Assembly: GCA_029261855.1 (NCBI GenBank)
Contig: JAJDAN010000043.1
Coordinates: 62,001-126,000, forward strand
Length of the DNA stretch: 64,000 nucleotides
DNA from: Deltaproteobacteria bacterium
GTDB lineage: Bacteria; Myxococcota_A; UBA9160; UBA4427
Direction of reading: 5' to 3'
Shown here piece after piece: positions 1 to 64,000 of this stretch; the first letter of the stretch is position 1; the number at the start of each line of letters is the position of its first letter. Under the pieces are notes generated by a model, which was not told where the DNA came from, made no database searches, and worked only from the letters and a program-made list of their open reading frames with translations. The position numbers and the translations under genes are program-made.

Positions 1-688
1 TTGGTGCTGTCGTCGGTACGACTAGCGGCGGGCGCGCGGTGGCGTCGATCTCGCGCTGGACGGCCTGGCTGGCGGCGGCGGCCTTGTCGCTCGCGCGCTT
101 GGCGGCTTCTGCGGCCTTTCGCTGGAAGGTGTCGGCGGCGGACTGCGTCTTCTTCGCGGCGCTGTCGACCGCCTGCTGGCCTGCCTGCTCGATTTCCTGT
201 CCCTTCTGCTTGGCGGATTCCATCGCGGCAGCGGACGACGCCCGGGCCGAGTCCGCCGCCTGGTCGAGAGCCTCGCCTGCCTTCCGCACGTTCGCGTCGA
301 CGGTCTCGGCCGACTTCTTCACCGCGTCGTCCGCCGCTTGACCCACGCGCGCAGCGGCCTGCTCGACGGCTTCGGCCGCAGCGGCGGCGGTCGCGGCGGC
401 TGCGCGGCCCGCGGCGTCGATGGCTTCTTGTGTTGCTTGCTGGGCTTCGCGATACGAAGGGCCCTCGCTAGTGGGGACAGCGGGGACGAGTCCTTCGGCG
501 GTCGCGGGCGCCCCCGCGTTCGGGCGCGGAGCCGCCCCGCGCTCGACGGGCTTGCGCGGCGCGGCGGCGTCCCGGCGCTGCTGGATGCTGGACGTGTCAC
601 TCGTGGGCGCGGGTGCGTCGTCACCGCACGCGACGAGCAGGAATGTTGCCGCAATCGAAGGGACGAGAAGGGTGGAGAAGCGCTTCAT
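1..688 (-). CDS. Ala-rich coiled-coil lipoprotein (3' end cut by window edge)
   Basis: The minus strand reads open from an ATG at 688 to the window edge, about 229 codons. A GGAG ribosome site lies in the 11 bases before the ATG. The N-terminus is Met-Lys-Arg, a hydrophobic stretch and a lipobox ending LLVAC at about residue 21, so a lipid-anchored envelope protein is likely. A Pro/Ala-rich linker follows, then a long stretch of Ala, Gln, Glu and Lys with EAQQATQEAID-like heptads that should form a coiled coil resembling envelope-spanning or apolipoprotein-like helices. The C-terminus lies outside the window. I recognise no specific family; the lipoprotein call is well supported, the function is unknown. 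Confidence 0.75.
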   Translation of the reverse strand, partial: MKRFSTLLVPSIAATFLLVACGDDAPAPTSDTSSIQQRRDAAAPRKPVERGAAPRPNAGAPATAEGLVPAVPTSEGPSYREAQQATQEAIDAAGRAAAATAAAAAEAVEQAAARVGQAADDAVKKSAETVDANVRKAGEALDQAADSARASSAAAMESAKQKGQEIEQAGQQAVDSAAKKTQSAADTFQRKAAEAAKRASDKAAAASQAVQREIDATARPPLVVPTTAP

Positions 689-786
689 GGCTGACTCCGG
701 TCTTTCGTGGGGGCTCGCTGCGTGGGTCGCGTGGGTCGTGCGAGTCGCGAGTATAGGTCTCTGCTCGGGCGGCCCCGGTCGCCCTT

Positions 787-1626
787 CTAGCGGGACGCGG
801 CTCCGGCCGCGCTGGGTGAGCTCGGCGAGTCAGTCGCGCCCGGGGCGACGAAGATCAGCAGGTTCTGGTGAGGCAGCAGGCTGCGGTCATCCAGGGCGAG
901 GCCGTAGCCCGCCGCCTGCATCTCTTCGATGATGCGGTCCGCGGGCACCTTCATGGCGTCCGGCGGCCCGACGGGCAGGTCGCCGGGCTTGAAGTCGACG
1001 ATCGCGACGCGCCCGCCCGGCGCCAGCTGGTGCTGGCCGACGAGGGCCTCGAAGTAGGCGGTGCGGTCGCGCATGTGATGATAGGTGTCGACCACGAGCA
1101 CCAGGTCGACCGGCGCGGGGATGCCCGGATCGTCCGGCTCGCCAAGCGAAGCCTCGAGGTTCGCAAGCCCTTCGCGCGCGGCGCGCTCGTTCAGGTAGCG
1201 CACCATGTCGGGCTCGACGTCGATGGCGTAGATCGTGGCCCTGGGCAGGGCGCGGGCCAGGCGCACCGAGAAGTACCCGGTGCCCGCGCCGATGTCGGCG
1301 ACGCTCTGGACCTTCGTGAGCGCCAGCCGGTCGAGCACCGCGTTCGGGCGCTGCCAGGCGTCGCGCGCCGGATCGTCGAAGCGCTTGGCCCAGTGTTCAG
1401 CGCCGGCGAAGTCGTGGTGGCCGTGTGCTGCGGTGTGGGCTGTGGCTGTGGCGTGGGCTGTGGCGTTGTTGTGGTCGGGGGCGGTGTGCGCCTCGTGCAC
1501 GGGTTCCGAAGCCGCTTCCGCGTGGCTCGCGTCGGGATCAGCGCTGTGATCCGTGTGGTGCGAGCAGGCGCACAGCAGGGTGGCAGATGTCAGCAGGACG
1601 CAGCCGAGTCTGGCGGTTCTTCGCAT
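787..1626 (-). CDS. lipoprotein class I SAM-dependent methyltransferase
   Basis: A 279-residue protein. It starts with a signal peptide and a lipobox (LLCAC, about residues 17-21), so it should be exported and lipidated, which is odd because SAM is cytoplasmic. Residues 22-70 are very rich in His, Ala and Asp and look like a flexible, possibly metal-binding linker. The class I Rossmann methyltransferase begins with motif I VADIGAGTGYF (about 110-120), followed by an acidic motif II (YAIDVEP), a DLVLVVDTYHH segment and a C-terminal strand LLIFVAPG. Similar proteins are usually named class I SAM-dependent methyltransferase without a known substrate. It lies in the same orientation as its neighbours but 65 bases away, so cotranscription is possible rather than shown. 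Confidence 0.85.
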   Translation of the reverse strand: MRRTARLGCVLLTSATLLCACSHHTDHSADPDASHAEAASEPVHEAHTAPDHNNATAHATATAHTAAHGHHDFAGAEHWAKRFDDPARDAWQRPNAVLDRLALTKVQSVADIGAGTGYFSVRLARALPRATIYAIDVEPDMVRYLNERAAREGLANLEASLGEPDDPGIPAPVDLVLVVDTYHHMRDRTAYFEALVGQHQLAPGGRVAIVDFKPGDLPVGPPDAMKVPADRIIEEMQAAGYGLALDDRSLLPHQNLLIFVAPGATDSPSSPSAAGAASR

Positions 1627-1691
1627 GGCCGGGGTATAGCGCGCACCCGGCCGGGCTTTCTACCTGTTCGCGTAGGCGGGTCGCGCGACCG

Positions 1692-2987
1692 CTACTCCAG
1701 CTGCGCCGACCGGCACCAGTCCGGCGCGCTCACCGGGTTGCAGCGCGCGGCGAGACCGTCCGGCAGGTCGACCTCGTAGGTCGCGAGGAAGGGCTGGGTC
1801 GGGTCGAGGCTGACGATGGTCGAAGGATCCTTGAAGTCCGTCGAGACGAACTGCGCCCCGCTCGCGAGCGCGGCGTCGCGCTGGGTGGTGTCCCCCGTGC
1901 GTCCCTGGGACAGCCCCGCATCCGCGCGCGTCCGCACGATGTAGCCAGCGTCCACCAGGTCGGCGATCAGGGTCGGGTCGCCCAGCGGATCGTTCACCTT
2001 CACGAAGCCCGCGTCCGGCTGCCCGGGAAACGAATTCGGGAAGATCAGCCGCCCGGAAAGCGACGGGTCGCCGTCGAGATACAGATCGCGCTTGCCCCCG
2101 TTGTCCAGCCCGAACATCACCTTGCCGCGCACCTCGCCGAGCAGCGGCCAGCCGTCCGCGAGAATCGCGTCTTCGAGGCTCGCATGCGGGCCGCGCACGT
2201 CGTCGGGAGTGACGATGCGATCGAGCGGGAAGACCGACACGATCTCGCCTTCGAGCTCGCGGAACTCCTGCGCGCCGATGAACACCGGCGTCGGCAAGGC
2301 CGGCTCGAAGAAGCCCTCGTCCTTCGCTTCGATGAGCACCATGATGGGCACGTGCCGCGGGTTCGCGTCGGACCACGTCTTGATGGCCTCGAGGCAGAGC
2401 ACGAAGGTCAGGCAGGTCGACTCGAAGTCCGCATGCTGCACGTGCAGCACCTTGAAGCCCGGCTCCTCGAGAGCGGGCTCGCCCGAAGCCGGGTCCTGCC
2501 CGATCAGCGTGAGCGCCAGTCGGTCCGCATACAGCCCGCCGTCCGGGTCCGCGAACACGTCGAGCTCGATCTGCCGGATGCCCTGGTCACCGAACTGCTC
2601 GCCAAGCGGGCGGTTGCTGTATTCCCACTCGAGAGCCGCCGGGTCGACTCCGACAAAGGCCTGCAGCAGCGCCGTGCGAGGCCGCAGGTGATAGCTGTTG
2701 TGGCTGCCGACGACCTGGATCTCGTTGAGCGCGACGCAGCGATCGTCGATCCAGGTGTTCACCAGGGCGACGGTGCGGGCGATGCTCTGAAACTGGGCGC
2801 TATCCGCATGCCGGGGAAGCAGCTTCGCCAGCCAGCGTTCGAGATTCGCCTGGGCGCCAGCGAGCGCGTCGCAAGAGAACGACTTGCTGGACGACGGTCC
2901 ACTGGCGAACGCGGGCGTCGTCGCGGTGGCGCTGACGACGAGCAGCAGCGAGAGCGAGAAGGCGAGCAGGGTGGCGGTGCGGCGCAT
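1692..2987 (-). CDS. Ca2+-dependent PI-PLC-like phosphodiesterase, secreted
   Basis: A 431-residue protein with a signal peptide (hydrophobic segment about residues 8-28, ending AFASG). The start ATG at 2987 follows a GAGG site. The segment EIQVVGSHNSYHLRP (about residues 88-102) carries the first catalytic His of PLC-like TIM-barrel phosphodiesterases, and IRQIELDVFADPDG supplies the acidic metal ligands. The second His is in KVLHVQHADF, and VPIMVLIEAKDEGF is another barrel strand. This matches the calcium-dependent phosphoinositide-specific PLC family of exported bacterial enzymes, which cleave phosphodiester bonds of inositol lipids or similar molecules. The natural substrate cannot be told from sequence. 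Confidence 0.88.
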   Translation of the reverse strand: MRRTATLLAFSLSLLLVVSATATTPAFASGPSSSKSFSCDALAGAQANLERWLAKLLPRHADSAQFQSIARTVALVNTWIDDRCVALNEIQVVGSHNSYHLRPRTALLQAFVGVDPAALEWEYSNRPLGEQFGDQGIRQIELDVFADPDGGLYADRLALTLIGQDPASGEPALEEPGFKVLHVQHADFESTCLTFVLCLEAIKTWSDANPRHVPIMVLIEAKDEGFFEPALPTPVFIGAQEFRELEGEIVSVFPLDRIVTPDDVRGPHASLEDAILADGWPLLGEVRGKVMFGLDNGGKRDLYLDGDPSLSGRLIFPNSFPGQPDAGFVKVNDPLGDPTLIADLVDAGYIVRTRADAGLSQGRTGDTTQRDAALASGAQFVSTDFKDPSTIVSLDPTQPFLATYEVDLPDGLAARCNPVSAPDWCRSAQLE

Positions 2988-4083
2988 CGGGAACCTCGGT
3001 CTAGAAGGAGAGAGGCTCCATCCTACACGCGTGGGGCAGGTGGGTGGCGCAGTTTCGCCCCAGGGCGGGCTAGGGATGGGGGCGGGGCTGCTGCCTGGGG
3101 ATGGGGGCAGTCAGGCGCGTCCGAGGCCGAGCAGCTGGGTCAGCCGCCGGGTCCGTCGTCGTCGACGGGCGGGAGAGGCCGCCTCGCGGGCTTCCTGCAG
3201 CTGACGCGAACGGGCGACGAAGGCCGAGATTTCTCCGAAAGAAGGCTCTTCGAAAGAAGGCCCGCCGGACTCGCTGGACCCAGGTCGTCGGTTCCAGCGC
3301 CCGTTCCGGGGATCGTCAAGCATCCTCGCTGCCTCCGTCTTCCTCGGGCCGTCGCCACACATCCACCAACCGCCGCTCGACCGCCGCATACCCGGACACC
3401 ACCGGGTGAGAGCGGGTGAGCACCAGCTGGGGAGCGTGGTGGATCACCCGAGCGATCCGGGTGCTTCCGCGGGGGAGGGGAGAGGGAGGGGGCGTCCCTG
3501 CCGTCGGATCGCCGCCCAATCGACCGGCTGCGGCGTCGGTTCGTGTGCGCGCATCCGATGGGCGGGGCGGGGAGCGAGTCGGAACAGCGCGGACGAGATC
3601 CGCGTCGTAGAGCTCGGAATGCTCGAGGGGGAAGTGACTGGGGAGGGTCTCGAGGCGAAGGCGGGGTAGGGCATGGGCCAGCAAGCCATCGTCATCTCTG
3701 TTCCTTCCTTTTGCTTCGTTGCCTTCGTTTCGCGCGTCGTCGTGGTCGTTCGGTTCGGATTCGATCACGGAGTCGGGCGGGGGCGAAAATGCGAGCGAGC
3801 GGGAGGAGAATCCGGAACTACCAGGAACGAGCCGCCGCTCACGCAAGCCGCCCCTGTGGGCCTGTAACTCCTTCTTCTTCCAGGGGTATTCGGGGGTATC
3901 ACCCACTCGCTCGCATGCCCCAGCAATGACGTCGACCACCCTAGGTGAAGAAAAGGCGAAAGTCAAACGAAGGCCGGAACGTTGCTGCCAGCTATTGCCA
4001 GGAGAACCGCGCGGACCGGGCAGCCGGTGCGGCGGCGCGCCGCAACTCGACAACCCCGCGCGCACTCGTTACGAAACAGCCCG
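2988..4083. other. 1.1 kb stretch without a supportable gene
   Basis: Between the PLC gene and the tRNA there are only short overlapping frames with biased composition on both strands. A minus-strand frame at 3316-3480 (ending in an RRLVDVWRRPEED-like segment) could be the tail of a decayed gene, but it has no start, signal or recognisable domain. The part near 3665-3990 is visibly less GC-rich and may hold the tRNA promoter; I could not assign -35 and -10 boxes with confidence. Confidence 0.5.
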
Positions 4084-4159
4084 GGGCCCTTAGCTCAGCT
4101 GGCAGAGCAGTGGACTTTTAATCCAACGGTCCGGGGTTCGAGCCCCCGAGGGCCCACCA
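4084..4159 (+). tRNA. tRNA-Lys(TTT)
   Basis: A 76-base cloverleaf. The acceptor stem GGGCCCT pairs with AGGGCCC, followed by an encoded ACCA end. The D-arm contains AGCTCAGCTGGCAGAGC, the anticodon loop is CTTTTAA with anticodon TTT at 4117-4119, and the T-arm contains GGTTCGAGCC. The 3' half (4121-4160) is repeated at 57387-57425, marking it as an island integration site, and the integrase remnant starts only 34 bases downstream. Confidence 0.97.
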
Positions 4160-4160
4160 T
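4121..4160 (+). repeat. left attachment site (attL-like) in the tRNA-Lys 3' end
   Basis: These 40 bases run from the anticodon loop to the CCA end plus one base. They match 57387-57425 with one deletion and one substitution in the T-stem; the last 25 bases (GTTCGAGCC... to ACCAT) are identical. Integrative elements with P4-type tyrosine recombinases typically use tRNA 3' ends in this way. Confidence 0.85.
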
Positions 4161-4193
4161 TTGATTCCACTGCGAAAACACAGGTGGTCCAAC

Positions 4194-4619
4194 GTGCCGA
4201 AGGTGCGGCCTACTAAGACGCCGATCGAGAAAACTGTGCTCGCGAAGTCGCCAGTGTTCCTCTGGGATGACGAGCTTCGGGGCTTCGGGCTCTGCATTCA
4301 GCCCTCCGGTCGGCGCCCTTTCGTCGTCCGCTATCGGACGCGGGTAGGTCGACGAGACCGGCGCATGGTCATAGGGCGCTATGGAGCCATGACCATCCAA
4401 GAGGTGGGTCGCGAGGCGAGGGCTCTCCTCGGCGAAGTTGATCGCGGTGGCGGTCCGGCAAGCGAGAGGCAGGCCTCCGCGGGCGCAATGACGGTGAGGG
4501 AGTTCGGGAACCTCTACCTGGCCGAGTACGCGGAGCAGCATCACAAAGATGGCTGGGCCGAGGCGCGGTATCGAGCCAGCCAGCGGTACGCGGTCCGTTC
4601 GCTGATCCCGGCCGCTTGA
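4194..4619 (+). pseudogene. truncated P4-type tyrosine integrase
   Basis: The frame from GTG 4194 encodes an N-terminal arm DNA-binding domain of the DUF4102 type: LWDDELRGFGLCIQPSG and RRMVIGRYGAMTIQEVGREA are its hallmarks. It is followed by the first part of a core-binding domain (MTVREFGNLYLAEYAEQHH). The frame stops at 4619 after about 141 residues, while intact relatives have about 400 and end in the catalytic Arg-His-Arg-Tyr domain, which is missing. The last 20 or so codons run into an antisense IS481-type fragment. A TTG at 4161 could add 11 residues. The position right after the tRNA is the usual one for island integrases. Confidence 0.88.
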
Positions 4620-4713
4620 GAGGCGTCGCTCACCGCCCAGCCAAGGCGCAGGATCCGCTCGGCAAGCAGTTCTCGGGTGTACGGAGTCGTCTTCGCGTTA
4701 GGATGGAGTCTCA
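4541..4713 (-). pseudogene. IS481-family transposase, N-terminal fragment
   Basis: On the minus strand a GTG at 4713, preceded by an AAAGGAG site, opens a frame beginning with an RLHPNAKTTPYTRE segment. This and the helix-turn-helix (ISERTAYRWLARYRA) are typical of the start of IS481-type transposases. The match ends at about 4555, where the sequence returns to integrase-like coding on the other strand, so only some 50 residues remain and the DDE catalytic core is absent. The fragment probably caused or accompanied loss of the integrase C-terminus. An end-like TGTCAG near 4794-4799 may be the outer IS terminus, but I cannot confirm the inverted repeat. Confidence 0.72.
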
Positions 4714-4853
4714 CCTGGGTTCTCCTTTGGAAAGGTTGGAGTCTGGAAACCCCATTCTCTCCGGAGGGAACCCCGGTGCACGACGCTCTTGGAACTGACA
4801 CCTAGGGAGCCGCTCGACGGGAGTTCTCCCGTGTATACGGAACGAGAGGGAGA

Positions 4854-7175
4854 ATGGAGAGTTTTACCGACGACGAGCTCGTCCTCTGCCTTGATGCGTT
4901 CCGGACAAACGAGGGGACGGGTGTCTCCGAGGGGACTCCATGGATCCGAGACCTGAGCGATTTCCTCCGAGAGAATCCGTTTCACCCGGGTGGTGCACGG
5001 GACGCGTCGTACCGAAGCTCCGTTGGAATCAGTCGGCGAATCCGCAACTTCGTGGCGTTGGATCGGGATGACGGCGATGGGGATTCGTACTCCTTCGTAC
5101 CTCGGAGTGCGCGGTCGATCTGGGAGACGTACAGCGGCGACCTTGAGAAGCTTCGAAAGGACGCAGCTCGGATTCGAGCAGGGCGTCCTTCGAGCCCGCA
5201 TCCCGCGCGACCTGTTGCCGCGAGCAACTTGACGGAACCGCTAAGCCGCTACGACCTTTTTCAGCTAGATGCAGTTCAGTCAGTTGTTGAGGACTTCTCT
5301 GCGCAGGGCACAGGGCGGTTCCTACTCGTTGTTCCCACCGGTGGTGGCAAGACGTTCGTGGCGGTTCGGGCGATCGAGAGGATGTTCCAGCAAGGACTGC
5401 TCGACCTCACTGCACATCGAGTTCTGTGGGTCGCGCACCGGATCGAACTTCTAGACCAAGCGAGGGGGACTGCCGAGCGACAAGCAGAGGGGTCGCCAAT
5501 CCCGGCCTTCAAAGACCAGATCGACTTCTGCATGCTTGGCAAGGTCAAAGAACAACTCGCAGGCAACGAGAACGTCCGACTTGCCGTGATCGATGAGGCC
5601 CACCATGGGGCAGCCAATAGCTATCGTCCACTCTTCGACCGATCAGATATCGGCATTCTCGGACTAACCGCGACGCCATCTCGTCACGACGGTAAGTCGC
5701 TTGATTTCGAGAAGGAGTCTTACTCGATCGGCTTCCCAGACTTGGTCGACCTCGGCGTGCTCCTGCGCCCTGAGGTCGTTACGGTGGACGGTGGCACCTA
5801 CACCATCGACAGCATCGGCGAGCCTGACCAGCTTTCGGTTCTCAACAACGCAGAGCGCAATCGGAGAATCCTGAACGAGCTCGCTGCTGACCACGACCGG
5901 TATCGGAAAGTCATCGTCTACGTGGGCACGGTCGAACACGCAAGGGCGCTCTACGACGAGGTTCGCCAGTCCTCCTTAGGGCGCCACTACGACTTCGTCG
6001 GCTTCATCACCGGGGAGGCCCGGGCCCGCTTCTTGGCCTCCGAGGCTAGGGAGGTACACGAGGACCGCGCCGACTTCATTGCGGCGCAGCGCATAGCTGC
6101 GCGGTCGATTGTGATCAATGTCGACGTCCTTACAGAGGGCTTCGATGACCCTTCCGTTAACACCGTGGTAATGGCGCGCCCCACGAAGTCCAAGCTCCTC
6201 TACATGCAGGCGATTGGCCGCGCCGTGCGCGTCGACCCCAGCGATGAGGACAAGGCTGCCTACATCGTTGAGGTCTCGGATGACCTGCCCAACATTCGAT
6301 ACAGAATCGACAACAGGTGGCTGTTTTCGGATATCTCAGACGTACTGGAGCCGAGGGTTGTAGACCGAGAGTATCCCGATGTCGCGGGTCTAGAAGCGGC
6401 AATCGAGTCGGTGTTCGACGAATACTCGGTCGACGCCGCGTTCCGAGGTCTTCCGCCAATCCCCGACCGGAGTCGGGTCACTCTGCTCTTGTTCAAGGTG
6501 TACTCGGGACCCGGTTCGTATTACCACCTCCCGCTGCTGATCACGAACGAGACTCGCCGCAGGGTCGCAGACTTCTTCGACTTCCTTTCGGCACGCGTTG
6601 ACCGGTATCGTGGCGCCTCCCCTGAGGCGCTCTTCCGGATGGTCGCCGACAAGATTGAGGGTCTGAGCCTGTTCCACGACCAGCTTCACAGGAATCTCGT
6701 GTTTCACGCAATGGAGAATTCCTGGGTGCTGGCCGCCACCTCAATCGATGAAACAGAGAAGTCGGTCTACGCTAGGGGAGACCCCTGGATTACTTTCGTA
6801 GCGTTCAAGCTGCGCCGAGACGCGGCCTCTCTGGATCCGGACTTTGTCGACTTCACCGAGGACATGCTCAATCGTGAGGCCATCCGAGAGCTGCTTCTCA
6901 CCGAGAGCTACGCTGACGGGTACTTCTTGGTGAAGCTTCCCATGCCCCTCTCGGGGACTTGGGGCAGGCTAATGCCACCCCATGAATTCGCCATTCTGTA
7001 CGAGATCGTGGAGCAACTGGCTGAGATAGAAGTTTCTGAAGCTGTCGATCAGTGGACAACGGTCAGAGATATCCTCGACGGCTCAGTCTTCCCCATAGAG
7101 CAGAAGCACCGGGAAGCGCTCACAGCCGTGGTTCGCGAGCAGATGGACTATTTCAGGGAGCTTCGCAAGTCATAG
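4854..7175 (+). CDS. SF2 DEAD/DEAH-box helicase with McrA-like N-terminal domain
   Basis: 773 residues. The first 65 or so (DDELVLCLDAF, then GVSRRIRNF-like text before ALD) resemble the small N-terminal domain found ahead of HNH cores in McrA-like enzymes; that assignment is tentative. The helicase core follows: Walker A VPTGGGKT (about 160-167), DEAH box VIDEAHHG (about 245), motif III LTATPSR (about 271), and motifs V/VI in DVLTEGFDDP and MQAIGRAVR (about 452). It should use ATP to translocate on or remodel DNA. The 250-residue C-terminal region has no family I recognise. It heads a plus-strand run with three ParB-fold genes, only 12 bases before the first, so they probably form one operon. 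Confidence 0.9.
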   Translation: MESFTDDELVLCLDAFRTNEGTGVSEGTPWIRDLSDFLRENPFHPGGARDASYRSSVGISRRIRNFVALDRDDGDGDSYSFVPRSARSIWETYSGDLEKLRKDAARIRAGRPSSPHPARPVAASNLTEPLSRYDLFQLDAVQSVVEDFSAQGTGRFLLVVPTGGGKTFVAVRAIERMFQQGLLDLTAHRVLWVAHRIELLDQARGTAERQAEGSPIPAFKDQIDFCMLGKVKEQLAGNENVRLAVIDEAHHGAANSYRPLFDRSDIGILGLTATPSRHDGKSLDFEKESYSIGFPDLVDLGVLLRPEVVTVDGGTYTIDSIGEPDQLSVLNNAERNRRILNELAADHDRYRKVIVYVGTVEHARALYDEVRQSSLGRHYDFVGFITGEARARFLASEAREVHEDRADFIAAQRIAARSIVINVDVLTEGFDDPSVNTVVMARPTKSKLLYMQAIGRAVRVDPSDEDKAAYIVEVSDDLPNIRYRIDNRWLFSDISDVLEPRVVDREYPDVAGLEAAIESVFDEYSVDAAFRGLPPIPDRSRVTLLLFKVYSGPGSYYHLPLLITNETRRRVADFFDFLSARVDRYRGASPEALFRMVADKIEGLSLFHDQLHRNLVFHAMENSWVLAATSIDETEKSVYARGDPWITFVAFKLRRDAASLDPDFVDFTEDMLNREAIRELLLTESYADGYFLVKLPMPLSGTWGRLMPPHEFAILYEIVEQLAEIEVSEAVDQWTTVRDILDGSVFPIEQKHREALTAVVREQMDYFRELRKS

Positions 7176-7187
7176 GAGTCATCCAAC

Positions 7188-8333
7188 GTGGATTATCGCC
7201 CGAAGCTCGCGGCCATAAGCGTGGCGGTCGACAAGCTGGTGCTGGATCCGAATAACCCCCGGTTCTTGACGCACGAAGAGGACCTTTCATCTGGCAATCC
7301 CTCGGACCCCGGGATTCAAGCGCACGCACACCAGCGGATGCTCGCGGACGAGTACAGAATCGAGGAGCTGAAGGACTCGATCCGAAAGAACGGCTGGCAG
7401 CCCGTGGACATGATCTTTGTCCGTCGTGAGGAGGGAAGCGATCGGTATCTAGTCTTGGAGGGGAATCGTCGTGTTACCGCCATCCGCGAAGTGAAGAAAG
7501 AGCTTCCTGCCGACGAGAGGCAGGACCTCGATCCGCTGAACGTTATGGAGGTGCTCGATGACGGTCCGCTTGAGGAGGTCCAAGCAAAGATCGCGTACCT
7601 CCTGGGTGTTAGGCACCACGGGTCACTTCGGCCGTGGAGTCCGTTCGCACAGGCGCATAACATTTACCGACGCTACCTGCTTGAGGCCGGGCAGGACGAC
7701 GACTCCTTCTTCTGGAAACCCGAGGCTGCCGAGGCCGTTGCTAGGACGTTGAGTGTCAAAACAGAAGAGGTCCAGAACCGGCTCCGCGTCTACCGAGTAA
7801 TGAAGCAGATCGACCAGGTGCCGAGTGTTGCCTCGATAGGCGGAATCAAAGGGAGGTACTATTCCGTATGTGCGGAGCTCCTCCTGAAGCGTGGCAAGAA
7901 GAGCCCACTCCGCAAGTACATCGCACAGGATCCCAGCTCGTTTCAACTGACTGAGGAAGGACTGGACCGAATTGATCGGCTCGGTCACTTCTCGCGCGAG
8001 GAGCGGGCGGAGGCACCGATCAACAACCCTGCGGAATGGCGGCAATATGAGAAGATCCTGGCGGATGAGGACGAGGATCGCCGAGCGCAGATGATCACAG
8101 CAGTCGAGGTGGAGAAACAGAAGCCGAGCGAAGTCTACGCCGAACGCGCTGCTGAACTCCGAAAACCTCGCTGGGATACCTGGCTACGAGAGGTAGCTGC
8201 GCTCCTCGGAAGACCCAACCTCGCAGAGCTGGATCCCGAAGATCCGCTAGCACGAGACGCGATCACTCACCTGTTGGGCGTTCTGGCTTCTCTCGAGACG
8301 GGAGCCCCCAGCGGGGAGGGTGCAGATGGCTAA
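7188..8333 (+). CDS. ParB/sulfiredoxin-fold nuclease-like protein, copy 1
   Basis: 381 residues from GTG 7188, 12 bases after the helicase. The ParB-type domain is clear: VLDPNNPRF (about 18-25), a SIRKNGWQPVD segment, and the nucleotide-binding/catalytic box LEGNRRVTAIRE (about 88-99). A conserved middle section (GVRHHGSLRPWSPFAQAHNIY) and a predicted helical C-terminus are shared with the next two genes, so the three are paralogues. Free-standing ParB-fold proteins in defence loci may act as CTP/ATP-dependent clamps or nucleases; which applies here is unknown. It overlaps the next gene by 8 bases, indicating translational coupling. Confidence 0.85.
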   Translation: MDYRPKLAAISVAVDKLVLDPNNPRFLTHEEDLSSGNPSDPGIQAHAHQRMLADEYRIEELKDSIRKNGWQPVDMIFVRREEGSDRYLVLEGNRRVTAIREVKKELPADERQDLDPLNVMEVLDDGPLEEVQAKIAYLLGVRHHGSLRPWSPFAQAHNIYRRYLLEAGQDDDSFFWKPEAAEAVARTLSVKTEEVQNRLRVYRVMKQIDQVPSVASIGGIKGRYYSVCAELLLKRGKKSPLRKYIAQDPSSFQLTEEGLDRIDRLGHFSREERAEAPINNPAEWRQYEKILADEDEDRRAQMITAVEVEKQKPSEVYAERAAELRKPRWDTWLREVAALLGRPNLAELDPEDPLARDAITHLLGVLASLETGAPSGEGADG

Positions 8334-9531
8334 CCCGCGTCTCGACGAGAAACGGATCTCGATTCACGACTTGATGCTCGACCCCAGCAACCCCAGATTC
8401 GTAGATGGGTTCGGGCAGGAGGTGGCGGTCGAGGATTCCGGAGTAGAGGCTGTACAAGAGGAACTGTTGCGTCGGTTCAAGGTCGGCAGTGAGCTGGAGG
8501 AAGCTGCCGATGAAGATGAGGACCGTGAGGGCTTCTTCGCGATCAAGGAGCTACATGCCTCCATGACTTCGATTGGCTTCGTCCCCATCGATCGCGTTGT
8601 CGTCCGTGAACTGGAGCGAAGTAGCAAGTTCCTCGTGATCGAGGGGAACCGACGCGTGAGCGCGGCGAAGACTCTGTTGAGAGAGGACGCAGAGGCGCTG
8701 CCTGGGAAGGAGCTGCCCAACGAAATCCGGGAGACTCTCGAGGAGATTCTTGTACTGGTCATCGATACAGAAGGGATGGACCGTGGCGACATCGAGAAGG
8801 AGGTTGGGGTCATCCTCGGGCTTCGTCACTTCGGCTCAGTTCTGCCTTGGAGGCCACTGCCCAGGGCGCACTCGATCTACACCCAGTACATGAGCGTGAC
8901 CGATGGCACAGATTTTCGGGTGGCCCCGAAGGCGTTCAGAGATGTCGCCCACAGGCTCTCGATTTCGGCGGCCGAGGTGCGAAGAGCGATCCGGACCTAC
9001 ATCGCATACAACCAGCTTAGGGATGAGGATGGGGGCGTGCTTCCGAGCCACTACTCGCTGATTGAGGCAGCGGTTACGGACCGACGGCTAATCGGTCACT
9101 CCTATTTGGAGGTGAGTGACGGCACCTACGAGCTGAGTGAACCCTCTCTCCAGAGACTGAACAAGATTTGCCAATTCGCGGCGCGGGACCAACTGGCGGC
9201 CGACAAGAAGATCCTCGCGGACCCGAAGGCTATCAAGCCCTTCGGGCGGCTCGTGGCTGACGCAAAGGGCGGAGACCCTGAAGCGATCAGGGGCTTCGCA
9301 ACGAATTTGCTGATCGATGTCGAAGATGGGAACCGGTCGCTAGAGGATGCCGTTGACCACCTGACGACCTTCAAGAAGGCCCGCAAGTGGGTTGGAGCCC
9401 TAGAGGAACTACTGGATCAGCAGGAGAAGAAACTCGTTCTGGGGGACTACAGCGGGACGGGAAACGACTTGCTGCAAAAGCACGGGTTGGATCGTGTTCT
9501 CAGGAACTACAGGATCCTGCTCAAGATCTGA
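8326..9531 (+). CDS. ParB/sulfiredoxin-fold nuclease-like protein, copy 2
   Basis: 401 residues from ATG 8326, chosen over the GTG at 8320 because a GGGGAGGG site lies about 8 bases upstream of the ATG. It repeats the plan of its neighbour: LDPSNPRF (about 18-25), IEGNRRVSAAK (about 104-114) and GLRHFGSVLPWRPLPRAH. The C-terminus also has a VLPSHYSLIEAAV segment shared with copy 3 and, more weakly, copy 1. An acidic insertion (EEAADEDEDRE) between the first two boxes is specific to this copy. Same operon and probable role as copy 1; it may form a hetero-oligomer with the other copies. Confidence 0.85.
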   Translation: MANPRLDEKRISIHDLMLDPSNPRFVDGFGQEVAVEDSGVEAVQEELLRRFKVGSELEEAADEDEDREGFFAIKELHASMTSIGFVPIDRVVVRELERSSKFLVIEGNRRVSAAKTLLREDAEALPGKELPNEIRETLEEILVLVIDTEGMDRGDIEKEVGVILGLRHFGSVLPWRPLPRAHSIYTQYMSVTDGTDFRVAPKAFRDVAHRLSISAAEVRRAIRTYIAYNQLRDEDGGVLPSHYSLIEAAVTDRRLIGHSYLEVSDGTYELSEPSLQRLNKICQFAARDQLAADKKILADPKAIKPFGRLVADAKGGDPEAIRGFATNLLIDVEDGNRSLEDAVDHLTTFKKARKWVGALEELLDQQEKKLVLGDYSGTGNDLLQKHGLDRVLRNYRILLKI

Positions 9532-9582
9532 CGTCTGCGACGGGCTGCCGATCCCATTCCTCGAGAGCGGAGGTCTACCAAG

Positions 9583-10704
9583 TTGGTGACGGAAGCGATC
9601 AGTTGTTACTCACTCAAGACTCTGCGGGTAAGCCCGAACCAGCTCCTATTGGACCCATCGAATCCTCGTCTGATAACAGACGGCTCTGAGGATGATCGCA
9701 GCTATACCTCCGAGCAGATCCAGTCGCCGAAGCTGCAGAAATATGTGCTCGGCAAGGTAAGCCAGGACGAGCATCACGTTAGGCATCTGATCGACGGAAT
9801 CCGGCAGACCGGTTTCCTCGGTGGTGTTCATGAGATGATCGTCAAGCGCCTCGATCACGACAGGTTTCTCGTGATCGAGGGGAACCGGCGAGCCGCCGCA
9901 CTTCAGCACCTGCTCGGTAGCCCGGGAAGTGTGACGGAGCAAGTGCTTGCCACGATCCGAGAGATCGAAGTGAAGGAGTTCATCTACAAGCCAAACGAAA
10001 GCTACGAGGAAGAGGACGTAATTGACGTAATCCTCGGAACGATCCACATCGACGGCCCTGAAGAGTGGGGCGCGTTGCAGAAGGCCCGCTACATATTCAA
10101 GAGCTATGCGAGAGCGTTCCTCCGGGAGTGGGGGGAGGCTGAGGAGCTCTTCTTTGACAATCAACTGGCCGAGCAAGTCGGGCAGAACTTCAACCTGAAA
10201 GCCCCGAGTGTTCGCGTACTCACTACCGTGTACAGAGTCTATGAGCAAATGCGGATCGGTGGCTTCAAGGTTCTACCGAGTCACTACTCGCTGCTTGAAA
10301 TGGCAGTCAAGACTCGGGCCGTCCGGGACTACTTTGAGCTCGACTGGGAGATTTGCGCGTTGTCCGATACCGGCCTGGAGCGATTCGCCGCGCTCTGTCT
10401 CGGGGACGCTCCACCAGTACACAATCCGGGACTGTTCCGGGGCTTCGTGTTCATTGTCAAGAACGGGACTACTGCAGATGTCGAAGCGGCGACGAGCGGC
10501 GCCCGACAGATCGATGCGGTCAAGCGAAAGGTCAGGGGTCGGCTGAAGACGACGGCCTTTCGAGATGAGTTGGCCGCGATTCGCAGTCAGATTGGCGCGA
10601 TGAAAGTCACGGACTTCCAGGGGACCAAGGGGGAGAAGCAGGAGATTCGCCGCCTTCGCAAGATCGTGAATGAGAAGCTCTGGCCTCTCGCCCGTCGCCG
10701 TTGA
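9583..10704 (+). CDS. ParB/sulfiredoxin-fold nuclease-like protein, copy 3
   Basis: 373 residues. The start is TTG 9583 or the GTG next to it at 9586; GGAGG lies about 9 bases upstream. The ParB boxes are LLDPSNPRL (about 21-29) and IEGNRRAAALQ (about 97-107). The middle and C-terminal blocks (LPSHYSLLEMAVK) align with copy 2. It is the most divergent of the three: the GLRH block is replaced by GTIHIDGPEEWGALQKAR. It is separated from copy 2 by 51 bases and is followed by a convergent minus-strand gene, so it closes the first plus-strand run. Confidence 0.84.
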   Translation: MVTEAISCYSLKTLRVSPNQLLLDPSNPRLITDGSEDDRSYTSEQIQSPKLQKYVLGKVSQDEHHVRHLIDGIRQTGFLGGVHEMIVKRLDHDRFLVIEGNRRAAALQHLLGSPGSVTEQVLATIREIEVKEFIYKPNESYEEEDVIDVILGTIHIDGPEEWGALQKARYIFKSYARAFLREWGEAEELFFDNQLAEQVGQNFNLKAPSVRVLTTVYRVYEQMRIGGFKVLPSHYSLLEMAVKTRAVRDYFELDWEICALSDTGLERFAALCLGDAPPVHNPGLFRGFVFIVKNGTTADVEAATSGARQIDAVKRKVRGRLKTTAFRDELAAIRSQIGAMKVTDFQGTKGEKQEIRRLRKIVNEKLWPLARRR

Positions 10705-10804
10705 GCGAGCGCCGTGCTTCTAGTTCCCGTTTGATCGGCGTCAACTGTTCTTTCCGGTTGGCGGACGATCGCTTGCCAGAAGTTCTTGCGGTGGAGAGAC
10801 GGCT

Positions 10805-11890
10805 CTAGCGTGGTCGCTGTGTCCCCGGGCCGTCAGACCATCGGATCACCATCGAGTGTCCGGGTCGGCTCCATGATAGTTCTGGGTAGAAGAAATCGAG
10901 CCAATCGTAGAGGACTCGAACATGATCGGTTAGTTCGCGCCTCCGCGGCGTGGGCTTGTCAGAGCAGTTGGCTTGTAGCCACTGCTTGACCAGTCCGAAC
11001 CGGGCGCTCCCCGCGTCTCGGATCAGCTGAACGATCGCAGCGACAAGGGGCCGCGCTGTGAACTGCTCGCCCAGCTGCGAGTAGAACTGAGCGCTGCTGA
11101 GTCCAGCTGGCAGCTCGAAATTGGAAGCGTCATGCGCGTACGCCGGCAGTTGATCGTCGGGCAGACTCCCTAGATCGCGATACCAGTTGTAGAACAAGCG
11201 TGGGTTCGGCGACGCCGGCAGCGAGAGAATGCTGAACTCCACATCCGGTGTCGGAAGGTCGAACGGTGGTAGCTCGGTCGACGCTCGGTGCTGCTGCGCA
11301 TATTGAGCAGCCATCTCGTAGAGCGAATCGTCAACCCGAGTACTGTCCTCGAGCAATTCAAAAACCTTCAGCCAATCCTGCCGGGTGAGTTCGACGAACG
11401 ACCCGACCTCGATGTTGCTCTCTCTTGCGTAGCCCAGGCCCTTGGCCGTCAGGTTCCCGCTGGTGTGGAAAGCGACGTTGTTCCGAAGGATGTACAGTTT
11501 GAGGTGGATCTTTGGGTTGATGTAGAGCGGTACCCGTTCCTCGCGAAGCAGCTTGTAGACACTCGGATCTGCTGCACCGGACGCGAGGTCTTGCTGGTTC
11601 CATCGCGTGATTACCTGCAGGTCAGCCGTAGACTGTGCGTGACCGAGAAGGCGCTTGAGCGCGGCACGAGTCGCGAACGGGGCGATCAGCAGGCAGGGGT
11701 GGTTGCCCTCCTCCAGCGCCTGCGTGAGTGCGGCTTCGATTGGGCTCCAGACGAGTGTGGCAGTTGGCCCCAATGCGTCCTCCTCTGGCGCAACTTCCTG
11801 GGTTCGTTCAGCGGCTCCCCATGCGAAACTTAGCGCTGTATTCATGGGTGACGTAAGCGAAAGCGTTGGTGGGGCTTGTATGAGCTTCAT
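10805..11890 (-). CDS. phospholipase D-like nuclease family protein
   Basis: 361 residues. One PLD half-motif is visible: IHLKLYI (His129, Lys131) followed by FHTSGNLTAKGLG and ESNIEVG. This is the usual layout of PLD-family DNases and restriction proteins, which dimerise to build an active site from two HxK motifs. The Asp that normally follows HxK by four residues appears replaced (ILRNN), so activity is uncertain. The N-terminal half is a Rossmann-like PLD fold (LLIAPFATRAALKRLL). The C-terminal 150 residues are of unknown type. It is transcribed opposite to its neighbours: its start lies only 36 bases from that of the MORC ATPase, so both share one short divergent promoter region. Confidence 0.8.
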   Translation of the reverse strand: MKLIQAPPTLSLTSPMNTALSFAWGAAERTQEVAPEEDALGPTATLVWSPIEAALTQALEEGNHPCLLIAPFATRAALKRLLGHAQSTADLQVITRWNQQDLASGAADPSVYKLLREERVPLYINPKIHLKLYILRNNVAFHTSGNLTAKGLGYARESNIEVGSFVELTRQDWLKVFELLEDSTRVDDSLYEMAAQYAQQHRASTELPPFDLPTPDVEFSILSLPASPNPRLFYNWYRDLGSLPDDQLPAYAHDASNFELPAGLSSAQFYSQLGEQFTARPLVAAIVQLIRDAGSARFGLVKQWLQANCSDKPTPRRRELTDHVRVLYDWLDFFYPELSWSRPGHSMVIRWSDGPGTQRPR

Positions 11891-11926
11891 CTCGCTGCCG
11901 AGGTGCCACCCCGTTGAGGAGTCCGG

Positions 11927-13660
11927 ATGGTCCAGTTCTTCAAGAATGAGCGCGCCATCCAGTCGCTCCGCGAGTCAGATTTCGACGCGGTCAGCGCTTA
12001 CGGCGAAGTCATTGACAATGCAATTCAGGCGGATGCCGGTCGAGTCCAGATTCGCTTCGCGACGGAGCCGCCGAAGCACGGGTACTCGCACATCGAGTAC
12101 GTGGCCTTCGGGGACGATGGCCACGGTATGGACGCGCAGACCCTTCACAACTGCCTGACAGTTGGCTGGTCCTCCCGCTACAACGATCGCGATGGGATCG
12201 GCCGTTTCGGGGTCGGAATGACTATGGCCGCGATCCATGAATGCAAGCGAGTCGAGGTCTGGTCCAAGGTCGCTGGCGGAGATTGGCTGTGGACCTACAT
12301 GGACCTGGACGAGATCGAGGAAGGGGCACTCGCCGAGATTCCCCAGCCTGAGTCGAAGGCCCCTCCCGGAGACCTGGCTGATCTCGCTGGTGGCAAATCG
12401 GGCACTCTCGTAGTCTGGCGCAAGTACGATCGTCAGGACGAGAACGCAACGGAGATCATCAAGGACCTGCGTGTCTGGGCTGGCCGGACATATCGCTACT
12501 ACCTATGGGATGCGATCCCGCCACGAACTGGGCCTGTCGAGATTTTCATCGACGGCGAGAACGTCCCCGCAATCGATCCGTTGTACGCCCGGCCGGAGTT
12601 GTCGAGATTTCCGAACGACCCCGCGGCTGAGGTCTATCCCGACATCGAGTTCGAGTGGCCCGTTGACCAGTCCCAGGCGGCTGAAGCCGGCCACACCGAG
12701 ACGATATCCATCCGCCTCTCGAAGCTACCCGTTGAATTCCGAGAAAAGGAAGGCGCTGGCGGTGACAAGCAGGCGATGGATCGATACATCGACCAGAACG
12801 AAGGGCTTTCTATCCTTCGAAACCATCGAGAGGTCTTCTACGGAGAGATCCCGTACTGGAAGGTGGGTGGCAAAGGTTGGCCGCAGTTCGAGGCGATTGA
12901 CCGATGGTGGGGCTGCGAGATTCACTTTGGAGCGGAACTCGACCGGGCGTTTCAGGTCAAGAACATCAAGCGTGGGGCGGTTCCAACTAGGAAGCTCAAG
13001 GTCACGATCAAGGACAAGATTCTCCCCACGAGGAACACTGTGTTGGAGGATGTCCGACGGGTATGGGCGGAGGAGAAGCAGCGGCGGAAGGAGGAGGAGG
13101 CTCGGGAGCTCGAAGAGGCAACTCTTACGCGGTCCGGAGATCACCACGAAGCCGAGACGGTCGCCAAGAAAACACCCACCGACAAAACCAAGATAGATGA
13201 GGGCAAGGACCTCGACCAAGAGGCACACAAGCAGGCGGAGAACTACAGCGATCGCTTCGACAAGGAGCAGCGGTCAGAGCTGGAAGCGCTTTTTAAGAGC
13301 CAGCCGTTTACGATCATGGAAGAGACCTGGCGTGGCCCGCAGTTCTTTGAGTCATCGTTTCTTGGGGGCAACGCGCTGCTTCAATACAACATGAGCCATG
13401 AGCTCTTTGGCTGGGTCTACGGGCTGATCGACGAGCTCGACGAGGATGGCGTCGACTCGGAGGGCATCGCCCGCGAGCTGCGTGTCGTCCTTGATCTCCT
13501 GATTATCGCGTACGCGAAGGCGGAGGCATCTTTCTCGCCGGACGTGGAGTACCCCGCGGAGCACTTCATTGAGACGCTGCGTTCCAATTGGGGGCAGTAT
13601 TTGTCCAACTATGTGCGCACCCGGCGCAAGCAACGTGGAAGCAGCGAGGATGCCCTCTGA
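11927..13660 (+). CDS. MORC-like GHKL ATPase
   Basis: 577 residues; ATG 11927 follows GAGGAG at good spacing. The GHKL ATP-binding fold is explicit: motif I EVIDNAIQADA (Glu27, Asn31), motif II FGDDGHGMD (about 61-69) and motif III GRFGVGM (about 91-97). This is the arrangement of MORC, Hsp90 and MutL ATPases, and prokaryotic MORC proteins are known from restriction-type loci with SF2 helicases. A charged, helical middle (about 380-440) leads to a C-terminal module of about 45 residues that recurs at the end of the next protein (LRSNWGQYLSNYV). ATP-driven dimer clamping on DNA is the likely activity. The gene overlaps the next one in an ATGA. Confidence 0.87.
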   Translation: MVQFFKNERAIQSLRESDFDAVSAYGEVIDNAIQADAGRVQIRFATEPPKHGYSHIEYVAFGDDGHGMDAQTLHNCLTVGWSSRYNDRDGIGRFGVGMTMAAIHECKRVEVWSKVAGGDWLWTYMDLDEIEEGALAEIPQPESKAPPGDLADLAGGKSGTLVVWRKYDRQDENATEIIKDLRVWAGRTYRYYLWDAIPPRTGPVEIFIDGENVPAIDPLYARPELSRFPNDPAAEVYPDIEFEWPVDQSQAAEAGHTETISIRLSKLPVEFREKEGAGGDKQAMDRYIDQNEGLSILRNHREVFYGEIPYWKVGGKGWPQFEAIDRWWGCEIHFGAELDRAFQVKNIKRGAVPTRKLKVTIKDKILPTRNTVLEDVRRVWAEEKQRRKEEEARELEEATLTRSGDHHEAETVAKKTPTDKTKIDEGKDLDQEAHKQAENYSDRFDKEQRSELEALFKSQPFTIMEETWRGPQFFESSFLGGNALLQYNMSHELFGWVYGLIDELDEDGVDSEGIARELRVVLDLLIIAYAKAEASFSPDVEYPAEHFIETLRSNWGQYLSNYVRTRRKQRGSSEDAL

Positions 13661-14244
13661 TGTCGCGGAAGGTCCTGGCAGAACAGGGGAGTCCGAGGAA
13701 CCGGCTGGTTCTAGCCCTAGATGAGTACCAGGGTCATCGATACCTGGATGCGAGAGAGTGGTATCTGGACCGGAAGGCCGAAGAGTGGAAGCCCAAGAAG
13801 CGCGGTGTGACCTTCAACCGCGATCGTTTCGGTGCGCTGATGGAGCTGGTCCAGACCAGAGCGGAAGAGATTATGGACTGGCTCGGGGTGGGGTACGTGC
13901 CGGAGCACGTGGCACGGTATGAGGAGGCTCAGGCCCAGGCTCAGCTTGAAACGCGCTACCGCGTAGGAGACCTGGAGATCGGGACGTTCTCAGAGCGCAG
14001 AGATCCTCGGTTCTTTCGGGTCGAACACGAGGGGGGTGCGGACCGCGTGTCGTTCAATTCCGAGCAAGCGGTTGCGTCCAAGTTGTCGAACGAAGACGTC
14101 GCAGCGACATTGGGAGCGGTTTTGTGCGCCTACCAGCGAGCGAGGGCGATGCTGTCAGCTTCGCCGGCGACGGATCCTGAGGTCTTGTTCGAGCAGCTCG
14201 AGTTCGACTGGGCAAGGTACCTAAGCGACTACCTCTCCGATTAG
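13660..14244 (+). CDS. PC4-like (p15) DNA-binding domain protein
   Basis: 194 residues. The start ATG overlaps the stop of the MORC gene (ATGA at 13657-13662 region). Residues 17-62 (LVLALDEYQGHRYLDAREWY, then WKPKKRGVTFNRDRF) match the transcriptional coactivator PC4/p15 domain, which binds single-stranded or melted DNA. The rest is helical. The last 45 residues (from about AVLCAYQRARAML to WARYLSDYLSD) resemble the C-terminal module of the adjacent MORC protein, suggesting a common partner or heteromeric assembly. A PC4 domain beside a GHKL ATPase and helicase would fit capture of single strands. The PC4 call is by eye. Confidence 0.72.
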   Translation: MSRKVLAEQGSPRNRLVLALDEYQGHRYLDAREWYLDRKAEEWKPKKRGVTFNRDRFGALMELVQTRAEEIMDWLGVGYVPEHVARYEEAQAQAQLETRYRVGDLEIGTFSERRDPRFFRVEHEGGADRVSFNSEQAVASKLSNEDVAATLGAVLCAYQRARAMLSASPATDPEVLFEQLEFDWARYLSDYLSD

Positions 14245-14247
14245 CCC

Positions 14248-15915
14248 ATGGCGAACCTATGGAAATACTGGCCCGCCAAGGAGCTGCAGAAGACGCTCGA
14301 TGGATTCGATGCTGAACTCATGCAGGATCTGCAAGAGATTCTTCCAGCGCTCAAGGGCTCCGAGTTCAACAGGAATGAGCTCTACCTCAAGGAGAACCTA
14401 GTCAAGGTAGTCGAGGCATTTCTGCCTGCTGAGAGTCTGTCCCGCCGCGAGTTTCGATCTCACTGCCTCGATAGACTGCCGCCCGATGAATTGCGCGACC
14501 TGGCAGACGTGCTCGTGATGGACGCCCCGGCCGATACGTTCGAGGAGCGGCGAGATGCGATTTCCGCGCGCCAGTGGCGCGGCCAGTTCGCGGAAGCGTT
14601 CGTCAACCACTTCGAGTTGCCCCGACACTTCCTTCCCCTCGAGTCGGAGATTCGTCCTGACTATCAAGACCTGGCGCCCGCGTCGAGGGAGGCGCCGATC
14701 TTCGTCGACCTTCCCTTTAAGCAGCTCAAGCGATACCAGTTCGAGGTGTACTTCGAAGCGCTGAGTCTCCTTGATACGCCTCGAAGACGCTTTGTCATCC
14801 AAATGCCCACTGGCTCGGGCAAGACGAGAACGGCGATGGAAGTCGTCTCCACGTTCCTGAACGAGCATGAAGACGACGGAGTGGTCGTCTGGCTTGTGCA
14901 CTCGGAAGAGCTCTGCGAACAGGCGATGCAGTGCTTCTTGGACGTATGGCCTCATCATGCACGATCAGTGGTTCGTGTATCTCGATGTTGGGGTAAACAC
15001 CCGCTGCCAGCCCTCGCTGCGGGGCGAATGCTGATAGTTGGCGGGTTCCCCAAGCTGCACGCGGCGCTGCGTCGGGATCACACCGTGCTCGATGATCTCA
15101 AGGCGAGAGTGTCGCTGATCGTGGTCGACGAGGCGCACAAGACAGAAGCGCCGACATACAAGCAAGTCGTTCAGTCGCTGTTGGGGCCGCGCGCAAGTCT
15201 ACTGGGCCTGACTGCAACGCCGGGCCGTACGGTGGAAGGGGAGGTCGAGGGCCTGGCGGCGTTCTACTTCAACAAGAGGATCGGTATCCCGACGTCCGGC
15301 CGGGAGTCCGTGATCCGCATGCTCAAGGACCAGGGAATCCTCTCTCGCGTTTCCTTTGAACCGTTGATCACCCAGATCAATGTAGACCTAACAGCTACGC
15401 AGCTGCGGGCGCTTGAGGAGCAGTTTGACTTCCCTCCATCGCTCCTGCGGACGCTCGGCAGGAGCCGCGTGCGAAACATCGAGATTGCGAGGAGGCTTAC
15501 GGACGAGTGCGAGCGAGGGTCTCGCGTGCTGTTTTTTGGGTGTAGTGTGAAACACTCGATGTTCATAACGTCTCTTCTGATCTATCTGGGTTTCCGTGCT
15601 GAGCATGTCGATGGAGGTACGTCGCGAGAGCGCAGGCAGGCTGTGATCAAGGGCTTTCGAGAGGGCGGCGTGCAGGTACTTTGCAATTTCGGTGTCCTGG
15701 ATACGGGCTTCGATGCCCCAAACACCGATGTCGTCTTCATTGCTCGTCCAACGGCGTCGCCGGTGCTGTACAGCCAGATGATCGGCCGTGGGCTCAGAGG
15801 GCCTGCAATTGGCGGGACCGAGTCTTGCAAAATCATCGACGTTCGAGACAACTTCGTGGGCTTTGGGAGTTCAGAGCGGGTCTACGAACTCTTTGATGAG
15901 TACTGGGACGACTAG
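14248..15915 (+). CDS. SF2 DEAH-box helicase (second copy in locus)
   Basis: 555 residues, 3 bases after the PC4-like gene and thus in its operon. N-terminal 180 residues are an unassigned helical domain. The core has RYQFEVYF (Q-motif region), Walker A MPTGSGKT (about 184-191), DEAH box VVDEAHKTEAP (about 291), LTATPG (about 321), a DTGFDAPNTD motif V and SQMIGRGLRG (about 508-517). It differs from the helicase at 4854 in both flanking domains, so the two are not recent duplicates. Helicases of this group serve as translocase subunits in restriction-like systems; it carries no nuclease motif itself. Confidence 0.9.
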   Translation: MANLWKYWPAKELQKTLDGFDAELMQDLQEILPALKGSEFNRNELYLKENLVKVVEAFLPAESLSRREFRSHCLDRLPPDELRDLADVLVMDAPADTFEERRDAISARQWRGQFAEAFVNHFELPRHFLPLESEIRPDYQDLAPASREAPIFVDLPFKQLKRYQFEVYFEALSLLDTPRRRFVIQMPTGSGKTRTAMEVVSTFLNEHEDDGVVVWLVHSEELCEQAMQCFLDVWPHHARSVVRVSRCWGKHPLPALAAGRMLIVGGFPKLHAALRRDHTVLDDLKARVSLIVVDEAHKTEAPTYKQVVQSLLGPRASLLGLTATPGRTVEGEVEGLAAFYFNKRIGIPTSGRESVIRMLKDQGILSRVSFEPLITQINVDLTATQLRALEEQFDFPPSLLRTLGRSRVRNIEIARRLTDECERGSRVLFFGCSVKHSMFITSLLIYLGFRAEHVDGGTSRERRQAVIKGFREGGVQVLCNFGVLDTGFDAPNTDVVFIARPTASPVLYSQMIGRGLRGPAIGGTESCKIIDVRDNFVGFGSSERVYELFDEYWDD

Positions 15916-15967
15916 TATGCGGATTGCGGTAGGCCGGGGGTAGCGTCTGTCTACAAATCCCAGATAC

Positions 15968-17065
15968 GTGACACAAACCGGCTTCGTTGCCGAGGTTGGC
16001 GCCGTTGTTAACGGCCAGTTTGAGCTGCTTGAGTACGTAGGCAAAGGGGCGACCGCGCGAGTCTGGAGGGCGAGGCATCTGCTCGGACGCTTTGATGTTG
16101 CGCTGAAGCTCCTGAACGCGACTCGGCACGACTTCGAACTCGGGCGGGAGGAGTTCCATCAGCTCTGCAACCTCTACCATCCGAATGTGGTGCGGACCTT
16201 TGGAATGCAGTTGGTAGAGGGGCATGATCAGGCATTCGTGACCATGGAGTTCGTCGATGGCCGAACGCTCGATGCCATGGCGCATGGGAAGAGGCGCGAA
16301 GCTCCCGAGTTGGTCCTTCAGTGGTTGATCCAGATGGTGGATGTCCTTCAGTACCTGCACTCCATGAGGATCATCCACAAGGACATCAAGCCGGCGAACA
16401 TCGTTCTCGACGAGCAGCGCCTGGAGCCTCGCGCCGTCCTGATCGACTTCAATATCTCCCATCTCCAGAGTCCGGACTTCGGCACGCCCGCCTATCGCTG
16501 CCCCGGCGTCGAGGCGGATCGCGTATGGTCTCCTCACTCGGACGTCTGGGCGCTGGCCCTCACATTCTACGAGGTGCTCGTCTGCCGAGAGATCTTCGAT
16601 AGGAAGACCGCCTTCGACGTCGATCTCTCGGGCGACGAATGTCCGCCCGGGTTTCCAGCTGGTGTGTTCGGGGCGATTCAAGGCATCATCCAGGGGCGCG
16701 GTACTGATGGGGAGTTCGCGGAGGGCTACCGCAAGCTCTTCGACGTTGAGAGTCTCGATCGAGCAGAGATCGAGCTTTCGGAAGAGGTGGCGCGAGAGTT
16801 CGGTGTTGGTAGCCGGAACCAGAGGTTCCTGACGCTCGCCATGCTGAACTTCGATCCTGAACAGCCCCGCTCGAAGGATGTGATCCTCCGGCACGCGCTG
16901 CATCAATCGGGGCGGCCAGCTAGCGCAAATGAGATGCGCAAGTTGCGCCCAGTATTCTCGCAACTTAAGGCAAGCGGTGTGTTGGAGTACAAGGGGAAGG
17001 GAAACAAGAAGGCGATGCTAACGGAGGGTTTTCGGAAGGCCGTTGGGCAGGGCCTGGGCGGTTAG
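15968..17065 (+). CDS. cytoplasmic Ser/Thr protein kinase
   Basis: 365 residues from GTG 15968. Eukaryotic-type kinase motifs are present: Gly-rich loop VGKGATARVW, VALKLL with the catalytic Lys (about 48), catalytic loop IIHKDIKPANIVL (about 135-147) and the metal motif DFN in place of DFG. It continues with GTPAYRCPG and SDVWALALTFYEVL. No membrane segment is present, so it is soluble. The 110 C-terminal residues look like a helix-turn-helix-type extension (QLKASGVLEYKGKGNKKAML). Kinases accompany several defence systems as sensors or switches. It ends 27 bases from the convergent dndE, so the two transcription units meet here. Confidence 0.87.
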   Translation: MTQTGFVAEVGAVVNGQFELLEYVGKGATARVWRARHLLGRFDVALKLLNATRHDFELGREEFHQLCNLYHPNVVRTFGMQLVEGHDQAFVTMEFVDGRTLDAMAHGKRREAPELVLQWLIQMVDVLQYLHSMRIIHKDIKPANIVLDEQRLEPRAVLIDFNISHLQSPDFGTPAYRCPGVEADRVWSPHSDVWALALTFYEVLVCREIFDRKTAFDVDLSGDECPPGFPAGVFGAIQGIIQGRGTDGEFAEGYRKLFDVESLDRAEIELSEEVAREFGVGSRNQRFLTLAMLNFDPEQPRSKDVILRHALHQSGRPASANEMRKLRPVFSQLKASGVLEYKGKGNKKAMLTEGFRKAVGQGLGG

Positions 17066-17092
17066 GCTGCCACCTGGGAAGGTCCGGCTGAC

Positions 17093-17491
17093 TTAGGCCG
17101 GGATCTCAGCTCCGTCGGAGTCGTCGACCAGATGAACCAGTGCGTCGATGCTCCGGAGCGCTGCGGAGCCCGCCAGGTACCCTAGGCCGCGATGCACATG
17201 CAGCCTCAGCTCGTCGTGCAGCGTCTCGCGGTCGACTGAGAGCCCGTCCTCAGCACATCTGGTCTTGAGTGCGGCCAAGAGAATGTCCTGGTGTGTTCCG
17301 GCGAAGACGCTCCACGACATCTCTACATTGCTGTCAGAGGGGATCTGCGTACGGGGAGGCTTCGTCTGCTCGGTCAGCGACAGGCAGAACGCCCATCGGC
17401 ACAGGGTGTTCCAGTTCTTGATCCCGGTATGCCGCTTGAGCGTGATGAGCTGACGCTTTCCCTTCTCGGATATCCGCAGGCTGCCAAGCAT
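17093..17491 (-). CDS. dndE: DNA sulfur modification protein DndE
   Basis: 132 residues. The N-terminal signature RISEKGKRQLITLKRHTGI and NWNTLCRWAFCLSL is characteristic of DndE, the small protein that binds nicked DNA and is needed for phosphorothioate insertion. AGGAG precedes the ATG at 17491, and the gene starts 9 bases after dndD ends, so it is the last gene of dndBCDE. The length is usual for the family. The C-terminal DELRLHVHRGLGYL segment is also typical. Confidence 0.93.
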   Translation of the reverse strand: MLGSLRISEKGKRQLITLKRHTGIKNWNTLCRWAFCLSLTEQTKPPRTQIPSDSNVEMSWSVFAGTHQDILLAALKTRCAEDGLSVDRETLHDELRLHVHRGLGYLAGSAALRSIDALVHLVDDSDGAEIPA

Positions 17492-17500
17492 GGTGTGCTC

Positions 17501-19474
17501 CTACCAGAAGTAGCCCGGCTCTACGTGAGTAGACCGAGACTCGGCGTCGTACTTGAGAACGTAGGACCTGCCAACCGCGTGCTCGATCGCAGGGTAGTAG
17601 ATCTGGTTGATCTCCTCGTCTGTTGAGAGCAGGAGAACCTGGTGGCTGGCTCGCGGGAAATACCTCTCTACGAGGTTTGCGCGGTGCTCGGAGTCGAGAC
17701 GTCCGAGTGGCGTGTCGATCACGGTTGGGAGAGGGCGTCCGGATAGACGAGCGAGGCCCCATAGAATTGCTACGGCGAGAAGCTGCCTTTCCCCAGCGGA
17801 GAGCCGGTCGGGCGAGAGGGGTACCCCCGAGTCGTCCCGGAGCGATACGTCGAATGTCTCATGGTCGAGTTCGACCGCGCCGACGAGTCCGGGCTTCCCG
17901 AGAAGCTGCTGCAGGCTGTCGAGGATGAGCGCTGAGATGCGGTCCGAGTTCCGGCTCACGAGAGCTGACGCGAAGGTGTCGAGGATGCCCCGGGTACGGC
18001 GCGAATACTCATGAATCCGGCGGCTCGAGTCGTTAGCGAACCGGGCGGAGACGTCCTTCTCCATTGCGACTCGGCGGCTTCGGGTCGCGTCTTCGAACTC
18101 GCGTCGACTCGCGTGGAGCAGTTGGGTGAGTGCTTCAGTGGCTCCTCTCGCGCGCTCAGCCTCTTGCGCGGCATGCCGCGCGGTGGTTTCCAGCTCTGCG
18201 ACGGCGTCTTCGTGGGGAATCGCCTCGAGGCGACCCTCAACGACCTGAAGCTCCTGCTCGAGGGCGTGAGTTGTCCTCCTCGAGCCTTCGAGACTCTGCC
18301 GAAGGGGAGTGGCTCCCTCCATCAAGAATGCTCTCAGCTCCAGGTGCGCTTGATGCGGCATTTCGAGGAACGTGTCCGTGGCTGCGCGTTCTTGGCGCTT
18401 CAGCCGGTCTTCGTGGAGATACTCGTCAAGCGACCCAAGACCGGAGACTCTTATCGAGTCCGTCTCTTCGAGGAACCTGAGAATCTCCTTGTCCCTTCCC
18501 TCGAGTAGCGCTTGGGTCGCTTCGCTTTCCGCGGCGGCGGCCTCCCGATCGGCTTGCTCTTGCACTCTCCGTAGAAGGGGCTCGACCAAGAGCAGAGGAG
18601 CCGCTCCGGCAGCTAGTTCGACGAGCTGGCCTTTCGACTCCGCGATTCGTCGCATCAAGTCAGCTCGTTCGTGCTCCAGCAACAGTCGCCGAGTAGCGAG
18701 CGAATGCTCCCCGGATGCCTCGAGGAGGTGCCCACTCGCATCCTCCGCGGCCCGCTGGGCTCCGGCTCCTCGTTCCTTTGCCTCGCGAAGCTCGAGCTGG
18801 AGTTCGTCGATTCGGCTCGAGAGCTCCGCGATCTTCGCTTCGAGCTTGTCGAGTTCTTGGCTCTCGGTCGGCGTGTCGAGCTCTTCCAGCTTCGCCTTCT
18901 CAATCATTCGCAGCGACGAGCCCAAGCGCTCGAGCAGGTCTACGCCGAGCAGTGAGGTAATCGCAGTCGTCAGAATTTCTCGAGACGTGGACGGGTCGGC
19001 CAGCTTCTCGATCTTCTCCCCATCGAAAAAGAACAAAGGGGCGATGCCTACGGGCAGGAGCAGCTCGACGTACTCATCCCAGCCGTCTTCCAGTGCCGCG
19101 TCTCTCTGGCCATCGCGGTAGACCGTCAGGGAATCACCGGTGCTCGAAGCGGAGGTCCAGGAGCGGCGAATCGATACCTCGGACTCTTGGCCTTCGTCTC
19201 GCGTTGTAAACTGCAGCTCGACTGCGCTGCTGGCCTCGCCGCGGTGAATGCAGTTCTTGAGGTACTCCTTGTACGCAAGGGAGCCGCGGTTCGAACAGCG
19301 GGCGCGCTTGCCATAGAGGGCGAGCTGTAGCGCGTCGAGCAGGGTTGTCTTGCCGCGTCCATTGAGACCGCCGATCAGAACGACCGGTTTCTTTGGCGAG
19401 GGCGGGGTGAGGACAAGCTCATGCTTGCCTCGGAAGAGACCAAAGTTGTTCAGGGTGATCGCGTCGATGATCAT
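17501..19474 (-). CDS. dndD: DNA sulfur modification protein DndD (SMC/Rad50-like ATPase)
   Basis: 657 residues. Walker A GLNGRGKTTLLDALQLAL (about 35-52) and the ABC signature with Walker B, LSAGERQLLAVAILWGLA and TVIDTPLGRLD (about 560-605), flank a long coiled coil rich in Glu, Arg and Ala. This is the SMC/Rad50 layout of DndD, the ATPase that works with DndC and DndE on the DNA backbone. Its ATG overlaps the dndC stop by one base, so expression is coupled. Nothing appears truncated. Confidence 0.95.
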   Translation of the reverse strand: MIIDAITLNNFGLFRGKHELVLTPPSPKKPVVLIGGLNGRGKTTLLDALQLALYGKRARCSNRGSLAYKEYLKNCIHRGEASSAVELQFTTRDEGQESEVSIRRSWTSASSTGDSLTVYRDGQRDAALEDGWDEYVELLLPVGIAPLFFFDGEKIEKLADPSTSREILTTAITSLLGVDLLERLGSSLRMIEKAKLEELDTPTESQELDKLEAKIAELSSRIDELQLELREAKERGAGAQRAAEDASGHLLEASGEHSLATRRLLLEHERADLMRRIAESKGQLVELAAGAAPLLLVEPLLRRVQEQADREAAAAESEATQALLEGRDKEILRFLEETDSIRVSGLGSLDEYLHEDRLKRQERAATDTFLEMPHQAHLELRAFLMEGATPLRQSLEGSRRTTHALEQELQVVEGRLEAIPHEDAVAELETTARHAAQEAERARGATEALTQLLHASRREFEDATRSRRVAMEKDVSARFANDSSRRIHEYSRRTRGILDTFASALVSRNSDRISALILDSLQQLLGKPGLVGAVELDHETFDVSLRDDSGVPLSPDRLSAGERQLLAVAILWGLARLSGRPLPTVIDTPLGRLDSEHRANLVERYFPRASHQVLLLSTDEEINQIYYPAIEHAVGRSYVLKYDAESRSTHVEPGYFW

Positions 19475-21003
19475 CAGTCCACGACCTCATCGAGGTGCTG
19501 CGGGGGAAGTGGTCGGATATGTGGGTCACTGGCCGCATAGTCCTCGGCTGAGGTCTCGAGGTCGAGCGAGAGTTGCAGTGCGCGGTTCGTCGCATCTTCC
19601 TCGTCGTCGTAGAAGCTCTTCGAGATCGTCTTCTCGATCTTGTCGAACAGGCCCGCACGACGAACGGCAGTGCGGTAGCCGTGCTCAACCGCGATGAGGT
19701 TCCGGGCCAGTTCGAACTGAAGCTCGTTCTCACCACAGAGCGATCGAAGGAGCTCCAGGTCGTCGTGTCCGAAAGGAAGGCTGTCCGTCATCCGAGCATC
19801 GGGGAACGCCTCGCCCGTGGCGTCTTCGTAGATTCGTGGGAGCGAATCTTCGATCTCGTGCTTGTCTACGACCCAGATGCGCCGAATTTCGCGGAGCTCA
19901 TCGAGAGTGACTAGCAGGATGTCTCGTACATCCCTCGGCCCGTTCTTGCGAATCCACGTCTGCGCCTGGAGAAGTTCGCCAAGCCACTCTTCGCGGATCT
20001 GTTGCTTGTAAGGTCCGGGAACTGTCTTGCCATTGAAGATCTGGACGCGGCCGTGCATGCGGCGGAAGTCACGCTGACCTCGGCCGTCCGAGACCGCGAA
20101 CTTGTCGCGGAATGCAAGAAGGGGGCGCATCCACGACTTCTCGTCGTCATTCTGGATCATTGCTGCCATCGACTTGTCCTTGTCCACGAGCGTGCAGACC
20201 CAGCAACCGAATCGACTACTGCCGCAGCTCGGTGTGGTCGTATCAACCACGAGCGGGCACTCGCCGTCCGCCGATGCGCCCTGGTACATCGTCAGAAGAT
20301 CCTTGTTCCGGTAGCCCCAGGGGTTCTTGTACTGCATGAGGAACAGCCAGACATCGTCGTTCGTCCAGTCTTCAACCGGCGCGTAGATGAGGCAGTTGTC
20401 GAGACTCGGATTCGGGCTGAGCTTGTCTCGCGTCCTTTCCCTTTCCGTCTTCTCCATCGCGCGCTTGCGCAGGTTGCTCTCGGCCTTTCTGGTGCCCAGC
20501 GCCACAATGACTTCGCCGTTCTTCTGTACCTGGCGCTTAATGAACTCGTTGGACGGTTCGATCTTCATCCGCTCGGTGCACCATCTGAACTTGCGGTGGG
20601 GCGCTGGATAACCCCTGCCCAGGAGGTTCACCCAAAAGGTCCTCTCGGTTCGAGGGATGAGCTTGTGGGTCTCGAAGGGCACTTTTTGGTTCCGAGATTC
20701 CTTGTCCATTCGGGCCAGAGAGGCGTCTACCCAGGCAGAGACGACCGGATTCTCGACCAGCGTGTCGGTGGTAATCACGTGCACCTGCTTCTTTCGCTGT
20801 TCCGGGGGCAAGCCAGCGATCGCCATCCAGATCAGCTGCAGAGTCGCAGTCGAATCCTTGCCCCCGCTGTAGCCCACGATCCAAGGCAGCGAGTCGGACA
20901 GGTAGATCGCCCGGATCTCTTCGAGATGCGCCTCGATGGAAGCCTTGATGCCGTGATCGCTGAACGCTGAGTTCCGGTTCGCCACCTTCCCCTTAGTTGC
21001 CAT
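19474..21003 (-). CDS. dndC: DNA sulfur modification protein DndC (PAPS reductase-like)
   Basis: 509 residues. The PP-loop YSGGKDSTATLQ (about 45-56) marks an ATP pyrophosphatase of the PAPS-reductase superfamily. The Cys-containing segment SCGSSRFGCWVCTLV (about 275) fits the Fe-S cluster site of DndC. WCTERMKIEP and ALGTRKAESN are other family signatures. DndC activates the DNA backbone with ATP and receives sulfur from DndA. It overlaps dndB at the 5' side by 11 bases and dndD at the 3' side, within the dndBCDE operon. Confidence 0.95.
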   Translation of the reverse strand: MATKGKVANRNSAFSDHGIKASIEAHLEEIRAIYLSDSLPWIVGYSGGKDSTATLQLIWMAIAGLPPEQRKKQVHVITTDTLVENPVVSAWVDASLARMDKESRNQKVPFETHKLIPRTERTFWVNLLGRGYPAPHRKFRWCTERMKIEPSNEFIKRQVQKNGEVIVALGTRKAESNLRKRAMEKTERERTRDKLSPNPSLDNCLIYAPVEDWTNDDVWLFLMQYKNPWGYRNKDLLTMYQGASADGECPLVVDTTTPSCGSSRFGCWVCTLVDKDKSMAAMIQNDDEKSWMRPLLAFRDKFAVSDGRGQRDFRRMHGRVQIFNGKTVPGPYKQQIREEWLGELLQAQTWIRKNGPRDVRDILLVTLDELREIRRIWVVDKHEIEDSLPRIYEDATGEAFPDARMTDSLPFGHDDLELLRSLCGENELQFELARNLIAVEHGYRTAVRRAGLFDKIEKTISKSFYDDEEDATNRALQLSLDLETSAEDYAASDPHIRPLPPQHLDEVVD

Positions 21004-22090
21004 TCCCGCCCTTCTGGAAGTTCGCTTCCGCGTCTTCCTCTTCCGGAGTCAGCGCGACTCCCAGGTGCTGCTTTAGGATGTTCGTCGTGAGCATCACGCT
21101 TGTGGTGGACTTGGAGACACGGCCGCCAAGAATGGCCCGCCCTTCCCAAAAGGTGTCGTTGCTTCGGGACCAGTCGACGGTCTGGAGTTTGGTCAGCTTC
21201 TTCTTCCATGTCTTGCGATTGCGCTTGAGGAGCGTGTTGCCAACTCTCCCGATGGCTTGCAGCACGACGCCGTGCGAGCACATGTAGTCGCGCCGAATCT
21301 CTGCAGCCTGCATCTTGCCTTCGCGGACGTGCTTCCACTCGGGGAAGTGCGTGGCGACTTCTTCCCAGTACTCAGCTGCGACGTCAGCATAGTCGTCGAG
21401 TGTCTCGAGCTCGATGCCATCGACGAGGACAGTCGTCGCCCCGTAGAGCGCGCTCAGCGTGAAGAGCTTCCGGGAGCGCAGGGACAGGGTGCTCTTTTCG
21501 AGCTCAACGACATCTCGGAATGCAGGCGCGCGGAAGACAACGAGCTTGGTGAGTCGGGCCATCTCATCGCGCTGGTCGTATAGGACACCAATCGACTTGG
21601 ACGGGCGGATGGCGTGACGATTCAGATCAGCAAACATCTGCTGGCAGCGCTCGAGCCCGAGGTCGATGAAGAACACGACCGCGATACTCTCGTCAGCCAG
21701 GTCGGGGTTTTCGCGAAGAGCCATCTCGATGGCGGCTCGGCGGTGCTGACCATCGTTTATGATGAACCGGGAGGACATGGGGATGTGGAGCGCTCCGAGT
21801 CGCTTTCCATCAGGGCCAGACCCGGACGGCTCGAACCGCACATCTCCATCGACCGATGCCGTGATCGCCGAGAAGACGTAGTCGTCACGGTTGTTCAGGA
21901 TGTACTCGGCGATCTCGGGGAGACGCCCCTTATTCAGCGAACGCTGAGCCCGAATCTCGGGGACGAGTTCGTCCTCGTCGAACAGGAACATCTTTGGAAT
22001 GAGCCGCAGAGGGCACATCGAGACGTAGTATTCTCGACGAGCTTGGACGCCTCGGATCGCAGGGAATACGTACTCGAACGCCGTATCCAT
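20993..22090 (-). CDS. dndB: DNA sulfur modification protein DndB (DGQHR domain)
   Basis: 365 residues from ATG 22090; an upstream ATG at 22138 would add 16 Pro/Arg-rich residues and is disfavoured. The DndB signature is clear: FEYVFPAIRGVQ at the N-terminus, MCPLRLIPKMFLF, and the DGQHR box NDGQHRRAAIEMAL (about 112-125), followed by FADLNRHAIRPSKS. DndB proteins repress or tune the dnd operon and affect modification frequency. An inverted repeat lies 55 bases upstream, between this gene and dndA. First gene of the minus-strand operon dndBCDE. Confidence 0.94.
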   Translation of the reverse strand: MDTAFEYVFPAIRGVQARREYYVSMCPLRLIPKMFLFDEDELVPEIRAQRSLNKGRLPEIAEYILNNRDDYVFSAITASVDGDVRFEPSGSGPDGKRLGALHIPMSSRFIINDGQHRRAAIEMALRENPDLADESIAVVFFIDLGLERCQQMFADLNRHAIRPSKSIGVLYDQRDEMARLTKLVVFRAPAFRDVVELEKSTLSLRSRKLFTLSALYGATTVLVDGIELETLDDYADVAAEYWEEVATHFPEWKHVREGKMQAAEIRRDYMCSHGVVLQAIGRVGNTLLKRNRKTWKKKLTKLQTVDWSRSNDTFWEGRAILGGRVSKSTTSVMLTTNILKQHLGVALTPEEEDAEANFQKGGNGN

Positions 22091-22144
22091 TGGGAAACGC
22101 TCCGGAAATTGTCTCGGGCGGGGCGACGGAGGCAGCATAGTGTG

Positions 22145-22168
22145 TGTATGTTAAAAAGTAAACATACA
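22145..22168. promoter_or_regulatory. inverted repeat, candidate dnd operator
   Basis: TGTATGTT and AACATACA form a perfect 8-base inverted repeat with an 8-base A-rich spacer. It lies in the 131-base gap between the divergent dndB (22090) and dndA (22222) starts, and is the only AT-rich block there. The TATG...CATA core spaced by 12 bases resembles the TACG-N10-CGTA type of site described for DndB-family repressors in enterobacteria; equivalence is my inference. It could instead be the site of another regulator or simply part of the promoters. Confidence 0.6.
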
Positions 22169-22221
22169 ATTCGCCGCGCTGGAAGAGTTTCTTGGGGTGC
22201 CCTTTGGGAGAACGCCGGTTG

Positions 22222-23343
22222 ATGCCGACCTACCTCGACTGCAACGCGACGTCGCCGCTGGAGCCGGCTGTTCGGGCGCTGATGCTCGAGTGGTTCTCTC
22301 GGCCTGCAAACGCGGGGAGCCGTACCCACGATTACGGTGCTGCGGCCAAGCGCGCAGTCGTCGCGGCGAGACGGCAGGTCGCCGAGGTTGTCCAGGCGGA
22401 GCCCGACGAGGTTGTGTTTGTCAGCGGGGCGACAGAAGCGAACAATCTTGCGATCCGTGGTCTAGCCGTAGAGGCAAGCGAGCGCCGCCACGTGATCACG
22501 ACTCGAATTGAGCACAAGGCAGTTCTGGAACCGGTGGAGCACTTGGGCGCTTCCGGGTTCGACGTTACGTACCTCGACTCAACCTCCGGCGGATGGGTTG
22601 ATCCCGCAGCGCTCGAGGGCGCGCTCAGACCAGACACCTTGTTGGTGTCGGTCATGCATGTCAACAACGAGACGGGAGTCGCGCAACCGATTGACCGCAT
22701 CGCCGAGGTACTCGAAGGCCACGATGCCTACCTGCACGTAGACGCCGCCCAAGGCTTCGGGAAGCGAGTGGCAGACCTGAGGAACCCGCGAATTGACTTG
22801 ACCTCCATTAGTGGTCACAAGATCTACGGGCCCCAGGGAGTCGGAGCCTTGATCACCCGGAGACGTGGCTATGACCGCCCCCCGCTCAGGCCTCTAGCGC
22901 TCGGTGGCGGCCAGGAGTACGGCCTCAGGCCCGGAACCTTGCCTGTGGCGGCCATCGCAGGTCTTGGCCTGGCTGCCGAGCTGGCTCTCCGAGAATCGGA
23001 GAAGCGCACAGCCGTATGCCGTGAACAGAAGGAGCGGCTCCTCAAGGCTCTCGCGCCATTGGGCATCCGGCTACACGGTGATCAGGAGCGTGTGTTGCCG
23101 CATGTGGTGAACTTCTCGGTCGAGGGTCTTGATGGTGAGGCTGCAATCGTCGGCCTGAAGGGTCTGGTCGCGATCTCCAACGGGTCGGCATGCACTTCGC
23201 AGAGCTACACACCAAGTCACGTGCTTACCGCGATGGGGCTGCCAGAGGAGGCTGTTGAGGGCGCTCTGCGGGTGTCCTGGTGCCATATGACCGGAGAGGT
23301 CGACTGGGACGCCGTTGCGGAGCGAATTCGGGAGCTTCGCTAG
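22222..23343 (+). CDS. dndA: cysteine desulfurase DndA
   Basis: 373 residues from ATG 22222, with GGGAG about 11 bases upstream; the TTG at 22192 would add 10 atypical residues. PTYLDCNATSPLEP is the family N-terminus, SISGHKIYGPQGVG holds the PLP Lys (about 199) and SNGSACTSQSYTPSHV the catalytic Cys (about 323). It frees sulfur from L-cysteine for DndC. It is divergent from dndBCDE, and its TAG stop shares a CTAG with the stop of the convergent methyltransferase. A housekeeping IscS is possible by sequence, but the location makes DndA most likely. Confidence 0.93.
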   Translation: MPTYLDCNATSPLEPAVRALMLEWFSRPANAGSRTHDYGAAAKRAVVAARRQVAEVVQAEPDEVVFVSGATEANNLAIRGLAVEASERRHVITTRIEHKAVLEPVEHLGASGFDVTYLDSTSGGWVDPAALEGALRPDTLLVSVMHVNNETGVAQPIDRIAEVLEGHDAYLHVDAAQGFGKRVADLRNPRIDLTSISGHKIYGPQGVGALITRRRGYDRPPLRPLALGGGQEYGLRPGTLPVAAIAGLGLAAELALRESEKRTAVCREQKERLLKALAPLGIRLHGDQERVLPHVVNFSVEGLDGEAAIVGLKGLVAISNGSACTSQSYTPSHVLTAMGLPEEAVEGALRVSWCHMTGEVDWDAVAERIRELR

Positions 23344-25712
23344 ACAGCCTTGAACGTTCCTGCGCCGACCTTCTCGATCGCGTGGGGCCCGGCGGAGCGG
23401 AGATGCTTCCCGATTGTCGAGCTGATTACGCCCTTGGGATCCTTTGCCTTGAACTCGAACAGGCCTTCTCGCGAAATCGCCTTGTGAATCTCTACCGCGG
23501 ACAGCGGGCGGTCGCTCTTGGCGAGTACCGCATTGATGGCTTCCAGGATCGTCATTCCCAAGGCACTCCCTGTTTCCGTGTTTAGTGAGCGGCTAGCGAC
23601 TGCCGCTGCTGGCCCGTCGCTGACTTCTCGCAGCAGGTGATCGTAGCTCGATTCCGGTTTCGTAGGCGTGCGCCTCGGCTCAGATTTGTTGGTCAGCTGG
23701 AAGCCCCGAATCTGCAGCCCGCGCACTTCGAGGAGCGCCTCGAGCTCGCTGGCGCTTGGACCGTGATCATCCGGCTCGAGGTCGAGGACCTCCCCAAGCG
23801 CCCGGTCGAAGAGCAGCTGTTCCTCTCGCTTCGGGAACCCCTCCGGCAGATACCGACCCTTGTCGTACAGCGGTTTCGGCTCGTATTCGCCTTCGTACAC
23901 GTAGACATCGTAGTCCGCCTCGCCCAAGAGGATCTTCGTCCTCTCGAGCAGCAGGGGGACCGGGCGGCCTTCGAAGTCGTCGTACTTCATCAGGCTCACC
24001 TTGTTCGACGTGATGTGAATCTTGATGAGATCTGCTTGGTCGAGATCGCCATAGATGCGTGACGCGCATTCAAGATAGACGCGCAGTGCCGCGCCGAGCT
24101 GCGAGCGAGCGGAGCTGTGTATGGTCAACGAGTGCTGACCATCCAGGAAGCCAAGGCCCTGCTCGGCCGCCTGGCGACAGGCGTTGAAGACAACCTCGGG
24201 CGACCCAGTCGAGAAGAGCAAGCTCTTCGCTTTCTCGCTGGCGACCGCATACGAACCCCAGAAGCTCCGGACGTCTCGCTGGACTGCCTCGGGCAGCTTG
24301 TTCATCGAATGCCGGCGTTCGAAGAGATTGAGCGCCAGGTAGACGAGACGGTCGGTGCCTCGCGCTTCTCGGGCTGCAACGACGGCTTCTTCGCCGAACT
24401 GCTCTGCGCAGCGTCTGTAGACGGTCTTGGGGGTGCCGACCAGCTCTCGTAGCTCGACGGCGCGAGTAAACTCATCCAGTTCCGGGATCCGCCCGAGGTC
24501 CTCGCACCGCTCCCAGAACTCGCCGATCAGTTCGCGATGAGTGTGCCACTTGGTGGGCTTCGGAGGCCGCTGAACTGGAGGCCGGCGTCGTAGCGGCCGG
24601 GCAAGACGGGTCGTTGGAGGCCGGGAAAGCTGTCGCTTCGCGAGAAACGATTGCTCTTCGTGCTCTGCCTTGAACACGAAAAAGACCCCGGGTGCAATCG
24701 CGACGGGTTCTTGGCCAATGGTTTCCGCGATGTACTGCCGGAGCTCATTCTGACGGAAGTACTTCTGGAACGTTCCCCGTCGAGTGACGACGCCATCGCG
24801 ATATAGACGAAAGCGCTCATAGCTAGATCGACCACTGAGCATGACAGCTACCGCGAGGAGCTTTTTCGTGAGCCTCCAGGCACTTCGCAGTGCCTCATCG
24901 CGCTCGTTCAGATCTTCGATGACGTTGAGCACGAAGCCGAGGTTCACGAGATCCGCTTCGAGCCGCGAGTTCTCGGCGGCGAAGTGCGGGTCCCAACCTC
25001 GTGCTTCGAGCTCACGGTTCTGAAGTGCTCGGACGTCATCGCCGCGGCCGCAGCCGTAGTCGAAGACGCTGTAGCCTCCATTGAGGTACCCGTGCTTCCA
25101 CAGCTGTTGCATCGGTGCAGACAGCGAGTAGCGGACGAGCGCGGTCCTGTGACGAGCAATCTCGACGTCATCCTGGGCAGGGAGCCGGTCTGTCTCCGCC
25201 AGCTCGTTGCCGCGCACGACCAGGCCGACCCGCGCTAGCTTGGCTCTCCAGCCGTCCGCGTGACCGATGTCGCGGATGTCTTCGAGAAGCCCGGCCTCCT
25301 CGGCAGCGTGCGTCAGCCGGCGAAACTCTGGCCACATCGGATGCTCTCGCGGAAGCAACGCCTCTTTTCGGTGCAGAACCGGCGGGTTCGAGGCTGCGGA
25401 ATAGGATCTCGTCGTCGAGCTCTGGGCCGCCAGATCGACCGTCCAGCTTCGCTGCAGAACGGGAAAGCCGTCTTCGAAGAACGACGGATAGTTCAGGAGA
25501 GAAACGCGTGGGTGACCTACCTCGAACTTGACGACGTTGAAGTCTTCCGGGGAAGCACCGGCAAGTTCAGCCGCCTGATCGACTAGATGGCTGTACTCCT
25601 CGGGCAGTACCGATAGGGCGCACGTGTGCAGGTAGCGAGCATTGGGTAGCGTCTTGCCCAGGGGGAGTTCGGATACGAGCTCGGGGTACTCGGCGATTTG
25701 GAGACTGTGCAT
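23340..25712 (-). CDS. DNA phosphorothioation-associated methyltransferase with C-terminal HARE-HTH
   Basis: 790 residues. The N-terminal part (ATARYLHTCALSVLPEEY-like region) leads to SAM motif I VFDYGCGRGDDVRAL (about 212-226) and GFVLNVIEDLNERDEAL, the signature of the putative methyltransferases that occur with dnd genes. A long central region of unknown fold follows (CASRIYGDLDQADLIKIH, EYEPKPLYDKGRYLPEG). The last 70 residues (MTILEAINAVL, LSAVEIHKAISREGLFEF, GVISSTIGKHL) look like a HARE-HTH domain, found in restriction-linked and chromatin proteins and thought to read modified DNA. It may methylate DNA at or near PT sites. It starts back-to-back with the M15-like gene and ends in the dndA stop. 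Confidence 0.85.
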   Translation of the reverse strand: MHSLQIAEYPELVSELPLGKTLPNARYLHTCALSVLPEEYSHLVDQAAELAGASPEDFNVVKFEVGHPRVSLLNYPSFFEDGFPVLQRSWTVDLAAQSSTTRSYSAASNPPVLHRKEALLPREHPMWPEFRRLTHAAEEAGLLEDIRDIGHADGWRAKLARVGLVVRGNELAETDRLPAQDDVEIARHRTALVRYSLSAPMQQLWKHGYLNGGYSVFDYGCGRGDDVRALQNRELEARGWDPHFAAENSRLEADLVNLGFVLNVIEDLNERDEALRSAWRLTKKLLAVAVMLSGRSSYERFRLYRDGVVTRRGTFQKYFRQNELRQYIAETIGQEPVAIAPGVFFVFKAEHEEQSFLAKRQLSRPPTTRLARPLRRRPPVQRPPKPTKWHTHRELIGEFWERCEDLGRIPELDEFTRAVELRELVGTPKTVYRRCAEQFGEEAVVAAREARGTDRLVYLALNLFERRHSMNKLPEAVQRDVRSFWGSYAVASEKAKSLLFSTGSPEVVFNACRQAAEQGLGFLDGQHSLTIHSSARSQLGAALRVYLECASRIYGDLDQADLIKIHITSNKVSLMKYDDFEGRPVPLLLERTKILLGEADYDVYVYEGEYEPKPLYDKGRYLPEGFPKREEQLLFDRALGEVLDLEPDDHGPSASELEALLEVRGLQIRGFQLTNKSEPRRTPTKPESSYDHLLREVSDGPAAAVASRSLNTETGSALGMTILEAINAVLAKSDRPLSAVEIHKAISREGLFEFKAKDPKGVISSTIGKHLRSAGPHAIEKVGAGTFKAV

Positions 25713-26271
25713 GGCCCTCGATCTCGACGCACGCTGCGGACGCTACCTGACCTTCCGCGACCTGATCGAGTGTGGCGAAAGCTGGCACCAATCAGCGGCC
25801 GCCGGTAGCCCGATCGACAATCGCCCGCGCCAGGCTGAGTCGATCGATGTGCTGGTTCTCCTTTGTGAGACCATCCTGGATCCTGTGATCGAGGCTTTCG
25901 GAAGGATTTCACTGACTTACGGCCTCGCTACGGCAAGCTTGTCACTTGCTGCAGGGCGCAGTTCGGGTGGCGTCGCCCCGAAGTTGGACCAACACGCTGC
26001 CCATGAGCTGAATCAGCGCGGGCGGCGCGTTTGCGCTCGAGACGGGGCCGCCGCTGACTTCCGCATCGAACATGCCTCATCCCTCGCAGTGGCGAGGTGG
26101 GTGGTCGAGAACACGGCCTTTGATCGCCTCTACTACTACGGTCCGGATCGGCCGCTTCACGTGAGCGCCGCGAGCGAGCCGCTGGGTCAGATCGTGCGGC
26201 TTACGCCGCGCGGCGCTCGGAAGCGGATGCCGCAGGTTGTTTCCGAGGAGGTCTTTCTTGGCCAAGACTGA
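25711..26271 (+). CDS. peptidase M15-like protein of the dnd locus
   Basis: 186 residues from ATG 25711, which overlaps the start codon of the opposite methyltransferase (CATG). The start YLTFRDLIECGESWHQ and the middle (ISLTYGLATASL, QHAAHELN, GAAADFRI) and end (FDRLYYYGPDRPLHVSAA) follow the plan of M15A D-Ala-D-Ala carboxypeptidase-like proteins, whose zinc is held by His-Asp-His. The first His to Asp spacing is longer than usual, so an enzyme is not certain. There is no signal peptide, so a cell-wall role is unlikely. The next gene starts inside its 3' end, suggesting a two-gene operon with the PT-dependent nuclease. Confidence 0.62.
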   Translation: MALDLDARCGRYLTFRDLIECGESWHQSAAAGSPIDNRPRQAESIDVLVLLCETILDPVIEAFGRISLTYGLATASLSLAAGRSSGGVAPKLDQHAAHELNQRGRRVCARDGAAADFRIEHASSLAVARWVVENTAFDRLYYYGPDRPLHVSAASEPLGQIVRLTPRGARKRMPQVVSEEVFLGQD

Positions 26272-27193
26272 AGCGCCCATGCGGGGGCTGACCCGCACCC
26301 AAATCCTGGATCGAATCGACAAGCTTGCCGTCTGGAGTCGAGCATCGGAGAGAGCACCGCACAAGCCGCTCCTCATCCTCTACGCACTTGGGCGACTTCA
26401 GCGAGGGCTGCCCGAAGAAGTCGCGTACACCGAGCTTGAGGGCGATCTGCGATTGCTACTTCAGGAGTTCGGCCCAGCTCGCAAGACAGATCATCCCGAG
26501 TACCCGTTCTGGCGTCTGCAGACGAGTGGCTTGTGGGAGGTCGTTTCGGACCGAGAAGTGAGAGCACGCCGCTCCAACAGTGACCCGCCCAGGAGCGAAC
26601 TGCTGGGCGCAAACGCTCGAGGCCGCTTCACTGACGAAGTAGTTCGCGCGTTCCGCAGCAACGGTGACTTGGTAGGGGACGTGGCCCAGCGGCTGCTTGA
26701 TGGCCACTTTGCGGAGACGTATCACGCCGACATTCTCGATGTGGTAGGTCTTGATGCCGACCGGGCCCCAGCCAGTAGGCGAAGGCGAGATCCTCAGTTT
26801 CGTGCCAAGGTTCTCACGGCCTACGAGTACCGCTGCGCTGTGTGCGGGCTAGATCTGCGGCTGGGATCGAGGAGCGTCGCTCTAGAGGCTGCTCACATCA
26901 TGTGGCATCAAGCTGGCGGGCCCGACGTTGAGTCGAACGGCCTATGTCTGTGCTCGCTTCATCACAAGTTGTTTGACAGAGGCGTATTCACGGTGGCTGA
27001 GGGCACGGGAGACCTGCTCGCTTCGGAGGAGGCAGTTGGATCGGGCGACTTCGAGCATGCGCTGTTGCGCCACCATGGAAGACCAATCTGCCAGCCACAG
27101 CGCCCCGAAGCCCGGCCCGCGCTGCGGTATCTCGCCTGGCACAGACGACTGGTATTTCGAGAGAGGCCACGACATCTGCCCTCGCACACGTGA
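26258..27193 (+). CDS. phosphorothioated-DNA-binding HNH endonuclease (SBD-HNH)
   Basis: 311 residues from TTG 26258, which has GAGGAG 7 bases upstream; ATG 26279 is the alternative. The N-terminal half (APHKPLLILYALGRLQRG, HPEYPFWRLQTSGLWEV) matches the DNA sulfur-binding domain of ScoMcrA-type enzymes. The C-terminal half is an HNH nuclease: CAVCGLDL, ALEAAHIMWHQAGGPD and NGLCLCSLHHKLFDRG supply the Cys, His, Asn and His ligands. Enzymes of this family bind PT-DNA and cleave near it. Its presence beside active-looking dnd genes raises a self-damage question discussed in the findings. Confidence 0.9.
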   Translation: MAKTEAPMRGLTRTQILDRIDKLAVWSRASERAPHKPLLILYALGRLQRGLPEEVAYTELEGDLRLLLQEFGPARKTDHPEYPFWRLQTSGLWEVVSDREVRARRSNSDPPRSELLGANARGRFTDEVVRAFRSNGDLVGDVAQRLLDGHFAETYHADILDVVGLDADRAPASRRRRDPQFRAKVLTAYEYRCAVCGLDLRLGSRSVALEAAHIMWHQAGGPDVESNGLCLCSLHHKLFDRGVFTVAEGTGDLLASEEAVGSGDFEHALLRHHGRPICQPQRPEARPALRYLAWHRRLVFRERPRHLPSHT

Positions 27194-27240
27194 GGGACTG
27201 TCCCGATTGCTGCCCTGGGAGCAATTGAATGGAGTTCCGG

Positions 27241-27654
27241 CTAGACCCGCATATCGGGCCAGGGGAACTTGTGGCAGCTCGAATCGAAAAACTCCTCCTT
27301 TAGCCATTCCAGGTCGGCCTCGTAGTGCTTCGCCGCCTCGGCCATCGTTCGCCCGCGTAGCTTGAACGTTCTTGCCTGTATCGCGAGGAAATTCGCGATC
27401 TTCTGCAAGCGTTCGGGAGAGGAGGGTTCACCCCAGTCCAAGAGGTAGTCTGGGTCGAGGTCGGTGAACTCGGCCGCCGGTTGCATGGACTGGGGATCTA
27501 GAAGGATCTCACTGTAGATCCGCTTGAGCCGAACGCGGCGTCCCCTCTCGGAAATCGAGTTGGCGCCGACCTTGTAGCCAATCGCCTTGAGGGGGCTCGT
27601 TTCGGAACGATAGTGGGAGCTCATACGTTGCCGCGAATGGTAGTGCTGGTGCAT
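27241..27654 (-). CDS. hypothetical protein at the edge of the dnd locus
   Basis: 137 residues, soluble, no signal. The N-terminus is His/Arg-rich and a later ATG (27624) gives a more ordinary start at SSHYRSETS. GYKVG and RLKRIYSEILL near the middle, then a helical segment (ERLQKIANFLAIQARTFKLR) and WLKEEFFDS, give no family I recognise. It converges with the SBD-HNH gene (48 bases apart) and is the last gene of the PT block. Composition resembles its dnd neighbours, so I regard it as real cargo. Confidence 0.6.
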   Translation of the reverse strand: MHQHYHSRQRMSSHYRSETSPLKAIGYKVGANSISERGRRVRLKRIYSEILLDPQSMQPAAEFTDLDPDYLLDWGEPSSPERLQKIANFLAIQARTFKLRGRTMAEAAKHYEADLEWLKEEFFDSSCHKFPWPDMRV

Positions 27655-28107
27655 CCGCTTGCCCAGATGAGCGGAGGGAGCCGGCGCAGCTAGGTGTGTG
27701 GCTGCGACGGGGAGCGGCGCGATGGGAGCTGAGCGACCTGGCGGGCGGTTGACACATCTGATCCATTCTCTACGTTAGTCGCTGCGCCGATTTGAGCACC
27801 AGCTTGCGGGCGCGTAATAAATTCAGCTAAAGCGGATGGACCGGGATGGTCCCATTCACCCGCTACGGCTGTGCCGAGCGGGTTTTCTGTTTCTGGAGCT
27901 ACTGGCCTGGGGCTACAGGAGAGGTCCTCCCGCCCGTCGAACCGCCGATTTGATCGACAAGTTGCAGGGCGGTCTAGAAGTGCTGCTAAAGCGTCGGCTG
28001 TCTCCTCCGCGGCTGCGGTTTCGCCGTGTGCGAGCGGCCTGCGCCTGATCGCAACTGGCGCGGTCGGGTTCGCGAATCGCGGCCGCGCCGATTTCGAGGA
28101 GGCAGAG
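27655..28107. other. intergenic stretch closing the dnd block
   Basis: 453 bases without a convincing gene. It contains an AT-rich run (AATAAATTCAGCTAAA near 27818-27833) and a strong hairpin followed by T-rich sequence (separate entry). Frames running through to the next gene lack a start signal and sensible composition. This could be an internal boundary between two pieces of the island. Confidence 0.5.
27859..27892 (+). terminator. intrinsic terminator
   Basis: CCCGCT-A-CGGC, a TGT loop, then GCCG-AGCGGG and TTTTCTGTTT: a 10-pair GC stem with one bulged A followed by a T-rich tract. It is oriented to end plus-strand transcription, for which the nearest annotated source is the SBD-HNH gene 666 bases upstream, or an unrecognised small transcript in between. 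Confidence 0.7.
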
Positions 28108-28779
28108 ATGAGTCATCAGTATGTGCACGATTCCGTTCAGCGAGCGTCCGTCGAGTTCTTTACCCCGGAAGAGCACCGCATCCTGGCCGAATGGTTCGGT
28201 CAGGAGCCGCACCCTGCGGCGACGGGTTGTAGCCTCGACGAGGCGCTCGAGCGGCTCGGCGTGACCGAGTCGCCGCACACCCTCTACCGCGAGACGGACC
28301 CCGCCGTGGCGTTCATCGTGCTCGAGGGCGTCGAGCACGAGCTGCCCAACTGCGGGGTCTTCGACGGGGAGCGGGTGAACCTCACCCGTGCCTACCGGCC
28401 GCAGCAGCTGGTCCCGCAGCGGCGCGTCTGCATCGTCCCGCAGCATCTGTTCACCGTGAACTGGGCGGACACCGCCCCCGGCATCAGTTGGCCCGGCGCC
28501 TACTACTGCACCTGGGTGCCGTGCTACGAGCGCTACGTGGTCACCTACTCGGGGGACTGCCCCGAGGTCTTCGGCTACTGCGATATCGCAATCGGCCACT
28601 TCGGCCTGGACGAGACCCTGAAGGAGGGAAGCCGCCGCGTCGTCACCGATGACTGGCAGCGTCAGTACGGTGAGTTCAACCAGGGTCGCTGGGCATACCT
28701 GTTCTTCGAGGGGCTCCTCGACGGGGAAGAGGCCGCGACCTGGGCGGACGTCGTCTGGCCCGAGGGGTATGAGGAATGA
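28108..28779 (+). CDS. hypothetical protein, 223 residues
   Basis: ATG 28108 follows GAGGAGGCAGAG. The protein is acidic, rich in aromatic residues, without signal or membrane segment. It opens with SHQYVHDSVQRASVEFFTPE. It has several Cys (ELPNCGVFDGE, YYCTWVPCYERYVV, SGDCPEVFGYCD) that might bind metal. Trp-rich C-terminus. I do not recognise the family. It overlaps the next gene by ATGA, so the two form a small operon; their products may act together. Frames extending upstream to 27871 have no ribosome site and different composition. Confidence 0.7.
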   Translation: MSHQYVHDSVQRASVEFFTPEEHRILAEWFGQEPHPAATGCSLDEALERLGVTESPHTLYRETDPAVAFIVLEGVEHELPNCGVFDGERVNLTRAYRPQQLVPQRRVCIVPQHLFTVNWADTAPGISWPGAYYCTWVPCYERYVVTYSGDCPEVFGYCDIAIGHFGLDETLKEGSRRVVTDDWQRQYGEFNQGRWAYLFFEGLLDGEEAATWADVVWPEGYEE

Positions 28780-29159
28780 GCGGGCAGGGCGAAGACCGGA
28801 CGTCTGCGGGTTGTCTCTGGTCCGAGGTGTCGGAGGACGTTCGGCACGACGTCGAATGGATGGAGGGTCGTCACGGATCTGCCATGCAGTCGCTGCCCAG
28901 CCTCGAAAAGGTTCCGGTGCCGAAGGCGTTGCTGTGCCTACCCGAGCTGCATCCCGATCGGCCGAGGGGGAGCAAGGCCATGCTCGACGCCCACGGAGCG
29001 CGGGCCCGGCTGGCACGGGCGCGGCCAGGCGCGTGGCTAGTCAGCCCACTCACGTCGCAGTGGTGGGCGAAATGGCCGAACGACCACGTGGGCTGGGTGC
29101 CGAAGGGGACTGGGCTACCGGAAGTGCTGCGCGTGGCCAGTCGCAACGATCTGCAGTGA
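28776..29159 (+). CDS. hypothetical protein, coupled to the preceding gene
   Basis: 127 residues; ATG 28776 overlaps the preceding stop (ATGA). It is basic and Trp-rich toward the end (WLVSPLTSQWWAKWPNDHVGWV), with no signal peptide or known motif. The partner gene has an acidic, Cys-rich product. A toxin-antitoxin-like or small enzyme-partner pair is conceivable but unsupported. Confidence 0.55.
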   Translation: MSGQGEDRTSAGCLWSEVSEDVRHDVEWMEGRHGSAMQSLPSLEKVPVPKALLCLPELHPDRPRGSKAMLDAHGARARLARARPGAWLVSPLTSQWWAKWPNDHVGWVPKGTGLPEVLRVASRNDLQ

Positions 29160-29211
29160 GTGCGGCCGGGTCGACGGGCGCCGTGCCGTCCGTCGTCCCG
29201 GCGCTTGCAGC

Positions 29212-29694
29212 CTACCAGTGCGCGAGGCTTCTCTCGTAGGCGACCGCGATCAGCTTCTCGTCGCGTGCGTGTGGCGTGCTCAACCGGTTCGGATCCGGTC
29301 GGATCCCCACCCGACCGAGATCGAGCCGGTCGGCGTCCCAGCAGGTTCGGACCGTGAGGTCGCCGTGCAGTCGACCGAGGCTGTGTTCGCGGCAGGCCGT
29401 TTCGAGCTGGACGCGCTCGTCCATCGCGAGCGTGAAGAGGTGCCCGTCCAGGTCGTGGATCAGCTCGGCGGCGCGCGCCCCGTGATGTCGGTCGCCGCCG
29501 TCGTGCTCGCGGCGCGAGTCGTGGAGGAACGCGAACAGCTCGACGACCTTCGGGTTGGCTCCGTTCCGGCGGGCGAGCTGGAGGCCGTTCCAGCGTACGC
29601 GGGCCCAGTGCGGCGCGCCGTGGATTCCCTGCCAGTCGAGTCGGAACTCGCCTTGTAGGAAGGCGATGAGCTCGCGTGTGACGACGTTGGGCAT
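29212..29694 (-). CDS. HD-domain phosphohydrolase
   Basis: 160 residues from ATG 29694, preceded by GGAGGTG; an upstream start at 29739 lacks such a site. HGAPHWARVRWNGLQLA supplies the first His of an HD domain, VVELFAFLHDSRREHDG the HD pair (about residues 58-59), and DRHHGARAAELI further ligands; CWDADRLDLGRVG carries the last Asp. HD enzymes hydrolyse nucleotides or phosphoesters using two metals. The short length fits a YfbR- or RelA-hydrolase-like stand-alone domain. Its substrate is unknown. Confidence 0.85.
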   Translation of the reverse strand: MPNVVTRELIAFLQGEFRLDWQGIHGAPHWARVRWNGLQLARRNGANPKVVELFAFLHDSRREHDGGDRHHGARAAELIHDLDGHLFTLAMDERVQLETACREHSLGRLHGDLTVRTCWDADRLDLGRVGIRPDPNRLSTPHARDEKLIAVAYERSLAHW

Positions 29695-29921
29695 GAAGCA
29701 CCTCCGATACGGTGTGGGCTCTTTGCTTCGCGCGAGCACTCGGATCGCTGTCGGGAAGCCCCACCGTCACATCGAGGTCGATCCCGACCGCGGTGCTCGG
29801 GCCAGACCCCAGGCTCGTCTTGGGAATACTCGGTTCGACTCGATGAGCGGTTCGATGGATAAGCCGTCGTACGTTAAGTGCACGAGCGGGTCGGCCCCTG
29901 CGGTGCTGGGTGCGGTCGCAA

Positions 29922-30632
29922 TCACCGCTCGCGCAACGACGGCGAGACGATCTGTGGGGTGCGCGGGCGGCGACGACGAGCCGAGAGAACGAGGAGGCCG
30001 ACACTGAGGAGGAGACCGGTTCCGGGCTCTGGCACCGAGTTCAGGGCTCCAAGGGCCGTGGGATCGGCGGACCGAGATGCCAGGTGATCCACGAGGCGAA
30101 TCTGCACGCGGTTCGTGACCTGCCCGGCAGGAAAGCCGAAGCTCGTCAGGTCGATTTCCACCACGTACACAGAAAGTGAATCGTCGTGCGGAGCCAAGAA
30201 CCCGGTGTTCACGGGTACGACCTCGACGAAGTTCGAGAAGTCGGGCCCATCCAGCACGCTGACTTCGAATCGCTCGTTCACGTCGGCGAAGCCCACGGCG
30301 GGCTTGCTGCCCGACAGCTCGAAGATCACCAGGTCTGTCCCCGGGCCGTTCACGATCGCGTTGTCGGAGAACGCGATCTCGATCACCGCCACGTCCGGAG
30401 TGATCACCCGGATGCTATCGCCGAGGTTGCTCCCGACCAGCGTGGATTGGACCTGCTCGGCCGTTGCCCCAGTCACCACGCCCGAGGTGACCAACGCCTC
30501 GTCGGCGAACGCCTCCTCGCCAGCGGCGAAGGTGAATTCGGCGACAGTGATCGGAGCGGCGATCGCCGTGGCAGGCAGAAAGGCGAGCGCGGCGGCGATA
30601 GCCGCGCAGGTGCGGATTGATCCCAGGTGCAT
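29922..30632 (-). CDS. PEP-CTERM sorting domain protein (paralogue of 35656-36456)
   Basis: 236 residues from ATG 30632, preceded by GGGGG. Signal peptide (IRTCAAIAAALAFLPATAIA), a beta-rich body, then the sorting tail SVPEPGTGLLLSVGLLVLS followed by ARRRR. PEP-CTERM proteins are cut and handled by exosortase EpsH-type enzymes and end up at the surface or in the matrix. The body (GEEAFADEALVTSGVVTG, DNAIVNGPG, LVIFELSG) aligns with the product at 35656, so these two are duplicates lying about 5 kb apart in opposite orientation. No exosortase is in the window. Confidence 0.88.
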   Translation of the reverse strand: MHLGSIRTCAAIAAALAFLPATAIAAPITVAEFTFAAGEEAFADEALVTSGVVTGATAEQVQSTLVGSNLGDSIRVITPDVAVIEIAFSDNAIVNGPGTDLVIFELSGSKPAVGFADVNERFEVSVLDGPDFSNFVEVVPVNTGFLAPHDDSLSVYVVEIDLTSFGFPAGQVTNRVQIRLVDHLASRSADPTALGALNSVPEPGTGLLLSVGLLVLSARRRRPRTPQIVSPSLRER

Positions 30633-30983
30633 GTGATACCCCCTTTGCGATGACGACAAGCAAGAAGCAGATTGCGGAAGAGAAGCGATCGCTCACTGGG
30701 GGGCGCGTGGACTCTACCTGATGGTGATTGTTGCCACCGTGTCACGGCCAGTCGTCACGTGGTTGGAGCAGCAGCAGGACGCTGGTTCGCGTTCGTCGGC
30801 ACCAGAGCCCCAGGCCCGTCAGCGCCGGAGCCGGGGCCGTACGGGGCTGTCCGGAAGCAGGGCCCGATCCAGGTGCAGACCCCATCGATCGGATGCGGGC
30901 CAAACCCAAGCCGACGAGACCTGCCTCCCCTCGGCCGGCGCTACTCTCCAGCTCCCAAAGCAAGCCTGAGGAGGTGGACGCAC

Positions 30984-31268
30984 GTGCCGAAGCGAACGCT
31001 CGAGCTCCTGGCGATTCTCGACGCCTATGGCTTCGTCGACGAGGACTTTCGGATCATCCACCATCGCGAAGGCAATACGATCCATGCGCACCGGCAGTAC
31101 TGCGAGCGGGTCAGTGAGTTCCTGCCCGGCGATTCCACTAACGCTCTCGTGAGGAGGCGTCTGGCGCTGATTGTCGGCGCGCTACGAGGCGGCGACTTCT
31201 CACAGCCCGCGAAGGCGGGGGTGCTGACCCATCTCGCCAGTGCCGCTCGTTCGGAGATCCCTCTGTAG
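30984..31268 (+). CDS. small hypothetical protein (PKRTLELLAIL family)
   Basis: 94 residues from GTG 30984 with GGAGGTGG upstream. Soluble, helical, no signal. The last 40 residues (STNALVRRRLALIVGALRGG, then a segment ending SAARSEIPL) reappear in a remnant at 35413-35551, where STNARVKARSELMVGALRGG is followed by AARAEIPKR. Both copies sit close to one of the paralogous PEP-CTERM genes. Function unknown. Confidence 0.6.
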   Translation: MPKRTLELLAILDAYGFVDEDFRIIHHREGNTIHAHRQYCERVSEFLPGDSTNALVRRRLALIVGALRGGDFSQPAKAGVLTHLASAARSEIPL

Positions 31269-31340
31269 CCTCGATGCGGATGCGTGGTGTCGCGCACCCC
31301 GGCTGGCGGTCGCAGGCACTCGCCCTGCAAGCACCAGGCG

Positions 31341-31586
31341 TCAGTGCGACAGACGGTCGATGGGTTCCATCCCGGCCTCGTCGAGCAGGTCCAGGAACGG
31401 GGCGAGGGCGCGCGCCATTTGGCGTAGCGGCTCGTCGGCTGCGCGGGCGACGTTGCCCGGGGACGCGTCGTCGACCGACTTGCTGCTCGCCCACGCGAGG
31501 AGCCAGCAAATGACCGCGTCCTGCGACAGCTCCGAAGTCGCGAACTCGAACAGGTTCGGGCGTCTCGGGACGGCCTCCGTGGTCAC
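31341..31586 (-). CDS. truncated PD-(D/E)XK nuclease superfamily N-terminus
   Basis: 81 residues from GTG 31586, which overlaps the stop of the upstream gene (GTGA). NLFEFATSELSQDAVICWLLAWA is the usual N-terminus of PD-(D/E)XK superfamily proteins of the DUF-type found in defence islands. Those continue for 300 or more residues to a D...ExK core, which is absent here: the frame ends after a short helical stretch. Either a 3' truncation or a split small protein. Because it is coupled to an intact nuclease gene it may still be translated. Confidence 0.65.
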   Translation of the reverse strand: MTTEAVPRRPNLFEFATSELSQDAVICWLLAWASSKSVDDASPGNVARAADEPLRQMARALAPFLDLLDEAGMEPIDRLSH

Positions 31587-33025
31587 TCCGCGCTCCCTTC
31601 GAGGACGCGTAGCAAGCCGTCCCAAACGTCTCGAATCGGCGGTCGAAGCCTGGGGTCCGACACGCCGACCTCGTCCAGCAGCAGCTCACCTCGTGAGAAC
31701 TGACACAGGAAGCACGCCGTCACGAGATTTTCCATCGCGTTGTCGCCGCCATGGGAGTGGGGCAGGACATGGTCCGGCGATGCGCGCAAGATGAGCATCG
31801 CGCTGTGGCAGTTGGCGTTCCCGGTGCCCCAGCGTGCGGCGGTCGGCAACTTGGCCGCCATCAACTTGAGTGCTCTCGGGTCGATGACTCCGATCCCGCA
31901 GAAGCGGCAGTGCCATCCGTCGCGTTCGTAGAGTTCGCGGCGGAGGCGGTCTCCCGGCATGCGCGTTTCCAGGCGCTCGTCGCGCGGAAGGCGCGCTTTC
32001 GGCTCGCGAGCCAGCGGGCGGTCCAGCCTGTTGGTACAGCGCGTGTAGTACTCGAGGAACTCGGGCCGGTCCGTGGCCGTGAGCGACCGCTTGGCCTCCT
32101 CGAGATCACCGCGGACGACGCAGTCCGCTGCCGCGGACAGCTCACTTAGAGCCTCGCGAAGCGTCTCGGTTGGCTCGTACATGCAGGGCGCCAGCGCGGA
32201 ATCGGGGAGTGCCTGCGGCTCGGTCAGCCGCCACTCCTGGATTTCGCGCTCCGTAGACGTCTGCTTCCCGGGTGCATCCTTGTGGATCTCCTCCGTCGCC
32301 GGCTCCCGCTCGAGGTACTCGGCCGCCAGCCGGCTGGGTACGATGGAGCGTTCCACGAACTGGAACTGGATCGCCCCAGCGAGGAGGCTTGCAACCCGTT
32401 CGGGCGCATCGACGTGGCGAGCAGCCTCGATCTGGATTCCCCCGAGCTGCTGCCAGGTGAGAATTCCGCTCCGGACCCCAAGCTCCTGGGCCTTCGTCTC
32501 GAGCGACTCGACGTCGGCTTCATCGACCAGGTAGATCAGATAGCGCCGTTCACACCAGGAGAAGGCCGGCAAGTCGAGGTAGGACCCGGGTTCGTGATCG
32601 TCCGGCTTGAGTGTTCCGCCGCGAGCCTTGGCTTCCACGACGATGACCAGGTCTTCGGGGTCGCGAGCGTGGATGGCGACGTCCGCGTACTTGCCCCGTG
32701 CCTCGGTGCCGACCTCGTAGCCCCAGTTGACCGCAGTCAGTCTCTCGGGGATTTCCGGCAGGCCGGCGGCCTCGAGCAGTGCGGGCAGCCAGCTGGCAGC
32801 GGGTAGCGCCGCGAAATTCTCGAAGAGCGACACCGTAAGGTGCCGCTCGCCGGTTGGAGTGACGAACGGGTGATGGTTGATCGTGTGGTCGAACCAGACC
32901 CGCTTCAGCCGACGGTACTCCCACGATTCAGGGCTGGAGGGGACGGACGCAAGGGCGGCCCACCAGAAACGGACCTTTCCATCCTGGTCCCAGAGATCGA
33001 GTCGGTTGGTTGCAGCACTCGTCAT
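31583..33025 (-). CDS. PD-(D/E)XK-like plus HNH fusion nuclease
   Basis: 480 residues. The N-terminal domain (YRRLKRVWFDHTINHH; then KYADVAIHARDPEDLVIVVE and AKA, giving Asp...Glu-x-Lys at about 118-134) looks like a PD-(D/E)XK core. It is paralogous to the gene at 50070, sharing WFD, ADxAxHAR and ILTWxxLxxxQ. A Glu/Thr-rich linker follows. The C-terminus adds an HNH domain: CRFCGIGVIDPRAL, SPDHVLPHSHGGDN and NLVTACFLCQFSRGELL. Two nuclease folds in one chain suggest a restriction enzyme or retron-like effector; no cognate methyltransferase is adjacent. A 38-base piece of this gene recurs at 52998-53035. Confidence 0.8.
   Translation of the reverse strand: MTSAATNRLDLWDQDGKVRFWWAALASVPSSPESWEYRRLKRVWFDHTINHHPFVTPTGERHLTVSLFENFAALPAASWLPALLEAAGLPEIPERLTAVNWGYEVGTEARGKYADVAIHARDPEDLVIVVEAKARGGTLKPDDHEPGSYLDLPAFSWCERRYLIYLVDEADVESLETKAQELGVRSGILTWQQLGGIQIEAARHVDAPERVASLLAGAIQFQFVERSIVPSRLAAEYLEREPATEEIHKDAPGKQTSTEREIQEWRLTEPQALPDSALAPCMYEPTETLREALSELSAAADCVVRGDLEEAKRSLTATDRPEFLEYYTRCTNRLDRPLAREPKARLPRDERLETRMPGDRLRRELYERDGWHCRFCGIGVIDPRALKLMAAKLPTAARWGTGNANCHSAMLILRASPDHVLPHSHGGDNAMENLVTACFLCQFSRGELLLDEVGVSDPRLRPPIRDVWDGLLRVLEGSAE
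32366..32403 (+). repeat. 38-base dispersed repeat, copy 1 (inside PD-(D/E)XK-HNH gene)
   Basis: CTGGATCGCCCCAGCGAGGA and the following 18 bases match 52998-53035 with two mismatches. Here the sequence codes, on the minus strand, for the PERVASLLAGAIQ segment of the fusion nuclease. Confidence 0.8.
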
Positions 33026-33090
33026 CGCGATGCTCCTTCGCCCGACGCGCTGGGTTTGCGTCTGACGCTACTCGCATAGTTCGGCATTCC

Positions 33091-34590
33091 CTATGCCGTC
33101 GGACGTGTCGCTCGTTCCCGCAACGCCCGCCGCAGCTCCACCATGGCCAGCGTGTCTTGAGCACAGTACTCCCGCAGGTGCTGGAAGACCCGCGCGCGCT
33201 CGTCGTCCTCGACCTCGAGCACCTGCTCGTACAGATCCGCTGCCATCAACCCATCGTTGATGGCCAGACCCTCGTATGACATGCCGGGGACGAGCACCGG
33301 CAAGACGGATTTGACCGAGAAGGAGCCGTGCAGATCGGGGTGGTAGTAGTGGTCGCGGACGACGGGCAGCAGGTCCCACAGGCGGGGCAGTAGCGCATGT
33401 AGCGAGCGCGCAAGCTCCGGGACGTCCAGGGCAAGCTGTCGGATCACCCTGGCTTCGTAGCTCGAGTAGGTGCAGATGCTGCCACGTTCGCCGAGATCGG
33501 CGATCAGGCGCTTGGCCAGGTCTCGACGAGGGTCGCTCGCTTGGGTGTGCAGGTACTCCCGGTGCTCGAGCTCGGCTCCGCCGTTCCCTTCGACGTGGAC
33601 CGAGTACTGGAAAGGGATCGAGTCGTAGGGGTGGCAGCCCGCATGACGAGGGATGGGCGAGGAGAAGGCCTCGAAGTCCAGGTGGTAGATGGGGTGCACG
33701 ACGTCGGCCAGGGTCTGCAGAAGGGAACTCGAAGCCCAGTCGATTCCCTGACGGACGCAGCGCCGAATGCGCTTGTGCTGCGGGTTCAACGGAAAGTCGT
33801 CCGGAATCTGGGCGATCTCTTCGACTCCCAGGTCGGCGAGTCGAGCGACCTTGGGTCTGTGGATGCGCGGCAGATCGGTGACGGGGTGCTCGGGCCATTC
33901 GACGTGGGACCCGCAATGCGGCAGGTACGGGCACTCGTAGGGCTCGCTGCAGTGCTCGCCGGGCGCGATGTCGGGAGCCTTGCCCCGGGCCAGCACCGCG
34001 TGCAACGAGCGTGTCAGCTCCGCGATCTCCTCTTCTTGGGCCGAAGCTTTCTCAGTCACGTCCTCGAAGCGGAAGAGGTCGTTCACATCCAGCCGATGTC
34101 CGTCGTACACGTAGTTCCGATCGATCAGCAGCAGGCCGGCCCGGCTCACCTCGAGGCCAGCTCCTCGCGCCACCCACGTTTGAACGGCGACGTCGCGAAC
34201 GTGGACGTCGCGAGCGTGAGTGCCTGACTTCACCTCGGCCAGTTGCCATCTCCGGTCGTGCAGGCGCTCGAGAACGTCGACGCGGACCAGAACGCCTTCG
34301 TGCCGGAATGCGGCCTCGAAGATCGCAGTCACGGAAGGGTCGCTCAGCGCGTTGGCCGTCTGCTCGAGGGCGAGCTCTGTCTCGAGGTAGCTCGCCGAGA
34401 TGAGAACGCCGCTCGGGTGCCGCTCACGAGCGAGCTCGCCGATCTGCGTGCCGCGATCGAGGCGGCGTTGGAGCGATGCGTCGGGAGACGCCCGGAGACC
34501 CGGATCGAAGCAATCGAACCAGAGCCGCAACGAGCACTGCTCGCCCGCAAGCACGCGAGATTTGGACAAGCCAGGGGGACGCTTGGACAT
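33091..34590 (-). CDS. DUF2779 domain protein (Cas4-like plus RNase H-fold exonuclease-like)
   Basis: 499 residues. It opens LSKSRVLAGEQCSLRLWF and has a PD-(D/E)XK/Cas4-like half with WQLAEVKSGT and a Cys group (HCSEPYECPYLPHC). The second half is DUF2779: YHLDFEAFSSPIPRH, CTYSSYEARVIRQLA and LREYCAQDTLAMVEL give the DEDD acidic residues of a DnaQ/RNase H fold. The family is widely present as a single gene in bacterial genomes and is predicted to be a nuclease, with no defined pathway. It lies 65 bases upstream of the PD-(D/E)XK-HNH gene in the same orientation. Confidence 0.88.
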   Translation of the reverse strand: MSKRPPGLSKSRVLAGEQCSLRLWFDCFDPGLRASPDASLQRRLDRGTQIGELARERHPSGVLISASYLETELALEQTANALSDPSVTAIFEAAFRHEGVLVRVDVLERLHDRRWQLAEVKSGTHARDVHVRDVAVQTWVARGAGLEVSRAGLLLIDRNYVYDGHRLDVNDLFRFEDVTEKASAQEEEIAELTRSLHAVLARGKAPDIAPGEHCSEPYECPYLPHCGSHVEWPEHPVTDLPRIHRPKVARLADLGVEEIAQIPDDFPLNPQHKRIRRCVRQGIDWASSSLLQTLADVVHPIYHLDFEAFSSPIPRHAGCHPYDSIPFQYSVHVEGNGGAELEHREYLHTQASDPRRDLAKRLIADLGERGSICTYSSYEARVIRQLALDVPELARSLHALLPRLWDLLPVVRDHYYHPDLHGSFSVKSVLPVLVPGMSYEGLAINDGLMAADLYEQVLEVEDDERARVFQHLREYCAQDTLAMVELRRALRERATRPTA

Positions 34591-34710
34591 GGGAGACTCC
34601 AGGGTTTGAGCCGAACTCAGCCCCGAATCTCTCGCAATGTCGTGTCAGATCGGGTCTTTCGCTCTAGCTTCGTCTGTCCGTCGAGGCTGCGGTGTTGATC
34701 GTCTGACCTT

Positions 34711-35259
34711 TCATTCAGGTCCCAAGTTCTGGCCCCTTGCCAGCGCGCCAACGCTGCCCCCGCCCACACCGGCGACGTGGAGTTCGAAGGCGAACCGCTT
34801 GTCTGGGTCGTACCAACACGCGAAAAGGAATCGGTCACCGTGACAGGTGTCTCGGAAATTCTCGATCTGTGCGACCAGCTTGGCGATCGCAGTAGAGGAA
34901 CTCCCCCGGTTCGGTGCGACCAGGACCATGACGCGATGGTCGGCGCGGCAGACAAGGAGCTTCTGAAAGTCATCAATGGCGCCGGTGGCGTCCCACTCGG
35001 ACTCGAGAGCGAGAACGACCCGGTACAGGTAGTTCTCGTCCGCATCGAGCCAGGTCATATCAAGGAGCCACTCTCCCAGCTCGCCATCCTTGCCATCGGA
35101 TGAGTACACCCGCAGCCCGCGCTTGGCTCCGATCTTGCGGAGCCGCTCCTTGAGTTCCCGCGTCCAATCCGGACGGTGCCAATCGTCCTTCGCGTCGTGA
35201 GCGAGCTCATCGATCGCCGCCATGACCTCGCGCTCGATGGGATCAGGATGAACAGACAT
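34711..35259 (-). CDS. hypothetical protein, possible PD-(D/E)XK fold
   Basis: 182 residues from ATG 35259 with GGAGG upstream; longer frames upstream are low-complexity. LGEWLLDMTWLD, then VVLALESEWDATG and FQKLLVCRADHRVMVLV, has the Asp ... Glu-x-(Glu/Lys-like) order of small restriction-like domains, but no clean ExK. Soluble. Similar proteins often appear as single genes in islands and are left unnamed. Function unknown. Confidence 0.65.
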   Translation of the reverse strand: MSVHPDPIEREVMAAIDELAHDAKDDWHRPDWTRELKERLRKIGAKRGLRVYSSDGKDGELGEWLLDMTWLDADENYLYRVVLALESEWDATGAIDDFQKLLVCRADHRVMVLVAPNRGSSSTAIAKLVAQIENFRDTCHGDRFLFACWYDPDKRFAFELHVAGVGGGSVGALARGQNLGPE

Positions 35260-35412
35260 GGCTGCGCGCCTCCTGGTCGCTGCGCTCCGTGTCGATGCGG
35301 GCCCGTTTGAGAGCGGCCGCGTGGGTGCCCCTGTCAATAGCCTCCCGACGGCGACCCCGCTCGTCGCGCGACCTCGCGTGGGTTGGGGCACCAGCGAATT
35401 CCAGTCGGACGC

Positions 35413-35551
35413 CTCAACGAATGCACGGGTCAAAGCGCGGTCAGAGCTGATGGTCGGTGCGTTGCGAGGCGGCGAGTTTCAGACGCCTGTCCGCCAGGGT
35501 GTCTTCGAAGCGCTGGCCGAGGCGGCGCGTGCCGAGATCCCGAAGCGATAG
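35413..35551 (+). pseudogene. remnant of the small protein at 30984-31268
   Basis: The last 45 codons (from about STNARVKARSELMVGALRGG to the segment ending AARAEIPKR) align with the C-terminus of the 94-residue protein at 30984, while the preceding sequence does not align and overlaps the start of the opposite gene at 35259. A full-length plus-strand frame from 35258 exists but has biased composition. I read it as a truncated duplicate that arrived with the neighbouring PEP-CTERM paralogue. Confidence 0.6.
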
Positions 35552-35655
35552 CGGTTCCGCGCTGCACATCCGCCCGGCCCGATTGGTGACACGCGTCGTT
35601 CCGAGATGGGCCCGCCCCGCACGCCTGTGCGATGTTCGACGAGGGAGGGGGTCTC

Positions 35656-36456
35656 ATGCGACTACCGATGTTCATCGTTCTCTGTCTGTTGGTGCCGGGG
35701 CTCGGAGGCGCGGCGCCTGTCTCGGTGGGCGGCTACACCTTCGGGGCGGGCGAGGAAGCATTTGCCGACGACGCGAGCCTGGTCTCGGGCGTCATTACCG
35801 GCCCGGACGAGGCGGGAATACGAAGCACCCTCGTCGGGAGTGACATCTCCGACTCCTTCAACACGGGCGACTCTGGCGGAGGGATTGTCGAGGTCGAGTT
35901 CATCGACAACGCGATCGTCAACGGACCTGGGCCCGATCTCGTGATCTTCGAGCTCTCGGGGGACCGGCCGGCCGGGACTCCCGATCCGAGGGAGATCTTC
36001 GGAATCAGCGTCTTCGACGGTTCGGGCTTTCCGGCCTTCGTCACGGTGACTCCGGTTGCAACGGGGTTCCCGGATCCGGCCGACTCCACCCTGGACGTGT
36101 TCGCCGTCGAGGTCGACCTGGGATCGTTCGGGATTCCGCTTGGCGGCACCTCGAGCCTCGTCCGTCTTCATATCTACAACGCCAACCTGGGCAGCAAGTC
36201 CGCAGACCTGACCGCTCTCGGCGCTCTCAACTCGGTGGTGCCGGAACCCTCTACTGGCGTCTTGTGTTGCTTGGGCGTTCTACTGGGAACGGGCATTCGT
36301 CGCCCGTCGCGTGATTCGATGTGGCGACGCTATGGATGGATCTCGGGCTCGAGCAAGGGAGCGCGGAGTAGAATGGTTGGAAGGGGAGCACTCCTGGCGC
36401 GAGCTGGAAGGGTCGGCAGCTCCGAACCGAGTGCCGGCTTCTCGTGGAATTCGTAG
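35656..36456 (+). CDS. PEP-CTERM sorting domain protein (paralogue of 29922-30632)
   Basis: 266 residues from ATG 35656, preceded by GAGGGAGGGGG. Short signal peptide (LPMFIVLCLLVPGLGGAA), then a body aligning with the product at 29922 (GEEAFADDASLVSGVITG, DNAIVNGPGPDLVIFELSG). The sorting tail VVPEPSTGVLCCLGVLLG is followed by IRRPSR. The frame continues about 55 residues past the Arg cluster, which is abnormal: the tail normally ends the protein. The extension is either read-through after loss of the original stop or shows that the gene is decaying. Confidence 0.82.
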   Translation: MRLPMFIVLCLLVPGLGGAAPVSVGGYTFGAGEEAFADDASLVSGVITGPDEAGIRSTLVGSDISDSFNTGDSGGGIVEVEFIDNAIVNGPGPDLVIFELSGDRPAGTPDPREIFGISVFDGSGFPAFVTVTPVATGFPDPADSTLDVFAVEVDLGSFGIPLGGTSSLVRLHIYNANLGSKSADLTALGALNSVVPEPSTGVLCCLGVLLGTGIRRPSRDSMWRRYGWISGSSKGARSRMVGRGALLARAGRVGSSEPSAGFSWNS

Positions 36457-36509
36457 GCGGAGCGTGCTGCACTCCTTGCCGGACACCCGGGTGCCCAGGA
36501 GGCGAGTAG

Positions 36510-37409
36510 ATGCCCTTGTTTGAAATCGACGGCAATTCTGAGCTGGTTCCGTTCAGGTCCCTTCGCGGAGGAACTGATCTCTACGAACGGCACATCGAGG
36601 ACCTCTTGTGGGCGAACCTCGAGGAGTTCACGGGAGAGTCTCTGTTTCCGGTCGCCCGCCAGCCCAAGGTCGCCGCGGGCGGCATCCCCGACATCGTCGC
36701 CCTGGACACCAAGGGAAACGTTGTGGTCGTCGAGGTGAAGCGTGACGTAGATCGAGGGCAACTCGCGCAGTGCCTGGAATACGCCGGATGGGCGCGTCGG
36801 ACGAACCTGGACGAGCTTGCTCGCATCTACCATCGCGGTGCGTCCGCGTTCTTCGAGGATTGGCAGGCCTTCACGGAATCCACGACTCCGGTCGTTCTCT
36901 CCCGGGGTCCGCGCTTGATGCTCGTCGCGCGTGACTTCCAGGGCCGCACGGAATCCGCGTTCGAGTTCCTGATCGAGAACGGGCTCCCCGTGGCCCTCAT
37001 CCGCGTCGCTCTCTACGAGGATCAGGAGGGCAGGCGATTCTTGGATGTCGAGGGCGACCATGAACCGGATTTCGCCGCACCGGACGGCACCGAGTCGCGG
37101 GTCGATCACACGAAGATCGCGGGGCGGCGCGTACGTGTCTCAGACCTGCTGGAGGCGGGTCTCGTCGAGGCCGGCGACGGGCTGGTATGGGAGCGGCCCC
37201 GCCTGGGGAAGACCTATCGAGCCGTGATTCTCGAGAACGGTTCGATTCAGTTGGAAGATGATCGGACCTTCTCTTCGCCATCTCGCGCCGCGATGGAGGC
37301 AGCGGACATCCCCGCATGCGACGGTTGGTACGCGTGGAAGCTCCCACGGCTCGACGGCCAGAGCCTGCATGACCGCCGGATTGCGCTCGGGACGGGAGAG
37401 GCCGGATAG
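36510..37409 (+). CDS. NucS-like PD-(D/E)XK nuclease fused to a RAMA domain
   Basis: 299 residues; ATG 36510 follows GGAGG. The N-terminal half has GGIPDIVALDTKGNVVVVE followed by VKRD (Asp...Glu-x-Lys at about 60-75) and QLAQCLEYAGWARR, as in DUF91/NucS-type nucleases. The C-terminal half, from about residue 190 (RVRVSDLLEAGLVEAGDGLV, then KTYRAVILENGSIQL and DGWYAWKLP), matches the RAMA domain, found with adenine methylases and restriction proteins and thought to contact modified DNA. The fusion suggests a modification-sensing nuclease. It stands alone between a PEP-CTERM gene and a broken gene. Confidence 0.85.
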   Translation: MPLFEIDGNSELVPFRSLRGGTDLYERHIEDLLWANLEEFTGESLFPVARQPKVAAGGIPDIVALDTKGNVVVVEVKRDVDRGQLAQCLEYAGWARRTNLDELARIYHRGASAFFEDWQAFTESTTPVVLSRGPRLMLVARDFQGRTESAFEFLIENGLPVALIRVALYEDQEGRRFLDVEGDHEPDFAAPDGTESRVDHTKIAGRRVRVSDLLEAGLVEAGDGLVWERPRLGKTYRAVILENGSIQLEDDRTFSSPSRAAMEAADIPACDGWYAWKLPRLDGQSLHDRRIALGTGEAG

Positions 37410-37473
37410 TCCCCTCGGCGAAGCAAAGGGCTTACTTGGGCGGCGAGAGAGCTCCGGGGCTCGAGCAAGCGCA

Positions 37474-38190
37474 TTACTCGCGCTCGCGGAGGAAAGGCTC
37501 CAGCGCTTCGGCGATCCTCTGCAATGCCGCAGCGCACTGGGGTCGACTGAAGAGCTTGTAGGTCGAGAGATGCGGAAGTCGCAAGAGTGCCCGGTCCCTT
37601 CCCGCACTCGAGAAGGTGATCACTTCCGCGTTGTAGTTGCCCCAGCCGGTCGGGAACACGCTGGTCTCGGGTGCGGTCCCGAGCTTGGCTGAGAGGATCT
37701 CCGTGAGACGCCTCGTGGTCCGCGTGTCGATCGCGATCGTTAGCTCGGGGTCGATCGACTCATAGATCCTCCGCTAGAGCCCCGATGCGAACTGCTCGGA
37801 TTCTCTCGGCTTCGCTAGCGCTTTGATGGACGGGGAGCGGAACGGGATGAAGTAGGCCGAGAGGCTCGAGCCGAGCAGCTCGTTCCCTGAGACGCCGTGA
37901 CTTGCTTCTGCCAGCATCGCGAACAGCTGCTGAACCTGGCGCTGCAGCGGCGCAGCGCCCGGCGCGAGCCCGTTCCTCCAGGTCTCGACCAGGTATGCCG
38001 ACCCGGCTTCGCTCGAAGCCCGGGGGTGGTCCGGCCGATCGATCGAGCCTCCCGGGTTCAGGGTAATCAGCGCAATTTTCGTCGATGCCGACAGTGTGTG
38101 CTGAGGTGAGGTGAGAAAGCGCCAGCCGAGTTGATGTCCCAGGTCGGCATAGGCCCGCTCGATCTCGTCACAGAGCTGCGCGAGCTGCAC
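37474..38190 (-). pseudogene. UDG-superfamily-like protein interrupted by an in-frame amber codon
   Basis: The frame from ATG 38190 encodes 138 residues to a TAG at 37776-37774. The same frame then stays open for a further 100 codons to a stop near 37474. Both halves look like one protein: KIALITLNPGG and YFIPFRSPS in the first, GWGNYNAEVITFSSAG and LRLPHLSTYKLF in the second, the order of strands and loops in uracil-DNA-glycosylase-like folds. With no base missing, a single C-to-T type change (CAG to TAG) would account for it. It is most simply a pseudogene; read-through or two chains cannot be excluded. Confidence 0.7.
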
Positions 38191-38268
38191 GCGTTCTCCC
38201 TCGGCGGTCAGGAGACCGCGGGCGCGAAGTGTCGGATGCTAGCGAGCAGGGCGCCGTGCGGGAGTAAG

Positions 38269-38862
38269 ATGGCGGGCATGCCTTCCGCGCCTGCCCAGAA
38301 GATCCTCGACCAGCTTGTCGAGGCCGCCGACCTCCGATCCCGCAGCGAGATCCTCGCGCGCCCGAGCCCGGTACCGCGCGGCCCGGGAATCTACGGCTTC
38401 TTCTTCGACCCGGTCCCACCGGGTGTCCCAGTCAGCGACTGCGCGCGAAGGGGAAACTCGCGGCTTCTGTACCTCGGAATCGCTCCGTCCCGTCCCGGCA
38501 CGAAGTCGCACCTGCGCACTCGGCTGCGGAGCCACCTGCGTGGGAACGCATCGGGCTCAACCCTGCGCCTTACGCTGGGTTGTCTTCTGGAGCGAGAGCT
38601 CGAGATCGCGCTGCAGCCCACTGGTGCGACGCGACGGCTGACGTTCGGGCCGGGGGAGGCGCTGCTGTCGGACTGGATCGAACGGTCGGCTCGGGTTGTC
38701 TGGGTGACGGTCGATGAGCCCTGGGCGGTGGAGCGAGAGCTGATAGAGGCGGCCGATCTGCCGCTGAACCTCGAGTTCAATGGGAGTCACCCGTTCCACG
38801 CGACTCTCTCCGAAACCAGGCGCGCAGCGCGGCGACGCGCGCGTGGTATCGAGTCGGGGTAG
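38269..38862 (+). CDS. GIY-YIG nuclease family protein
   Basis: 197 residues from ATG 38269, preceded by GGGAG. PGIYGFFFD and RLLYLGIAPS form the GIY...YIG pair (here GIY...YLG, about 44-80), followed by the Arg-rich helix LRTRLRSHLRG. Near the end VERELIEAADLPLNLEFN carries the Glu of the catalytic metal site, and HPFHATLSETRRAARRRA is the usual C-terminus. It ends 9 bases before the methyltransferase-HNH gene. A frameshifted copy of its last 70 bases lies at 49953-50020. Confidence 0.85.
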   Translation: MAGMPSAPAQKILDQLVEAADLRSRSEILARPSPVPRGPGIYGFFFDPVPPGVPVSDCARRGNSRLLYLGIAPSRPGTKSHLRTRLRSHLRGNASGSTLRLTLGCLLERELEIALQPTGATRRLTFGPGEALLSDWIERSARVVWVTVDEPWAVERELIEAADLPLNLEFNGSHPFHATLSETRRAARRRARGIESG

Positions 38863-38871
38863 CCTCCCGCC

Positions 38872-40569
38872 ATGGACGAGCGGACCCGGTCTGCCTACTC
38901 GGCCAACGCAGCGCAGATCGCTCGCACGCACCTCGCGGCCGGCAAGGGCGTGGCCCGCCACTTCGCCCAGGCCTTTGCTCCCGGCGACCGCATCCTGGAC
39001 GTCGGCGCGGGTGCGGGTCGCGACCTGGCCGCGCTGGTCTCGGAAGGCTTCACGGCTTACGGCGTCGAGCCCGTGGGCGCGATGCGCGATCAGGCGCTCG
39101 CGGCCTTTCCGCAGCTGGACGGCCTGCTCGTTGGTGGCGCCCTGCCGGACGGGATCGACGCGCTGAAGGATCAGCTTGGCAGTCCTTTCGACGCCCCCTT
39201 CGACGGCCTGGTCTGCTCGGCGGTGCTGCAGCACCTGCCGCGCGGAGAGCTCTTCGACGCCGTCTTTCGCTTGCGCGGTCTGCTGCGGGACGGCGGCCGC
39301 ATGCTCGTATCGATCCCCGTCGAGCGTCCGGGCGTCGACGATACCGGGCGCGACAAGCTCGGGCGGCTCTTCACGGGCCTCCAACCAGGCGAGTTCGAGC
39401 TGCTGTGCCAGCGCGTCGGGTTCCGGACGATTGGCCGCTGGTCCGACCCGGATTCGGCCCAGCGCTTCGGCATGCGTTGGGCGGTCCTGCTCTTCGAACT
39501 CGAGCATGCCGGCGACGGGCTGAGCCCGCGGCCGCTCGATCGTATCGAGGCGGTACTGCAGCGGGACCGCAAATCCTCGACCTACAAGCTGGCGCTGCTG
39601 CGCGCGCTGACCGAGATCGCGACGACCCAGGCACGGATCGTCCGCTGGCTGCCGGACGGCCGGGTCGGCGTTCCGGCCGCGGCCATCGCCGACCTCTGGC
39701 TCGAATACTACTGGCAGCTCTTCGACAGCCCGGTCTTCCTGCCCCAGGCGGGCGGCGAGGCGAAGGCCCGAGCCCACAAGCTGGCCTTCGCGCACCAGCT
39801 CGACACCCTGCGCGCCGAATTCAAGGGCGCGGGCGGCCTCGCGAGCCTGCTGACGGCGCACCGGCAGGGCGCGCTCGCACCGTCGCACGCGAAGCTCTAC
39901 GGCGCGTTGCAGAACAAGATCGCGACCACGATCCGCGACATGCCCGTCCGTCACGCGGGCGTCAGCACGTCGGGCAAGCTCTTCGGTTTCGCCGACGGCC
40001 GGGTGCTCGTCCCCGCTGATCTCTGGCAGGAGATCACCCTCATGAGCCACTGGGTGCGTGATTCGCTGCTGGTGCGCTGGGCCGAGCTGATCGGACGCTT
40101 CGCGAAGGCGGCGGGGCAGGGCGGCGTCCGCGAGCACGCCCTTGGCATCCTGCTCGAGCCCGCCCTCGACGAGCGACAGACCAGCCACGCGAGAAAGGTC
40201 TACGAACAGATCGCCGGCAAGCAGTGCGCCTGGAGCGGCCGAGGCGTGGACCGCGCCTTCGACGTCGACCACATCATCCCGTTCGCCTTGTGGCGAAACA
40301 ACGACCTGTGGAACCTGGTGCCGGCCGCAAAGGCCGTGAACAGCAAGAAGAGCGACCTGCTCCCCGCGCGAAAGCTGCTGCAGGCGCGCCGCCCGGTGAT
40401 CCTCGACTACTGGCAGCAGCTGCAGGAAGCGTTGCCTCGCCAGTTCGACACCGAGCTCGCGCACCTGACGGGAGCGGCCGGAGACGACCAACAGGCCGGC
40501 TTCGAGGCCCTGGTCGAGGCGGTCGAGACGACGGCCCTGCAGCGTGGGGCAGCTCGGTGGGCCGGGTGA
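38872..40569 (+). CDS. class I methyltransferase fused to HNH endonuclease
   Basis: 565 residues; start ATG 38872, 9 bases after the GIY-YIG gene. The first 200 residues are a SAM-dependent methyltransferase (motif I ILDVGAGAGRDLAAL, about 41-55; YGVEPVGAM; GLVCSAVLQHLP). The middle 230 residues are helical and unknown. The C-terminus is an HNH domain: KQCAWSGRGVDRAFDVDHII, NNDLWNLVPA and VNSKKSDLLP (about 446-500). No DPPY or other DNA-methyltransferase motif IV is obvious, so the target of methylation need not be DNA. This domain order is uncommon and would be a single-chain modify-and-cut protein together with the neighbouring GIY-YIG protein. Confidence 0.82.
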   Translation: MDERTRSAYSANAAQIARTHLAAGKGVARHFAQAFAPGDRILDVGAGAGRDLAALVSEGFTAYGVEPVGAMRDQALAAFPQLDGLLVGGALPDGIDALKDQLGSPFDAPFDGLVCSAVLQHLPRGELFDAVFRLRGLLRDGGRMLVSIPVERPGVDDTGRDKLGRLFTGLQPGEFELLCQRVGFRTIGRWSDPDSAQRFGMRWAVLLFELEHAGDGLSPRPLDRIEAVLQRDRKSSTYKLALLRALTEIATTQARIVRWLPDGRVGVPAAAIADLWLEYYWQLFDSPVFLPQAGGEAKARAHKLAFAHQLDTLRAEFKGAGGLASLLTAHRQGALAPSHAKLYGALQNKIATTIRDMPVRHAGVSTSGKLFGFADGRVLVPADLWQEITLMSHWVRDSLLVRWAELIGRFAKAAGQGGVREHALGILLEPALDERQTSHARKVYEQIAGKQCAWSGRGVDRAFDVDHIIPFALWRNNDLWNLVPAAKAVNSKKSDLLPARKLLQARRPVILDYWQQLQEALPRQFDTELAHLTGAAGDDQQAGFEALVEAVETTALQRGAARWAG

Positions 40570-40686
40570 TGGGGTTGCTGCCGCAGCTCGTGGTCCACAC
40601 CGATTGGGGGATCGCGCCCGGGAAGCGCTGGCGACGGCAACCTGTCTACAGTCCGTTGGGCCGAGAAAATCGAGGAGGGACAGACC

Positions 40687-41288
40687 ATGAGAACAGATCC
40701 GGCTCGTCACCGCCGGGCGCTCGGGGCCGTCGCCCTGTGCCTGGGCGCGCTCGCGTTCGGCGCCGAAGTTCGATGCGGGGAGGCAGGCGCTCACGGCCCA
40801 CTCCGGGATCTGCAGGAGCAGATCGACGAACTGAGAGCTCAGGTCGCTGCCTCGGCTCCAACCCTTCTCGTAGTGGACGGAAATGGGGACGAGATTGGAC
40901 GTCTCGTGTCATGGAGCGTCGAACAGGAGGGCGTTGCCGAGGTTTACCTGGAGTCTCTGGCGGTCGTCGCCTCGATCGAGCGTAAGACAGGGCTGCTGAG
41001 CATCAACAACGAGGTGTCCTTCGCTGATATCGGTTGCTCGGGACAACCTACGTTCGCGCGGGCGACGCGGACACTCTCATGGCCACCGATGATCACGAGC
41101 GGTTCTTCGCATCGAGGGATGGTGCGTCGCCTGAGTTCATCACGTTGGCGGGCCAGCGAGTCTACTCAGCCACGGGATGCCGGTTCCAGAGTGGCGCCGG
41201 CGACTTCCTGCCCGCGGAGGAGGTGACCAATGAGATGCCATTCGACTTGCCGCTACCTCTTCCAATTCAGATCGAGCCCGCACCCTAG
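40687..41288 (+). pseudogene. secreted coiled-coil protein with a frameshift
   Basis: The frame from ATG 40687 (GAGGAGGG upstream) gives a signal peptide, a short coiled coil (LRDLQEQIDELRAQVAA) and LLVVDGNGDEIGRLVSWS, then SIERKTGLLSINNEVSFADI. At about 41040 the sensible protein moves to another frame: GTTYVRAGDADTLMATDDHE and RVYSATGCRFQSG, ending at 41288. One missing base after GCTCGG restores a continuous protein of about 200 residues. A pseudogene or a sequencing error would both explain it. Confidence 0.72.
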
Positions 41289-41494
41289 ATTCCACTGATG
41301 AACCTCCGGGCCGGACGGGTCCCTCCGGCTTGGTCCGGAAGTTCGCAGGTTGGTCGGTGAGGTCTTCGACAACCCCATTGTTCCTCAGAGAGCACCCTCA
41401 GGTGTCAATAGCGTCTTTGGGACCCACACCTAGGGCCCGCCTGAGTCTCGAACATCGGGTCGCTGACGGAGCTCGAGACACGAAGGAAACCCGG

Positions 41495-42178
41495 ATGACT
41501 AACGACCGGTACAGCTCAAGAGGGCTTCGGCTGACCGTTGGCACCGAATCCCAGCGAGGTCGACACCTCCGGGCACGCCTCCTGGCGAGTGTCGCTGTCG
41601 CTGCATGTCTGGCGCCGGTCGCTCTAGCCCAGGAAGCGCGAACGAAGTCGACGGTCTCGTACCTGCTCACCCGGAAACCCCTGTACTGCGCCAAGGTCTC
41701 GCCGGAGCGCGAGATCTGTACGTGGCATGAGATCGAGAGGCACCACAGAGTGTGCGAGTTCGATTCAGAGGGCGCGCCTCTCAAGGAGTGCCTTCGAATC
41801 CCTGACAACGATACGATGGAGGTCTACCCCCCGGCCCCACTAGAGAAGCCTTCCGTCAAGACCCGGCACCTGTCGGCTGCAAAGCTCCGGGCTCGTGCGG
41901 CAAAGGTTCATCGAGCCGCGATGGAGGACGCGGCTCGGGCCGAGATCGCTGCAGTCGACGGCCTCGATGCCATGATCTCATTCGTCGGGTCAGGTCCCGT
42001 CTGGTGCGAAGGGCCCGCGGACGCGCTGAACTGCGGCTGGCGAGCCATCCGCGCCACACCGAACTACCCGACCCTCGCGCGAGCGGCAGCCGCGAACGGA
42101 AAGAAGCTCGACCTCGTCTGCAAGTTCACCCCGGGTGGGACAGATTGTCGAGTCGGTGTGATGGGGCGGGTCCGGTAG
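41495..42178 (+). CDS. secreted hypothetical protein
   Basis: 227 residues from ATG 41495, preceded by GAAGGAA. An Arg-rich start is followed by a signal peptide (LLASVAVAACLAPVALAQEA) with cleavage after ALA. The mature part has paired Cys (LYCAKVSPEREICTW, HRVCEF, KECLRI; later WCEGPADALNCGW and CKFTPGGTDC) that could form disulfides in the periplasm. A helical Ala/Arg segment lies between. No known domain. Confidence 0.68.
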   Translation: MTNDRYSSRGLRLTVGTESQRGRHLRARLLASVAVAACLAPVALAQEARTKSTVSYLLTRKPLYCAKVSPEREICTWHEIERHHRVCEFDSEGAPLKECLRIPDNDTMEVYPPAPLEKPSVKTRHLSAAKLRARAAKVHRAAMEDAARAEIAAVDGLDAMISFVGSGPVWCEGPADALNCGWRAIRATPNYPTLARAAAANGKKLDLVCKFTPGGTDCRVGVMGRVR

Positions 42179-42209
42179 TTCTCTGGAGTTCCCCCCCGCA
42201 GCAGGTGGT

Positions 42210-42545
42210 TCACGCCGATTGTTCAGGCCTCCCGCGCAGCTCCGCGCCGACTCGCCGGCGTCTCGCCAGCAAGCGCAGCAGCGTGATCCCGGCCGCGAGG
42301 CCGAGGAGGACCGACGGCTCTGGCACGAAGCGGATCGCGGGATGAAAGCCGCCCTCGAAGCGGATGCCGGTGTTGAGGCCGGTGCTGACGCCGACTGTTC
42401 CGGGCTGGCCGCCGATGCCGTGTAGCTCACCGATCGTCGGGCTACCGGCGGTGCTGACGTGGTCTATTCCGCCGCAGTAGTGGTAGCGATTGCTGCCCCC
42501 GTCGAAGACCCGCTTTGCGCTACAAGGAGTAGAGTATGGCCCCAT
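42210..42545 (-). pseudogene. PEP-CTERM protein remnant (C-terminal part)
   Basis: 111 residues ending in a perfect sorting tail, FVPEPSVLLGLAAGITLLRL followed by LARRRR, but with no signal peptide and only a short Gly-rich body (GELHGIGGQPGTVGVSTGLN). A sorting tail without export makes no sense, so the 5' part has probably been lost. It lies antisense between a secreted protein gene and another PEP-CTERM gene. Confidence 0.7.
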
Positions 42546-42619
42546 GCGCGCATGGGCAGTGAGTGCACAGCGCGCCCGGGTTCTTTCTTCGCTCTCGAGC
42601 CCTCTAGAAGGAGTCGATC

Positions 42620-43399
42620 ATGAGCGTCACTGCCCGCGGAATTCGATTCGCGGCCACGCTTCTCCTCGCGACGATCGCTCTGGGTGGCCTGGCGAGCGCC
42701 GCGGAAGCGGACCAGACCGAGCTCCCGGCGTCGTTCGTGACGCTTGGATTCTATGGCGATGGCGGGTGCTCCGGGCCCGGCAGCTGGTGTGGCCAGTCCT
42801 GGGATATCAACTTTCTGATCGAAGTTCCGAGGTTCGACGATGCGCTGGGGCAACTGGAGTCCATAACGCTCAGCTCGAGTTTCTTGTTCGAGGCGACGGC
42901 CGAGTATTCGATCGTCGAATCAGCGATCGAAGTGGCACCTTCCGTGAGCGGTCGCCACAACGGTGAGTCATCCGCTCGCACCGCTTCACAGTGCGTCGGC
43001 TTGCCGGTTGGCACGTCATGCGCGGTCGACTACGGCGTATTCAGCCAGGACTACGTAGAGGTTCTTACGAGCCAGCCGTTGTACGAAGAGGGTGATCCGT
43101 ACTGGTACTGGGACGAGTACTGGGGCGGCATCGGCCATGAGTACGGATATCAGGCGATCGGGGAAAGCGACCAGGTATTCCTCGAGGCGCCAGAGATGAT
43201 CGTCACCTACAGCTACACACCCGTCCCGGAGCCCTCCACGGCGCTGCTCCTGGGCCTGGGGCTGACGGTGATGGCGCGATCGCGCGCTTGCGCTCGAGGT
43301 GGCTCACGCAACGAGACGGCGGTTGGACCGGTGGCGAGTCGCTGCGGCAACTGGAGCAGCAGCGCCTCCCGCCCCTTCGCCTTCCGCGGGGGCCGCTAG
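42620..43399 (+). CDS. PEP-CTERM sorting domain protein
   Basis: 259 residues; ATG 42620 follows AGAAGGAG. Signal peptide (FAATLLLATIALGGLASAAEA), a beta-rich acidic body with four Cys and a Tyr/Trp-rich loop (DPYWYWDEYWGGIGHEYGY), then VPEPSTALLLGLGLTVMARS and Arg residues. As in the gene at 35656, the frame runs about 40 residues past the tail. The stop overlaps that of the convergent M28 gene. It is unrelated in its body to the paralogue pair upstream. Confidence 0.85.
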   Translation: MSVTARGIRFAATLLLATIALGGLASAAEADQTELPASFVTLGFYGDGGCSGPGSWCGQSWDINFLIEVPRFDDALGQLESITLSSSFLFEATAEYSIVESAIEVAPSVSGRHNGESSARTASQCVGLPVGTSCAVDYGVFSQDYVEVLTSQPLYEEGDPYWYWDEYWGGIGHEYGYQAIGESDQVFLEAPEMIVTYSYTPVPEPSTALLLGLGLTVMARSRACARGGSRNETAVGPVASRCGNWSSSASRPFAFRGGR

Positions 43400-44730
43400 G
43401 TCGACGAGCGCCCGCGGCGGCGCAACAAGCACGCCCCGACTGCCGTCAGTAGCGGCGGCAGCAGCAACCCGGTGTTCGCCAGCGGAAGCGACTGCGTGTC
43501 GAGCAGGAAGCCGTCGCACTGCAAGGTCGCGAGAGCGGCCAGGGCGTCGAGCGCCGCCTGGATCGTTGCGTTGCCGTCGGCGGGATCGAACGCGCCGGGA
43601 CCGTCCGCGACGATCGCGGCGAGAGCCGCTTGGTTGGCCAGGAGATTGGTCTGCTGTGCCGGCGTGAAGAGAGCCAGGTCGACGATGGCGCCGTCCAGGA
43701 CGGACAGCAGCGCGACCGTGTCTTCGTAGGTGTTGTCGAAGATGCCCGTGGGCACCAGGGTCGGCGGCGACGAGGTCTCGGCCAAGTCGATTGCCACGCG
43801 CAGCGCGATGCGGCTTTCCAGCCTCAGCTTGCCCATGTCGACGATGCTGATGTCGTCGCCGGTGGTGTGATAGCAGGGCCCGGTGGCGTCGCCGAAGAAC
43901 ACGGTCGGGATCGTGTCGATGAAGTTCGCGTGATCCGAGCGTTCCTGGCCGAACAGGCGACTGAGGAACGTGGTGTCGAGTGGCTCGTGTGCCAGGGCGT
44001 CCTGGATCGTGGTCTGAAGGGTCGCGCCGCCGGACTCGGACCCGATCGCGAAGCTGACGTTGCGCAGGGACGGGAGCAGGTTCGCCCCGAGAATGTCGAA
44101 GTTGATGTAGGCGACGATGCTGGACAACGGGACCAGGGGCGCGTTCGCGAAGACCTGCGAGCCGACGAGCCCGTCCTCCTCGGCGTCCCACAGCGCGAGA
44201 ATGATCGACCGACGAGGCGGTGCGGGCAGCGAAGCGATCGCTCGACCCACCGCGACGACGGCCGCCGCACCCGCGGCGTTGTCGGTGGCTCCATTGAAGA
44301 TGCCGCTCACATTCGAGCCGAGGTGGTCGTAGTGTCCGCCGATCATCACGTACTCGTCCGCGAGGTCGCTGCCGGGAATGACCGCCAGGATGTTCGTTCC
44401 CGTGGCAGTCGTACTGAACGGCTGCTTGTAGGCGGCGTCGCCGACCTGGCCACCGTCGAGCCCGTCGGCGAAAGCCGAGAGTTCCGCGATCAGGACGGCC
44501 TGGACCGCGAGAGATTCGGGTGTGTTGTTCTGACGGCCGCCGTAGAGGTCGTCGGCCAGGACCGACACCAGCCCGACATCTTCGGCGACGATCGCAGCGG
44601 CATCGATCTCGGCCGGAGTGAAGGCGAGACCCAGCCCGGGCCAGGACGCGATCAACAGGACCGCAAGCACGCTCTCGAGCGGCTTGGATCGAAGCAGGGC
44701 TCTCGGCATCCGGGGCATCTGGTCAGGCAT
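43396..44730 (-). CDS. M28 family metallopeptidase with C-terminal anchor
   Basis: 444 residues from ATG 44730, chosen because AGGAG precedes it; ATG 44772 would add 14. Signal peptide (LAVLLIASWPGLGLAF). Zinc peptidase motifs: IGGHYDHLGSN, GATDNAAGAAAVV, LALWDAEEDGLVGS, INFDILGANL and CYHTTGDD hold the His, Asp, Glu, Asp and His ligands of M28 aminopeptidases. The C-terminus LANTGLLLPPLLTAVGACLL with RRRGR is a tripartite anchor like a sortase or exosortase tail but lacking PEP. It probably acts outside the cell on peptides. It is divergent from the next gene (259 bases). Confidence 0.9.
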   Translation of the reverse strand: MPDQMPRMPRALLRSKPLESVLAVLLIASWPGLGLAFTPAEIDAAAIVAEDVGLVSVLADDLYGGRQNNTPESLAVQAVLIAELSAFADGLDGGQVGDAAYKQPFSTTATGTNILAVIPGSDLADEYVMIGGHYDHLGSNVSGIFNGATDNAAGAAAVVAVGRAIASLPAPPRRSIILALWDAEEDGLVGSQVFANAPLVPLSSIVAYINFDILGANLLPSLRNVSFAIGSESGGATLQTTIQDALAHEPLDTTFLSRLFGQERSDHANFIDTIPTVFFGDATGPCYHTTGDDISIVDMGKLRLESRIALRVAIDLAETSSPPTLVPTGIFDNTYEDTVALLSVLDGAIVDLALFTPAQQTNLLANQAALAAIVADGPGAFDPADGNATIQAALDALAALATLQCDGFLLDTQSLPLANTGLLLPPLLTAVGACLLRRRGRSST

Positions 44731-44989
44731 CTGGGTCTCCTGGCTGGCGACCCGCCACGGGTCTGCCGGCATTCTCCACCGGCGCGACGGCGACGGTCAA
44801 GTCGCAAGAGTCGGTGTCCGGGGAGATTCAGGCCCGGGTGCTGCGCAACGCCGCCTGAAGCCGGGCTGCAACACCGCGATCACCGGTGGTATCCGGCACT
44901 GGCCGGTGTCGCATCCTCCGCTACGGTCGGGCTCGACCGAGCTGACCCTGTCACTCCCCTTCGCCCGTTGCCGTCGAGGTTGTGGACCC

Positions 44990-46582
44990 ATGGTTTCCCG
45001 CCCTTTCGCGCCCGAGCTTTACGGCGCTGCACACCTCGCTGCGATGCTCGCCTGCATCGTCCTGCTCTCTCTCTTCCCCGGCCTGGCCAGCGCCGGGGTG
45101 ACCTATACCGACGCGAGTCTCTGCGCCATGACATCGGCGTCCAACGGCTCCGCGCCGGTGCTGCGCCAGGAGTCAATCACCACCACGGCGAGCCGGAGTG
45201 AGGTCACCGCCCTTTCTCAGACTTCCAGCGGACCGCTCGCGTCCGCCAAGTTCGCGCTGGATCTCGATCTGGACGACGACTCTCTCGAGCTCACCGGCCG
45301 CCTCGATCTTTCGCACACCAGCTCGTACTCCGGGTCGGTGTCCGGGCGCTTGACCGGGGATGAGTGTCATGCCGCCTATGAGGGGCGGGTCAAGTTCAAC
45401 GTCGATGTGCCGACGACAGCCCTCGTGACGATGTACCTGGACTGGGAGACATCTGGCGGGACCGGTGGTGGCCTCGCGCGCATCATCGCGCCCAGCAATG
45501 CGATCCTCGCGACTGCAAGCGACGGCGCGCCCTTCTCGGGCTTGATCGAGTTCCAGCCGAACCAGAACGCCGACTACTACGTCTTGCTGTCGAACCCGAA
45601 CCTCTCTGCGCAGGCGGCTGCGGGCGCCGCCTCGGGCCGGCTGGACTTGAAGATCCGCATCGACTTCTCGCCCACCCCCTGCGCCGTGGCCCTCAACACC
45701 GGGATCCACTGGAGCGAGACCTGTCTCGACGAAGGAGACCCGACGAAGGACTGTGCCCTCATCCAGTTCGACTCGGCGCCATACAGCCTGGCAGCCGCGG
45801 CGGCCGCATGCGGGGTCGATCACTTCAACTGGATCAACGTCATCACCGTGGAGAACTTCTCCGACCTCTGCCTGGCGAACCCGCGTCCGCCCGGGTTCAC
45901 GTGCGCCGACTTCATTGCCGAGTTGAGTCCGGACCCCGCCGCATACTGCGCTGCCGCCGCGCGACCGTGCGAATGCGACGGACTGGCGGACATGAACCAT
46001 CAGCCCCTGGTGGCGCCGACCTCCGATCCACTCTTTGGAGGCCAATGCTACGAGGCCTTCCTCCGGAACAACAGCAAGTTCGCGGTCGCCGACTTCTTCG
46101 ACTGGTACTGGGACGAAGGGCCATGCCCCGGTCCCGACAGCAAGTGCATCGATGAACTCACCGGGCACACCAGCGGATCCGTCCTCACCTTCGTCGACCA
46201 GCCCAGCCTGAGCGAGCCCTACTTCTTCGAGTTCGCCACCATGCTGACCGGCGTCTACGCGAACAACGGATGGAAGATCGTCGAAGAGCCCGGCGTTCGA
46301 ACCCTCGCCCGCTGGCGCTACACCGGCAGCAACGACGACATCGGCTTCTTCACCGGAGCCACGCCGGAAGAATCCACCGGCGGAGCGGGAACCTTCGAGT
46401 ATCTCGGCGCCTTCGTTCCCGAGGATCTGCCGGACGAGGTCAAGTCGCAGATCCAGGCCGCAGGCATCCCAATCGCCGGCGGCGCACCCAGCGTCCCGGG
46501 CCTGAGCGGAGTCCCGATCCTGGTCCTGCTGGGCGCGATCGTGGGGGTGTCGGCCAGCGTGTTGTGGCGGCGCAGGCGGTAG
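44990..46582 (+). CDS. large secreted protein with C-terminal membrane/sorting tail
   Basis: 530 residues from ATG 44990. Signal peptide (AAMLACIVLLSLFPGLASAG), then a beta-rich region (TTASRSEVTALSQTSSGPLA, LELTGRLDLSHTSSYSGSVS) and a Cys-rich middle (CVDxFNWINVITVENFSDLC-like, with CADFIAELSPDPAAYCAAAARPC), an aromatic section (VADFFDWYWDEGPCPGPDSK) and a Gly/Pro linker. It ends VPGLSGVPILVLLGAIVGVS with WRRRR, close to IPTL-type tails rather than PEP. No catalytic domain recognised. Confidence 0.8.
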   Translation: MVSRPFAPELYGAAHLAAMLACIVLLSLFPGLASAGVTYTDASLCAMTSASNGSAPVLRQESITTTASRSEVTALSQTSSGPLASAKFALDLDLDDDSLELTGRLDLSHTSSYSGSVSGRLTGDECHAAYEGRVKFNVDVPTTALVTMYLDWETSGGTGGGLARIIAPSNAILATASDGAPFSGLIEFQPNQNADYYVLLSNPNLSAQAAAGAASGRLDLKIRIDFSPTPCAVALNTGIHWSETCLDEGDPTKDCALIQFDSAPYSLAAAAAACGVDHFNWINVITVENFSDLCLANPRPPGFTCADFIAELSPDPAAYCAAAARPCECDGLADMNHQPLVAPTSDPLFGGQCYEAFLRNNSKFAVADFFDWYWDEGPCPGPDSKCIDELTGHTSGSVLTFVDQPSLSEPYFFEFATMLTGVYANNGWKIVEEPGVRTLARWRYTGSNDDIGFFTGATPEESTGGAGTFEYLGAFVPEDLPDEVKSQIQAAGIPIAGGAPSVPGLSGVPILVLLGAIVGVSASVLWRRRR

Positions 46583-46746
46583 GCCGCCCGAGGGACACCC
46601 CGAGACACCGGAACTTCGAAGTCAGAATCGCCGGTAGGTAGACAGGCGACACGGGGGTGGGGCGAGAGCAGGGCGGCTTCGCGCTATCCCCCGCTAGGCT
46701 GGCCCGGAGTGTCCCCGGACGAGATCCTGGCATCGCTCCCGCGCGA

Positions 46747-46896
46747 GTCACCGCAACCGCGTGCGAGGCAGAGATCGAAGCTTGCCCGAGTTGTTCGATC
46801 GGGTACTTGCAGCAGAAGAATGGGAGGTACGGCGCGTTCTTTGGGTGCCCCTTCTATCCGGCCTGTCGATATACCCGCGGAACAAGTGCAAGGTGA
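46747..46896 (+). pseudogene. topoisomerase-type C4 zinc-finger fragment
   Basis: A short frame encodes ACPSCSIGYLQQKNGRYGAF followed by FGCPFYPACRYTR: the four Cys and the G-FxGC-xYPxC pattern are those of the C4 zinc finger found at the end of type IA topoisomerases and of some nuclease-related proteins. About 45 residues are recognisable, and the upstream part of the frame has no domain. It is a relic, or at best a tiny zinc-finger protein. It lies in a 430-base gap between two exported-protein genes. Confidence 0.65.
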
Positions 46897-47012
46897 CGGG
46901 CTCCAAATGGGGGTCGGGGGCGATCGCCGCACCCAAGTGGGTGATTGCGGGACGCGCATGTTCCCGAACACTTCCAGTCGACGTCTGACACCACTCGGCG
47001 ACGGAGGAAGCC

Positions 47013-49925
47013 ATGCTTCGATGCGAGTCGATACTCCTCATCCTACTGGTGGGGCTCGCGTGTGGCGCGCCGGAAACAGGTCCGCCGGCTGACCCGGTTC
47101 CGGACCCTGTAGGCGACATCGACTTCGAGATCGTGCTTCCGTCCGGTGCTCTCACGCCGGAGCCCGGCGTAGATCAGTCGATCGTCGAGGGCGGCGTCCA
47201 GGCCGCGCGCGCACGTGCCGAACGCGGGTTTCCCGAACGGGCCCACGCCCTCGTGCAGTTGAATGAGCCGGGGTCGGTGGCGTCGCTCGAGAAGCTCGCA
47301 GCGGCGGGCATCTGGATGCTGGAGCCCCTCGGCGGAAACGCCTGGCGTGCAGCCGTCTCGCCCGAAGGCTTCCGCGTGCTCACATCGCTTCGCGAGGTGC
47401 GTTGGGCGGCGGTCGAGCAGCCGAAACACCGTGCGAGCCTCGACCAGGTTCGAAAGATCCTCGGCTATCAGGTTGACCGCAGTGGCAACATTCGGTTTCG
47501 GGTTCGTGCCCACGCGGACGTGAGCTTCGCGGAGATCGAGGATCTCGCGCTGCGTCTCGAGGCATCCCTGCCCGAGAACGCCCAGCTCGAGTTCGAGATG
47601 TTCAATGGCCTCGACCTCGCGATTCCCAAGAAGAACATCGACGCGCTGGCCTCCGAGGACATCCTCTCGAAGGTCGAGCGGGCCAGCCCGGCGCCGATTC
47701 CGTACAACCTGAATGCTCAGGGCTTCTCGAACGTCAACACGGTTCAGGCCCCGCCCTACAACCTTTCCGGGGCAGGGGTCACCGTGGGCGTGTGGGAGGC
47801 GGTAGGGGGGCGCGTCCAGAACCACCCCGATCTCGTCGGGCGGGTGACGGTTCGGGACGGGGCTCCGAACTTGACCGACCATGCGACGCACGTGGCGGGT
47901 ACGGTCGCCGCCGACGGCACCGGCAACGCGAACGCCGAGGGCATGGCTCCGGCCGCGACGGTCGACAGCTACGATGCGGCGAACGATGACGCGGAGCTCC
48001 GATTGACAGGCGTCTCGCTCCCGTTCCTCGGGGTCCTGTTCCCGGCCGTGGACGCCTCGAACCACTCATACGGTCTGCCCATCGGATGGGAGCCGGGACC
48101 GCTTCGCTTCCTGAACAACCAAAACCTCTTCGGATCGTACACGGACAATTCACGTCGATTCGATGAGATGGTCCGGTCGAAAGGGCTTCCCGTCGTGGTG
48201 GCTGCGGGCAACCACCGCAACGACTCGGACACAAACGGTGCTGCCGTTCCGAACGGCGGGCTTCAGGATTGCCTGCAAGGTGGTGGAGCAGCCCCGCGCG
48301 ATTGCCTCGGCCCCCTCGCGACCGCCAAGAACGTCATCACGGTGGGCGCGACGAACGGCGCAGGAAATCCGGCCTTCTTCTCCAGCTTCGGCCCGACGGA
48401 CGACGGGCGTACGAAGCCCGACGTCATGGCGGACGGCGCTTCGGCTGGGGGTCTCCTCTCGACCGATCTCACCACCACGGACAACGACGGAGACGGCCTG
48501 CCAGAGAACTACGGAACGCGGCCGGGGACGTCGATGGCCGCGCCCGTCGTCACCGGAACGATCGCATTGCTCCATCAGCAGGCCGACAACCTGGGGCTGA
48601 CGCTGCGCTCGTCGGCCTACAAGGCGCTTCTCGTGCAGACTGCGACAGATCTTCTGACGCCGGGCCCCGACATCCAGACCGGCTGGGGCCGGGTCGATGC
48701 ACAGGCCGCGGCGGACTTGCTGCGCGATCCGGCAGGCCCGTGCCATCGCTCCATGCGACTGACGTCCGTCGCCGATACGCGCAGCTTCCAGTTCTGCGTG
48801 GAGCCGGGATCGGTCGCCCAGGCGACGATCGCCTGGGACGATCTGCCGGGCGCGACCCTCCAGCAGGACATCGACCTGCGGCTGATCCAGCCCAACGGCA
48901 CGGTTCGTAGCCCGTGGGTGCTGGGCGCGGCCGGAACCGCGACAGGGACCGGGAACGACACGATCAACAACGTCGAACAAGTGCAGGTGACAAACGCGAT
49001 GGGCGGCGTCTGGACCGCCACGGTAACGGCGACCACCCTCGTTCCTCGAGTACGCCTCAACGGGCTTCAGGTCGTCGTGGATTCGAACCCGCAGCGCGTC
49101 GACCTGGCCGGAATCTGTCCGCTTCCCGATCAGGACGACGACGGCCTGGCGGATTGCGTCGACATCTGCCCGGCGGCCTGGGATCCGGGCCAGGGCGACC
49201 TGGACGGTGACGGCATGGGAGACGCGTGTGACCCCGACGACGACAACGACGGGGTCGACGATTCGACGGACAACTGTCGGCGGTTGGCAAACTCGGGGCA
49301 GCAGGACAACGACGGCGACGGGGTCGGCGATGCCTGCGATCCCGACGACGACAACGATTGCGTGGTGGACCGCTTGGACAACTGCCCAACAGTCGAGAAC
49401 TGCAACTACTACGGCTCGGCGGCGTCCGCCTTCGTGTGCGATGACCCGTGTCCGACAGACAGGAACTTCACAGAGGATCTGGGGCGCTTCTTCCACTTGT
49501 GCATCTCTGAGCCCGTCGATCCCCAGTGCCTCGTCGACGGTTGTCCCTGGCCGTCCTTCCAGGGAGCGGGTGCTGAGAAGCTCCTGCGCAACGTTGCCCA
49601 GGACTGGGCGAGCAACCCGAGCGGCTTCCGATCCCTGGATGGGAACCGCATCGTGTTCCCGCCTGACGTGAGCTCGCTGCCCGACCCCGACAGGCGGCTG
49701 CTGCCGCAGACGGGCGGGCGCTTCCCGGTTGGAGGGGGCGAGATCCCGCGACCGCTGCCGGACTTCGGAGCACTGCTGTGCGACGGAATGATCGGAAGCC
49801 TGGTCGATCGCTACGAAGATCGTGCCGAGGCCCACCGGCAGTGCGTCGCCGCCCAGCGCGCGGAAGCGGAAGCCTGCCAAGCAGACGCGGACAACGACGG
49901 AATCGGAGATGCGTGTGATCGGTGA
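47013..49925 (+). CDS. S8 subtilisin-like protease with thrombospondin type 3 repeats
   Basis: 970 residues; ATG 47013 follows GGAGGAAG. A lipobox-like signal (LLILLVGLACGAPE) suggests a lipoprotein. The inhibitor-like N-terminal 220 residues precede the S8 core: VTVGVWEAVGGRVQNHPDLV holds the first catalytic position, TDHATHVAGTVAADG the His and YGTRPGTSMAAPVVTG the Ser (about 505). The usual Asp after VGVW is Glu here. A C-terminal P-domain-like region and Asp-rich calcium repeats follow (DQDDDGLADCVD, DLDGDGMGDACDPDDDNDG, DNDGDGVGDACD), and a last half-repeat NDGIGDACDR ends the protein. Confidence 0.92.
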   Translation: MLRCESILLILLVGLACGAPETGPPADPVPDPVGDIDFEIVLPSGALTPEPGVDQSIVEGGVQAARARAERGFPERAHALVQLNEPGSVASLEKLAAAGIWMLEPLGGNAWRAAVSPEGFRVLTSLREVRWAAVEQPKHRASLDQVRKILGYQVDRSGNIRFRVRAHADVSFAEIEDLALRLEASLPENAQLEFEMFNGLDLAIPKKNIDALASEDILSKVERASPAPIPYNLNAQGFSNVNTVQAPPYNLSGAGVTVGVWEAVGGRVQNHPDLVGRVTVRDGAPNLTDHATHVAGTVAADGTGNANAEGMAPAATVDSYDAANDDAELRLTGVSLPFLGVLFPAVDASNHSYGLPIGWEPGPLRFLNNQNLFGSYTDNSRRFDEMVRSKGLPVVVAAGNHRNDSDTNGAAVPNGGLQDCLQGGGAAPRDCLGPLATAKNVITVGATNGAGNPAFFSSFGPTDDGRTKPDVMADGASAGGLLSTDLTTTDNDGDGLPENYGTRPGTSMAAPVVTGTIALLHQQADNLGLTLRSSAYKALLVQTATDLLTPGPDIQTGWGRVDAQAAADLLRDPAGPCHRSMRLTSVADTRSFQFCVEPGSVAQATIAWDDLPGATLQQDIDLRLIQPNGTVRSPWVLGAAGTATGTGNDTINNVEQVQVTNAMGGVWTATVTATTLVPRVRLNGLQVVVDSNPQRVDLAGICPLPDQDDDGLADCVDICPAAWDPGQGDLDGDGMGDACDPDDDNDGVDDSTDNCRRLANSGQQDNDGDGVGDACDPDDDNDCVVDRLDNCPTVENCNYYGSAASAFVCDDPCPTDRNFTEDLGRFFHLCISEPVDPQCLVDGCPWPSFQGAGAEKLLRNVAQDWASNPSGFRSLDGNRIVFPPDVSSLPDPDRRLLPQTGGRFPVGGGEIPRPLPDFGALLCDGMIGSLVDRYEDRAEAHRQCVAAQRAEAEACQADADNDGIGDACDR

Positions 49926-49952
49926 TCCGATGACTGCCGGCGGCTGAGTCCC

Positions 49953-50020
49953 GAGTTCAACGGGTTCACCCGTTCCACGCGACCCTTCCCGAACCGCGGA
50001 GGGCCGCGCGCCGGACGACT
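49953..50020 (+). pseudogene. fragment of a GIY-YIG gene 3' end
   Basis: These 68 bases match 38772-38840 (end of the GIY-YIG gene): GAGTTCAA, CACCCGTTCCACGCGAC, and the following Ser/Glu-Arg-Arg codons, with one base lost after the first 12 and scattered substitutions. It sits just ahead of the second PD-(D/E)XK paralogue. It shows that a second GIY-YIG copy once existed here or that the segment was duplicated. Confidence 0.7.
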
Positions 50021-50069
50021 CGATCATGCACACTTGCGCCCCAAACGAGAATCCAATCGAGGGCCTAGC

Positions 50070-51071
50070 GTGCAGACATCCGCAAACGGCCACCACCGCT
50101 ACTGGTGGACGGTGCTTCCGGCGCTTCCGCCGGATCGCGACGCGCTCGATTGGTGGGCGCCTTCCGACGGACGGGCTTCTCGCTACCGCCGGCTGAAGCG
50201 CGTGTGGTTCGACCGCACCTGGTTTCAACGGCCGAAGACCGACCCGGACAGGCCGCACGCGTTCTCCAACCCTCGCCACGGAACGCACGTCTCCGTGGCG
50301 ATCTGGGAGAGCTTTCAGCTGTTTCATCCCTCGCAGTTCGTCCCAGCGATCCTGGCCGCGGCCGACCTGGCCCCGATGGGCGAGGTCGTCGATGCCTGCT
50401 GGAGCCACGAGTTCGGGTTTCGTGCGTCCGGCAAGCCGAAGTTCGCTGACATGGCCTTGCACGCACGGGCAGCGGACGGCAGAGAGCTGATCGTGCCGAT
50501 CGAGGCGAAGTTCAGCAAGCAGGATCGCCTGAAACCCACCGATCGAGATCCTTCGGCCTATCGAGAAGCGCGTCCCTTCGTCGACTTTCCCCGCTGTGAG
50601 GTTCTGTATCTGGTTCGGGAAGACTACGCGCCAAAGGTTCGTGACCTGGTTGGTGCCGGGACCCCCGACTACGGGATCCTGACCTGGCCGCGCCTCGTGC
50701 AGCTGCAGCTGGATCTCGCCGACGAGCAGCTGCCCGCGAAGGCAGCGCCCATCGTGGGCGCGATCCTGGGTCGCGTCGCGTCGATCCTCGAGATCGAGGG
50801 ATTCACCGGGAGGCAGTTCGAGACAGAAACCCCCGGCGAACTCGAGAAGCTCGCGCGCACGCACCCGGAATGGCCCGACCACCTTCGGCAATGGCTACGG
50901 GGCGCCGCGTGCTTTCTCCGCGCGCAGTCAGGACAGATCCCGTCCGAGCCTCCGTACGACTACCTCCCAGCGGAGCCGAGCTTCCGCGCGATTCACGAGC
51001 TTCCTCGGAAGCAGGCGCAGGACACGAGGGAACACAGTGCCGAGCTCTGGCGGATTCCGCGGATCGGGTAG
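50070..51071 (+). CDS. PD-(D/E)XK-like nuclease, paralogue of the fusion at 31583
   Basis: 333 residues from GTG 50070 with GAGGG about 8 bases upstream (a TTG at 50034 would add 12). YRRLKRVWFDRTWFQRPK, HVSVAIWESFQLFHPSQFVP, KFADMALHARAADGRELIVP and IEAKFSKQDR give the Asp...Glu-x-Lys core (about 128-146). It matches the first 230 residues of the gene at 31583 but has no HNH domain; the C-terminal 100 residues are different. A stand-alone restriction-like nuclease of an apparently undescribed family is likely. Confidence 0.78.
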   Translation: MQTSANGHHRYWWTVLPALPPDRDALDWWAPSDGRASRYRRLKRVWFDRTWFQRPKTDPDRPHAFSNPRHGTHVSVAIWESFQLFHPSQFVPAILAAADLAPMGEVVDACWSHEFGFRASGKPKFADMALHARAADGRELIVPIEAKFSKQDRLKPTDRDPSAYREARPFVDFPRCEVLYLVREDYAPKVRDLVGAGTPDYGILTWPRLVQLQLDLADEQLPAKAAPIVGAILGRVASILEIEGFTGRQFETETPGELEKLARTHPEWPDHLRQWLRGAACFLRAQSGQIPSEPPYDYLPAEPSFRAIHELPRKQAQDTREHSAELWRIPRIG

Positions 51072-51183
51072 CCGAGTGGGGTGGGGCACGTCCTTCGCAA
51101 TCGATTTCGAGAAACTTCGCGATTGACTTTCGCTCTACCTTCGCCTAACATGGCGCGTACCCCAACACCACGGGCTGGCATCC

Positions 51184-53124
51184 GTGACGATCCCCCAGAT
51201 CCCTCGACTCTCCGTTTCTCCTCGGGCGCTCGCGTGCGATGCCTGGCGGGACGATTGCCCCGAAGACCTGCTCACCCGGCTTGCTGCTTCCGTGGGCCCG
51301 CTGCGTCGGGTGATGGCGGCGATTGCGGCGCGGCTCATCGACACGTCGGCCCACGAGACCCTGTGCTTCGCTCGCCTCTCGGACTACGCGCGCGAGCAGC
51401 TCGGCATCTCGTCGCGGCAGCTGCAAGAGCTGGCGCGGGTCCATCGTGCGCTCGCGGGGCTTCCCGGGCTCGAACGCGCCCTCGTCTCGAATGCGCTTCC
51501 GTGGAGCAAGGCGCGCTTGATCGCACGTGTCGCGACAGGCGAGGACGAGTCGACCTGGATCGAGCTGGCGTTGGCCGTGTCCACACGCGAACTCGAACGC
51601 CGCGTGCGGGTGCAGTCACCGCCTCCTGCTGCACCTGAAGATCCGCAGTGCGGCGTCTCGTTGCGGTGCTCGCTGGCGCTGGCGGAAAAGTGGAGCCTGG
51701 TGCGCGACCTGGCGGAGCGTGTGGCCGGCGAGCGGTTGTCGGCAGGGGAGGTGCTTGAGCTCGTCGTCGCCGAAGCGTTCTCGGCGGTCGGTGTCGATGC
51801 CAGTACCTCGACCGACTGCGAGATGCAGCCGCGCGTCCGTCGAGAGCGCGACGAGGACGCCTTCGCTGCAGGAACTCGCATTCGGAACCCCGGCATCCCC
51901 GGCGAGGTGCTTCGCCTCGCGACCGGCCTGCACGATGCGAACGCGCATTCACTCGACCGTCGGCTGCGCCGGGCGATCCAGCTCGAGCAGACCCTCGATG
52001 CCAGCATCGCGCCACTGTTGCGCGTGGTGTCGAGCGCAGAATACGAGTGGAAGGGCGACTATCAGACGCTGGCCGACTACGTGCGCAACGATCTGGGGAT
52101 GTCCCCTCGCAAGGCCCGCGCGCTGCTGCGGCTCGAGCGAGTGAGCGGCGCTTGTCCCGAGTTGCGGGAAGCCTACCGCGCCGGGAGGCTGTCCTGGGTG
52201 AAGGCCCAATGCTTGCTGCCGCTCCTGGCGATCGAAATGGAAGGCGAATGGCGCCAGGAATGGGTGGACTGGGCGGGGCAGGTCACCGTGCGACGTCTCG
52301 TGGCGGACATCGAGCGCGCGCTGTTGTTGCGCGCCGGGACCGAGTTCGGGTGGGCGCGCTGCAAGTTCCATCCGGAACGCGTGCAGGATCCCATCTCCGA
52401 AGAGGAAGCCGAAAAGGAACGGCAAGTGTGTGCGCCCCCGATGGAGCTCGAGGCCACCCAGCAGCTGCGGTGGTCGGTCCCGATGGACGTCGCGCTGATG
52501 TTCCTTGGCGTGCAAGTGGCGGTGCGCGAGGCCGTTCGCCGCCGGGACGGGTCGGGCGGCGTCGATACCAGTGATGCGTCCGTCTTCGAGGCACTGCTCG
52601 ACCACGCGATCGCGGCCTGGACCCTGCGCGAGCCGGGGCAGCGGCGTCCCGACCCGGTGATCGAGCGCGACGGCTACCGCTGCCTGGTGCCGGGCTGCAC
52701 CTCGCGCAAGAGCCTGCACGACCACCACGTGGTCTTCCGGTCCGCCGGCGGCTCCGACGCGCCCGAAAACCGCGTCACGCTTTGCGCCTTCCACCACCAG
52801 CGGGGCGTGCACGCGGAGAGAATGCACATCTACGGCAGCGCCCCGGCGCGACTCGAGTTCGTGCTGCCTACCGGCCGCTATGCGTCCGGAGACCTGCGAC
52901 TGCCCGACGAGGTCCAGGCGCTGGGTGTGGAAGACCGGCAGCAGTTGCTTCAGCTGACGCGGCGTCGCTCCGCTCGTCCCGAGGTCAAAGACGACGCCTG
53001 GATCGCCCCAGCGAGGAGGTTCGCAACCCGTTCGGATCAACTTGACCGCAGCGGGCGCTTTCGGCGGGTGTTGCGAAGAGTCGCAAGAGCCGTGAGGGCC
53101 GACAGAACGAGGATGTCGAGGTGA
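51184..53124 (+). CDS. DUF222/13E12-type HNH endonuclease
   Basis: 646 residues from GTG 51184. The helical N-terminal domain (DLLTRLAASVGPLRRVMAAI, YAREQLGISSRQLQEL) is duplicated within the protein (LADYVRNDLGMSPRKARALL at about 295). Near the C-terminus is an HNH: YRCLVPGCTSRKSLHDHHVV, GGSDAPENRVTLCAFHHQRG. Such proteins are common as many-copy, selfish-looking genes in actinobacteria and some Myxococcota. The last 40 residues from about 53000 run through a repeated 38-base block into the 3' end of the opposite gene, so the original stop was probably earlier. Confidence 0.87.
   Translation: MTIPQIPRLSVSPRALACDAWRDDCPEDLLTRLAASVGPLRRVMAAIAARLIDTSAHETLCFARLSDYAREQLGISSRQLQELARVHRALAGLPGLERALVSNALPWSKARLIARVATGEDESTWIELALAVSTRELERRVRVQSPPPAAPEDPQCGVSLRCSLALAEKWSLVRDLAERVAGERLSAGEVLELVVAEAFSAVGVDASTSTDCEMQPRVRRERDEDAFAAGTRIRNPGIPGEVLRLATGLHDANAHSLDRRLRRAIQLEQTLDASIAPLLRVVSSAEYEWKGDYQTLADYVRNDLGMSPRKARALLRLERVSGACPELREAYRAGRLSWVKAQCLLPLLAIEMEGEWRQEWVDWAGQVTVRRLVADIERALLLRAGTEFGWARCKFHPERVQDPISEEEAEKERQVCAPPMELEATQQLRWSVPMDVALMFLGVQVAVREAVRRRDGSGGVDTSDASVFEALLDHAIAAWTLREPGQRRPDPVIERDGYRCLVPGCTSRKSLHDHHVVFRSAGGSDAPENRVTLCAFHHQRGVHAERMHIYGSAPARLEFVLPTGRYASGDLRLPDEVQALGVEDRQQLLQLTRRRSARPEVKDDAWIAPARRFATRSDQLDRSGRFRRVLRRVARAVRADRTRMSR
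52998..53035 (+). repeat. 38-base dispersed repeat, copy 2 (between convergent genes)
   Basis: Same 38 bases with two changes. On the minus strand it would read PERVANLLAGAIQ, a fragment of a third copy of the PD-(D/E)XK family. It ends 1 base before the stop codon of the SBBP gene (53037-53039) and is read through by the HNH gene on the other strand. Confidence 0.78.
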
Positions 53125-56100
53125 GGCTCCGGCACGGAGAGGACACGGGTCGAGCGGTTGGCCACGCCATCTTCTGCGAAGACCGTGACGAACGGCGTCG
53201 CCAATGGGTTCACGCTGAAGCTGTCGGTGTAGGCCTGGTAGTCCAGGCCGTTGAAGGAGTAGAAGAGCGCTGCGACGCCAGACTCGGGGTCGTCTGCGAG
53301 CAAGGTGACCCGTCTCGAGACCCCGGCTTCGGGCGTCACGACGATGGCGATGCTCGGACCGTCGGTGTCCTGGGCCGGGGCTCCTGAGACGTCCGCCGAG
53401 GGAGGGACGACGGTTTCGAAGGTCTGGTCGTCGTCGGCGTCGTAACGCAGATCCTGCACTGCTGCCGGGGCAAGCGTGACGAGCGCTGCAGTCCCGGCGG
53501 GCAGGTCGATGTCGTTGAAGCGGACCGCTCGTGTCGTCGTATCCGGCGTCCCGAGACGGATCTCCACGCTCATGGGGTCGACGGTGCTCTGGAAGGTGAT
53601 CCTGTACTCCTCGATGGCCGATTCCGGAGTTGCGACCAGGAACACGTCCTCGCCGATCTCGATGACGTCGACTCCGGGCACGATGCCATGCAGGACCCCG
53701 TCGACCAGCGCGGTGCTGTTTCCGGACTCGTCCTCAACGATCACGTCGTCGACTCCGCTGATCGTCGTGTAGCGATAGGGTGGAATCGGTGCCGTCACCT
53801 GGACACCCACGGCAGCGCTTCCGACCGCGGGAGAGAGGCCGCCCCGGAGCCACTGCAGGATCTGATCCTGGACTTCCGGGTTTCCCATCATTCCGGTGTG
53901 GTCGACCAGGTCGTCCTCCGCGGGAGAGCTCGAGGCGAAGGTCAGCACCTCGGCATCCGGCGCGTTGAGGTCGGTCGTGCCGCCGATTCGTTCCGCACTC
54001 AGCGACGGCACGGTCCCGTCCCCCACGGTGAATACGGGTTCGATGACGGGCTTGACCGGACAGCGAAGTGGAAGCAGGCCGGTCGAGAGTCGGCAGGCGA
54101 TCCTGGTGGTGGCAACCAGGCCGCCGATCGTCCGGAACGCGGCCTTTCGGCCGAGAATGTGCCGATACTGGATGCCGGTCGCGTCCCCGCTCCAGTCGTC
54201 CTGCTCCTGCGTATGAAAGGCACTGTTGGCGGAGCCAGGAGCGAACCCCTCCCGTCCGTACGCGGCGTCGACGAACGCTGTGGCTTCGTCATAGGTCAGG
54301 GCCTGCAACAGGCCGTCGCCGTTGAGGTCGCGGTCCTTCTCCCGGATGACGGCGAGTCCGAGCACCTCGGAGGCCAGCTCGAAATAGCTTCGGGACGGCG
54401 CGAGCTGATGCAAGCCGGGCATCGAGCCGGCGATGTCCCGAAAGATCTTGCTGCCAACCCGGAATGGCAGGAAATCACCGGATTCGAGGACATACAGGAG
54501 CTTGGGCGCTCCCAGGAAGGGGCCGCCGACGGTGATCACCGTGTTCAGGCCGTGATCGTCGCTGTGGTCGAGGACGTAGCGCCGCGATATGACGCTCCCC
54601 ATGCTGTGCGCGACCACGCTGATCTCGGTGTCCGGATAGAAGAGCTGGACGCACAGCACGTAGTCGCGCAGGCGGTCTGCGTTCTCGCCGATGTCGAGTC
54701 GCCAGTCGTAGGGAAACGGGAAGAGGTCGGGTCGGACGGCGCCGTCGGCCTGGCTGAGGTCGCAGGAGTTCCCGGTCAGTCGCTCCGGAACGAAGGTCCC
54801 GTCGCCATCCGTCAGGCGATAGGAGACGAAGCCTTCGTCTGCGAGCCGTGTGAGGAAGGGCCCATAGATCGGAAGGAGGCCAGCGATTTCTCGTACGGGA
54901 TCAGCCGCGAGGATGTCGTGGTTCAGGGGGTCGTCGCTGGGATAGAGGCTCAGGTCTCTCCAGCGGCCGGGGCTCGTGCCCACCCAGATCTCCTCGTCGT
55001 TCGCACTGCGATCGATCAGGACACTGCCGGCTGCACCCGGCACGAAGATGACCGGCTGATCGAAGAGCGAGACGACGAAGCCGTCGAAGTCGCCGCCGGG
55101 GCTCGGCTGACTCGCGTCCTGCGTGGGGAAATCGGGAGAGTTCGTCGTTGCCGCGACTAGCAGGTTGCTGCTTCCGTAGCGTTCGATCCCCATCGTTTCG
55201 GGAAAGAAGATGGAATCTCCGTCGACGCCCGATCCCCCGAGATAGGTCGAGAATGAAAGTTCGGAACCGTCGGGAGCGAGCCGCGTGACGAAGATATCCT
55301 GGATGCCCCCGGCGAAACCTGGCTGCATGGGATTTCTCGTGGGAAAGTCGTCGGAGCCGGTGCGGCCTACCACGGTGGCCCGGCCCGTGTCATCGACGGC
55401 GATTCCGTTGCCCGATTCGTTCTGGCTGCCGCCGAGATAGGTCGAGTAGACGGCCAATCCATTGAGGTCGAGCTTCGTCACGAAGGCGTCGCTGCACGGA
55501 AAGATGCACAGCGGAGAGTCGGCATCGAGAACCCGCTGGAACGCGCCCGCAGTGGTTGGGAAGGCCGACGAGAAGGTCTGGCCGGTGAAGTAGGCGTTTC
55601 CGGCATCGTCGAGCGCGATGTCAAACCCTTGGGTGTCGGCGCCGGTACCCCCACGAATGTGCTGGTAGACGCCGCTCATCCCGTCGGAGCTGAGCTTGGT
55701 GACGAATGCGGACTGAATGCCGAGGAAGTTTCGCCCCGTGTATCCCGTGACGTGCGCCTGCCCGAGCGGATCCACGGCAATGTCGGCTCCCGTGTACTGG
55801 TTGAATCCGCTGCCGCAGCCGGCGCAGACCGTATGCACGACAGCCCCACTCGGGTCGAACTTGGTGACGAACGCGCCTCCCCCCCCAGTCGCGATCGTGA
55901 ATGGGAACCCGAAGCCGCCAAAGCCGGTGACGTAGGCGTTGCCGGCCAGATCGACGTCGACTCCGGCCCCGAAGTCGAAATCGGTTCCACCGAGATAGGT
56001 CACATACACGGGCATTCCGTCTGGGTCGAGCTTGGCGGCGAACGCGTCGCCGCTGCCGCCATAGCTCGACTGAGCCGCGTTGACGAGTGGGAGGTTTTCC

Positions 56101-57212
56101 GAGTTGGTCTGGCCAGCCACGTAGGCGTTGCCGTTGGCGTCCACCGCAATCGAGAGCGGATACTCGTCGGCGCCAGATGGAACCCCGCCTCCGCCGTCGG
56201 TTCCCTGGAAGAGCGTCGTGTACATTGGCCCCGTTCCCAGTGCCGAGAGCTTCTGCACGATCCCGTCGAAATGGACACCCACTTCTCGCGTGCCCACCAC
56301 ATAGGCGTTGCCGTCGCTGTCTGCGGCCACGTCCATGTAGAATTCTTGGCTTCCGGTTCCGAGATAGGTCGAGTAGACGACCCGCGGATCGATCACGAGC
56401 GCGCGGGCGTGGTCGTAGGCAGCGAGTTCGAAGCCGATGCGGTTCCCCGCACGCTGGACGAAGCCGCCCGAGATCGGTTCTCGCGTGCTCCGGTCCGCGC
56501 CCGCCTTCGCGCTCAATTGATAGATCTCGGGTCGGCGTAGGCGGATCTCACCGCTCCGCAGCGAGAGAACGAGATCCTCGTCTTCGAGGGCTACCCGAGC
56601 CGCGCCGTCGACCATGAACTCGATCACACTCGAATCGGCGCCGGGCTCTACGATGAAGTCGAACTCGAGCTGGCCACCGGCGCCGTAGTATTCGAGGTCG
56701 ATGCCGGGGTACACCTCGCGATAGCGAACTCGCGCGTGCGTGGGAATCCGCGTCAACCAGTTTCGCGTATCGCGGCCTCGCAGATAGTTCACGTGCCCGG
56801 GCAGGCGATCACGCCCCACGAGATCAGGCGAGGGGTTCGCGCCGAAGAGCTGCAGGCGAATCTCTTCCCTGTCGGCCGTCGCGCTTCTGTTGGCACCGAT
56901 GCGAGGCCCTGGCTGCAGCGGACGTGCCCGGTCGGCGAGATCCGCATCGCGACCTCTTGAACGGAGCGAGAGAATCGCTGCGGTCGAAGTGAGCGAAATG
57001 CGATAGCCGGGACCATCCGTCAGGAATCGAACCGAGGGCTCGGCCTGGCCGCGGTTGGGCTCGAACGCGAGCGGACCCCTCAGCACCGCGAGCGAAGGGG
57101 ACGGGGTCCGGTCGCGCGCGACAGAACGCGAGCCGGTCAGCAGCCCGGCGAGGATCAGGCCGATGCCCATGGTTCGAACTGCTGTCTCGATCGAGGCGGC
57201 TCGTTTCGGCAT
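53037..57212 (-). CDS. giant SBBP-repeat / LCAT-like lipase / PEP-CTERM exported protein
   Basis: 1391 residues from ATG 57212. Signal peptide, then the domain that precedes SBBP repeats (LAFEPNRGQAEPSVRFL). Around residues 270-690 come about eight SBBP beta-propeller repeats (LDGNAYVTGxTxSxxFP pattern, for example DSDGNAYVVGT, LAGNAYVTGFG). Residues about 720-1120 are an alpha/beta hydrolase of the lecithin:cholesterol acyltransferase type: FVPGAAGSVL, LFPFPYDWRLD and the nucleophile elbow VVAHSMGS. A beta-sandwich region follows, then a tail SVPEPHLDILVLSALTALAT ending in RKRPLRSS, a PEP-CTERM signal. It is likely exported and anchored as a surface enzyme or adhesin. The last gene before the right island end. 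Confidence 0.87.
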   Translation of the reverse strand: MPKRAASIETAVRTMGIGLILAGLLTGSRSVARDRTPSPSLAVLRGPLAFEPNRGQAEPSVRFLTDGPGYRISLTSTAAILSLRSRGRDADLADRARPLQPGPRIGANRSATADREEIRLQLFGANPSPDLVGRDRLPGHVNYLRGRDTRNWLTRIPTHARVRYREVYPGIDLEYYGAGGQLEFDFIVEPGADSSVIEFMVDGAARVALEDEDLVLSLRSGEIRLRRPEIYQLSAKAGADRSTREPISGGFVQRAGNRIGFELAAYDHARALVIDPRVVYSTYLGTGSQEFYMDVAADSDGNAYVVGTREVGVHFDGIVQKLSALGTGPMYTTLFQGTDGGGGVPSGADEYPLSIAVDANGNAYVAGQTNSENLPLVNAAQSSYGGSGDAFAAKLDPDGMPVYVTYLGGTDFDFGAGVDVDLAGNAYVTGFGGFGFPFTIATGGGGAFVTKFDPSGAVVHTVCAGCGSGFNQYTGADIAVDPLGQAHVTGYTGRNFLGIQSAFVTKLSSDGMSGVYQHIRGGTGADTQGFDIALDDAGNAYFTGQTFSSAFPTTAGAFQRVLDADSPLCIFPCSDAFVTKLDLNGLAVYSTYLGGSQNESGNGIAVDDTGRATVVGRTGSDDFPTRNPMQPGFAGGIQDIFVTRLAPDGSELSFSTYLGGSGVDGDSIFFPETMGIERYGSSNLLVAATTNSPDFPTQDASQPSPGGDFDGFVVSLFDQPVIFVPGAAGSVLIDRSANDEEIWVGTSPGRWRDLSLYPSDDPLNHDILAADPVREIAGLLPIYGPFLTRLADEGFVSYRLTDGDGTFVPERLTGNSCDLSQADGAVRPDLFPFPYDWRLDIGENADRLRDYVLCVQLFYPDTEISVVAHSMGSVISRRYVLDHSDDHGLNTVITVGGPFLGAPKLLYVLESGDFLPFRVGSKIFRDIAGSMPGLHQLAPSRSYFELASEVLGLAVIREKDRDLNGDGLLQALTYDEATAFVDAAYGREGFAPGSANSAFHTQEQDDWSGDATGIQYRHILGRKAAFRTIGGLVATTRIACRLSTGLLPLRCPVKPVIEPVFTVGDGTVPSLSAERIGGTTDLNAPDAEVLTFASSSPAEDDLVDHTGMMGNPEVQDQILQWLRGGLSPAVGSAAVGVQVTAPIPPYRYTTISGVDDVIVEDESGNSTALVDGVLHGIVPGVDVIEIGEDVFLVATPESAIEEYRITFQSTVDPMSVEIRLGTPDTTTRAVRFNDIDLPAGTAALVTLAPAAVQDLRYDADDDQTFETVVPPSADVSGAPAQDTDGPSIAIVVTPEAGVSRRVTLLADDPESGVAALFYSFNGLDYQAYTDSFSVNPLATPFVTVFAEDGVANRSTRVLSVPEPHLDILVLSALTALATLRNTRRKRPLRSS

Positions 57213-57386
57213 GGGGGTGCTCGGCCTCCAATTGTACGCCCGCCCGCCCCTGGAAGGGGGTGAAACGGACAGGCCGTATCGGTGTCAGGGCCGTCCTCGG
57301 TGCAACCCTCTGCAACCCATGTGGACACCCTGCAACCGCACGAGCGCCAACCACTTGTTATTCCTCGGGCTCCTCGGGTTCCCTTG

Positions 57387-57425
57387 ATCCAACGGTCCGA
57401 GTTCGAGCCCCCGAGGGCCCACCAT
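57387..57425 (+). repeat. right attachment site (attR-like), tRNA-Lys 3' copy
   Basis: 39 bases copying 4121-4160 of the tRNA-Lys gene: ATCCAACGGTCCG, then AG instead of GGG, then the exact 25 bases through CCCACCAT. No full tRNA precedes it, so it is a duplicated end and not a second tRNA. It marks the right border of the island. Confidence 0.85.
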
Positions 57426-57713
57426 GCCGCCCTCGATGCCGAGCCCCCCGGCCGCTGGCGGGCGGCTTAGCCGAATGGTCTGACCGGGCGATCACCCGCC
57501 CGAGGTACATCGCCAGCCGATCACCGGCCTCTGCGGACGGCAGCGCGTCGCGCTGGGGAACGAGCCCGTCGCCCAGCTGCTGAAGCTCGGCCTCGAGCGC
57601 TTCAGAAATCAAGCGCTCGGGCGCTAGGCGAGTCGATGCGCCCCCCGTTTGAGTTATCGCGGTTGACGACAGGTCGGCTATCGGTCTTCGCTGCACCGCC
57701 TCTGAGCGGGAGG
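57426..57713. other. gene-free right flank next to the attachment copy
   Basis: 288 bases. A minus-strand frame (LISEALEAELQQLGDGLV) crosses it but runs on through the tRNA copy and has no homology I can see. A GGGAGG motif near 57708-57713 serves the next gene. Before island insertion this would have been the sequence directly downstream of tRNA-Lys. Confidence 0.5.
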
Positions 57714-57725
57714 ATGGATCACGTG

Positions 57726-59942
57726 ATGCAGATACTCGTGCGCGCAGCGACCTGGCTTTCGGTCACGATGCTCACCCTCACCCTTGTGGCTTCGGCGCAG
57801 GGAGAGGATCGTTCGCGATCCGAAGTCGTGCGTCTCTATCACTTCCGAGAGGCTGGAGCGATTGCGGAAGTCCTGGAGCGGAAGTCCTCGGAGGACTTCG
57901 TGAAGTCCATCGGGTCTGATCTCGTCATCATCGACGCACCTCCGGGCGAAGACGAGCGGCGCCACAAGCTCAAGCGGCTCATTCAGCAGATGGACCTGCC
58001 TCGCCCGCAGATCAGCATGCGCTTCTTCTCGAGTCAGCTGAATGCCAAGGGCGACGATGCCGCTCTGGGTGACGCGCTCGGGTTGGGTCACGAGCTGCTG
58101 CGAAGACGAGTTCGCGATCTCAGCGGCGCGATGCAGGGGGCGATCCGACGAGGCGTCTGGTACCTCAGCGAGCAGATTCGTTGTTACCAGGCGACGAGTC
58201 CTTCGCCTTCGAAGATCGAGCCTCGCGCGTGTCCCGAGAAGGGCATTCAGGCGATCGACCACGAAGCCAGGATCTTCCGTGACTACATTCAGTCACCGCT
58301 GCGCGAAGGCGAGAACTACACGCTCGCCTATCGCGACGCCTTCGCGCCGTTCCCCGCGTCGCTGAGCCGGTTGTTCTTGCTCCTCGCAGCAACCGACAAC
58401 CCCTCGATAGAGGCGAGTAAGCTGGTCAGCGTGATGGAGGGCCGTTGGCCAGGTCAGTACTTCAAATCAGACCTGGTCGTTCTCTGCGATCCCGACGGCG
58501 CCGTCCCCAAACAGGCCGACTCTGAGCCCAAAGCAGACACGAGCCCCCGGGTGTTCCGCAGCTTTGGGCCGCTCCTGGCGGAACTCCTGGAGCGCGGAAG
58601 AGGGCGTCGGCTCAGGTCCGCACTCGCGGACTACCTGTTCCACTACAAGTGGTCGGTCCAGTACCCCGACGACTTCGTCAGCTACGATCTGCGGCGAAGC
58701 GCCGACACGTTGGACTCTCTGTTTGGAGGTCTGGTCGAGGCATTCAACGCCGACCTCGAGGTCTGCGTCGATCGGGCGATGCGCAGGCTCCCTTGGGAGT
58801 ACACAGACCTCGAGAAGGACAACCGAAGGACGCGAAGGCAAGCCTTCGAGGACGAGATCGCGGGCTTGAAGATGCAGATCAAGGCTGCGTCGCCGGAGGA
58901 CAAGCCCGATCTCGAGGAAGCGCTCGACGGCGTCAAGAGGCGGGCAGAGCGCGATCGTGGTGAGCACGAGCGCCGGAAGAGCCTCGGGAAGAAGATCGGA
59001 TACGCGTCCAATGGCTTGGTTGCGGTTTCCAGCCTGAGCGGGCGGTCCGCCAAGGTGGACGGGGGAGTAAAGCACTATTTCGGCTTTCAGAAGCCGATTT
59101 CCTTCGGAGACGCGCTCGAGGCCGCGAAGGAGGCGCTGAACGATGATGATGATGAAACGAGCGCCTTGGACGTCCTGAAGAACGATCCACGTGTTGCCGC
59201 CGCGAACGTGGCTCTCGCCATCGCGAAGGCAGCCGCCGATCCCGAAAGGACGACAGTCGCGATCAGTGACGGGACCAGTGTCGAGGTCACACCCATGGCG
59301 CTCTCGAGTGCGGCCAGCGCAGAGCTCGAGATCAAGCTGAAAATCGGCGAACGCGAGGAGCCCAAACAGACGAAGGGCGACGAGACGAAAACGGCACGGA
59401 TCGACCGGATCGTCCAGCACACTGTCGAGGATACGGTTCGCGTCGAGTCGTTGAAGCTCTTCGAGCTCAGCACCTTCGCGCAAGGACACCGACTCCCCGG
59501 TAGTGGGTGCTGGTGGCCCGGGACCTGGGACGTGATTCTGTCCCGGGAAGTGACGCGCTGTCCGTATCCGGTAGTTGGACATGCGGTCGAACTACTCGTC
59601 GGGCCGATCCCCTGGCTCGGCAACAAGGTCATGAAGCCGCTCTCGATCGATGTCGGGCCCAAGACCTCCCTGTCTCAGAGCAGCGCAGTGATCAGCGCCC
59701 TCGTCGTTCCGACAGCGGCCGACATTGCGCTGGGGCTCCGGTTCGACCTCGACGGACTGGGCGAAAAAAAATTCGACAGTCCAAGACAGCTGCTGCCCTT
59801 CGTACCCAAGGGCCTGCACACCGTCCGCGAGTACCACAAGGGGCTGGTGCGCACGCTGATGGGGTTGGATGGGCCCAGGGAGAAGGCGAGAGCACGGAGA
59901 GCCGTTCGTGACGGCTCGGCCGAACGCCGTGTAGTCCCGTAG
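57726..59942 (+). CDS. secreted protein with secretin-N-like domain
   Basis: 738 residues from ATG 57726; GGGAGG lies 12 bases upstream, while the ATG at 57714 lies only one base after it. Signal peptide (MLTLTLVASAQG). The first domain (VVRLYHFREAGAIAEVL, DLVIIDAPPGEDERRHKLKR and IQQMDLPRPQI) resembles the N domains of secretins, but no pore domain follows. A charged helical centre (about 390-440) and a C-terminal beta-rich region come after it. Not a known family; perhaps a periplasmic partner or orphan of a secretion system. Confidence 0.65.
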   Translation: MQILVRAATWLSVTMLTLTLVASAQGEDRSRSEVVRLYHFREAGAIAEVLERKSSEDFVKSIGSDLVIIDAPPGEDERRHKLKRLIQQMDLPRPQISMRFFSSQLNAKGDDAALGDALGLGHELLRRRVRDLSGAMQGAIRRGVWYLSEQIRCYQATSPSPSKIEPRACPEKGIQAIDHEARIFRDYIQSPLREGENYTLAYRDAFAPFPASLSRLFLLLAATDNPSIEASKLVSVMEGRWPGQYFKSDLVVLCDPDGAVPKQADSEPKADTSPRVFRSFGPLLAELLERGRGRRLRSALADYLFHYKWSVQYPDDFVSYDLRRSADTLDSLFGGLVEAFNADLEVCVDRAMRRLPWEYTDLEKDNRRTRRQAFEDEIAGLKMQIKAASPEDKPDLEEALDGVKRRAERDRGEHERRKSLGKKIGYASNGLVAVSSLSGRSAKVDGGVKHYFGFQKPISFGDALEAAKEALNDDDDETSALDVLKNDPRVAAANVALAIAKAAADPERTTVAISDGTSVEVTPMALSSAASAELEIKLKIGEREEPKQTKGDETKTARIDRIVQHTVEDTVRVESLKLFELSTFAQGHRLPGSGCWWPGTWDVILSREVTRCPYPVVGHAVELLVGPIPWLGNKVMKPLSIDVGPKTSLSQSSAVISALVVPTAADIALGLRFDLDGLGEKKFDSPRQLLPFVPKGLHTVREYHKGLVRTLMGLDGPREKARARRAVRDGSAERRVVP

Positions 59943-60206
59943 CGAGACCGCTTCCTTTCGCCCCGGCCCATCGCTCGACACGAAGTCGTAGGCCGCGCCG
60001 CGCCCATGTTCTGACGGACGACCTGGAGCGCGAGGGCCGGGTTCCGCTGGAGTTTCGTGGCGGGAAGCCCAAGCCCGAGGCCGCTCGGCCTTGAATGCGA
60101 GTGTAAAGCCAGATACAGCGGTCCGCGCTCGACGGGCGAACCCTATGCCGGGGCGGGATGGAGCGGGGGCTTGTTGGGGCAGACACGCGGATGGGCTGGC
60201 TGGATC

Positions 60207-61121
60207 GTGCCGCTAGCGGTGGCCGGCATGCTCTCGGCTGTCGCGATCTGGGGTGTGAATTTCGTCGTGGTGAAGGACGCCGTCTCTCGCTGGCCGGTCT
60301 TTCCCTTTCTGGCAGCCCGCTTCACGATCGCCACCGTCTCGCTCATACCCCTGGTACTGCAGGAGCGCCGTCAGTCGGCGAGCTACGACGGGGTGAACAT
60401 TTCCCGTGTGGTGAGTCATGGAGGCTGGGCCGGCGCCGCGCTGTTCGGTGCGTACGCGACGCAGACTTTCGGGATCCGCTACGCCCCGGCATCGACGGCG
60501 GCGTTCTTGACGAGCCTCTACCTCGTCTTCGTTCCGCTCTTTCTGATGCTGACACCCGGCAACCGAATCCGCCGGGCCACGGTACATGAGTGGGGTGGCG
60601 CCCTCACGGCGGTTTGTGGTGTCCTGGTGATCAACGAGGTCGTTGCCCCGGCCTTGGCCCTGCGCCACATGCTGCTGATCGGCGCCGCAGGCTTCTTCGC
60701 CCTGCAGGTACTGGTGGTGGGCGCGCGCGGCCATCGTGGGGCGCCGGTGCTGTTCACGGCGATACAGATGACCGTGGTCGCCTTGGTCTCGACGTGCTTC
60801 GCAATCCCGGACTTGCTGAGCGAAGGGGCCCCGCTTCTGCAGCCGCGAATCATGCTGGCCCTACTCTTCACTGGGCTCATCGCCAGTACGCTGGCCTACT
60901 TGCTGCAGACCTGGGCGCAGGGTTTCGTCTCCAGCACCCAGGCGGCTGTGATCCTGGCTCTCGAGCCTGTGTTCGCTACTGGGACCGCCTGGCTGGTCCT
61001 GGGCGAGACACTATCGCCCCGGTTCGTGCTCGGCAGCGCGCTGATCCTGGTCGCGGTCGCGCTGTCCCAGGTCACGAGCCTTCGAAGGGACTCACCCGTC
61101 CACCCAGCCGAGGAGGTCTGA
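60207..61121 (+). CDS. EamA/DMT-family transporter
   Basis: About 304 residues from GTG 60207; the start is unsettled and the open frame extends to 60057. Ten hydrophobic helices, starting VAGMLSAVAIWGVNFVVVKD, with two EamA repeats: PASTAAFLTSLYLVFVPLF in the first and STQAAVILALEPVFATGTAW with LVLGETLSP in the second. These are drug/metabolite exporters of the inner membrane; the substrate is unknown. Stop codon is one base before the patatin ATG, so the two genes are cotranscribed. Confidence 0.88.
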   Translation: MPLAVAGMLSAVAIWGVNFVVVKDAVSRWPVFPFLAARFTIATVSLIPLVLQERRQSASYDGVNISRVVSHGGWAGAALFGAYATQTFGIRYAPASTAAFLTSLYLVFVPLFLMLTPGNRIRRATVHEWGGALTAVCGVLVINEVVAPALALRHMLLIGAAGFFALQVLVVGARGHRGAPVLFTAIQMTVVALVSTCFAIPDLLSEGAPLLQPRIMLALLFTGLIASTLAYLLQTWAQGFVSSTQAAVILALEPVFATGTAWLVLGETLSPRFVLGSALILVAVALSQVTSLRRDSPVHPAEEV

Positions 61122-61122
61122 G

Positions 61123-63144
61123 ATGATCGATCCCCCGAAGTCCGAAACGATTCATGCCCTCGTGATGAAGGGAGGCGGTATCAAGGGCCTCGCATTCGCG
61201 GGCGCAATCGAGGTGCTCGAAGAAGCGGGCTACCACTTCCACATCTTCGTCGGCACCTCGGCCGGATCCCTGGCCGCCGCCCTTCTGGCGGCCGGCTACA
61301 CGCCCAAGGAGCTTCAGGCGGCTCTCAAACAGATGGACTTCAAGAAGCTGCTCGACGCCCGGCTCGTGAAGGCACTCTGCTGGAACTTGCTGGTCCGCGG
61401 CGGCATGTACCCGGGGAACGCCCTGAGCGAATGGGTGGGGCAGCTGCTCGAAGCGAAGCTCGGCAGCCGCGGCGTACTCGAGATGCGAAGGCTCCAGCCG
61501 ACCGGCCGACGGGCTGTCATCTTCGCATCGCATCCCAAGCTCGGAACACTGACGTACGACTCCGAGGGCGTTCGCAACGAGACTCCCATCAAGCACGCAG
61601 TTCGCGTCAGCTCCTCGATCCCGGGCATCTTCATCCCGAAGACCGAGGGAGGCTATCGGGTCTACGACGGCGGGCTCCTGAACAACTTCCCGGTGGACGT
61701 CTACCAGAGAGTTCGGGGACCTCTGCAGCCGGACGAGCACGGCGATCTGCCGCCCGAGGATTTCATCGCACTCTACATCGGCGAGGAACCGAGGAAGAAC
61801 GAGAAGAGCGGCGTGTTCGACGCGAAACGGGCGGCCCGCTCGAAGTGGTGGGTCCTCGAGGCCCTGAACATCATGCTAGACCGGGACGAGGAGACCACTC
61901 TCGAGACCTACCAGGACCGGTCGATCGTCATCAACACCCATCCCATCAAGACTGCGGACTTCGCGCTGGGAGAGGACGAAAAGGAGTACCTCGTCGAAAC
62001 GGGTCGCCACGCAGCCCACAGCTTCCTCCGCGACTCACGCGCCAAGGGCTCGCAGGACAGGGTGATGGAGCTGCTCGAGAAGGTCGAGGTGGCCCGCCGG
62101 CGACGGCGTTGGGCGACCGCCACCAAGGCCGTGGCCAGCGTGGCTGCCATGCTCACGATCGCGGTGGGAGCCGGCTACTACCTGTGGCCGAACGGAGATC
62201 GCTACTCGATCCCCGACAGGCCGAAGCACATCAAGACCTACGTCGACTACCAGGGAGGGATCCGCTACCTGGGCCCGGAGACGGTCAAGGAGGTGCTGGA
62301 CATCTCCAGGGATTTCCCGCCCAGCTTCTATCAGAACCGAGTGAGGTTCGACTCTCTGGTGCAGGTCATCCTCACGCGGAGGGACGGCGCCACGAAGCTG
62401 ATGCTGTGGGAGGGTGTATACGACGGCAAGCACGACAAGACCATCGAGATCAAAGCCCAGAGCCAGGGGGGCGGCCTCGGCCAGGTTGGCGTCGTGTTCG
62501 TCCAGCAGGGCGGCCGCTGGATCCGCAAGGAGGGCTGCGAGTTTCAGCGGGTGGAGACCAGCAAGAACCTGGTTCGCAGCGAGCTCAACCCCACCAAGTG
62601 CCTGGTGAAGGGGCAGTCGATCCGCCTGGTCGAATTCGCGAGCTACGAGCCTGTCTTCCAGGAGCGCGCCATTCAATGGACTCTCTACGCCCATCGAGGA
62701 CTCGAACCGGAGAGCGGGCGTGCCACTTATCTTCTCTTGTCGGGAGCCGGCATCGACTACCCGCACGATGTCTACGCGCACGTGGACGGACCCGAGGCCG
62801 TAGGCGTCATCCCCCCGCAGTCTCGGACCTACGCGAGCAGCGGGTGGGAGCGGGTACGGGAGCTCGCCGACTTCGTTCCCGTGATATTGGCGCATCCGAA
62901 CTTCAGTGCTGACCTGAAGGAGCCTCTGGAACGGATCGGGGACTCGATGCGCACGGCGTACGCCGGCTATGCGGAGCAGGGTCTCGAGAAAGCGCATCTA
63001 CTGTTCGAAGTCGACCAGTCGACCCCGGTCGAAGAGCATTCGATCGCGCCTCCCAACCTGCAGGAGCTGAACCTGATGGTGTTCGCCGAGGACAAGTCGA
63101 TGGACTACTACGAGTGCGAGCCGCAGGTCGTGTCGATGCACTAG
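61123..63144 (+). CDS. patatin-like phospholipase with C-terminal extension
   Basis: 673 residues; GGAGG precedes the ATG at 61123. Patatin motifs: the oxyanion loop MKGGGIKGLAFAGA (about 15-28), nucleophile elbow FVGTSAGSLAAAL (Ser at about 47) and the catalytic Asp in YRVYDGGLLNNFP (about 180). It ends the lipase part at about 320. A single membrane helix (VASVAAMLTIAVGAGYYL) is followed by 320 residues of unknown domain. It cleaves acyl chains from lipids; the membrane helix places the C-terminal part on the far side of the inner membrane. Confidence 0.92.
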   Translation: MIDPPKSETIHALVMKGGGIKGLAFAGAIEVLEEAGYHFHIFVGTSAGSLAAALLAAGYTPKELQAALKQMDFKKLLDARLVKALCWNLLVRGGMYPGNALSEWVGQLLEAKLGSRGVLEMRRLQPTGRRAVIFASHPKLGTLTYDSEGVRNETPIKHAVRVSSSIPGIFIPKTEGGYRVYDGGLLNNFPVDVYQRVRGPLQPDEHGDLPPEDFIALYIGEEPRKNEKSGVFDAKRAARSKWWVLEALNIMLDRDEETTLETYQDRSIVINTHPIKTADFALGEDEKEYLVETGRHAAHSFLRDSRAKGSQDRVMELLEKVEVARRRRRWATATKAVASVAAMLTIAVGAGYYLWPNGDRYSIPDRPKHIKTYVDYQGGIRYLGPETVKEVLDISRDFPPSFYQNRVRFDSLVQVILTRRDGATKLMLWEGVYDGKHDKTIEIKAQSQGGGLGQVGVVFVQQGGRWIRKEGCEFQRVETSKNLVRSELNPTKCLVKGQSIRLVEFASYEPVFQERAIQWTLYAHRGLEPESGRATYLLLSGAGIDYPHDVYAHVDGPEAVGVIPPQSRTYASSGWERVRELADFVPVILAHPNFSADLKEPLERIGDSMRTAYAGYAEQGLEKAHLLFEVDQSTPVEEHSIAPPNLQELNLMVFAEDKSMDYYECEPQVVSMH

Positions 63145-63193
63145 GCGTCGCTCCGCGCTCAGCTGGCGCGATCGCTACAACGAGCGCGCCGGC

Positions 63194-63760
63194 TCAGAAC
63201 CGGTACTGGATGCCGCCTCCGATCGTCACGTAGTTCACGTCCTTGATGTCGTCCGTCGGCTTGATCCAGGCGGACTCGACGGTCAGGGCTACGTGCTCGG
63301 TCACGTAGAAGTCGAGGCCACCCCCAACCCGGATGGCGAAGTCGTTCTCGTCGATCGACCCGCCGGGGCCGTCCAGGTTGGCCTCGGCCACACCCATGCC
63401 GAACAGCGCGTACGGCTGCCAGCGACCGGTCAGCAGGAACGCCTTCGCGTTCCATGTGACGTTCCAGACGTCGATGTCGAGACCCAGGTCGCTGAAGCCC
63501 GTGACGTACTCGAACTGCATCTCGGCCGCGAGGTAGGGCCACAAGCGCCATCCGGCGCGGACGTTGAATCCGCCGCCGTTCGAGAAATCGAATGGCCCCG
63601 TGTTGTCGAAGGTCTCGATCGCTCCCACACCCAACACGATCCCGTAAGGGCCGCTCCTCGCGAAGTCTTCCGTCGCGTCGCCGTCCTGTCCCCAGGCAGG
63701 CGATGTCAGGACGATCAGCACGACCAGAAACGGGAACCCGATCAGGTTTCGAGCGTTCAC
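63194..63760 (-). CDS. outer-membrane beta-barrel protein
   Basis: 188 residues from GTG 63760, preceded by AGGAGGTCC. Signal peptide (NLIGFPFLVVLIVLTSPAWG), then alternating beta strands (GGGFNVRAGWRLWPYLAAEM, FAIRVGGGLDFYVTEHVALT) and an aromatic last residue (IQYRF) as in 8-stranded OmpA/OmpW-like barrels. It probably sits in the outer membrane. A longer frame from 63844 lacks a ribosome site. Confidence 0.88.
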   Translation of the reverse strand: MNARNLIGFPFLVVLIVLTSPAWGQDGDATEDFARSGPYGIVLGVGAIETFDNTGPFDFSNGGGFNVRAGWRLWPYLAAEMQFEYVTGFSDLGLDIDVWNVTWNAKAFLLTGRWQPYALFGMGVAEANLDGPGGSIDENDFAIRVGGGLDFYVTEHVALTVESAWIKPTDDIKDVNYVTIGGGIQYRF

Positions 63761-63845
63761 TTCGGACCTCCTTCTGAGTTCGGTTGTTATGCCGTGACAG
63801 CGGCGACCACCATAGGCGCCGGCGTTGCGGGACGTCGCCTGCACC

Positions 63846-64000
63846 CTACAACCTGCGCCTCACAGCCTGCGCGCCCGCCGCCGCGAGCGCGGCTGCCAGG
63901 ATCATCCACCCCAGTCCCGGCAGCGCCGGCAGGTAGATGATCTCTCCGCTGCCCACATCGATCTCCGGGAGAGGCGGGGGTAGCCCCGCGTTGGTCGGCT
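63846..64000 (-). CDS. C-terminus of an exported protein with sorting-type tail (5' cut)
   Basis: The minus strand enters the window open and stops at TAG 63848-63846. About 51 codons end LPALPGLGWMILAAALAAAG followed by VRRRL: a short Pro-rich motif, one membrane helix and an Arg cluster, as in IPTL/PEP-type sorting tails. The rest of the gene lies to the right of the window. Confidence 0.6.
   Translation of the reverse strand, partial: PTNAGLPPPLPEIDVGSGEIIYLPALPGLGWMILAAALAAAGAQAVRRRL

Follow-up and report, generated by a model that had tools for sequence, protein, structure and literature searches.

Phosphorothioate (PT) modification, which places sulfur in the DNA backbone, is widespread, and at the many PT loci that lack DndFGH the enforcement of the mark is an open question (PMC10853773). 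The restriction partners described for Dnd are DndFGH, in which DndH is a HerA/FtsK translocase, and DndI (PMC10853773, PMC11662687). The SspBCD modification genes are partnered by SspFGH, with a Walker-A SspF and an FtsK-like SspH, or by SspE, a DUF262-HNH protein (PMC8092258). PbeABCD is a PT-based system of archaea and bacteria, whose PbeA joins PLD, ResIII and Helicase_C domains in one protein and whose PbeC is a DndD-like ABC ATPase (PMC6459918). Dnd loci also carry nucleases in which an HKD domain is fused to an SF2 helicase, and wHTH+SAD+HNH proteins are common there (PMC10853773). MORC/paraMORC operons combine a GHKL ATPase with an SF2 helicase and a nuclease, in some cases also with an HKD domain, and lie next to genes for DNA modification, which are DNA methylases in the part of that source available, where PT is not linked to them (PMC2292703).

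The window (the whole 64,000-nucleotide stretch analysed here) contains a tRNA-Lys gene (4084-4159, plus strand) with an att-like 3′ end. This end (4136-4159) has an exact second copy at 57401-57424 with more similarity flanking, and the dnd genes and the block beside them therefore sit within an island of approximately 53 kb. The near-identical direct repeat that bounds this island runs from 4121 to 4159 and from 57388 to 57424; by our own reading it is followed at 4161-4619 by an integrase-like ORF remnant, for which there was no library match. Profile searches identified dndE (17093-17491; PF08870, 136 bits), dndD (17501-19474; TIGR03185, 564 bits), dndC (19474-21003; TIGR03183, 658 bits) and dndB (20993-22138; TIGR03233, 530 bits) on the minus strand, and a dndA-type cysteine desulfurase (22192-23343, plus strand; TIGR03235, 470.5 bits, slightly below the cut-off of 480). 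All five are full-length with strong family matches. A gene for a PT-associated putative methyltransferase (23340-25712, minus strand; TIGR04096, 584 bits) adjoins the operon.

Nine near-touching genes form the block, which runs up to dndE. An earlier note had described their order, strands and domains, and this description holds: all nine are intact ORFs at the positions it gave, with ResIII/Helicase_C, ParB_N, PLDc_2, HATPase_c_3, PC4 and Pkinase domains. Module A, entirely on the plus strand, consists of the SF2 helicase HelA (4854-7175, 773 aa; ResIII/Helicase_C), ParB1 (7188-8333), and the ParB1 paralogues ParB2 (8320-9531, 28% to ParB1) and ParB3 (9583-10704, 24% to ParB1). ParB1 has a ParB/sulfiredoxin fold with an EGNRR motif, a weak ParB_N match and matches to PADLOC ParB-like families. 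Module B comprises PLD (10805-11890; PLDc_2), a phosphodiesterase/nuclease with a single HxK...GSxN motif that is here on the opposite (minus) strand, followed on the plus strand by the GHKL ATPase MORC (11927-13660, 577 aa; HATPase_c_3), a PC4-like protein (13660-14244) and HelB (14248-15915), a RadD/ResIII-like SF2 helicase. The start ATG of the PC4-like gene, at 13660, shares one base with the stop codon of MORC. Last is a Ser/Thr kinase-like gene (15968-17065, plus strand; Pkinase, with a C-terminal extension of about 150 aa), whose end is convergent with dndE. The block probably represents two PT-linked effector modules on one Dnd operon in the tRNA-Lys island, module B being recurrent and Ssp-derived and module A being coupled to Dnd.

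Profile searches against the named PT systems gave no one-to-one match to PbeABCD, DndFGH, SspE or SspFGH, and block proteins matched named PT effector families only partially or far below cut-offs. The absence of a DndFGH or SspE signature, noted before, was borne out: block profiles were negative, and neither DndH nor SspE was found in the whole genome by searches that were positive in control genomes. SspF, SspG and SspH profiles found nothing among the block genes, with the same models reaching 726-1926 bits on true members; at genome level the SspH search found nothing in any control genome either. No DUF262 domain was found among the block genes. Module B resembles SspFGH and SspE in its partner, which at other loci is likewise SspBCD, but the Walker-A SspF, SspG, the FtsK-like SspH and the DUF262-HNH SspE are absent from the block (PMC8092258), and its identity with SspFGH was ruled out by the PADLOC models and the published description. 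As with DndFGH and DndI, the partner in the window is Dnd. However, DndH is not in the genome, the block has no DUF262-HNH protein and the ParB-like proteins of the window lack an HNH domain.

PbeABCD is likewise PT-linked and combines an HKD/PLD domain, an SF2 ResIII-type helicase, an ATPase and small proteins (PMC6459918). The earlier note had raised a divergent Pbe-like system, and a PbeABCD in which PLD and helicase had split could be read from the domains of PbeA and from HelB, whose best PADLOC matches were the PbeA models. However, this match reached 72 bits and covered the helicase core only, compared with 828 bits for a true PbeA; the best PbeA match genome-wide was 58 bits. Among the block and dnd genes the PbeC models matched only dndD, and PbeB and PbeD were missing from the block. 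Module B instead has a GHKL/MORC ATPase and a PC4-like protein in place of PbeC and PbeB/PbeD, and its PLD and helicase are separate genes. PbeA and module B also coexist at another locus (L023). We consider a divergent PbeABCD very unlikely; given the missing PbeB, PbeC and PbeD and the HelB score, neither its split nor its single form was supported. Other defence systems fitted no better: PLD matched DrmC of DISARM at 26 bits with no DrmA or DrmB, 52.8 bits was reached against an equivalog cut-off of 850 for MzaB of MZA, and the kinase scored 108.8 bits against a cut-off of 460 for the MAD6 kinase of MADS. The HKD and SF2 helicase nucleases of Dnd loci share with module B both activities and the PT link, but are one fused protein, described with no mention of a GHKL or PC4 component (PMC10853773). 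Searches of open-licence PMC papers (preprints excluded) turned up no account of the MORC-PC4-HelB-PLD set, nor of a link between it and PT. It is thus apparently an undescribed variant of PT-based defence, although parts of the design are known.

The catalytic motifs of module B are invariant across the MORC, PLD and HelB alignments. MORC, with HATPase_c_3, GHKL ATP-binding motifs that are invariant in 13 aligned sequences and profile matches to the solved MORC2/3/4 structures, is a GHKL ATPase of the MORC/paraMORC type. In PLD, H129, K131 and N146 are invariant (11 sequences), whereas the aspartate of the HKD half-site is not conserved. HelB keeps the SF2 motifs and resembles RadD. The PC4-like protein has an N-terminal domain with the PC4 fold, matching BPSL1147 and T5 PC4, and its C-terminal part is similar to MORC (E=3e-6; for the protein of locus L020, E=2e-13); because of this common C-terminal domain, the two proteins probably assemble together. 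A viral origin was considered and rejected: no MORC relative was found in 2.9 million viral contigs. Scans of viral contigs with HelA and HelB returned distant helicases only (24-32% identity).

Module B was repeatedly found beside PT modification genes. A scan of 84,980 genomes with two MORC sequences, from the window and from a Rhodobacteraceae plasmid, and with no other gene, yielded 16 loci. On the Rhodobacteraceae plasmid, genes for a PC4-like protein, a helicase and PLD come after a MORC 47% identical to that of the window, and beyond them lie an IS-rich stretch and then an Ssp system with a PT-associated methyltransferase; relatives of the TIGR04096 methyltransferase are present at several Ssp-linked module B loci. 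In the first sample, family profiles detected all three of MORC, HelB and PLD in the window and at L013, L019-L025, L028, L029 and L069, and all 12 have PT genes within about 10 kb, which are Dnd in the window and Ssp in the rest. Plasmids of Pannonibacter, Pleomorphomonas and Roseobacter (L182, L183 and L184) have SspA-D next to a helicase-MORC-PLD subtype that lacks PC4. L182 was chosen partly for its SspB match, and L183 and L184 solely for adjacent MORC and helicase matches. At L185, MORC, HelB and PLD have a cysteine desulfurase alone nearby, with no SspBCD within 10 kb. Dnd or SspBCD genes therefore lie within about 10 kb at 15 of the 16 sampled MORC+HelB+PLD loci, a neighbourhood check that agrees with the PT link first proposed. 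These 15 come from several phyla and one archaeon, often with the modification genes directly adjacent, and module B thus adjoins PT modification genes in unrelated genomes, the linkage taken here as a sign of PT restriction. Only the window has Dnd as the partner; module B usually partners Ssp. A search of 379 genomes anchored on HelB gave only three near-full-profile matches, all PT-linked. PC4 is also absent at L022 and L024, and is not essential at every module B locus.

Defence genes cluster, and genomic linkage alone cannot separate PT sensing from co-residence in an island. Module B could then act independently of PT, as a nuclease or in DNA repair or defence, and only share its islands with PT systems, as L185 and the sets of MORC/paraMORC, SF2 helicase and nuclease long known from ordinary restriction-modification operons (PMC2292703, in the part available) might suggest. 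However, the proximity of Dnd or SspBCD in so many phyla is mostly not seen for MORC relatives without HelB. Some of the latter adjoin type-4 BREX (L031, L033) or SspE (L030), and others have no PT genes (L014, L034, L060, L066-L068, L070). PT linkage was 12/12 for MORC+HelB+PLD compared with 3/12 for MORC without HelB (p about 3e-4, a descriptive value since the loci share ancestry). A PT-independent module appears quite unlikely. Maximum-likelihood analysis places the window MORC together with that of Ssp-linked L028 (98/95), inside a clade of 12 rows (100/100), and the other 11 rows adjoin ssp genes, with only an sspA-like gene on the short contig of L027. Because the window MORC nests within this Ssp-linked clade, a switch of partner by module B, from Ssp to Dnd, is the most likely history.

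Outside the block, and missed by the earlier note, the PT-associated methyltransferase gene is adjoined by a gene for an HNH restriction endonuclease of a known PT-DNA-binding type (26237-27193, plus strand; NF045808, 347.7 bits against a cut-off of 180). Lying in the same island, it is an additional candidate effector that may act with Dnd. Given the strength of this match and the frequency of wHTH+SAD+HNH proteins at Dnd loci (PMC10853773), it might even be the main Dnd-coupled effector, with the block as backup only. This would leave unexplained why module B recurs next to Ssp, and a relative of the endonuclease was found at one locus only (weak, L069); we regard it as unlikely. The sequence at 27774-27851 scores just above the threshold for the alphaproteobacterial SAM riboswitch (36.4 bits; cut-off 36), a borderline hit.

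Module A is linked to Dnd separately, because HelA-ParB converges on dndE in Agrobacterium without module B. On the Ti plasmid of Agrobacterium larrymoorei (L079), a full-length HelA relative beside ParB is convergent on dndEDCB in the layout of the window. The top HelA matches among 72,556 plasmids were two A. larrymoorei records, both among the only nine plasmids of that collection with a dndE match. A related arrangement, in which a PLD-helicase fusion and ParB converge on dndE, is found at L059. The sample for module A is thus the window, one Agrobacterium lineage and L059; among 379 genomes the HelA profile matched only the window. There is one ParB in Agrobacterium and three in the window, where ParB2 and ParB3 were identified solely by models of ParB-like defence proteins and by their resemblance to ParB1. 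The predicted fold of ParB1 matches CDP-bound ParB (pLDDT 62.7, a low-confidence model of which the general fold alone was used). The ParB/sulfiredoxin superfamily includes DndB and SspE (PMC11662687), and members of the ParB family are also encoded outside dnd loci (L017, L061-L065). None of the module A proteins showed a recognisable nuclease domain.

The near-touching genes and their convergence on dndE would favour one nine-gene system acting jointly. However, L079 has module A with dnd and without module B, module B occurs without module A at other loci, and the kinase is at none of them; a single system was ruled out by these neighbourhoods and is hardly credible. The proposal of two stacked systems, one of helicase and ParB and one of PLD, MORC, PC4 and helicase, is borne out by the occurrence of modules A and B apart, but the kinase, which had been placed within the second, does not belong there. 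No relative was found at the other module B loci (a weak generic kinase match only at L066), and the kinase is not part of any recurrent unit, standing with module B in the window only. We regard it as an accessory, comparable to the DUF2196+Schlafen AlbA_2 gene that immediately follows PLD at L020 (14919-15803) and L025 (14798-15580), in two unrelated genomes. Stacked PT effectors recur, since other loci carry more than one: at L023 (4970-14826), PbeA and a PbeC-like gene immediately precede module B next to SspBCD, and on an Agrobacterium plasmid (L186, 5639-18316, and L188) MORC and helicase genes are followed first by SspFGH and then by SspABCD.

Gene context and domains suggest that module B carries out PT-dependent restriction that spares the host's own DNA, and that the block may replace DndFGH or SspE as the PT-sensing arm, as first proposed. 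On the simplest reading, it would be a clamp, motor and nuclease restricting unmarked DNA. MORC would form an ATP-gated dimeric clamp around DNA, the PC4-like protein, probably assembled with it, would hold single-stranded DNA, HelB would translocate and unwind, and PLD would cut, probably as a dimer because each protein has one HxK...GSxN half-site. Host PT marks would release or stall the clamp, so that only the unmarked DNA of invaders would be destroyed. The subunit most likely to couple to PT, or to read it, is MORC, since no other also turns up next to type-4 BREX and SspE with its partners missing. In module A, the ParB-like clamps may mark or scan DNA with HelA as the motor. More tentatively, and with some doubt, the MORC-family GHKL ATPase may be a general PT reader across Ssp, Dnd and type-4 BREX, module B sorting self from non-self under both Ssp single-strand and Dnd double-strand PT. 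Conserved, portable and present beside both Ssp and Dnd, module B is a concrete candidate for the enforcer where DndFGH is absent, and the presence of its ATPase beside type-4 BREX as well offers an approach to the question of which component recognises sulfur. If the proposal is true, it would tie the MORC ATPases of prokaryotes, which are related to the chromatin MORCs of eukaryotes, to a mark on the DNA backbone.

On three Vibrionaceae plasmids a MORC relative is soon followed by a PAPS-reductase-like protein of about 550 aa (L015, 11962-15853; L016, 9953-14687; L187, 9986-14258). No Dnd or Ssp genes were seen at these loci, and the pairing is a possible further link between MORC and sulfur. 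Mutually similar proteins are encoded at three PT loci (L028, 13475-15727; L059, 17956-19998; L181, 14548-16359), that of L028 with a weak DndB match, and may be a further PT component.
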